From positions 1 to 24,840 of IMG/VR virus record IMGVR_UViG_3300031658_000113: 24,840 bases of DNA, one strand, 5' to 3'. The stretch is from a virus. The stretch's first letter is position 1. The number at the start of each line of letters is the position of its first letter. Position numbers and translations under genes: made by a program. Positions 1 to 24,840 of this stretch are shown here, in pieces. The notes under the pieces were generated by a model. That model did no database searches, was not told the DNA's origin, and was given only the letters and a program-made list of their open reading frames with translations.

Positions 1-2171
1 GGAGATTCGCCAATTGACGCTCCTGTATAAAATCCTGCTTTACGCAACTGTGTTGATTCTACTTGTATATCAATTGTGCCGCCGTCGCCAACTTTAGCTT
101 TTGCGTAGTATGTAAATGTAGTTTGTGAAGGAACTTCAGTAAGAATAAATGCGCCTTCGGCTCTAGCAACTCCAACAACACTTTGATTAAGTCCTTTAAC
201 TGTAATTGCATCGCCTGCAATAAATCCGTGTGCGCCAACTGTAGTAATTGTAATAAGTGATGCACCCACTCCGCCGGTACCTGCTGAACTATCTGTTCTT
301 ACTAAAGTAGTATCAGTTTCTGTACCTGGAATTTCGTACACACTTGGATAGCCGCGCATTGTAGCAATAGCACTCCACTTAGTAGGCTGTAGTCCGTACT
401 CAAAGTCAGCGTCTAACATACTTACAGGAGGAGCAATACGCATACGCTCAATTGCGTCTGTACCAAATTCGTACGGTCTTACTATAAGCTCGTCTGTGTC
501 AATAAATATTTGTAGCTCGTCTGTAGATAATGCTGTTGCTGTAGAAAAGTTTAGTTGTAACTTAGTAACTGCGTCAGTTACTTGTAAGTATTTTTTAAAG
601 TCTTCGTCTGCATAAAACTGTTCGCCTGATGTTCCAACATATCCGCGGAACGTTTCTGTGAAGCCGCCTTTAAGTGTTTCGTTAAAGGTATATATTACTT
701 CGTTAGCCGAAGTGTTTGTAACTAGTAGTATGTCTGAGCTATCATAGTTACCAATAAACTTAACATACCCAACACCAGTGTCTACAAATGTTGGTATTGC
801 TGTTAATCCTGTTGTAATTGTATTAACAACAATACTAACTAATTCGTCAATTCGTGTAGTTGCTGTTGAGCCTTCGTATACTTTTGTAGCATCAGTAACT
901 TGAGCAACAAGTCCTAATTTAGCGTAAGTTATTTCTGGTAAAACATAATCAGTAATTAAGTCACCAATAAATGCATGTGTGTCAATTTCTGGAACTCTGT
1001 TACCGTCAACTTGTGCTGTTTCTCCATCCCAATATTTTTTAGCATATGTAATAGTCTTACTGTTACCGCCATAACGTAAATCGTACAAGTATGCAGTTAA
1101 AATATATCCTAAGTCTCTTTCGCACTTTGCTTGATTGTATGTGTATGTAGATACCCAACACACTGCGGCAACTATTGCTGTTTTGTTAGTGTTAATAGCC
1201 GCATGTGCCGCTTGTATAGTTGCACTTGCCCAAGTTACGGCAGGTAATGTTCTAGTTAATGCATCTAAGGTACTAGTACCAGTTTCGACGACATCTTTAA
1301 CTATATTAATAAAGCCAGAACAAAGCAATGCTTCAGTAGTTGTTGCATTAGCACCAGCTGTATTTTGCGTTTCAGTATTAGATGCACTTGATGTTACTGT
1401 TTCGCCTTTTACAACTTTTTCAATAACTGTTTTTAAGTGCCCGTACGCCGCTACTGTTACTGCTTGGTGAGCGGCTGTAATTCCAGTGTTTCCTGCTGCC
1501 GCATAATAATTAAAGAACTTGGCACTGTCGTAACTTGCCATATTACCACCGTACAACACATCATATGTTGCGGCTCTTAGTGCATACTTTGTATCTCTAG
1601 TACATTTAGCGACATCATGATCAGCTGCCGGATAATTTGCAACAACCCATGCATTTACTTCTGCTGCCATATATGATAAGTTTGCAAGTATTTGATCTTT
1701 GGCTGCAATATTAACGGCAGTAGCATCTGTTGGATTAGTATAAATTGGTGCGTCTGCGGCAGATCTAGTGTTTTGTGAAATATCATTTACTTCAACAAAG
1801 AATGCATTTGATCTTGATACTGCTGTCGAGTCTGCGGCTACGTCTGTAAGTGCGGCAACTGCTAACTTTGCTCTAGTAATTGTTCTAAAAACTGTATTAG
1901 ACAAATCTAAACTATTAGCTTGTGCAATTCCTAAAAAGTATGCGTTATAGGTTGTCCCTAAAGCTACATCAAATGCAACTCCGTCAATCATGTACCCTAT
2001 ATCTCGTTGGCACTTTACAGAGTCAACAACTTCTTTGTTAAGATATGCAACACTCTCCGAAAGCAAAAATGCTTTGTTTGCATTAAGCAATGAGTATGCG
2101 TTAGGGTATAGGTTATCTGAATATCCCATACCTGGTTTAAATTTGTAATTATTTATTCTCTTTTTTGCCAC
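1..2171 (-). CDS. Large virion structural protein with three Cys-Arg-Asp modules (3' end outside window)
   Basis: An uninterrupted minus-strand frame runs from a GTG at 2171 past base 1, giving at least 723 residues without a stop, so the C-terminus is missing. The GTG is chosen because it lies 3 bp after the preceding stop, AGGA stands about 10 nt upstream, and the resulting N-terminus (VAKKRINNYKFKPG) resembles the start of cyanophage structural proteins as I recall them. The only alternative nearby is ATG at codon 15. Three copies of a helical-looking module centre on Cys54, Cys190 and Cys350, each with C-x-R-D, then roughly A-x3-D about 10 residues later; the second and third also have a Y-G-G-N motif. 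The same module is inserted twice in the 1796-aa protein at 10787-16177. The remainder (about residues 400-723) looks beta-rich and Thr/Val/Gly-rich. A tail-fibre or baseplate appendage role is inferred from family resemblance and neighbours. Confidence 0.8.
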   Translation of the reverse strand, partial: MAKKRINNYKFKPGMGYSDNLYPNAYSLLNANKAFLLSESVAYLNKEVVDSVKCQRDIGYMIDGVAFDVALGTTYNAYFLGIAQANSLDLSNTVFRTITRAKLAVAALTDVAADSTAVSRSNAFFVEVNDISQNTRSAADAPIYTNPTDATAVNIAAKDQILANLSYMAAEVNAWVVANYPAADHDVAKCTRDTKYALRAATYDVLYGGNMASYDSAKFFNYYAAAGNTGITAAHQAVTVAAYGHLKTVIEKVVKGETVTSSASNTETQNTAGANATTTEALLCSGFINIVKDVVETGTSTLDALTRTLPAVTWASATIQAAHAAINTNKTAIVAAVCWVSTYTYNQAKCERDLGYILTAYLYDLRYGGNSKTITYAKKYWDGETAQVDGNRVPEIDTHAFIGDLITDYVLPEITYAKLGLVAQVTDATKVYEGSTATTRIDELVSIVVNTITTGLTAIPTFVDTGVGYVKFIGNYDSSDILLVTNTSANEVIYTFNETLKGGFTETFRGYVGTSGEQFYADEDFKKYLQVTDAVTKLQLNFSTATALSTDELQIFIDTDELIVRPYEFGTDAIERMRIAPPVSMLDADFEYGLQPTKWSAIATMRGYPSVYEIPGTETDTTLVRTDSSAGTGGVGASLITITTVGAHGFIAGDAITVKGLNQSVVGVARAEGAFILTEVPSQTTFTYYAKAKVGDGGTIDIQVESTQLRKAGFYTGASIGES
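2150..2157 (-). promoter_or_regulatory. T4-type late promoter motif inside the start of the leftmost gene
   Basis: The minus strand reads AATAAATA, matching the NATAAATA late consensus. It lies within codons 5-8 of the leftmost coding region, so a transcript from it would begin after the GTG start and could only serve the internal ATG at codon 15. It may simply encode Ile-Asn-Asn. Low confidence as a functional promoter. Confidence 0.2.
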
Positions 2172-2174
2172 GTT

Positions 2175-3134
2175 CTAAATTCCTAGTGCGATTGCAAGCG
2201 CCGTTGCGGTTGAGTCTACATACTTTTTATTACTTATGTCAGTATTGCCTGTAGGATCACTCGTTACGGAAGCTGTAGTAAATGCCGCTGTTGATGGAGT
2301 ATTTGCACCTATTGTAGTGCCGTTTATTGTTGTTGATGTTAATGGAATTGTAGATCCAGTAGGTGCAATAATTCCCAGTTGGACACCATTTATAACTACT
2401 TCTATCTTATTACCTGCATCTAAAACAATGTTTGTTCCTGCTTTAAATTGAGCAACACCTAATCCATTTGCGTTAATGCCTGTTGCTGTTAATGTGCCGC
2501 CGACAAACATATCTTTAGCTACACTAGCTCCGCCTGCAACAACTAAACTACCTATGCCAACTTCAGTTGAGTCAGTTGTTGCATTTACTGCTAGTGATTG
2601 TAATGCAGTTGAACCAGTTACAACTAAGTCACTAAAACTACCAGTGCCTGTTACTACTGGGTCAACTACTGTAATAGTACCCTTAGGTGTGCCGTCTGCA
2701 TCACCGTAATAAAGTGTGTCTGGTGCGTCTGCAGGAACTGAAATTACAACTTTACCTGTTGTTTTTCCTTGTGCAGATACTCCTGTTGATATAACATCGT
2801 TTACTGCGGTGTGTGCAATACCTGTGTTATATAAAGTTGTGCCGTCTGTGTTTATTAAGTTAAAGGTTACTGTGGTTAATGTAAGTGTAAAGGAATAAGA
2901 AGTTCCTCTTGTAAATTCTATAGTAGGATTATCTGTTGCCGCTACTGTAAAATCGTCACTAGCTAATCTAAAATTACCAGAAACTTCAGTAGCTGAGTAA
3001 TCACCTGACGTACTAGAGCTACTTCCGCCAACATATGCTAGAGAGGTAACAACAACATTTCCTGCGTTATCAACAGTAAATCCGGGGCTTTTATATCCAA
3101 ACTCTGATTCAAACTGACGGTATTCTATAGCCAC
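2175..3134 (-). CDS. Virion structural protein with a ligand-less cupredoxin-like domain
   Basis: This 319-aa protein starts at GTG 3134, with GGAG 9 nt upstream and a late promoter motif at 3157-3164. Residues about 60-158 resemble the cupredoxin-like domain of the 241-aa protein at 21148-21873: both have P-T-[IL]-x-[FL] with G-[TQ]-[ST]-Y-[ST]-F, then V-x-[IV]-x-[IV]-P, A-P and L-Y-Y followed by a Gly-rich turn. None of the His, Cys, His or Met ligands is kept; the aligned loop (142-152) has Asp, Gly and Lys instead. Residues 160-290 are Gly/Thr/Val-rich beta repeats, and the end (SNKKYVDSTATALA, 301-314) is a common terminus of phage fibre proteins. The next gene begins 3 bp after the stop. 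The structural role is inferred from composition and context. Confidence 0.8.
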   Translation of the reverse strand: MAIEYRQFESEFGYKSPGFTVDNAGNVVVTSLAYVGGSSSSTSGDYSATEVSGNFRLASDDFTVAATDNPTIEFTRGTSYSFTLTLTTVTFNLINTDGTTLYNTGIAHTAVNDVISTGVSAQGKTTGKVVISVPADAPDTLYYGDADGTPKGTITVVDPVVTGTGSFSDLVVTGSTALQSLAVNATTDSTEVGIGSLVVAGGASVAKDMFVGGTLTATGINANGLGVAQFKAGTNIVLDAGNKIEVVINGVQLGIIAPTGSTIPLTSTTINGTTIGANTPSTAAFTTASVTSDPTGNTDISNKKYVDSTATALAIALGI

Positions 3135-3156
3135 TTAACATGTCTCCAATTTAATA

Positions 3157-3164
3157 TATTTATC
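3157..3164 (-). promoter_or_regulatory. T4-type late promoter for the 319-aa gene
   Basis: GATAAATA on the minus strand fits the NATAAATA late consensus. Its downstream edge is 22 nt from the GTG start at 3134, leaving room for a short leader holding the GGAG. The same spacing (22-28 nt) recurs at the motifs near 3582, 8124, 16202 and 21159. Confidence 0.6.
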
Positions 3165-3167
3165 CAC

Positions 3168-3557
3168 TTAGGAGTGGCTACGGAAATACGTTGCCGAAAA
3201 GAATGCCTTTGCACCTTTATCTGCGACTGTTTTAGGGTTTAGTATAAGTTGTACATACGAATTAGTAACACTTGTTGTAATACTAACTATGTCTCGTGCT
3301 GTACTTGCCCTTCCATATACTACTACTGATGCTGTATCCGGTGAAGCTGTTAATAACACCTTAATTATTTCTTTAGCATCTTTGCCGCTTTCTACGTTAA
3401 TAGTATATTCAGCAGAGGAAAAATCGCCCATGTGCCATTCATCAATAACCAGGTCGCTTTGGACTTCTTTCCACATACCCTCATATGAAAAGTTTATTCC
3501 ACCTTTCAATAAGACTGTGTTTCGAAGTCCTTTTTTTAGAAATTTAGTTAAATCCAT
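3168..3557 (-). CDS. Small cyanophage-type virion structural protein
   Basis: A 129-aa protein with ATG at 3557, AGGA about 8 nt upstream and a late promoter motif at 3582-3589. It contains GGINFSYEGMW near residue 19 and a D-E-W-H-M-G-D-F-S-S-A-E-Y block near 39-51, followed by alternating beta segments (VVVYGRAST at 98-106, LILNPKTVADKGAKAFFSA towards the end). I recall similar segments in T4-like cyanophage structural proteins annotated only as virion proteins, so the assignment is by resemblance. No signal peptide or membrane segment is visible. It is the first gene after the enzyme cassette and appears to be transcribed from its own late promoter. Confidence 0.75.
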   Translation of the reverse strand: MDLTKFLKKGLRNTVLLKGGINFSYEGMWKEVQSDLVIDEWHMGDFSSAEYTINVESGKDAKEIIKVLLTASPDTASVVVYGRASTARDIVSITTSVTNSYVQLILNPKTVADKGAKAFFSATYFRSHS

Positions 3558-3581
3558 TATAGTATCCTAATATCTACAATG

Positions 3582-3589
3582 TATTTATC
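3582..3589 (-). promoter_or_regulatory. T4-type late promoter for the 129-aa gene
   Basis: GATAAATA on the minus strand, 25 nt upstream of the ATG at 3557 and just past the carbamoyltransferase stop at 3591. It restarts late transcription of structural genes after the enzyme cassette. Confidence 0.6.
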
Positions 3590-3590
3590 G

Positions 3591-5402
3591 CTATTCTTTA
3601 TTGGCGACAGTTACAAGTTTGCCAAATTCTGGCAAATATAAGTATTCTATATCACTACTCTTTAGTGTCCAAATAGCATCCTCTAAAGTTTCAACAAGTG
3701 GCTCGCCGCCTAAGTTAAAGCTAGTGTTGAATATTATTGAACAACCTGTCTTTTCTTTAAACGCTTTGATTAACTTATAGTAGTTAGGATTCTGCTCTTC
3801 AGTTACTGTTTGTATTCTGCAAGTTCCGTCAACATGTATAATACTAGGTATCTTTTCTGCAATGCCTGGTTGACAGTTAACAGCATACATCATATGTGGA
3901 CTATCTTCCATGCCACGTAGATCAAACCATTCGTGTACATCTTCTGCTAGAATAGAGCCTGCAAACGGTCTAAAGTATTCGCGGTGCTTAACATCATTAA
4001 CATAGTCTTTGCCGTCTTCAAATGTAGGATCAAATAACACGCTTCTGTTACCTAATGCACGTGGACCGTTTTCACTTTTTCCTTGGAACAGTGTAACAAT
4101 ATTCTTTTCAGTCAATAACTTAACAATGTCCTTATCTGTTGCGTCGGTAATAGTTACTCCGTCTACTGTAGTCTTATCAATAATATCTTTTTCAGTATAG
4201 TTATTGTCAGGACCTAAGTACAACGATTGTGTTTGTACAACTTTTGAATCTTCTTCTAAGCCGTACCAAAACATCATTGCCGCGCCCATTGCTGTTCCTG
4301 CATCATTACTTACTGGTTCAACATATACTTCAATGCCTTCGTCTTTAAGTGCTTCTAAATAATGATAATTAGCAACACAGTTTAATCCGTAGCCGCCGCT
4401 TATTACTACTTTCTTTTTACCAGTTAGTTCAACAGCATTTCTAATCAACTTTACAACTTGATCTTGTGTTTGCGTTTGACACGCATATGCCATGTCGCGT
4501 CTACTATCTAACAACGTTAAGTCGTCTTTAGTTTCAAGATGGTTAACTTCATTTAAGAACTGATATATTCCGCTATTTACTATTGCTCCGTTTGGATAGT
4601 TAGGAACAATTACATTTCTATTTGATAATGGGTAAATTGACTCTTCGTCAAACAACTTAGGTATAGCATCATTAGGCTTACCATATGGAAATAATCCCAT
4701 AGTTTTTCCAGCTTCTATTCCGCTCCATCCACAGTATTGTGTAACTGCTTCGTACACTTTAACAATGCCAGCTCTATCACTTACTATAGCATCATGCATT
4801 TTTCCGTTTTCGCCAAACATGTCTGATGGCATGTTTGTTAGTCCACCAGGTATTGGTTCTCTAGTACCGTATACTTTAAATTTAGTATCGAACTCTGCAG
4901 GGTAATCACAGTCAATAATACTTTCAACTTCCCAACTCATTACTTGCTCATTATTAATGCTTAACGGTATAAATGTTCCAGCACCGTCTACAATTACACT
5001 TACTGCACTATCAAAGCCACTCCTATAAAATGCACATGCAGAATGTAGCTTGTGGTGCATAAATGCTAGATCAATAACTTGAGGATGATCATAAGATGTG
5101 TTATTTGACTTTTGATCAATTAACCCTAACTTACGTGCTAATCCAGTATACATATCATCACCACTATAGTCAATTTTGCCAGCAGTTTCTTTTAACGGTT
5201 GTGTATGTGCAACTACTAAGTAGTCAATTTTATCAGTATAGTCTAAAATCTTAACCATACTTGCAAATGGCCCGCCATCATACTTTTGCCTAGACAACCG
5301 TTCTTCTTCAATAGAAAATACAACTTCGCCGTCTTTAAGTAAACATACACCACTGTTGTGGCCTCTTGCTATTGCCGCGATCCAAATTGGTTTCTTGCTC
5401 AT
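3591..5402 (-). CDS. Carbamoyltransferase, NodU/TobZ (CmcH) family
   Basis: A full-length 603-aa member of the family that transfers a carbamoyl group from carbamoyl phosphate, through carbamoyl-adenylate, to a hydroxyl on a sugar or other acceptor. Visible family motifs: the N-terminal ASKHA-fold start with GHNSGVCLL (14-22) and IEEERLSRQKYD (31-42); a metal-binding-type cluster with His116, His117 and His120; GGYGLNC (336-342); ENGPRALGNRS (444-454); REYFRPFAGSIL (474-485); and FNTSFNLGGEP in the C-terminal half (558-568). No key motif seems lost, so it is probably active. Its ATG follows the SGNH gene stop directly, with AGAGG 7 nt upstream. Carbamoyltransferases of this family are known in marine T4-like phages; the acceptor is unknown. 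Candidates are a glycan made by the neighbouring GT9-like enzyme, a host lipopolysaccharide sugar, or a hydroxymethylated base in phage DNA. Confidence 0.93.
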   Translation of the reverse strand: MSKKPIWIAAIARGHNSGVCLLKDGEVVFSIEEERLSRQKYDGGPFASMVKILDYTDKIDYLVVAHTQPLKETAGKIDYSGDDMYTGLARKLGLIDQKSNNTSYDHPQVIDLAFMHHKLHSACAFYRSGFDSAVSVIVDGAGTFIPLSINNEQVMSWEVESIIDCDYPAEFDTKFKVYGTREPIPGGLTNMPSDMFGENGKMHDAIVSDRAGIVKVYEAVTQYCGWSGIEAGKTMGLFPYGKPNDAIPKLFDEESIYPLSNRNVIVPNYPNGAIVNSGIYQFLNEVNHLETKDDLTLLDSRRDMAYACQTQTQDQVVKLIRNAVELTGKKKVVISGGYGLNCVANYHYLEALKDEGIEVYVEPVSNDAGTAMGAAMMFWYGLEEDSKVVQTQSLYLGPDNNYTEKDIIDKTTVDGVTITDATDKDIVKLLTEKNIVTLFQGKSENGPRALGNRSVLFDPTFEDGKDYVNDVKHREYFRPFAGSILAEDVHEWFDLRGMEDSPHMMYAVNCQPGIAEKIPSIIHVDGTCRIQTVTEEQNPNYYKLIKAFKEKTGCSIIFNTSFNLGGEPLVETLEDAIWTLKSSDIEYLYLPEFGKLVTVANKE

Positions 5403-6266
5403 TTAAAATCCTCTGTATCTGTTACCTTGCCACTCGGACAAGTTATTATTTATTGTTTCACAAAATAAATCAAAATCTCTGTGAGTCTCTTTATACATTG
5501 TGTTAACTTTATCTATCCAAATTTCTGTTTGTTTGCTTAAATCCTGGCTATTTTTAAGTTTTGGTTTAACGTGTGTTTGTAAATATTCTGCATGTTGGTC
5601 TATGCTGGGATGTCTGTCAATAACAAATACACCTTTATCATTAAATTTAAAATGAGGCAACAAACTATTCCATGCAGTACTTCCTACTGGAGCAATCCAT
5701 TTATCATCTGCTTCGATTAGATCTTTGTAGATAGCTAGTTCCGGCATGTCTTTCCAAATATTATTAGTAGTACCTAATTCGCCCGTATTACTATCTGGAT
5801 AATCTGAGTTCATTTTTGCAATGTCACCCATACTAGTCATAAACCAATTACAACCTGTACTTTTTAAAAATCCTTGAGCTAACGAAATGTTATTCAGCAT
5901 ATGCATTGTATAGCTTGATTCATCCCAAAATGTTTTAATCCAGTTATCAGTATACATCTTTGCATTAATGTAATTAAATAAACTTCCGCAAGTTTTCCAA
6001 CCCACTCCGTGATTACATCCTTCTCGACGATTGTCAGTAGTATGATAATCGTTTCGCAAATGACTAGTCCATTGTATAATTACAGTATCGGTTGACGTGA
6101 GGTTTTCTCTTGCATGTAGTTCAACTAGGCGTTCGCATATTGCTCTATTACCTAGTCCTGGATATCCCCAATTTTCATAAGTATCATATTCGGTTCCTAG
6201 CATGTCTGCCCAACTGGGCCACGCATAGTTACTAAAACTGCATCCTAATACAAATAGTCGAGACAT
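5403..6266 (-). CDS. SGNH/GDSL-type hydrolase or acyltransferase-like protein
   Basis: A 287-aa protein with the landmarks of a small SGNH hydrolase. Block I is G8-C9-S10-F11-S12, with Ser10 as presumed nucleophile. A Gly/Asn oxyanion-type segment, GYPGLGN, lies at 34-40. A beta-strand with TVIIQWTSHLRND at 61-73 sits where the family has its third block. Near the C-terminus VIDRHPSIDQHAEYL (215-229) supplies the Asp-x-His pair (D217, H219) in the usual D-x-H-P context. Such enzymes remove or transfer acyl groups, often acetyl, on sugars or lipids. The start codon overlaps the preceding stop by one base (TAATG), so translation is probably coupled; the next gene starts right after its stop. 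Its position between a GT9-like enzyme and a carbamoyltransferase suggests glycan modification. The N-terminal and C-terminal blocks are convincing; the substrate is unknown and no secretion signal is seen. Confidence 0.8.
   Translation of the reverse strand: MSRLFVLGCSFSNYAWPSWADMLGTEYDTYENWGYPGLGNRAICERLVELHARENLTSTDTVIIQWTSHLRNDYHTTDNRREGCNHGVGWKTCGSLFNYINAKMYTDNWIKTFWDESSYTMHMLNNISLAQGFLKSTGCNWFMTSMGDIAKMNSDYPDSNTGELGTTNNIWKDMPELAIYKDLIEADDKWIAPVGSTAWNSLLPHFKFNDKGVFVIDRHPSIDQHAEYLQTHVKPKLKNSQDLSKQTEIWIDKVNTMYKETHRDFDLFCETINNNLSEWQGNRYRGF
5447..5454 (-). promoter_or_regulatory. Possible late promoter inside the SGNH gene, upstream of the carbamoyltransferase
   Basis: AATAAATA on the minus strand, 45 nt upstream of the carbamoyltransferase ATG and within the final codons of the SGNH gene (Thr-Ile-Asn-Asn). 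It could add late transcription of the carbamoyltransferase, or be an incidental Ile-Asn-Asn codon string. Confidence 0.35.
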
Positions 6267-7306
6267 TACTCAGCTATTGCTTCGTCAAATACTGCGTCAA
6301 CAGTATCATCATCGTCTATAACTTTAGGTTGTTGTCCTGTACCTACTTCTGGCTCTTCGTCATCATTACCATGTATTAGTGTACCTTTAACGACTCCTAC
6401 TACATACTCAATAATTTTATCATCCATTGCCATTAAACTTTCGTTATGTCTATTAGTTGATTCTTCTTGTGTAATACGAATTGGATCGTAAATTCTATTA
6501 GATTGACCTAAGTCTAAAACATTAAAGTTTTCTGTGTCTGGATATGATACATTTATTGGAAAAGTAGATCCATGTACCGCAGTAGTAGTTGTACCTACAC
6601 AATAAGCTAAGTGTTGTCCTACACTATCGCATCCTAAGAAGTGATCAGCATATTTAATCATTGATGCCCACTGCCTAATATTTAATCCTTCCGGCATAGC
6701 TATTTCACTTTTTAAGCCTTCGCCTTTGAGATCAATTTTAAGTTCGCTCATCATAACAATAGCATAATCTTTTTCTAAATCTTTTAGCATCATCTTTAGA
6801 TCTTTAAATTCAAAACTTCTGCCAGTACTATCTATCGGAGTGTCGTCATTAATTTCAATGCCGCGACCAAACGGTTGTATTATTAGTAGTTTGTCTTTTT
6901 TAATTTTTGTTTTAACTTCGTTGATTAACTTACGTCCTACAAGTAGTTCTTCTTTACTAAGTTTCATTGTAGGTTTAGGTAAGTCTCTAATACCTTTGCC
7001 ATTTAATTCAATGTCAAACGCTTGTGCTAGACTACATTTCTGATTGTAATATTCCCAAACTCTATAAGGCTCTGGATACAGCACATCTCTGTTTTTTAGA
7101 ACATCTTTAAATAAGTTTTTATGCCAAGGGTCATATGCCCTAGCGTCTAGTGTTGGGTGTCCTTTGAACATGTCTGTGCCACCTTCGCACACAATTACAA
7201 ATTCAGTATCTCCGGACTCTTGTTCGTATAATTCTAATGCGGGTATGGAACACAGCATTCTGCCTGCGCCACCATTTAAAAAAAATGCTTTTGATCTTGT
7301 TGTCAT
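6266..7306 (-). CDS. GT9-like (heptosyltransferase-fold) glycosyltransferase
   Basis: A 346-aa protein built like a GT-B glycosyltransferase of the ADP-heptose:LPS heptosyltransferase group (family 9). The first Rossmann-like domain opens with NGGAGRMLCSIPALELY (11-27), equivalent to the family's G-x-G-D-x-L-x-x-x-P-A motif but with Arg-Met in place of the usual Gly-Asp. The second domain starts at KLLIIQPFGRGIE (139-151), and the donor-site motif appears as FLGCDSVGQHLAYCVGTTT (223-241) followed by AVHGST, where the family usually has D-[ST]-G-x-x-H-[LI]-A. The last 30 residues are very acidic (DDEEPE, DDDDTVDAVFDE), an unusual tail. It is the first gene below the intrinsic terminator, with GGAG and GAGAG upstream of the ATG, and overlaps the SGNH start by one base. 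The sugar donor and acceptor are unknown. Confidence 0.72.
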   Translation of the reverse strand: MTTRSKAFFLNGGAGRMLCSIPALELYEQESGDTEFVIVCEGGTDMFKGHPTLDARAYDPWHKNLFKDVLKNRDVLYPEPYRVWEYYNQKCSLAQAFDIELNGKGIRDLPKPTMKLSKEELLVGRKLINEVKTKIKKDKLLIIQPFGRGIEINDDTPIDSTGRSFEFKDLKMMLKDLEKDYAIVMMSELKIDLKGEGLKSEIAMPEGLNIRQWASMIKYADHFLGCDSVGQHLAYCVGTTTTAVHGSTFPINVSYPDTENFNVLDLGQSNRIYDPIRITQEESTNRHNESLMAMDDKIIEYVVGVVKGTLIHGNDDEEPEVGTGQQPKVIDDDDTVDAVFDEAIAE

Positions 7307-7324
7307 TTTACTCTCTTACTCCAT

Positions 7325-7377
7325 AAAAAAAGACTGGGTCTACTAGTATATATCAAGCATACACTAGAGACCCAGTC
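7325..7377 (-). terminator. Rho-independent terminator after the 232-aa gene
   Basis: A perfect 10-bp stem pairs 7332-7341 (gactgggtct) with 7368-7377 (agacccagtc); an inner CTAG/CTAG pairing extends it. On the minus strand the hairpin is followed at once by seven T residues (7331-7325). There is no T tract on the plus side, so it acts on the structural transcript coming from the right and separates it from the enzyme cassette. Confidence 0.88.
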
Positions 7378-7402
7378 GTTACTGGTTTAAGAGTTGTACT
7401 AT

Positions 7403-8101
7403 TTAACCTGGTAAATCTGGTAGTTCAAAGTAAGGAAGTGGTTCTGCTGGAAATGGTATTTTCCAGTGATTAATTCCGTCATATCTTACATCTGCAACTA
7501 CTAGTTTAAGCCATGCTGAATGATTAACTAATGTTGTTCTGTCTGCATCTGTCATCGCTTGGTTGCCTGTATCAAGTAAGGCTGCGTCAATAGTTTCGTG
7601 TTGTGCTTTACAACCATCAAGTACTGACTGTCTAGTGTTAACATGCGTTCTCAATACAGGACCTGACCAGCCATCTCCGCCTATATCATTAAGAAGTGAT
7701 TCTGCCCAATGTAAATGTGCAAGCATGCCAGTTGTGCCTTCGTACTGGTGTGTCCAAGTCCACTCATTGCCGGCTGCGTCTTCAAGATTTTCTTCGTAAT
7801 CTGCAATATCTGCATGAGTATATTCATGTGTAACATATGCACAATACATTGCATGAGTAGCACTAGTTGTTGAATCAACTACAACGTAATTATATTCGTC
7901 TCTGTCAAAGAAGCTTGGATCAATGCTACGGTCGTCAGCTTTATCTGCTCGTCCGCCTTCTCTAACTTGAAAATCGTCTTTATCAATTTGCATCATTACA
8001 TACCTAGGTCCGGTATATTCACAATCAAATGATTCGTTACTCGTAGTTGCCTGCGAATATGGTTCGTCCGGTAAATTTACCGTAAATGTTTGGTTAGCCA
8101 T
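7403..8101 (-). CDS. Unrecognised 232-aa phage protein with an HExxH string
   Basis: I do not recognise this family. The ATG at 8101 has GGAG about 11 nt upstream and a late-promoter-like TATAAGTA at 8124-8131; the terminator lies 26 bp past the stop. The N-terminal 75 residues look beta-rich and acidic, the middle is rich in His, Trp and Tyr, and residues 125-205 look helical. HEYTH at 92-96 matches the HExxH zinc-protease signature, with several Glu residues nearby (E103, E104, E107), but without the usual metzincin extension; coincidence is quite possible. The protein ends in a proline-rich stretch (FPAEPLPYFELPDLPG). It is the last gene of the large structural transcript, so an accessory fibre protein, chaperone or adhesin partner of the cysteine-rich pair is conceivable, but no function can be assigned. 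Confidence 0.8.
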   Translation of the reverse strand: MANQTFTVNLPDEPYSQATTSNESFDCEYTGPRYVMMQIDKDDFQVREGGRADKADDRSIDPSFFDRDEYNYVVVDSTTSATHAMYCAYVTHEYTHADIADYEENLEDAAGNEWTWTHQYEGTTGMLAHLHWAESLLNDIGGDGWSGPVLRTHVNTRQSVLDGCKAQHETIDAALLDTGNQAMTDADRTTLVNHSAWLKLVVADVRYDGINHWKIPFPAEPLPYFELPDLPG

Positions 8102-8123
8102 TTTATTTTGTTCTCCGTGTTAA

Positions 8124-8131
8124 TACTTATA
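8124..8131 (-). promoter_or_regulatory. Imperfect late promoter for the 232-aa gene
   Basis: TATAAGTA on the minus strand differs by one base from the T4 late consensus TATAAATA. It lies 23 nt upstream of the ATG at 8101, the same spacing as the better matches elsewhere in the window. Confidence 0.35.
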
Positions 8132-8135
8132 TAAA

Positions 8136-9098
8136 TTATGTTGCAACGAATCTAATCTTGATTATTGCATCACCGCCTGCCCATCCGTTATCTCTAACGC
8201 CTGAACAAGGCTTTGCCGCTGGTCCACCATGACCATGTGGAACGTACATTGTACATCCCTGTGTGTCGTAACAACCGCAGATTCTGACACCGTCCCAACA
8301 TTCTGTCCACGAGTGTCCAGAATTTGGCATTCTGCTCATTGAGTTTAATGCTTGAATGTATCCCGAGAAGCCCATTCCGGACCAGTCTGAATATCCACTG
8401 TCGCCTTCATTTTGATATGTTACAACGCCGCCATCGGCAGAATGATAGCCTGGAGGAATAGCAACATGATCCGTTGTACTACAGTTACAGTTTGGATAGC
8501 AATGCCAGTATGTGCTACAACTAATATTACCCATTTTATTTTGTCCAGAATCTCCGCCGTATGCACATGCACACCAAGCACCTGGACAGTGATTGCATAT
8601 AAGTCCACAATATCCACTGTATTGTGTTCCACAATATCCGTTTGCCATCAAACAACATCTTCGTGCTGGACTTGATGTACAAAAACTAACTCCTGATCGT
8701 CCGCCTTCAGCACATATACATCCGTTTGCGCCAGCGGATTGCCAACATACCATTCCCGCTTCTGAACAACCTCTGTTACATAAACTACCGTTTCTACAGC
8801 TCTTTCCTGCATGCATACATATCCAACAACCTGTATCCACTGCCATGTTTGATCGCTTAACATATGCTCCTGAGTTACCAGGTAGTGTTGCTGAACAACA
8901 GCACATTCTCGATCCACTTCCGCCTGCTCCGATAACTTCAAGCTCAACAGTTCCTGCGCTCGGTGCTATCCAACAGTGACATCCACTAAAGGTAGTATAA
9001 TCTGCAACTGTAGAAAATGCCCACATCTTGCCTTTTTCCAGATTGTCTTCCGTCGGTGCGGGCGATCTCACTGCTAATATTGATTGTAATGTTGCCAT
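8136..9098 (-). CDS. Glycine-rich, cysteine-rich virion protein, copy 2
   Basis: A 320-aa protein with about 31 cysteines (near 10%), many in CC, CCC and C-x-C groups. It is a clear paralog of the protein at 9111-10067: both share an N-terminal helix ending in E-D-N-L-E-x-G, the GAGGSG strand followed by CCC and LPGNSG, C-x-R-G-C-S-E, NGC-x-C, GGRSGVSFC or its equivalent, CGLxCNxC, YGGD, GNISC, CYPxC, and a final C-x-GVRD. Most cysteine positions align. The Gly-rich strand pattern resembles glycine-rich domains at the ends of phage tail fibres and adhesins. The ATG at 9098 has AGGAG about 10 nt upstream, 12 bp after the previous stop, with no promoter between, so the pair is co-transcribed. 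A receptor-binding tip or metal-/disulfide-stabilised appendage is an inference. No signal peptide is visible. Confidence 0.82.
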   Translation of the reverse strand: MATLQSILAVRSPAPTEDNLEKGKMWAFSTVADYTTFSGCHCWIAPSAGTVELEVIGAGGSGSRMCCCSATLPGNSGAYVKRSNMAVDTGCWICMHAGKSCRNGSLCNRGCSEAGMVCWQSAGANGCICAEGGRSGVSFCTSSPARRCCLMANGYCGTQYSGYCGLICNHCPGAWCACAYGGDSGQNKMGNISCSTYWHCYPNCNCSTTDHVAIPPGYHSADGGVVTYQNEGDSGYSDWSGMGFSGYIQALNSMSRMPNSGHSWTECWDGVRICGCYDTQGCTMYVPHGHGGPAAKPCSGVRDNGWAGGDAIIKIRFVAT

Positions 9099-9110
9099 TC
9101 TTTGCTACTC

Positions 9111-10067
9111 CTAACTCTCTATAAATTTAATTCTAACTGCACCCATACCGCCTCGATGGCCGTGGTCTCTAACACCTGGACAAGGAAATGGTCCGTGACC
9201 TCCTACACCGTACGGTACGTTACTTTGACAACCGTTTGCGTTATAGCAACCGCAACTTACATCACCTCTGAAACATGCTTTCCAAGGAATACCAGTACCT
9301 GGTGTTCTGCCGGCGCCTGCAAGCATAGCAATTGTTTGTCCCATGCCTTGTCCGCTCCACTGTGAGTAAGACGAGCTCTCCCCGCTTCCAAAGCCAACTA
9401 TGCCGCCGCATTCTGCAATCATTCCTGGAGGAAATGCAACATATGATCTCTGCTGACATATGCAAGATGGGTAACAACCATGGAACCCAACACAGCTTAT
9501 GTTGCCACATCTATTTACATCGCCGCCGTATGCAATTGCATCCCAATGGCCACTACATTGATTACAAACCAATCCACAGTTTGGACCATTGTTTGTTGTA
9601 CAAAATCCGCCAGCTAAGAAACAACAATACATGGCAGGCGATGTTGAGCAATAACTAACGCCGCCTTTGCCACCTCTTGCACACATACAACCATTTGTTG
9701 ATGTACTTTGCCAGCACACTGTTGTAGGTTCTGAACATCCTCTAAAACATAATGCATCAGAGTTGCCACAAGCAAAGCCAGTACAAGCATACAAATATTG
9801 ACTTGATGTCATTGTAATTGATTTCTTTGAATAAGATCCTGAGTTACCTGGCAATCCGCCACCACAACAGCACATCTTTGCGCCACTGCCGCCTGCACCC
9901 CATATTTCTATGTCTGCTACGCCAGTTGCTGTAGGACACCAGCACCAACACTTACATGCTTTGGTGTAAGTATTGCCTTCTGCAAAACTATAAATTCTGC
10001 CAGATTCGAGGTTGTCTTCCCCGCTGGACGGAAGTTTCGCTTTTAATAATGTTTCTAATGATGCCAT
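9111..10067 (-). CDS. Glycine-rich, cysteine-rich virion protein, copy 1
   Basis: A 318-aa paralog of the next gene, with about 32 cysteines. It begins with a short helix (MASLETLLKAKLP) and E-D-N-L-E-S-G-R, then a four-cysteine cluster CKCWCWC near 38-44, GAGGSG and CCC near 57-68, and continues with the same order of Gly/Cys blocks as copy 2. The C-terminal part has CGCYNANGC, PYGVGGHGP and CPGVRD before a closing beta strand. It starts at ATG 10067 with AAAGGAAATTAGG in front, 30 bp after the stop of the 110-aa gene. Sequence divergence between the copies is large outside the cysteine and glycine positions, pointing to an old duplication under structural constraint. Alternatives to an adhesin are a metal-binding virion component or an assembly factor. 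Confidence 0.82.
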   Translation of the reverse strand: MASLETLLKAKLPSSGEDNLESGRIYSFAEGNTYTKACKCWCWCPTATGVADIEIWGAGGSGAKMCCCGGGLPGNSGSYSKKSITMTSSQYLYACTGFACGNSDALCFRGCSEPTTVCWQSTSTNGCMCARGGKGGVSYCSTSPAMYCCFLAGGFCTTNNGPNCGLVCNQCSGHWDAIAYGGDVNRCGNISCVGFHGCYPSCICQQRSYVAFPPGMIAECGGIVGFGSGESSSYSQWSGQGMGQTIAMLAGAGRTPGTGIPWKACFRGDVSCGCYNANGCQSNVPYGVGGHGPFPCPGVRDHGHRGGMGAVRIKFIES

Positions 10068-10097
10068 ACCTAATTTCCTTTAAAATACCTATTGTGC

Positions 10098-10430
10098 TTA
10101 TACTGCGCCAATGATCCAACCGTACGTTGTACCACTATAAATTAGTGAAACAATTGCACCAGCTACGTCAATAACTAAGTCTTCAGTAGCTCCGTTAATC
10201 TTAGCACCGTTGCGTCCAATAGTTATATTATTTGATGATGCGTTACCGGCTATATCAATTATTTGTACAGTGTCGCCGGTTATTGCGCCTGAACTTACTG
10301 GTAGCGTAATAGTGAATGCACTAGATGCCATATTAGCAAGTATTCTATCGTTTACCACTGCTTGGTATGTGGTACTAATTTCTCTGGTTGTTGCACCAGC
10401 TGTACCTATTGTTGTAATATATCTTCCCAT
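10098..10430 (-). CDS. Small beta-rich cyanophage-type structural protein
   Basis: A 110-aa protein starting at ATG 10430, preceded by AAGGATAAAGGAAAACAACC, in the 23-bp gap after the 106-aa gene. The central and C-terminal parts (residues 23-107) match a domain common in marine phage fibre and tail proteins: A-F-T-I-T-L-P near 38-44, GDTVQIIDIAG near 52-62, NITIGRNGAKING near 68-80, and a closing W-I-I-G strand. The fold appears to be a compact beta sandwich. In other phages this domain is often the C-terminal part of a longer fibre protein; here it stands nearly alone with a 22-residue leader. No enzymatic motif is present. A fibre-decoration or tip role is inferred. Confidence 0.78.
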   Translation of the reverse strand: MGRYITTIGTAGATTREISTTYQAVVNDRILANMASSAFTITLPVSSGAITGDTVQIIDIAGNASSNNITIGRNGAKINGATEDLVIDVAGAIVSLIYSGTTYGWIIGAV

Positions 10431-10453
10431 GGTTGTTTTCCTTTATCCTTTAA

Positions 10454-10774
10454 TTACGCTGTTGAGGTCTCAATGCCCATGCATACCGCTGTTGCGTTTG
10501 CCGCACTACAATATGCTACTATGTTTTGTGTAGCCGCTAATACTATACCAGTTCGTTCTAGTACACCCTTAGCAAGTATTTCTACATCATATTCTATCCA
10601 TTCAGCGTTCGTTGGTGTGCCGGATGCTGAAACTGCTATACGCATTGCTACGGCTTGGTTGCCTCTGTTAACAATGTTTAAACTAGCAATCGTATAAGTG
10701 TCTGCTGGTGCCGTATACACTGTTGTATTCGTTGCCGCACTCATATCGTTTGCGCCTAATCTTCCTGTTGCCAT
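10454..10774 (-). CDS. Small cyanophage-type virion structural protein
   Basis: A 106-aa protein starting at ATG 10774; its Shine-Dalgarno AAGGAG overlaps the stop of the 1796-aa gene (TAAGGAG). The sequence MATGRLGANDMSA, then TTVYTAPADTYTIASLNIVNRGNQ, then EWIEYDVEILAKGVLERTG and the end MGIETSTA match a small beta-sandwich protein that I recall as widespread in T4-like cyanophages and pelagiphages and annotated as a virion structural protein. The context, directly after a giant fibre gene, fits a fibre or appendage component. No catalytic motif is seen. Confidence 0.8.
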   Translation of the reverse strand: MATGRLGANDMSAATNTTVYTAPADTYTIASLNIVNRGNQAVAMRIAVSASGTPTNAEWIEYDVEILAKGVLERTGIVLAATQNIVAYCSAANATAVCMGIETSTA

Positions 10775-10786
10775 TCTTTTTTCTCC

Positions 10787-13700
10787 TTAGTTCAGTAAGA
10801 ACATTTGTAGTGCTACTGGTGCACCTGCTATTCCACCTTTGAAGTTCACTACATTATTTATGTTAATTGTGCCTCCACTGGTAGTAGATATCTTGTTGCC
10901 TGTAATTTCAATTACACCTGCTGTTACACTATTTACGTTTAGTGTAGCAACACCACCACCAATTTGTGATGTAATGTAAGTTTTAATTGCTTTTTGTGTT
11001 GGTACAATGCTATCACTGTCAGCACTAAATGTACCGTCTGTACTAAACTCACTAATAACAGCGCCGTTGCCGCCTAAAGCAACACTACCTAGTTGTAATT
11101 CGTTAAGTCCAGATATATTAAACGCTTCAACGTTTAATGTAGCAATACCAGTTGCCTGTTCTACGTTAAATAAACCACCAACTCTAAAGTTACCATCTTG
11201 GTCTGTACTTGTATAAAATACTCGTCCGCCGCCAAAGTTGTTTGTTTCAACTGCTGGATCTGGAACTGATAACGGATCGTTTGGATAGTTAGTATTAGTA
11301 AAGTTACCTGTACCAATGTCTAAGAAGTCATGACCAGTTAAACGTACCTGGCTAAATCTTCTGCGTATTGTAATTGCATCATCATGCGGTGGGCGTTCTG
11401 ATGCTAAAATTGCTGGACTTATTTGTAGTAACGCACTATATGGTCCGTTGCCTACTAAGCCTGTGACAGCAACTAACTTATACCACACACCAGACCTACT
11501 TGCTAATTCTACGTTTGATCCTTTTTGTGGATTTGTTGTTAAACCGTCAACTCTAATTTTAGTGCCAGTTTGTTTAATATCAGCGTAACCATCTCCGTCA
11601 ACTGTTCCAGTAGCAGTAATGTAACCTGTACCTCTATTAGAGAATGTAGGTTGTGTAAGTACTGCGTTGCCAACTCGAACAGTATGTGCCATTTCAATTG
11701 TATTGTTAGGATCAACTAGTGTCATAACTGGCGGACTTGAAATACTGTAGCCGCTTCCTGGATTAGTGATTCTGACTTCAATAACCTTTTCATCTGATAC
11801 TCTTGCTCTACCCCGTGCTTGCGTGCCACTAGCCGGTGCCGCAAATACTACTCTAGGTGATATTAAATATGCCGTAGTTGAGTCTAATGAACTTGCAATT
11901 GCAGTACCAATAACATGATCCCAACCAGCCGAGCCGTCTGAATCTTTAAACACAGTTGCTACCTTAGTTCCTGAATCATATGCTCCAATGAAGCCATATT
12001 GTCCAGCTCCAAGTCCGCTAGTAATGTGAATTGCCATTCCGTTATATGCACCTGTTGCATTAACGTCAGTAGCCGCTAAACTAATTTGCGTTGCATTGCC
12101 TGCTTGTGAGTTACTTGCAACTTCTTTATATCCGTCACCACCGTATGTTGCACTGTCTGAATCAATTTGTATTTCATACACGCCGCCGTTAACAATGTTA
12201 GTAGCACTAACTGCCGCTCCAAAACCGTCGCCTGCAAATGACCAACGTGTTGCCGCTCCAATTGTTTTAACATCAAATGTACAATCTGCCGCTCCGCCGC
12301 CACCTACTAAGCTATCAGCAACAGTAATAGTGTCGTTTTCTGCATGTCCAGTACCACCTTTAGTTACTGTAACAGCATAAGTGCCGTTTGGTTCAACTTG
12401 TAATGAAAATTCTTGTCCTGTGCCTGATCCCGAACTTGCTCCAACAATGTTATTATATGTGCCTTGTGTTCGAAGATTATCAAATCCACTAACTGTGTCA
12501 ACAGTTAATATAGATGATGTTTGTTGTGTAGTGTAACCTAAACCAGCATTTAAATATTCAACTTGTAATATTTCGTTTGCTCCGTCAGTAAATACTGCCG
12601 CAACTTGTGCTTCAAGTTGTTGGTTATCAACTTTACCAAGAATTGGTGTTTCTGTAATGTCAACACCTTCAGCAACTGATCCAAAATCTCCGTAAGAGTT
12701 GTTACCGTTTGTAGCACGAACTTTACCACCTGACTCTGCAAGGTAACCTATATGACAATAGTACGTAAACACAGATACAAGCTCTGCTCTACCTAATTCT
12801 CTAATCCAAAATCCAATGCCGTCACTTAAAATCTGTGTGAAGTCGTTTGCAACAATACTATCGTTACCGCCGTTGTGTATTGATCCGTCAACTTTTAATC
12901 CAACACACGCTGTACCAAAGTTTGATACGTTTTGTACGTATGGAGATTTAGTTGTGATCCAACCTCTTGTATCATCTGGTCCCCAACCCGGGTCAAGACT
13001 AACAAATGCTCCTGCACTTGGACGCTTAGTTCCGTATGCATTACCACTACCTAGTGTACCTAATAATCCACTTAATGAACAGTTTCTTAAACCTGTACCA
13101 TTACGCATGTAGAACATGTCTTCTTTATTATTATTTGCTACTGAGTTTATATAGTAACGACCCATGCTAAACACATTATAGTTAGAATTATATATTAAGT
13201 CTATTTTAACAGCATCTAAATATCTGTTGACATCTCGTGTACAAGCTGTTATACTATAACTGTAGTCTGCATATGTAGCCGCAATATAAGCATGAACTTC
13301 TGCAATCATATATGCTCTGTTTGCTTCTAATACTTCTACAGCATATGTATAACCTGTAGTTGCATTTGGAACGTTTGAACCTCTAAATGCAGGTACTGTA
13401 CTGTCACCGGATGCTCCGTTTACACCGTAATCAATATAGTCAGCTAATTCAGTAAATAGGTTTGATGCATATGCACCTGCTGCCGATGAACCCGCTGGGC
13501 GTGTTACTACTTGTGTTACACTATTACCAGTTGACTCAGTAACGTTACCGTTTGTTATAATTGTTGATGCTATTGCCGCAAGTCGTGTTATTGCCGCAAC
13601 ACTCTTTGGCACATCTTCTGATGCTGTTACTGTAGCTGCCGGACTAATTTTAGTTGAACGTAATTCGTCACCTACAATAGCTGTGTCTTCTGGAACTCTA

Positions 13701-16177
13701 ATTGGAAGGAATTCGTAATACTGTCCAGTTTTAACAAATACTGTTTTGCCAGCTCGCTGTGCTACTGGAACACTGTTAGTGTTACCAGCTGTAATTACCG
13801 CTGTTGTTAGACCAAGTAAGTGTCTAGCAGTTGGAAGTACGCCTGGGCCTGTAACTGCATTTTCAGCAGATGCAACCCACAAGTGAGCCGCTGTTTGACT
13901 TGATACTCCTACGTTAACTGTAATAGTAGTTGACGATATTGCAGTAATTGTTCTAAATGTTCCTGCTGCCGGATCAGTACTTCTAGGATAAAAGTGATTA
14001 GTTGCATGACTATCTGAAGCACATGTAAACGTTAACGAACTTTCAGCAATGCTAACAGTTCCGCCTACTTTAAACGGATGCACTCCGATAGTAAGTACTA
14101 GTACGCCCGAAACTGGAGCATAAGTTGCCGCAGTTGGTTTATACATTGCACTTTGCGAGCTTACTAGTGTAGCTGGCGTTAATTGTGTAATTGGTGTACT
14201 TACACTGTTTAATCCTTGATAGTTTAATGCTGGAGCAGTTTTCTCCATTACATGCGATACAAGTAATTTAAGATAATTAATTGCCGCTACTGTTTGGCTT
14301 TCTTGTCCTGCTACTTGGCTCGTTGAACCTACAAAATATGCTAATGCGGCTAACCTAGATCTAACGTTTCCACCGTGACTAATATCCCATGCAATTGCAT
14401 CAACTAGCTGTCCAGTGTCTCTTCGACATGTTTCTTTAGTATACGTAAAGCCACTAGTAAACGGAGCAATGTTGTTAGCAACTTGGTAGTCAATCCATTC
14501 AACTACTTCAGCTTGCATAAATGCTCTGTTTGATGCTAGTAACTCTCTAGTTCCTGCTTCAAATGAACCCTTTTCAATTTGTTCGCATGCAAATCTTACA
14601 GTCTTAAACGGTCTGTCTAATGTAATACCATAGTCCGGAGCTTCTCCGTCAACACCTTTGTTATAATCACAGTAGTAAACATGATTAACAAATCCAAAGA
14701 ATGTCCATTCTGGTGCATTTGCATCGTCATTAACTTTTAATACTTGACCAGGTTTGCCAATTGGCAATCTCGCTGGACCCGTGCCGCCATAATAAAGTAA
14801 ATCGCCTGCTGTAGTTAAGTTTCCTGATTCAGCACCACCTGACATAAAGTTCCAATATGTTCCTGGACCGTCATTAGCTGGATCATTAACACCTGTGTTT
14901 GAAGTGTGTGCTAGTATACAAATGTATGCGTTTACGCCTTGCGTTACAACATCACCTGCGTCATATAACGTAGTGTTAGTAAATGCTGATTTCCACGCCG
15001 CACCTTCGTTTAATTTTTCCCAATATGTTGTGTTTGGAGGACGTTGACCATTTGAGTTTGCCGTAGCTAGGTATGTGTAACCACCTAAACGAACTACGTC
15101 ACCTGTTCTATAATCTTGTGAACTACTATCGTCTCCGTAGTCTCCACGTAAGTTAAATCCAGTTACAAACACTGCCCAATCTGAGGCTTGTTCTGCTGGC
15201 TTTTTCTCTGTGTTATTAGTTTTAGCAACATATGTATAACCGCCATATGTTACAATATCACCTGGCTGATACTCTGAGTACGGACCCCAAGTATCTTCAA
15301 ATTCTAACCCTGCAACAAATATAGACCAATTAGATTCATCTAATCTTAAATTCTGTGCTGTTGCATTTGATGTGTGATGTGTTGTACAAATCCATGTACC
15401 GCCCGAATCCTTTACAACATCGTTAATTTTATAGCGTGTAGCATTTTCCCACTCGCCTAAGTATTCAATACCTTTATGAAAGTAATCCCACTTAGCTTGG
15501 TCCGCTTCTAATCCAAGAGTAATAGTAGCTGCCGATGTATGACCAGTTTTTGTTCTGTAAACTTGACCACCATACCTAGCCAAGTCACCTACACGATATC
15601 TAGTATTAATTGCCCAGTCTGCTTTCCAGTCTTGGCCATCTGACATTATATCCCACTTAGATTGGTCTAATTCTAGACCTGAACTAGTATTAGGAGCACT
15701 TACGTGATATACTGTACAGATATAAACTCTAGATCCATACTTAACAATGTCGTTAACTTTGTAACGATAGTTTATCGCCCAGTCAGCTTTGTAATCAAAT
15801 CCTTCTGAGAATAAATCCCAATATGCCGCAGTACTGTCATCGCCTAAATTACTTTCAAGGCCGCCAATTGTATCATCATCTGATATATGACCAGTGTTAC
15901 AAATATATAATTGAGCACCATACTTTACAACATCATTGATTTTGTAAACTGTTTGTACAGTCCATTCGCCTTTCCATGTTTGACCATCGGAAAATTGTTG
16001 CCACTTTGGTGTTGCATTATTTAGATCTAACATAAAATCTGTTTGAGCAATGTGCCCGACTACGCATATGAACGTCTTACCGCCATATCTTACTACATCG
16101 TCTTTATAGTAAGTGGTAGAAGAAGTCCATTCGTCTTTCCAAATAAACCTAATTCTACCTAATTTAAACTCTGCCAT
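10787..16177 (-). CDS. Giant tail-fibre-like protein with two inserted Cys-Arg-Asp modules
   Basis: A 1796-aa protein starting at ATG 16177, with GGAG 6 nt upstream and a late promoter motif at 16202-16209. Residues 12-447 are eight tandem repeats of about 50-58 aa with W-x3-W, Y-x3-D-x-V-x-Y-G-G and later W signatures, like carbohydrate-binding modules of the CBM5/12 type. A linker (455-495) precedes a segment starting YYCDYNKG that resembles a beta-helix beginning. Two helical modules with C-R-R-D (Cys584) and C-T-R-D (Cys979) are inserted where the 1626-aa paralog has none. Residues 1020-1185 are a beta-helix-like core (FYMRNGTGLRN, ANDFTQILSDGIG, FTYYCHIGYLA) nearly identical in pattern to the paralog. 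The C-terminal block (1600-1796) contains RLTGHDFLDIG and GRVFYTSTDQDGNFRVG. It probably binds host surface glycans as part of a fibre or appendage. Confidence 0.85.
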   Translation of the reverse strand: MAEFKLGRIRFIWKDEWTSSTTYYKDDVVRYGGKTFICVVGHIAQTDFMLDLNNATPKWQQFSDGQTWKGEWTVQTVYKINDVVKYGAQLYICNTGHISDDDTIGGLESNLGDDSTAAYWDLFSEGFDYKADWAINYRYKVNDIVKYGSRVYICTVYHVSAPNTSSGLELDQSKWDIMSDGQDWKADWAINTRYRVGDLARYGGQVYRTKTGHTSAATITLGLEADQAKWDYFHKGIEYLGEWENATRYKINDVVKDSGGTWICTTHHTSNATAQNLRLDESNWSIFVAGLEFEDTWGPYSEYQPGDIVTYGGYTYVAKTNNTEKKPAEQASDWAVFVTGFNLRGDYGDDSSSQDYRTGDVVRLGGYTYLATANSNGQRPPNTTYWEKLNEGAAWKSAFTNTTLYDAGDVVTQGVNAYICILAHTSNTGVNDPANDGPGTYWNFMSGGAESGNLTTAGDLLYYGGTGPARLPIGKPGQVLKVNDDANAPEWTFFGFVNHVYYCDYNKGVDGEAPDYGITLDRPFKTVRFACEQIEKGSFEAGTRELLASNRAFMQAEVVEWIDYQVANNIAPFTSGFTYTKETCRRDTGQLVDAIAWDISHGGNVRSRLAALAYFVGSTSQVAGQESQTVAAINYLKLLVSHVMEKTAPALNYQGLNSVSTPITQLTPATLVSSQSAMYKPTAATYAPVSGVLVLTIGVHPFKVGGTVSIAESSLTFTCASDSHATNHFYPRSTDPAAGTFRTITAISSTTITVNVGVSSQTAAHLWVASAENAVTGPGVLPTARHLLGLTTAVITAGNTNSVPVAQRAGKTVFVKTGQYYEFLPIRVPEDTAIVGDELRSTKISPAATVTASEDVPKSVAAITRLAAIASTIITNGNVTESTGNSVTQVVTRPAGSSAAGAYASNLFTELADYIDYGVNGASGDSTVPAFRGSNVPNATTGYTYAVEVLEANRAYMIAEVHAYIAATYADYSYSITACTRDVNRYLDAVKIDLIYNSNYNVFSMGRYYINSVANNNKEDMFYMRNGTGLRNCSLSGLLGTLGSGNAYGTKRPSAGAFVSLDPGWGPDDTRGWITTKSPYVQNVSNFGTACVGLKVDGSIHNGGNDSIVANDFTQILSDGIGFWIRELGRAELVSVFTYYCHIGYLAESGGKVRATNGNNSYGDFGSVAEGVDITETPILGKVDNQQLEAQVAAVFTDGANEILQVEYLNAGLGYTTQQTSSILTVDTVSGFDNLRTQGTYNNIVGASSGSGTGQEFSLQVEPNGTYAVTVTKGGTGHAENDTITVADSLVGGGGAADCTFDVKTIGAATRWSFAGDGFGAAVSATNIVNGGVYEIQIDSDSATYGGDGYKEVASNSQAGNATQISLAATDVNATGAYNGMAIHITSGLGAGQYGFIGAYDSGTKVATVFKDSDGSAGWDHVIGTAIASSLDSTTAYLISPRVVFAAPASGTQARGRARVSDEKVIEVRITNPGSGYSISSPPVMTLVDPNNTIEMAHTVRVGNAVLTQPTFSNRGTGYITATGTVDGDGYADIKQTGTKIRVDGLTTNPQKGSNVELASRSGVWYKLVAVTGLVGNGPYSALLQISPAILASERPPHDDAITIRRRFSQVRLTGHDFLDIGTGNFTNTNYPNDPLSVPDPAVETNNFGGGRVFYTSTDQDGNFRVGGLFNVEQATGIATLNVEAFNISGLNELQLGSVALGGNGAVISEFSTDGTFSADSDSIVPTQKAIKTYITSQIGGGVATLNVNSVTAGVIEITGNKISTTSGGTININNVVNFKGGIAGAPVALQMFLLN
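10855..10862 (-). promoter_or_regulatory. Possible late promoter inside the 1796-aa gene end
   Basis: CATAAATA on the minus strand, 81 nt upstream of the 106-aa gene and within codons for Asn-Ile-Asn-Asn. It fits NATAAATA but the distance is larger than at the other sites, so chance is a serious alternative. Confidence 0.25.
13142..13327 (-). repeat. Inserted Cys-Arg-Asp module, second copy in the 1796-aa protein
   Basis: Residues about 951-1012 (EANRAYMIAEVHAY, CTRD, DAVKIDLIYNSN, MGRYYINS) form a copy of the module also found at 14327-14536 and three times in the leftmost gene. The 1626-aa paralog lacks it: there the sequence passes directly from the strand after GDELRST to DMFRMHNGTGLRN. 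Confidence 0.65.
14327..14536 (-). repeat. Inserted Cys-Arg-Asp module, first copy in the 1796-aa protein
   Basis: Residues about 548-617 (ASNRAFMQAEVVEW, CRRDTGQLVDAIAWDISHGGN, LAYFVG). The signature is C-x-R-D-T-G, D-A-x3-D and G-G-N, as in the leftmost gene. It sits inside a longer segment (about 537-808) that has no counterpart in the paralog, where the same flanks are only a few residues apart. Confidence 0.65.
14837..16144 (-). repeat. Eight tandem CBM5/12-like repeats (1796-aa protein)
   Basis: Residues 12-447 divide into eight units starting near 13, 68, 129, 184, 239, 292, 343 and 394. Each has an early W or aromatic, Y-x3-D-x-V, Y-G-x-x-[YFW], often C-x3-H about ten residues on, and a closing W. 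The repeats are diverged at DNA level, so they are a protein-domain array and not recent DNA duplications. Confidence 0.75.
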
Positions 16178-16201
16178 GGGTCACTCCAATGTTATTATTA
16201 G

Positions 16202-16209
16202 TATTTATC
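16202..16209 (-). promoter_or_regulatory. T4-type late promoter for the 1796-aa gene
   Basis: GATAAATA on the minus strand in the 72-bp gap between the two giant genes, 24 nt upstream of the ATG at 16177. It would drive the 1796-aa gene and the small genes after it. Confidence 0.65.
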
Positions 16210-16249
16210 AAAACCCTAAACTCCTTAATCTTTCTTAATTGTGCTTGCA

Positions 16250-19200
16250 TTAGAACGCTCCTCCTGCAAAGAATGCATGTGCTAGTAGGTTTCCGGCAAT
16301 ACCGTGTGGTACTCCCGGAGTTTCCGGATCGCCTTGGAAATTAACTACTACATCAAAGTTAATTGCTCCGTTAAGAGGAGTAAATATTTCATTTCCTTGA
16401 AAGCTAATATTACCTGCATTTAATCTGTTAACAGCTATGTCCGAGCCACCACTTGAAATACGTGACTTAACATATATACCAATTGCCTTTTGCGTTGGCA
16501 CAATGTTATTAGAGTTTGCTGTAAATGTGCCGTCTGTACTAAATTCTCGAACAACTGCACCAGTACCACCAAGCACAACACCACCTAGACTCAGTTCTGA
16601 TAATCCACTTAGATCAAAGAAACTTGCATTGATTGATATTGTACCCGTTGACTGCTCAACTTCAAATAATTCGCCAACTCTAAAGTTACCGTCTTGGTCT
16701 GTGCTTGTATAAAATACTCGCCCTCCGCCGTACTGTAATACTTCGTTATATTGTTGGGGTTCATTTACTGCATTAAATCCAAATGTATATAATCCAGGAT
16801 ATGCTGTGTCGCCAAAGTTACCAGAACCAATATCTAAGAAGTCGTGACCAGTAAGTCTAATTTGACTATACTTTTGTCTTAGTGTTACTGGAGAGCCATG
16901 TGATGGCGCTTCTGCTCTACCAAGTCCCGGACTAATTTGGAACTCGGCCTCATAATTAGGTGCACTGCCCGAATTTGATATTGTTTTAACAACATAGTAA
17001 GTAACTCCGTCAATTCCTGAAATAGCAATATTGTCGCCTGGTCCAGGTAATGCTGATAGTGCCGAAACTCTTAATGTATCTGTTATTTGTAAAATCTCTG
17101 CAAAACCATCTCCAGCAGTAATTGCGGCTGTAGCACTAAAGTATCCTGTTCCTCTAGATGTATAAGTTGGCCATCCAAGCACTCCGTCATTAACAGAAAC
17201 GCTAGTTGTTACATCTAATGTAGCTTGCGGATCAAATACTGTAATTACCGGTGGCGTTCCTGTTTGATAATAACTTCCCGGGTTGCTTATAACAAACGCA
17301 CCAATTCTATTACTACCTACAATTGCTATAGCTTCTGCTTTAGCTCCTGTAGCAATTCTTACGCCAGATGTTGTGTCAACAGCTACACTAATCCATATAC
17401 CGTCATTGGCTGCAACACCAGTCCAGTCTTGTGCATCTGGAGTTAATTTACTTGTCCAAGCATATCCGTCTCTACTAAGTGCTACAATATCTGATAGTGG
17501 ATTAGTTGATACAAATAGTCCTTGACTGTATGCAAGATCTCTCCATTTACCTGTTTCCATACTACCTGGATGCCAAACTATTCCGTCATAACTAACTGCT
17601 GTCGGACATGCTGTACTATCATCTTTTTCGCATATTGCAACAAATCTGTCATTACCATAAACTACTTTATTCCATTCTTGACTAGATGGTAGTGCAACTT
17701 CTGTCCAACTACTTGCGTCATCTGCACTGTACATTGCTTTGTTTCCGCCGCCTTGTATAATTACAAACTTGCCTGCACCGTACGCACAACTTGCCCAATC
17801 AGCAGTTACGCCTACATCAACCCCACTCCATGCTTGGCCGTTGTTTGTTGACTTTGCAATAGTTGTAGTTCCTGTACTATCATTTGTTCTAGCCACTGCA
17901 ATTTTAATTTGTGAGCCAGCTTCTGTACTTCCTACTACATCGGACCAATCAGTTGATGTAGGTAGTGTAGCTCCTGTCCAAGCTGTTCCGTCTGTAGAGT
18001 ACGCTACTTGATTTCCGTTTTCTGCAACAGCTATATATGTTCCGTTAGTAAAATCAACTGCTGTCCAATCTGCTGTAGAGGGTAAAGTTGCCGCGCTCCA
18101 TCCTGTACCATCTGATGATACTGCCGCAACTGTTGTTCCCTTTGCAACAGCTACAAAGCCGTTAGTACCATAAGTAATAGCCGACCAAGGTGATGCACTT
18201 GGCATAGAACTTGTAGCAGTTGCGTATGTTGGTTCTGGAATATCAACTCTAGGTTCAACTACATAATAAGTACTGCTATCAAACGCAACTACATTTGGCA
18301 TACCTGTAACGTGTTCCCAGCCATCTTCGCCGTTTGACTCTTTTTGTACTAGGGCCTGTTTTATATCTACCCTAAACGTTTTAATTTTAGCATACTGACC
18401 GGCACCTGTTCCTGCTGTAATTCTTACCCGCATACCTTCATACTTTGCTGGAGTTCCTGTGTCAGCACCCGATAGTACAATTTCAGTAGCATTGCCTGAT
18501 TGGGCTTTGTTAGCTAAGAATTGATAATTTTGTCCGCCAATGAAGTTTGAATCTTCTTCTGATGCAAATATTTCACTAATGCCGCCTTGTCTAAATTCAG
18601 TGTATGTTGGATCTGCTCCGACACCAACACTAGTAATAGCCACTGTTGCGGTTGTATAATCTCGACCTGCATTTGAATAACCAAATCCATGAACATTATT
18701 TTGATCATTATACACTGTAGCAATTTGTGCTTCAAGACTTCTATTGTTTACAGTTGCACTTGCTGGTGTTTCAGTAATGTCATATCCTTCAGCAACTGAA
18801 CCGTATAACCCGTAAGAGTTGTTACCATTCAATGCTCGAATTTTACCGCCGTCTGTAGCTAAGTAACCAATGTGACAATAATATGTAAACACAGATACAA
18901 GCTCTGATAATCCTTCACCGTTAACCCAATATCCGATGCCGTCACTTAAAATTTGTGTAAAGTCGTTAGCAACCATTGACTTATTGCCGCCATTATGCAA
19001 GTCCCCGTCAATCTTCATACCAGTACATCCTGTACCAAATGTTGATACGTTTTGTACATATGGAGATTTATTAATAATCCAAGTAGTGGTATCATCAACG
19101 CCGGTTCCTGGATCTAAAGAAACATAAGAGCCTCCGTTTGGACGTCTTGTTAAGTTTTGGTTTGTAGCACCTAAGGTGCCAACTTTTCCGTTTAACGACA

Positions 19201-21130
19201 TGTTTCGTAGACCAGTACCATTATGCATTCTAAACATATCAATTGCTTCATAGCCTGCGGCTGGTTGTACTACTGTACTTCTTAACTCGTCGCCTACAAT
19301 AGCTGTGTCAGCTGGTACAATAATTGGTAGTATTTCTAGAAAAAGTCCTGTGGATACAAATATTGTAGCCGGAGCTCTAGCCGTTACATCAGCTGATATA
19401 TAATTACAAGCATATTTTATCGAAGCATATGCAGTATCCGGAGTACTACCAAATCCTACTGCATCAGTGCCACCTACTGAAACGTAATAAACTTTTACTG
19501 TTTGGTTTAAACTTTCCCATTTAACTGTAGCATCTTCGTTTACTTTAATTACTTCTCCTGCTTTACCTATAGTAAGGTTTGTAGGAGCAAGGGTACTTCC
19601 GTCATATCCAGTAGCAAACGTTCGTACATCACCTCGATATCTCAAAGTATTATTTACTGCCGATGTTGAATTACCTGCATATATGTTCCAGTATATAGAC
19701 GCTCCGGTTTCCGGGTCTGTGTCAACAATTGGTCTTGCTTCGAATAAATTACTGTAGTGTTGTGCTTTACAAATATATGTAATACTTCGGTCCATAACAA
19801 CATCACCAGGTTGATACTGTAAGTACGTACTATCTGATGCATCGTCTACCGTTTGATAGCCGCCGTATTCTCTCCACTCGCCTTGCCACATTATTCCAGT
19901 TTTAAGTAATAACCATTTAGTTAATCCGTAGTCTTGTGAGGCGATATCTGTTTCAATTGGATCAGATAATAAATCACCTGGTTCTACTAATTCGCTAGAC
20001 GTAATAACCACTCTAGCTTCGTACAAATATCCATTTTTTCTTACTACACTACCAACAGGGTATGTTTGGGTTATATCCCAATCGCCCTTCATTTTGTAGC
20101 CTCTAGTTAATAATTCCCATTCGCCTGTATCTTGTAATCTGCCATTCTCGAACGGATATATACCAATATTAATTGTTAATGAAGTATAAGAATAACCACC
20201 GTAAGTTACAATATCTCCAGGTTGATACATCGTCGTTAGCAACCATTCAGTTTCGTATCCAAGTCCAGGTATCCATAGATCCCAATCATTAGCTAGATCA
20301 AACACATCAGTTCCGGACATTCCGCGCTTTGCTTTATACAAACTAGATCCGTATTTTACAATGTCATTAGTTTTGTGGTATAACCCGCTCCATTCGCCTT
20401 TGTATTCAATTCCTTCAACAATTAATTCCCATTTAGCAGCCGACGAATCTAAACCTAAGTCAGTACCAATACCTTCTTGTAGTCCGTCGTTACTAGTATG
20501 TCCTATTGTACATCTATAAATGTTTCCGCCATAGCGCACTACATCGTCTTTAATATATCTAGTTCCTACAGCCCAATTATCCTTCCAAAAATCACTACGT
20601 TGTAATATAACCCAGTTAGCTTGATTGGCTTCTAATCCTGCATCTACTGCACTTGATTGATGGTTAGTTATACATACGTACACAATGCCACTATAGCGCA
20701 CTACATCATTCTTTTTGTATTCTGTAAAGCCGCTCCATACGTTTAGCCAGTTATAGCCTTTAGCAAACGGAGCCCACTTTGCTTGATCAGTTTCTAATCC
20801 CAATGCCACACTTGATGCACTAGAATGACTATCAATACAATTGTAAAGTATTCCTCTATATTTTACTAAGTCGTTTACTTTATAAAATGTCGAAGGTAAC
20901 CAGTTGCCTTTCCAGTCAGTGCCGTCGACTACTTGCTCCCATTTAGGAGTAGATTCGCCTGATACTGTAAAGTCTAAGTCACTGTTAAAGTCTGCTGATG
21001 CTGTATGACTAATTAACGAAACAAAAGTCTTACCACCATATGAAACCATATCGTCTTTAATGTACGCTGTGGCTCCAGCCCAAGGACCTTTCCAATTGTA
21101 ACGTATTCTATCAATTCTAAATTCTGCCAT
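16250..21130 (-). CDS. Giant tail-fibre-like protein with an inserted seven-repeat propeller domain
   Basis: A 1626-aa paralog of the 1796-aa protein, starting at ATG 21130 with AGGA 8 nt upstream and a late promoter motif at 21159-21166. Residues 12-485 hold eight CBM5/12-like repeats. A short neck with IGKAGEVIKVNEDA (521-534) leads to a beta-helix-like core (about 545-800) with DTAIVGDELRST, MFRMHNGTGLRN, ANDFTQILSDGIG and FTYYCHIGYLA. Residues about 969-1265 form seven repeats with Asp-box-like S-x-D-G-x2-W motifs, absent from the paralog and placed exactly between the PRV and ISNPGS segments both proteins share. The C-terminal block (1420-1560) contains RLTGHDFLDIG, GRVFYTSTDQDGNFRVG and NIVPTQKAI. 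It is probably a host-glycan-binding appendage. No catalytic residues of a sialidase are evident, so binding seems likelier than cleavage. Confidence 0.85.
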   Translation of the reverse strand: MAEFRIDRIRYNWKGPWAGATAYIKDDMVSYGGKTFVSLISHTASADFNSDLDFTVSGESTPKWEQVVDGTDWKGNWLPSTFYKVNDLVKYRGILYNCIDSHSSASSVALGLETDQAKWAPFAKGYNWLNVWSGFTEYKKNDVVRYSGIVYVCITNHQSSAVDAGLEANQANWVILQRSDFWKDNWAVGTRYIKDDVVRYGGNIYRCTIGHTSNDGLQEGIGTDLGLDSSAAKWELIVEGIEYKGEWSGLYHKTNDIVKYGSSLYKAKRGMSGTDVFDLANDWDLWIPGLGYETEWLLTTMYQPGDIVTYGGYSYTSLTINIGIYPFENGRLQDTGEWELLTRGYKMKGDWDITQTYPVGSVVRKNGYLYEARVVITSSELVEPGDLLSDPIETDIASQDYGLTKWLLLKTGIMWQGEWREYGGYQTVDDASDSTYLQYQPGDVVMDRSITYICKAQHYSNLFEARPIVDTDPETGASIYWNIYAGNSTSAVNNTLRYRGDVRTFATGYDGSTLAPTNLTIGKAGEVIKVNEDATVKWESLNQTVKVYYVSVGGTDAVGFGSTPDTAYASIKYACNYISADVTARAPATIFVSTGLFLEILPIIVPADTAIVGDELRSTVVQPAAGYEAIDMFRMHNGTGLRNMSLNGKVGTLGATNQNLTRRPNGGSYVSLDPGTGVDDTTTWIINKSPYVQNVSTFGTGCTGMKIDGDLHNGGNKSMVANDFTQILSDGIGYWVNGEGLSELVSVFTYYCHIGYLATDGGKIRALNGNNSYGLYGSVAEGYDITETPASATVNNRSLEAQIATVYNDQNNVHGFGYSNAGRDYTTATVAITSVGVGADPTYTEFRQGGISEIFASEEDSNFIGGQNYQFLANKAQSGNATEIVLSGADTGTPAKYEGMRVRITAGTGAGQYAKIKTFRVDIKQALVQKESNGEDGWEHVTGMPNVVAFDSSTYYVVEPRVDIPEPTYATATSSMPSASPWSAITYGTNGFVAVAKGTTVAAVSSDGTGWSAATLPSTADWTAVDFTNGTYIAVAENGNQVAYSTDGTAWTGATLPTSTDWSDVVGSTEAGSQIKIAVARTNDSTGTTTIAKSTNNGQAWSGVDVGVTADWASCAYGAGKFVIIQGGGNKAMYSADDASSWTEVALPSSQEWNKVVYGNDRFVAICEKDDSTACPTAVSYDGIVWHPGSMETGKWRDLAYSQGLFVSTNPLSDIVALSRDGYAWTSKLTPDAQDWTGVAANDGIWISVAVDTTSGVRIATGAKAEAIAIVGSNRIGAFVISNPGSYYQTGTPPVITVFDPQATLDVTTSVSVNDGVLGWPTYTSRGTGYFSATAAITAGDGFAEILQITDTLRVSALSALPGPGDNIAISGIDGVTYYVVKTISNSGSAPNYEAEFQISPGLGRAEAPSHGSPVTLRQKYSQIRLTGHDFLDIGSGNFGDTAYPGLYTFGFNAVNEPQQYNEVLQYGGGRVFYTSTDQDGNFRVGELFEVEQSTGTISINASFFDLSGLSELSLGGVVLGGTGAVVREFSTDGTFTANSNNIVPTQKAIGIYVKSRISSGGSDIAVNRLNAGNISFQGNEIFTPLNGAINFDVVVNFQGDPETPGVPHGIAGNLLAHAFFAGGAF
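17336..18226 (-). repeat. Seven propeller-blade repeats inside the 1626-aa protein
   Basis: Units of about 40-48 residues begin near 980, 1020, 1061, 1110, 1151, 1195 and 1235. Six carry an S-x-[DN]-[GND]-x2-W type motif (SSDGTGW, STDGTAW, SADDASSW, SYDGIVW, SRDGYAW and a variant STNNGQAW), and most start with D-W-x-x-V or W-x-x-[VL] and a Y-G-x-G-x-F strand. The last unit lacks its closing W, as expected if the N-terminal segment closes the ring. Confidence 0.75.
19676..21097 (-). repeat. Eight tandem CBM5/12-like repeats (1626-aa protein)
   Basis: Residues 12-485 divide into eight units starting near 13, 73, 128, 182, 243, 292, 346 and 415, with the same W, Y-x3-D-x-V, Y-G and closing W pattern as in the paralog. 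Units 7 and 8 carry insertions. The same number and order of units in both proteins suggests that the array existed before the duplication. Confidence 0.75.
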
Positions 21131-21147
21131 TTTCTTGTCCTAATTCT

Positions 21148-21873
21148 TTAAGTAAGTGTATTTATTTGGCCGCCCATGCCACTATGATTTACACAATAAT
21201 AATATAGTGTCGGTGCGTTTACAGGTATTTGTATCTTAACATATGCGCCTTGTACACCTGCTACACCTAGCTTTGTAACTCCAGTAGTATATTCTACGCC
21301 ACCGCCATGTGTTCCGTTTGGTGTTATTGAAAATCTAATTGGATGTGTGTTGTTACTAGCGTTAGCTTGTCCAAATGTATATGTTTGTCCTTCAAATAAG
21401 TTTAGTGTAGGTGTAACTATATCATTAAGGTAAAACTTATTACCTGTGCCATAACTATTAGTACCACTAGCTACTGTAACTTTAAAGTGTGACGGATTGT
21501 ACGCACTAAGACCGTCTGTACTTACACCTGTAGGATACGTGTACGGTCTATTAATTCTTACAACTAGTTCGCCTTCATCGTTAATATAATAAAACAAATG
21601 TCTGTCATCCCAGCGCAGTTGTTCGTATGTTAAGTTTTCATAAACATAGTCATGGTTCTGATCACGTCCTTCAAAAAAGTCGACGCCTTGTTCAAAGTCA
21701 CTGTAGTTGTTTGTAGGGTCGCCCGGCTTATTAACTTGGATCGATGCATCTGGATCCATTTGATCAACTTTTGTAAAAAACAATTCGCCGTCGTCGGTCC
21801 TGCGCAGTCCATAAAAGAATCTACCATCTAATCCACCTACAACATTGTCTTGATTATTTCCAAAATATGCCAT
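21148..21873 (-). CDS. Virion structural protein with C-terminal cupredoxin-like domain
   Basis: A 241-aa protein starting at ATG 21873, with AGGAG 6 nt upstream overlapping the stop of the previous gene. The N-terminal half (1-115), with FEQGVDFFEGRDQNH and YEQLRWDDRHLFYYIN, resembles cyanophage structural proteins that I recall. Residues about 128-241 look like a cupredoxin: a P-T-L-x-L-x-E-G-Q-T-Y-T-F strand, NNTHPIRF with His177, and the end LYYYCVNHSGMGG giving Cys227, His230 and Met233. The Cys-x2-His-x2-Met spacing equals that of amicyanin and the set could bind a type 1 copper ion. Whether copper is bound, and why a virion protein would need it, is unknown. The late promoter of the next gene overlaps its last codons. 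Confidence 0.82.
   Translation of the reverse strand: MAYFGNNQDNVVGGLDGRFFYGLRRTDDGELFFTKVDQMDPDASIQVNKPGDPTNNYSDFEQGVDFFEGRDQNHDYVYENLTYEQLRWDDRHLFYYINDEGELVVRINRPYTYPTGVSTDGLSAYNPSHFKVTVASGTNSYGTGNKFYLNDIVTPTLNLFEGQTYTFGQANASNNTHPIRFSITPNGTHGGGVEYTTGVTKLGVAGVQGAYVKIQIPVNAPTLYYYCVNHSGMGGQINTLT
21159..21166 (-). promoter_or_regulatory. T4-type late promoter for the 1626-aa gene
   Basis: AATAAATA on the minus strand, 28 nt upstream of the ATG at 21130 and overlapping the last codons (Gln-Ile-Asn-Thr) of the 241-aa gene. Confidence 0.55.
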
Positions 21874-21882
21874 GTTTTACTC

Positions 21883-22212
21883 CTATACTATATCTACGTA
21901 ACTAATAATAGCATCACAGCTATTAGATAAATTACTTTGTACTAATAATGAATTGTTTGCTGGTATAATTAATTTTTCGCCGCCCAGCATTCCTTTAAAG
22001 CTACTGTTTGGTGCCACCATTACATCCTTCATAAAGAACCCTTCTACGCTTGTATCGTCCTTAACATAAATGTTAACGTTAATAGCAAACTCAGTTACGT
22101 TTGCAATATTGATTCCTAATACAGTAGCGTTAGTTGATCCGTCACTTGCGAACACTTCAATCTTTTGTGTTCCTATATCTTTAATAATTTTGTTTCTAAA
22201 ATATGTTGCCAT
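21883..22212 (-). CDS. Small cyanophage-type virion structural protein
   Basis: A 109-aa protein starting at ATG 22212, with AGGA overlapping the upstream stop (GGATAA) about 7 nt before the start. MATYFRNKIIKDIGTQ, the strand ATVLGINIANVTE, DDTSVEGFFMKDVMVAPNSS, GGEKLIIPANN and the end CDAIISYVDIV match a small beta-sandwich protein that I remember from T4-like cyanophage genomes, where it is annotated as a structural protein. It lies 4 bp after the repeat protein and 9 bp before the cupredoxin-like protein, so the three are co-transcribed. No catalytic or binding motif is evident. Confidence 0.8.
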   Translation of the reverse strand: MATYFRNKIIKDIGTQKIEVFASDGSTNATVLGINIANVTEFAINVNIYVKDDTSVEGFFMKDVMVAPNSSFKGMLGGEKLIIPANNSLLVQSNLSNSCDAIISYVDIV

Positions 22213-22216
22213 TTTT

Positions 22217-24840
22217 TTATCCTAACGCTAATACGTATTCTAATGCCAGCGACTCTGCATCACCAAAACTTATGCCGCCGCTTGAGCCTGCAACGGATAC
22301 CCAGTTAGTTCCGTCATATAATTCTACTCTGGCTGCCTGTGTGTTATATCGAGTCATTCCTAATTCAGAGTCGCTTGGTATTGGACGTTCGGCATCTGCA
22401 CCTACCGGAATAACTATTCCTCTTGTTCCTCCAAACTTAAAATATCCATTGCCTGTGTTCTCAAAAACGGTATTAGAATTAGAAACTGTATTTGTGATAA
22501 TATTGTTTTTAATACTAAAGTTATCTATTACAACACTGCCAGTGCCGTTAGCAAGTAAGTTTAAGTCTGTGTTAGTACTTATCGTTGTGATAGTACTGCT
22601 GTCGATTTCTATATCTGCAACTTCTAACTTGTTTGTAACAAACTTAGTTGCTTCTAAACTAGCAGTTAGTGTGCCTGCATTATAAAATCTAATAATATTG
22701 TCATTTGCGCCTGGCGTAATTTCTGCTGTTATCTTAGTGTCGCCGTCTTGGTCTTCAAGTTTTGTACTTAACTCTACCCAGCTACCGTTATACCCTTCAA
22801 ACTTATTAGTAGTAGTGTTGTATCGTGTCATGCCTGTTACAGGACTAGCGTTCCGTTGGGCTGTTGTACCTTTTGGAAGTAGCATACTATCCGTACTATT
22901 AACTTGCAGTATACCCGACGCCGGAGTTAATACCATATCTCCATCTGTGCTTAACACGTTTGTATTGAAACTAAAGTTTCCAGTAACAACACTACCGCTG
23001 CCGTTTGCACGTAGTTCTAAATTACTGTTACTTGTAGTAGTAGTAACAAAGTTGTCATCAATTAGTATATCACCAGTTGTAAAGCTATTTGCTGTAATCT
23101 TGCCTGTGCTATCTAATTCGTTAAGGGTAACTGTTCCGTTAACTGTAAGATCATTTGTAATAACAACATTGTTAGTTGGAACTAAAATAGTACCAGTGCC
23201 ATTTGCACGTAGTTCTAAATTACTGTTTGATGCAGTAGTAGTAATAAAGTTATCATCAATTCTTATGTCTTCAAAGTTAGCAATTCCTGTTACAGACAAT
23301 ATTCCAGTTATGGTTGCATTATTTGCATTAAATCCACTAGTTGATTGTACATTTGCAAAGTTAGTTGTTCCGTTAATCTGTAAGTCGTTTGTAATAACGA
23401 CATTGTCATTTGGAATAACAACACTGCCTGTGCCATTTGCTTTAAGTTCTAAATCACTGTTAGATAATGTAGTAGTAATAATGTTGTCGTTAATTTGAAT
23501 ATCTTCAAAATCAATCTGACCATTAATTGTCATAGTATCATTTACTACAATGTTTCCAGTAGTAATATTTTCAGCAGTTACTGAGTCTAATACAGTATTA
23601 CCGCCTACTGTTAAATTGTTGTCGACTACTACATTGCTATTGGAAACTCGTACAACTCCGCTACCGGACGCTTCTAATTCTAAGTCACTGTTACTATCAG
23701 TTGTTCTTAATAAGTTTCCTGTAATTTGTATATTTTCAAAAAACGCTTGTCCTAAAATAGACGTTGTGCCGCTTACATTTAAGTTTCCTGTAATAGTTGC
23801 AGTATCACTTACATTTAAGTTTCTTGGAGTAAATGCACCAAGTACGTTTAAGTTTTGTTCAATAACAAGATTATTACTCGGCAATCTAATAACGCCAGTG
23901 CCGTTAGCTCTAAGTTCTAAGTCACTGTTACTTTGTGTTGTGCTAATAATGTTATCATCAATTTGTATATTTTCAAACTGGAATGCACCATTAACACTTA
24001 ATGTGTTAACGTTTAAGCTATTTGCTGTGATGTTGCCAGTTGCTGTAAGACTAGCAAGAGTAGTTGTCCCGGCAACACTAATGTTACCCGTAACTTCTAA
24101 ATTACTACTTGGAATAGTAACGTCACCAGTTCCGGATGTACCTAACTCTAAATCACTATTAGTGTCGGTTGTACTAATTGTATTGTTTTGAATGTTTATA
24201 TTTTCAAAACTAGCTTGCCCGGCAATAGTTGCTCCGCCGCTAATTGCTAAGTCGCCTGCAACAGTAGTTATTCCAGACGTTTGTGTAATATTACCCGATA
24301 CTGTTAAATTGTTTTGTGCAACTACATTTCCAGAAAATGTTGCTGTTGAATCAAATTGTGTTGTTCCGCTAACTGTAAAGTTACTGCTTGGTACTGAAAC
24401 TGTACCAGTACCGTTTGCACTTAATTCTAAATCACTATTACTATCACTAGTACGAATTCTATTTCCAGTAATATTAATATTATCTAAGTCTAATTCATTT
24501 GCATAAATCTGATTCCAACGTTTAGTAATTGATCCTAAATTATAAGTTGCAGTTAAGTTTGGAGTTAGGTTACTATCTATGTCGCCAGTAAACTGAATAC
24601 CATCTGTGTCTGCATCACCAATTGTAATGTCACCACCGATTGTAACGTTTCCAGTTACATCTAAGTTTCCAGTTATGCTAGTGTTGTCAGCAAGTATTAT
24701 ACTTCCTGATACACTTGATATTGTCATGTCTGTTGTAAGAGTTTTTATTGTACTGCCCTGGATTCTAAAGTCTCCAGTTTCAATTTTAGTACCATCAATA
24801 AATGTAGTATCACTGCCTGTTTGGAACGTTAAACCATTAG
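22217..24840 (-). CDS. Repeat-built virion structural protein (5' end outside window)
   Basis: The frame is open from the TAA at 22217 to the window edge, so at least 873 residues are present and the N-terminus is missing. An internal ATG at 24727 is not a convincing start: the upstream codons in frame (FIDGTKIETGDFRIQG and onward) read like the same kind of protein and contain no stop. Nine repeats of roughly 65-100 residues carry I-x-x-N-x-[IL]-x-T-x-x-S-N-S-[DN]-L-E-L followed by A-N-G-T-G and V-[IV]-[ILV]-P. Between them lie Asn/Thr-rich beta strands of the T-G-N-L-x-V-[ST]-G type. Two later segments with GMTRYNT and a Y-[ND]-G-[ST]-x-W-V strand, each preceded by an R-[NP] turn, are common in phage tail proteins. 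The chain ends ALEYVLALG. A long fibrous appendage protein of the cyanophage type is inferred. Confidence 0.82.
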   Translation of the reverse strand, partial: NGLTFQTGSDTTFIDGTKIETGDFRIQGSTIKTLTTDMTISSVSGSIILADNTSITGNLDVTGNVTIGGDITIGDADTDGIQFTGDIDSNLTPNLTATYNLGSITKRWNQIYANELDLDNINITGNRIRTSDSNSDLELSANGTGTVSVPSSNFTVSGTTQFDSTATFSGNVVAQNNLTVSGNITQTSGITTVAGDLAISGGATIAGQASFENINIQNNTISTTDTNSDLELGTSGTGDVTIPSSNLEVTGNISVAGTTTLASLTATGNITANSLNVNTLSVNGAFQFENIQIDDNIISTTQSNSDLELRANGTGVIRLPSNNLVIEQNLNVLGAFTPRNLNVSDTATITGNLNVSGTTSILGQAFFENIQITGNLLRTTDSNSDLELEASGSGVVRVSNSNVVVDNNLTVGGNTVLDSVTAENITTGNIVVNDTMTINGQIDFEDIQINDNIITTTLSNSDLELKANGTGSVVIPNDNVVITNDLQINGTTNFANVQSTSGFNANNATITGILSVTGIANFEDIRIDDNFITTTASNSNLELRANGTGTILVPTNNVVITNDLTVNGTVTLNELDSTGKITANSFTTGDILIDDNFVTTTTSNSNLELRANGSGSVVTGNFSFNTNVLSTDGDMVLTPASGILQVNSTDSMLLPKGTTAQRNASPVTGMTRYNTTTNKFEGYNGSWVELSTKLEDQDGDTKITAEITPGANDNIIRFYNAGTLTASLEATKFVTNKLEVADIEIDSSTITTISTNTDLNLLANGTGSVVIDNFSIKNNIITNTVSNSNTVFENTGNGYFKFGGTRGIVIPVGADAERPIPSDSELGMTRYNTQAARVELYDGTNWVSVAGSSGGISFGDAESLALEYVLALG

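Follow-up and report, generated by a model that had tools for sequence, protein, structure and literature searches.

The window considered here (a stretch of 24,840 nucleotides, positions 1 to 24,840 of the IMG/VR virus record IMGVR_UViG_3300031658_000113) carries three enzyme genes on the minus strand, coupled to one another over positions 7306 to 3591 and lying in or beside the tail-fibre cluster, among virion genes as the original prediction had it. In the direction of transcription, the features of interest are:

9111..10067, minus strand: second cysteine-rich tail protein (10.1% Cys), a tandem paralogue of the next, 46% identical
8136..9098, minus strand: cysteine-rich tail protein (9.7% Cys), phrog_4205-like, the linked partner of the enzymes and candidate acceptor
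7403..8101, minus strand: phrog_9740, a conserved protein of 232 aa lying between the cysteine-rich pair and the GT9-like gene
7325..7377, minus strand: terminator-like hairpin and U-tract upstream of the GT9-like gene, with a -10-like TATACT in the loop (from sequence, compensatory pairs in 11 relatives and the loop -10 in relatives)
6266..7306, minus strand: GT9-like glycosyltransferase, 346 aa, phrog_8954, probable heptosyltransferase (PHROG match 1.7e-138, PF01075 in relatives, AF2 model, VIA Z)
5403..6266, minus strand: SGNH-type esterase or acyltransferase, 287 aa (AF2 model, VIA Z, conserved S10 and H219)
3591..5402, minus strand: NodU/TobZ-type O-carbamoyltransferase (CT), 603 aa, phrog_1601 (Pfam, PHROG, alignment to 7xb6 and GdmN)
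3582..3589, minus strand: GATAAATA, an octamer after CT resembling a T4-type late promoter (by sequence only)
3168..3557, minus strand: 129-aa fibre-region protein, the usual next gene after CT

The genes are joined as predicted. The GT9-like and SGNH genes meet at GAGTAATG, overlapping by one base, and the SGNH stop directly abuts the CT start (TTTTAA followed by ATG). Sequences resembling the intrinsic terminator and late promoter predicted on either side were also found. Upstream, a long hairpin (stem GACTGGGTCT at 7377-7368 and AGACCCAGTC at 7341-7332) is followed by a T-run at 7331-7325, and double (compensatory) changes affect 7 of its 13 pairs in the 11 sequences compared. A simple terminator scan, with a loop limit of 8, did not detect it. 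Since a -10 like TATACT or TATAAT sits inside the loop in several relatives as well, the element may serve at once as terminator of upstream transcription and as promoter of the cassette. Downstream, the octamer between CT and the next fibre-region gene fits the T4 type.

All three enzyme identities held up, those of the GT9-like and SGNH proteins through matches of fold and that of CT through matches of domains. Searching PDB by sequence with profiles of the GT9-like and SGNH proteins produced chance matches only, so a search by structure was needed, and hhalign of the GT9-like protein against WaaC and WaaF found a weak C-terminal match only. One of the structure predictions used IMG/VR rows alone. 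The AF2 model of the GT9-like protein (pLDDT 87.5) matched the GT9 structure 3tov with a VIA Z of 22.6, WaaF with 20.2, TibC with 19.6, and WaaC with 18.7, while other folds scored about 11. By this model, the protein has the GT-B fold of GT9 and lies nearest to the heptosyltransferases. PF01075 scores 15.1 bits on the window protein, under the gathering cut-off of 22; of 44 relatives, 38 match it at E<=0.1, the best of them at 2.7e-8. The C-terminal nucleotide-sugar motif D-[ST]-x-x-x-H (D227, S228, H232) is present in 151/151 sequences, its counterparts being VDTGLSH in WaaC and NDSGLMH in WaaF. The catalytic Asp of heptosyltransferases (in the GD loop; D13 in WaaC, D110 in TibC), however, is replaced by arginine, R16, in 150/150, and the region reads GRMLCSIPAL in the phage protein against GDVLHTLPAL in WaaC. 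Across 44 relatives, C91 is the only invariant cysteine, with C40 and C226 nearly so. No cellular home for the protein was found in GTDB genomes, since all seven near-full-length matches lie in MAG contigs with phage gene order.

The SGNH-like protein has no Pfam or PHROG match. Its model (pLDDT 79.9) resembles E. coli TesA (1j00, VIA Z 13.8), with many GDSL/SGNH enzymes next. The catalytic Ser of block I is S10 in 81/81 sequences, and the D-x-H of block V has H219 in 83/83, with D or E at 217. The model and one alignment omit the Met that starts the window protein, so positions in that alignment are offset by one residue. At block III (GxND), Q-W-[ST]-x-H-L-R stands in place of the oxyanion Asn, in a part of the model where confidence is low. 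CT carries Carbam_trans_N (Kae1-like, PF02543, 2.1e-27) and Carbam_trans_C (YrdC-like, PF16861, 1.6e-58), both above cut-off, and matches phrog_1601 at 1.1e-168. It was aligned to 7xb6 and GdmN and also matches TobZ (146-209 bits against the three). Its HxxxH, Asp, GPRALG, and NTSFN motif residues (H116/H117/H120, D367, G446-R453, and N559-N563) are invariant in 18 relatives.

The same gene order, GT9/SGNH/CT, recurs in dozens of divergent contigs, which excludes a chance origin of the cassette. The conjecture would have fallen had the genes never co-occurred elsewhere or the first two folded as something other than enzymes; the order does recur, and both have enzyme folds. Among 93 distinct phage GT9 proteins, SGNH is next in 44 and CT is next in 41, and GT9 precedes CT by one to three genes in all 71 scorable CT loci. 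The intervening slot may be empty or hold SGNH or 2OG-oxygenase genes. SGNH is thus an optional member, and the unit is better named GT9-[slot]-CT than a three-gene cassette. In almost every lineage seen, the unit sits within the tail-fibre cluster or adjoins it, with late-type octamers upstream of some copies, and the GT9-CT pair stays intact where the block is inverted or relocated beside gp15. Accessory genes (halogenase, heptose genes, a second GT9) vary between loci. No psbA was found in 15 IMG/VR GT9 records, so the phage of the window may not infect cyanobacteria; the gene is present in P-SSM2 and S-SSM7. These two cyanophages and S-CAM1 carry GT9, and P-SSM4 and Syn9 do not.

GT9 is almost always accompanied by the cysteine-rich tail proteins. 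Tandem proteins of 8-12% cysteine are found upstream of it, and in 118 of 138 GT9 loci they lie no more than 6 kb away. In the reverse direction, GT9 and CT occur in 61 of the 63 cysteine-rich IMG/VR loci with room for them. Among 16 complete cyanophage genomes, cysteine-rich proteins are present in 5/5 with GT9 and 0/11 without (Fisher p = 1/4368). Their presence follows that of GT9, not that of the sugar pathway, since P-TIM68, S-T4, and S-SM2 have heptose genes while lacking both GT9 and the cysteine-rich proteins. There are exceptions: a few GT9 records (e.g., fragments of 50 and 120 kb) lack phrog_4205, and two cysteine-rich records lack GT9. For these counts the proteins were identified by phrog_4205 and cysteine content in place of tblastn, which found no match to the window's protein in named phages, probably owing to divergence and compositional filtering. 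This near-obligate linkage of the GT9/CT module is new; it does not figure in the published accounts of cyanophage 'LPS gene' clusters that were consulted.

The transferred sugar is probably heptose, because sister phages (87-91% protein identity) encode, beyond the terminal fibre, HldE (2e-78), GmhB (5e-40), and HldD (1.6e-70) along with a cupin and an aldolase. The heptose genes, of which HldE and GmhB are full-length, form a separate divergent operon some 10 kb from CT and hence beyond the edge of the window, whose contig has no heptose genes and ends before their expected place. In sister contig L091, models for HldE (kinase and adenylyltransferase), GmhB, and HldD rank at the top, yet score below the cellular equivalog cut-offs. 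A GmhA-like gene (PF13580) was found in none of 16 sister records; such genes are annotated in GT9-bearing cyanophages. The HldE domain occurs in 30 of 46 long GT9 records, and among named phages HldE matches 23 of 24 GT9 records, in a set where it matches just 44 of 50,697 records overall. The other 16 of the 46 lack it, even some as long as 139-185 kb, and so in some phages the donor may come from the host or the sugar may be another one.

Parts of this arrangement have been seen before. In the cyanophage 'LPS gene' clusters (T4-GC 302-308; P-SSM2, S-SSM7; Sullivan et al. 2010, PMC3037559), homologous GT9-like and CT genes are adjacent, with heptose genes next and tail-fibre genes alongside. 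The GT9-like homologue, T4-GC 302, was left as hypothetical, and CT corresponds to T4-GC 303 (PMC3037559). The window differs in having SGNH between the two and in lacking heptose genes within the immediate operon. In the inner core of Pseudomonas LPS, heptosyltransferases (WaaC/WaaF) likewise work with a carbamoyltransferase (WapO, PA5005) that acts on heptose (PMC8005017), a precedent for carbamoylation of that sugar (PMC8005017, PMC10569645). There the acceptor is cellular LPS. In the phage, arginine replaces the catalytic Asp of GT9, and no lipid A pathway lies nearby. The bacterial autotransporter heptosyltransferases TibC and AAH share the GT9 fold and transfer heptose from ADP-heptose to adhesin proteins (PMC4358343). 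Membership of the phage protein in that family was considered and rejected: the fold fits, but the N-terminal beta-barrel is absent (residue 1 of the model aligns with TibC 91), as are an equivalent of Asp110 and the four-cysteine iron finger, which in TibC needs Cys 339, 342, 358, and 370 (PMC4358343).

These considerations suggest that the enzyme set, found in many marine T4-like phages, probably attaches a carbamoylated seven-carbon sugar, heptose, to some target. HldE, GmhB, HldD, and others (expected just past this contig) would make ADP-heptose, the GT9-like enzyme would move the heptose onto an acceptor, and CT, using carbamoyl phosphate and ATP, would carbamoylate one of the hydroxyls of the heptose. 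In lineages carrying SGNH, that enzyme would add or remove an acyl group, tuning the cap. A shared glycan, as predicted, is the likely subject of the cassette; that all three enzymes act on it in sequence is something we infer. Because the cassette is nearly always beside the cysteine-rich tail proteins, the phage's own tail is the best candidate target, and the acceptor would most likely be those proteins, encoded directly upstream. The modification might tune or protect a tail adhesin, as adhesins are heptosylated by TibC/AAH. We give about an even chance to this reading, in which the phage encodes the means to modify its cysteine-rich tail proteins with carbamoyl-heptose. The absence of heptose genes from the window's contig and of GmhA from the 16 sister records, the records without HldE, the exceptions to the linkage, and the replacement of the catalytic Asp by Arg all count against it. 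Linkage to a receptor-binding protein would also be predicted by masking of the host receptor, and the whole fibre module may be inherited as one block.

Perhaps, then, the module decorates a glycan of the host surface during infection, GT9 adding heptose to a lipid-linked or LPS glycan and CT and SGNH capping it, so that the receptor is masked against co-infecting phages or progeny are kept from sticking to debris. This has been proposed for the LPS genes of P-SSM2 (reviewed in PMC2984593) and would suit the WaaF/WaaC-like fold. The linked tail protein could be the adhesin whose receptor is altered, and the sigma-70-like -10 in the hairpin loop of the window's clade would permit expression ahead of the late genes. 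However, marine Synechococcus LPS has neither heptose nor KDO (PMC4515613) and offers no normal acceptor; an ordinary LPS-core acceptor does not fit, since the GT9-bearing phages of Synechococcus nonetheless carry heptose genes. The position of the cassette by the tail-fibre genes in nearly all lineages, with late-type octamers in some, and the strict co-occurrence of GT9 with cysteine-rich proteins, even among phages having heptose genes, also speak against host masking, which we consider the main rival, though somewhat unlikely. A more passive view would make GT9, CT, and SGNH hitchhikers in the tail-fibre module, with sugars and acceptors differing by lineage and no function in common. The variable slot and differing accessory genes are what one might expect of this, but the strict conservation of GT9 and CT motifs across wide divergence and the persistence of the pair through inversion or relocation of the block make it quite doubtful.

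The original prediction named hydroxymethylcytosine in DNA as the main alternative target. On such a view, CT would carbamoylate the base and GT9 would serve as a DNA glycosyltransferase. A phage 5-hydroxymethylcytosine carbamoyltransferase of the same superfamily is real (eLife 2021, PMC8670742), and in S-RIM44 a CT relative adjoins a thymidylate synthase, though of the ThyX type. The window's CT, however, is just 24% identical to the demonstrated enzyme over about 290 aa (55 bits, far below its scores against TobZ, GdmN, and 7xb6) and keeps ALGNRS where that enzyme has ALCNTT. The 5hmC enzyme has thymidylate synthase and deaminases as neighbours, whereas no thymidylate synthase/dCMP hydroxymethylase gene lies beside the cassette, and the 16 sister records (fragments) contain no PF00303. 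Moreover, carbamoyltransferases of phages with unmodified DNA are reported to have glycosyltransferase neighbours (PMC8670742), and the best matches of the GT9 model are heptosyltransferases. CT similarity, neighbours, and the PF00303 search rule out DNA hypermodification as the main reading and leave it highly improbable.

If tail modification is the correct reading, one might speculate further that the Arg-for-Asp GT9-like family is phage-specific and heptosylates cysteine thiols of a dedicated cysteine-rich adhesin (or residues hydroxylated by the accompanying 2OG oxygenases), with CT and SGNH capping the heptose. This would constitute a new viral class of S- or O-linked carbamoyl-heptose glycoproteins, a specific proposal that we regard as a long shot.

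The question whether the 'LPS genes' of cyanophages have a function or serve as stuffer DNA was left open in 2010 (PMC3037559). The wide conservation of the module and its strict linkage to cysteine-rich proteins make this old puzzle directly testable. If tail modification is borne out, widespread marine phages would produce glycoprotein adhesins themselves, and those of cyanophages would carry a sugar missing from the host LPS. This would matter for adsorption, for host range, and for the stability of phages in the ocean, and it would give phage carbamoyltransferases a second role, apart from DNA.

The window, 24.8 kb long, is part of a virus record; every large gene in it lies on the minus strand, and most are tail-fibre-like. 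The three coupled enzyme genes claimed by the original prediction are present, their open reading frames meeting at a one-base overlap, GAGTAATG, and then at TTTTAA followed directly by ATG:

7306-6266, minus strand: GT9-like gene (phrog_8954, AF2 model)
6266-5403, minus strand: SGNH-like gene, assigned from a structure model, with no match in family searches
5402-3591, minus strand: carbamoyltransferase (CT) gene (Pfam, phrog_1601)
3589-3582, minus strand: GATAAATA, resembling a T4-type late promoter, downstream of the cassette

As for the intrinsic terminator said to lie upstream, a terminator-like hairpin followed by a U-tract spans 7377-7325, and compensatory changes in relatives preserve its stem (7 of 13 pairs, 11 relatives). 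Several relatives carry a TATAAT-like -10 inside the hairpin loop and others a late-type octamer, NATAAATA, upstream of GT9, so the timing of the cassette is not readable from sequence alone. Within 7325-7377 a -10-like promoter element falls in the loop of the covarying hairpin, and in one related locus (L028) TTGTAC-17-TATAAT extends across stem and loop. The hairpin may combine terminator and promoter, insulating the cassette and restarting its transcription.

Both Pfam carbamoyltransferase domains of the CT score above cut-off, and its phrog is named 'Nol-like carbamoyltransferase'. It matches 7xb6 (209 bits), GdmN (164), a novobiocin enzyme (161), and TobZ (146), and across 18 relatives there is no variation in its metal-ligand and YrdC-domain motifs. 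PF01075 matches the GT9 of the window only below threshold but does match 38 of 44 relatives. Structure prediction, one of the checks proposed, gave enzyme folds for the two remaining proteins. The GT9 model (pLDDT 87.5) resembles GT9 3tov (Z 22.6), WaaF (20.2), TibC (19.6), and WaaC (18.7), against Z 11 for other folds; the SGNH model resembles TesA (Z 13.8), then many GDSL enzymes. In 83 SGNH sequences, Ser10 and His219 are invariant and position 217 is Asp or Glu. The GT9 stands out by one loop, which is GDVLHTLPAL in E. coli WaaC (containing D13) and GRMLCSIPAL in the window; all 150 scored GT9 proteins have Arg at the D13 position. The equivalent residue of TibC, Asp110, is a candidate base (PMC4358343); the phage GT9 family is without the usual catalytic Asp. 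A second, diverged GT9 copy directly follows CT in some lineages (L057, L068, L072, L073, L081, L084, L086), suggesting a disaccharide or two acceptors.

The same gene order, which the original prediction proposed to seek in other phages, recurs in IMG/VR. The gene after 93 distinct GT9s is SGNH in 44 and CT in 41; after second GT9 copies located behind CT it is mostly a fibre-region gene (7), and another gene in 1. An independent scan anchored on 72 distinct CTs found GT9 immediately before 41 of them, SGNH before 26, a 2OG-oxygenase-type protein of ~180-200 aa before 4, and a contig end at the last one. From these counts the unit is GT9-[slot]-CT, the slot being empty or filled by one or two SGNH genes or by 2OG oxygenases. 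In some loci the unit runs opposite to the fibre genes, or lies next to gp15. Among GTDB genomes, only 7 MAG contigs, all with phage gene order, contained near-full-length relatives of GT9. Since some SGNH relatives stand alone among head or other genes, SGNH is an accessory member; six (L173, L174, L178, L181-L183) lie outside a glycan cassette, adjoining a large protein of 889-898 aa. In several lineages (L155, L170, L171, L238, L245, L254, and S-SSM7 L002 8368-9855) the GT9-CT operon repeatedly includes or adjoins genes for 2OG oxygenases and for proteins resembling flavin-dependent tryptophan halogenases, which suggests further chemistry on the target of the cassette. One S-SSM7 protein, ADO98190.1 (L002 9852-10406), is annotated as DNA endonuclease V (denV) yet matches 2OG-Fe(II) oxygenase PF13640 (5e-9); the label in the public cyanophage record is probably a misannotation.

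In P-SSM2, S-SSM7, S-CAM1, and Sf-FS3, genes for a kinase, a nucleotidyltransferase, GmhA, a cupin, and an epimerase accompany GT9 and CT. Sister contigs (87-91% protein identity) carry heptose-type genes ~9-13 kb past CT on the opposite strand, in the order 2OG oxygenase, GmhB-like phosphatase (4.9e-40), cupin, HldD-like epimerase (1.6e-70), class-I aldolase, full-length HldE (2.1e-78), NUDIX-like gene, gp15. The window stops short of their position, and its phage presumably carries them too. The HldE adenylyltransferase domain occurs in 30 of 46 long GT9 records; among named phages, HldE is matched in 23 of 24 GT9 records, against 44 of 50,697 overall. Because heptose genes accompany GT9 and CT and carbamoylated heptose has precedent (Pseudomonas WapO is held to carbamoylate inner-core heptose; PMC8005017, PMC10569645), the simplest product would be O-carbamoyl-heptose, with acyl tuning by SGNH.

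What receives this sugar may be judged from the genes directly upstream of the cassette, a tandem pair:

8136-9098, minus strand: cysteine-rich protein 1 (9.7% Cys), related to phrog_4205
9111-10067, minus strand: cysteine-rich protein 2 (10.1% Cys), related to phrog_4205

Proteins of this family, with CCC runs and conserved W-x-x-P and GAGGxG motifs, are present in every GT9-bearing cyanophage tested. In 118 of 138 loci GT9 has such a protein within 6 kb, and usually there are two or three of them; in most of the others the contig is too short or the flank fell outside the sequence taken. When the cysteine-rich proteins serve as the anchor instead, 63 loci extend >3 kb downstream of them, and 61 of these carry GT9 and CT; the two exceptions (GT9 absent from 66 and 85 kb) are apparently one phage. 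Among 16 complete cyanophage genomes, S-SSM7, S-CAM1, P-SSM2, Sf-FS3, and S-CAM3 have both phrog_4205 and GT9 and the other 11 neither (Fisher exact 1/4368, a value to be taken with caution given the shared ancestry of the genomes). P-TIM68, S-T4, and S-SM2 have heptose genes with neither GT9 nor phrog_4205; the tail proteins therefore track GT9, not the sugar pathway. From their position in the fibre cluster, the cysteine-rich proteins are probably in the virion. Mycobacteriophage virions are known to be glycosylated (Freeman et al. 2023, as cited in PMC10955285). Two paralogous fibre-like proteins are encoded at 10787-16177 (1796 aa, with seven CBM_5_12 carbohydrate-binding repeats) and 16250-21130 (1626 aa, with similar repeats, by eye, at its start).

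Host LPS is the published proposed use of the P-SSM2 genes (PMC2984593), and it too predicts linkage to adhesins, so the margin between it and the tail proteins is only moderate. The tail proteins are nonetheless favored as acceptor, owing to their linkage to GT9, the heptose-free LPS of marine Synechococcus (PMC4515613), and the precedent of TibC, a GT9-fold enzyme, for heptosylation of an adhesin (PMC4358343). DNA, the alternative target named in the original prediction, fares worse. The CT is just 24% identical to the 5hmC carbamoyltransferase, whose gene neighbors are thymidylate synthase and deaminases (PMC8670742); the neighbors here differ, and a search of 16 sister records, all fragments, turned up no PF00303 gene. 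Positions W408, G421, and R423 of TobZ separate the CTs of modified and unmodified DNA (PMC8670742). Counting along the motif suggests that the CT of the window keeps G421 and R423 (ALGNRS), where the 5hmC enzyme has ALCNTT, and that it has Leu at the position of W408.

The link of the GT9 module to cysteine-rich tail proteins is near-obligate, and no earlier report of it was found in the literature examined. The gene set is of a known kind, the cyanophage 'LPS genes', here in a variant with SGNH, and the cassette is a genuine, widespread glycan module of marine phages.
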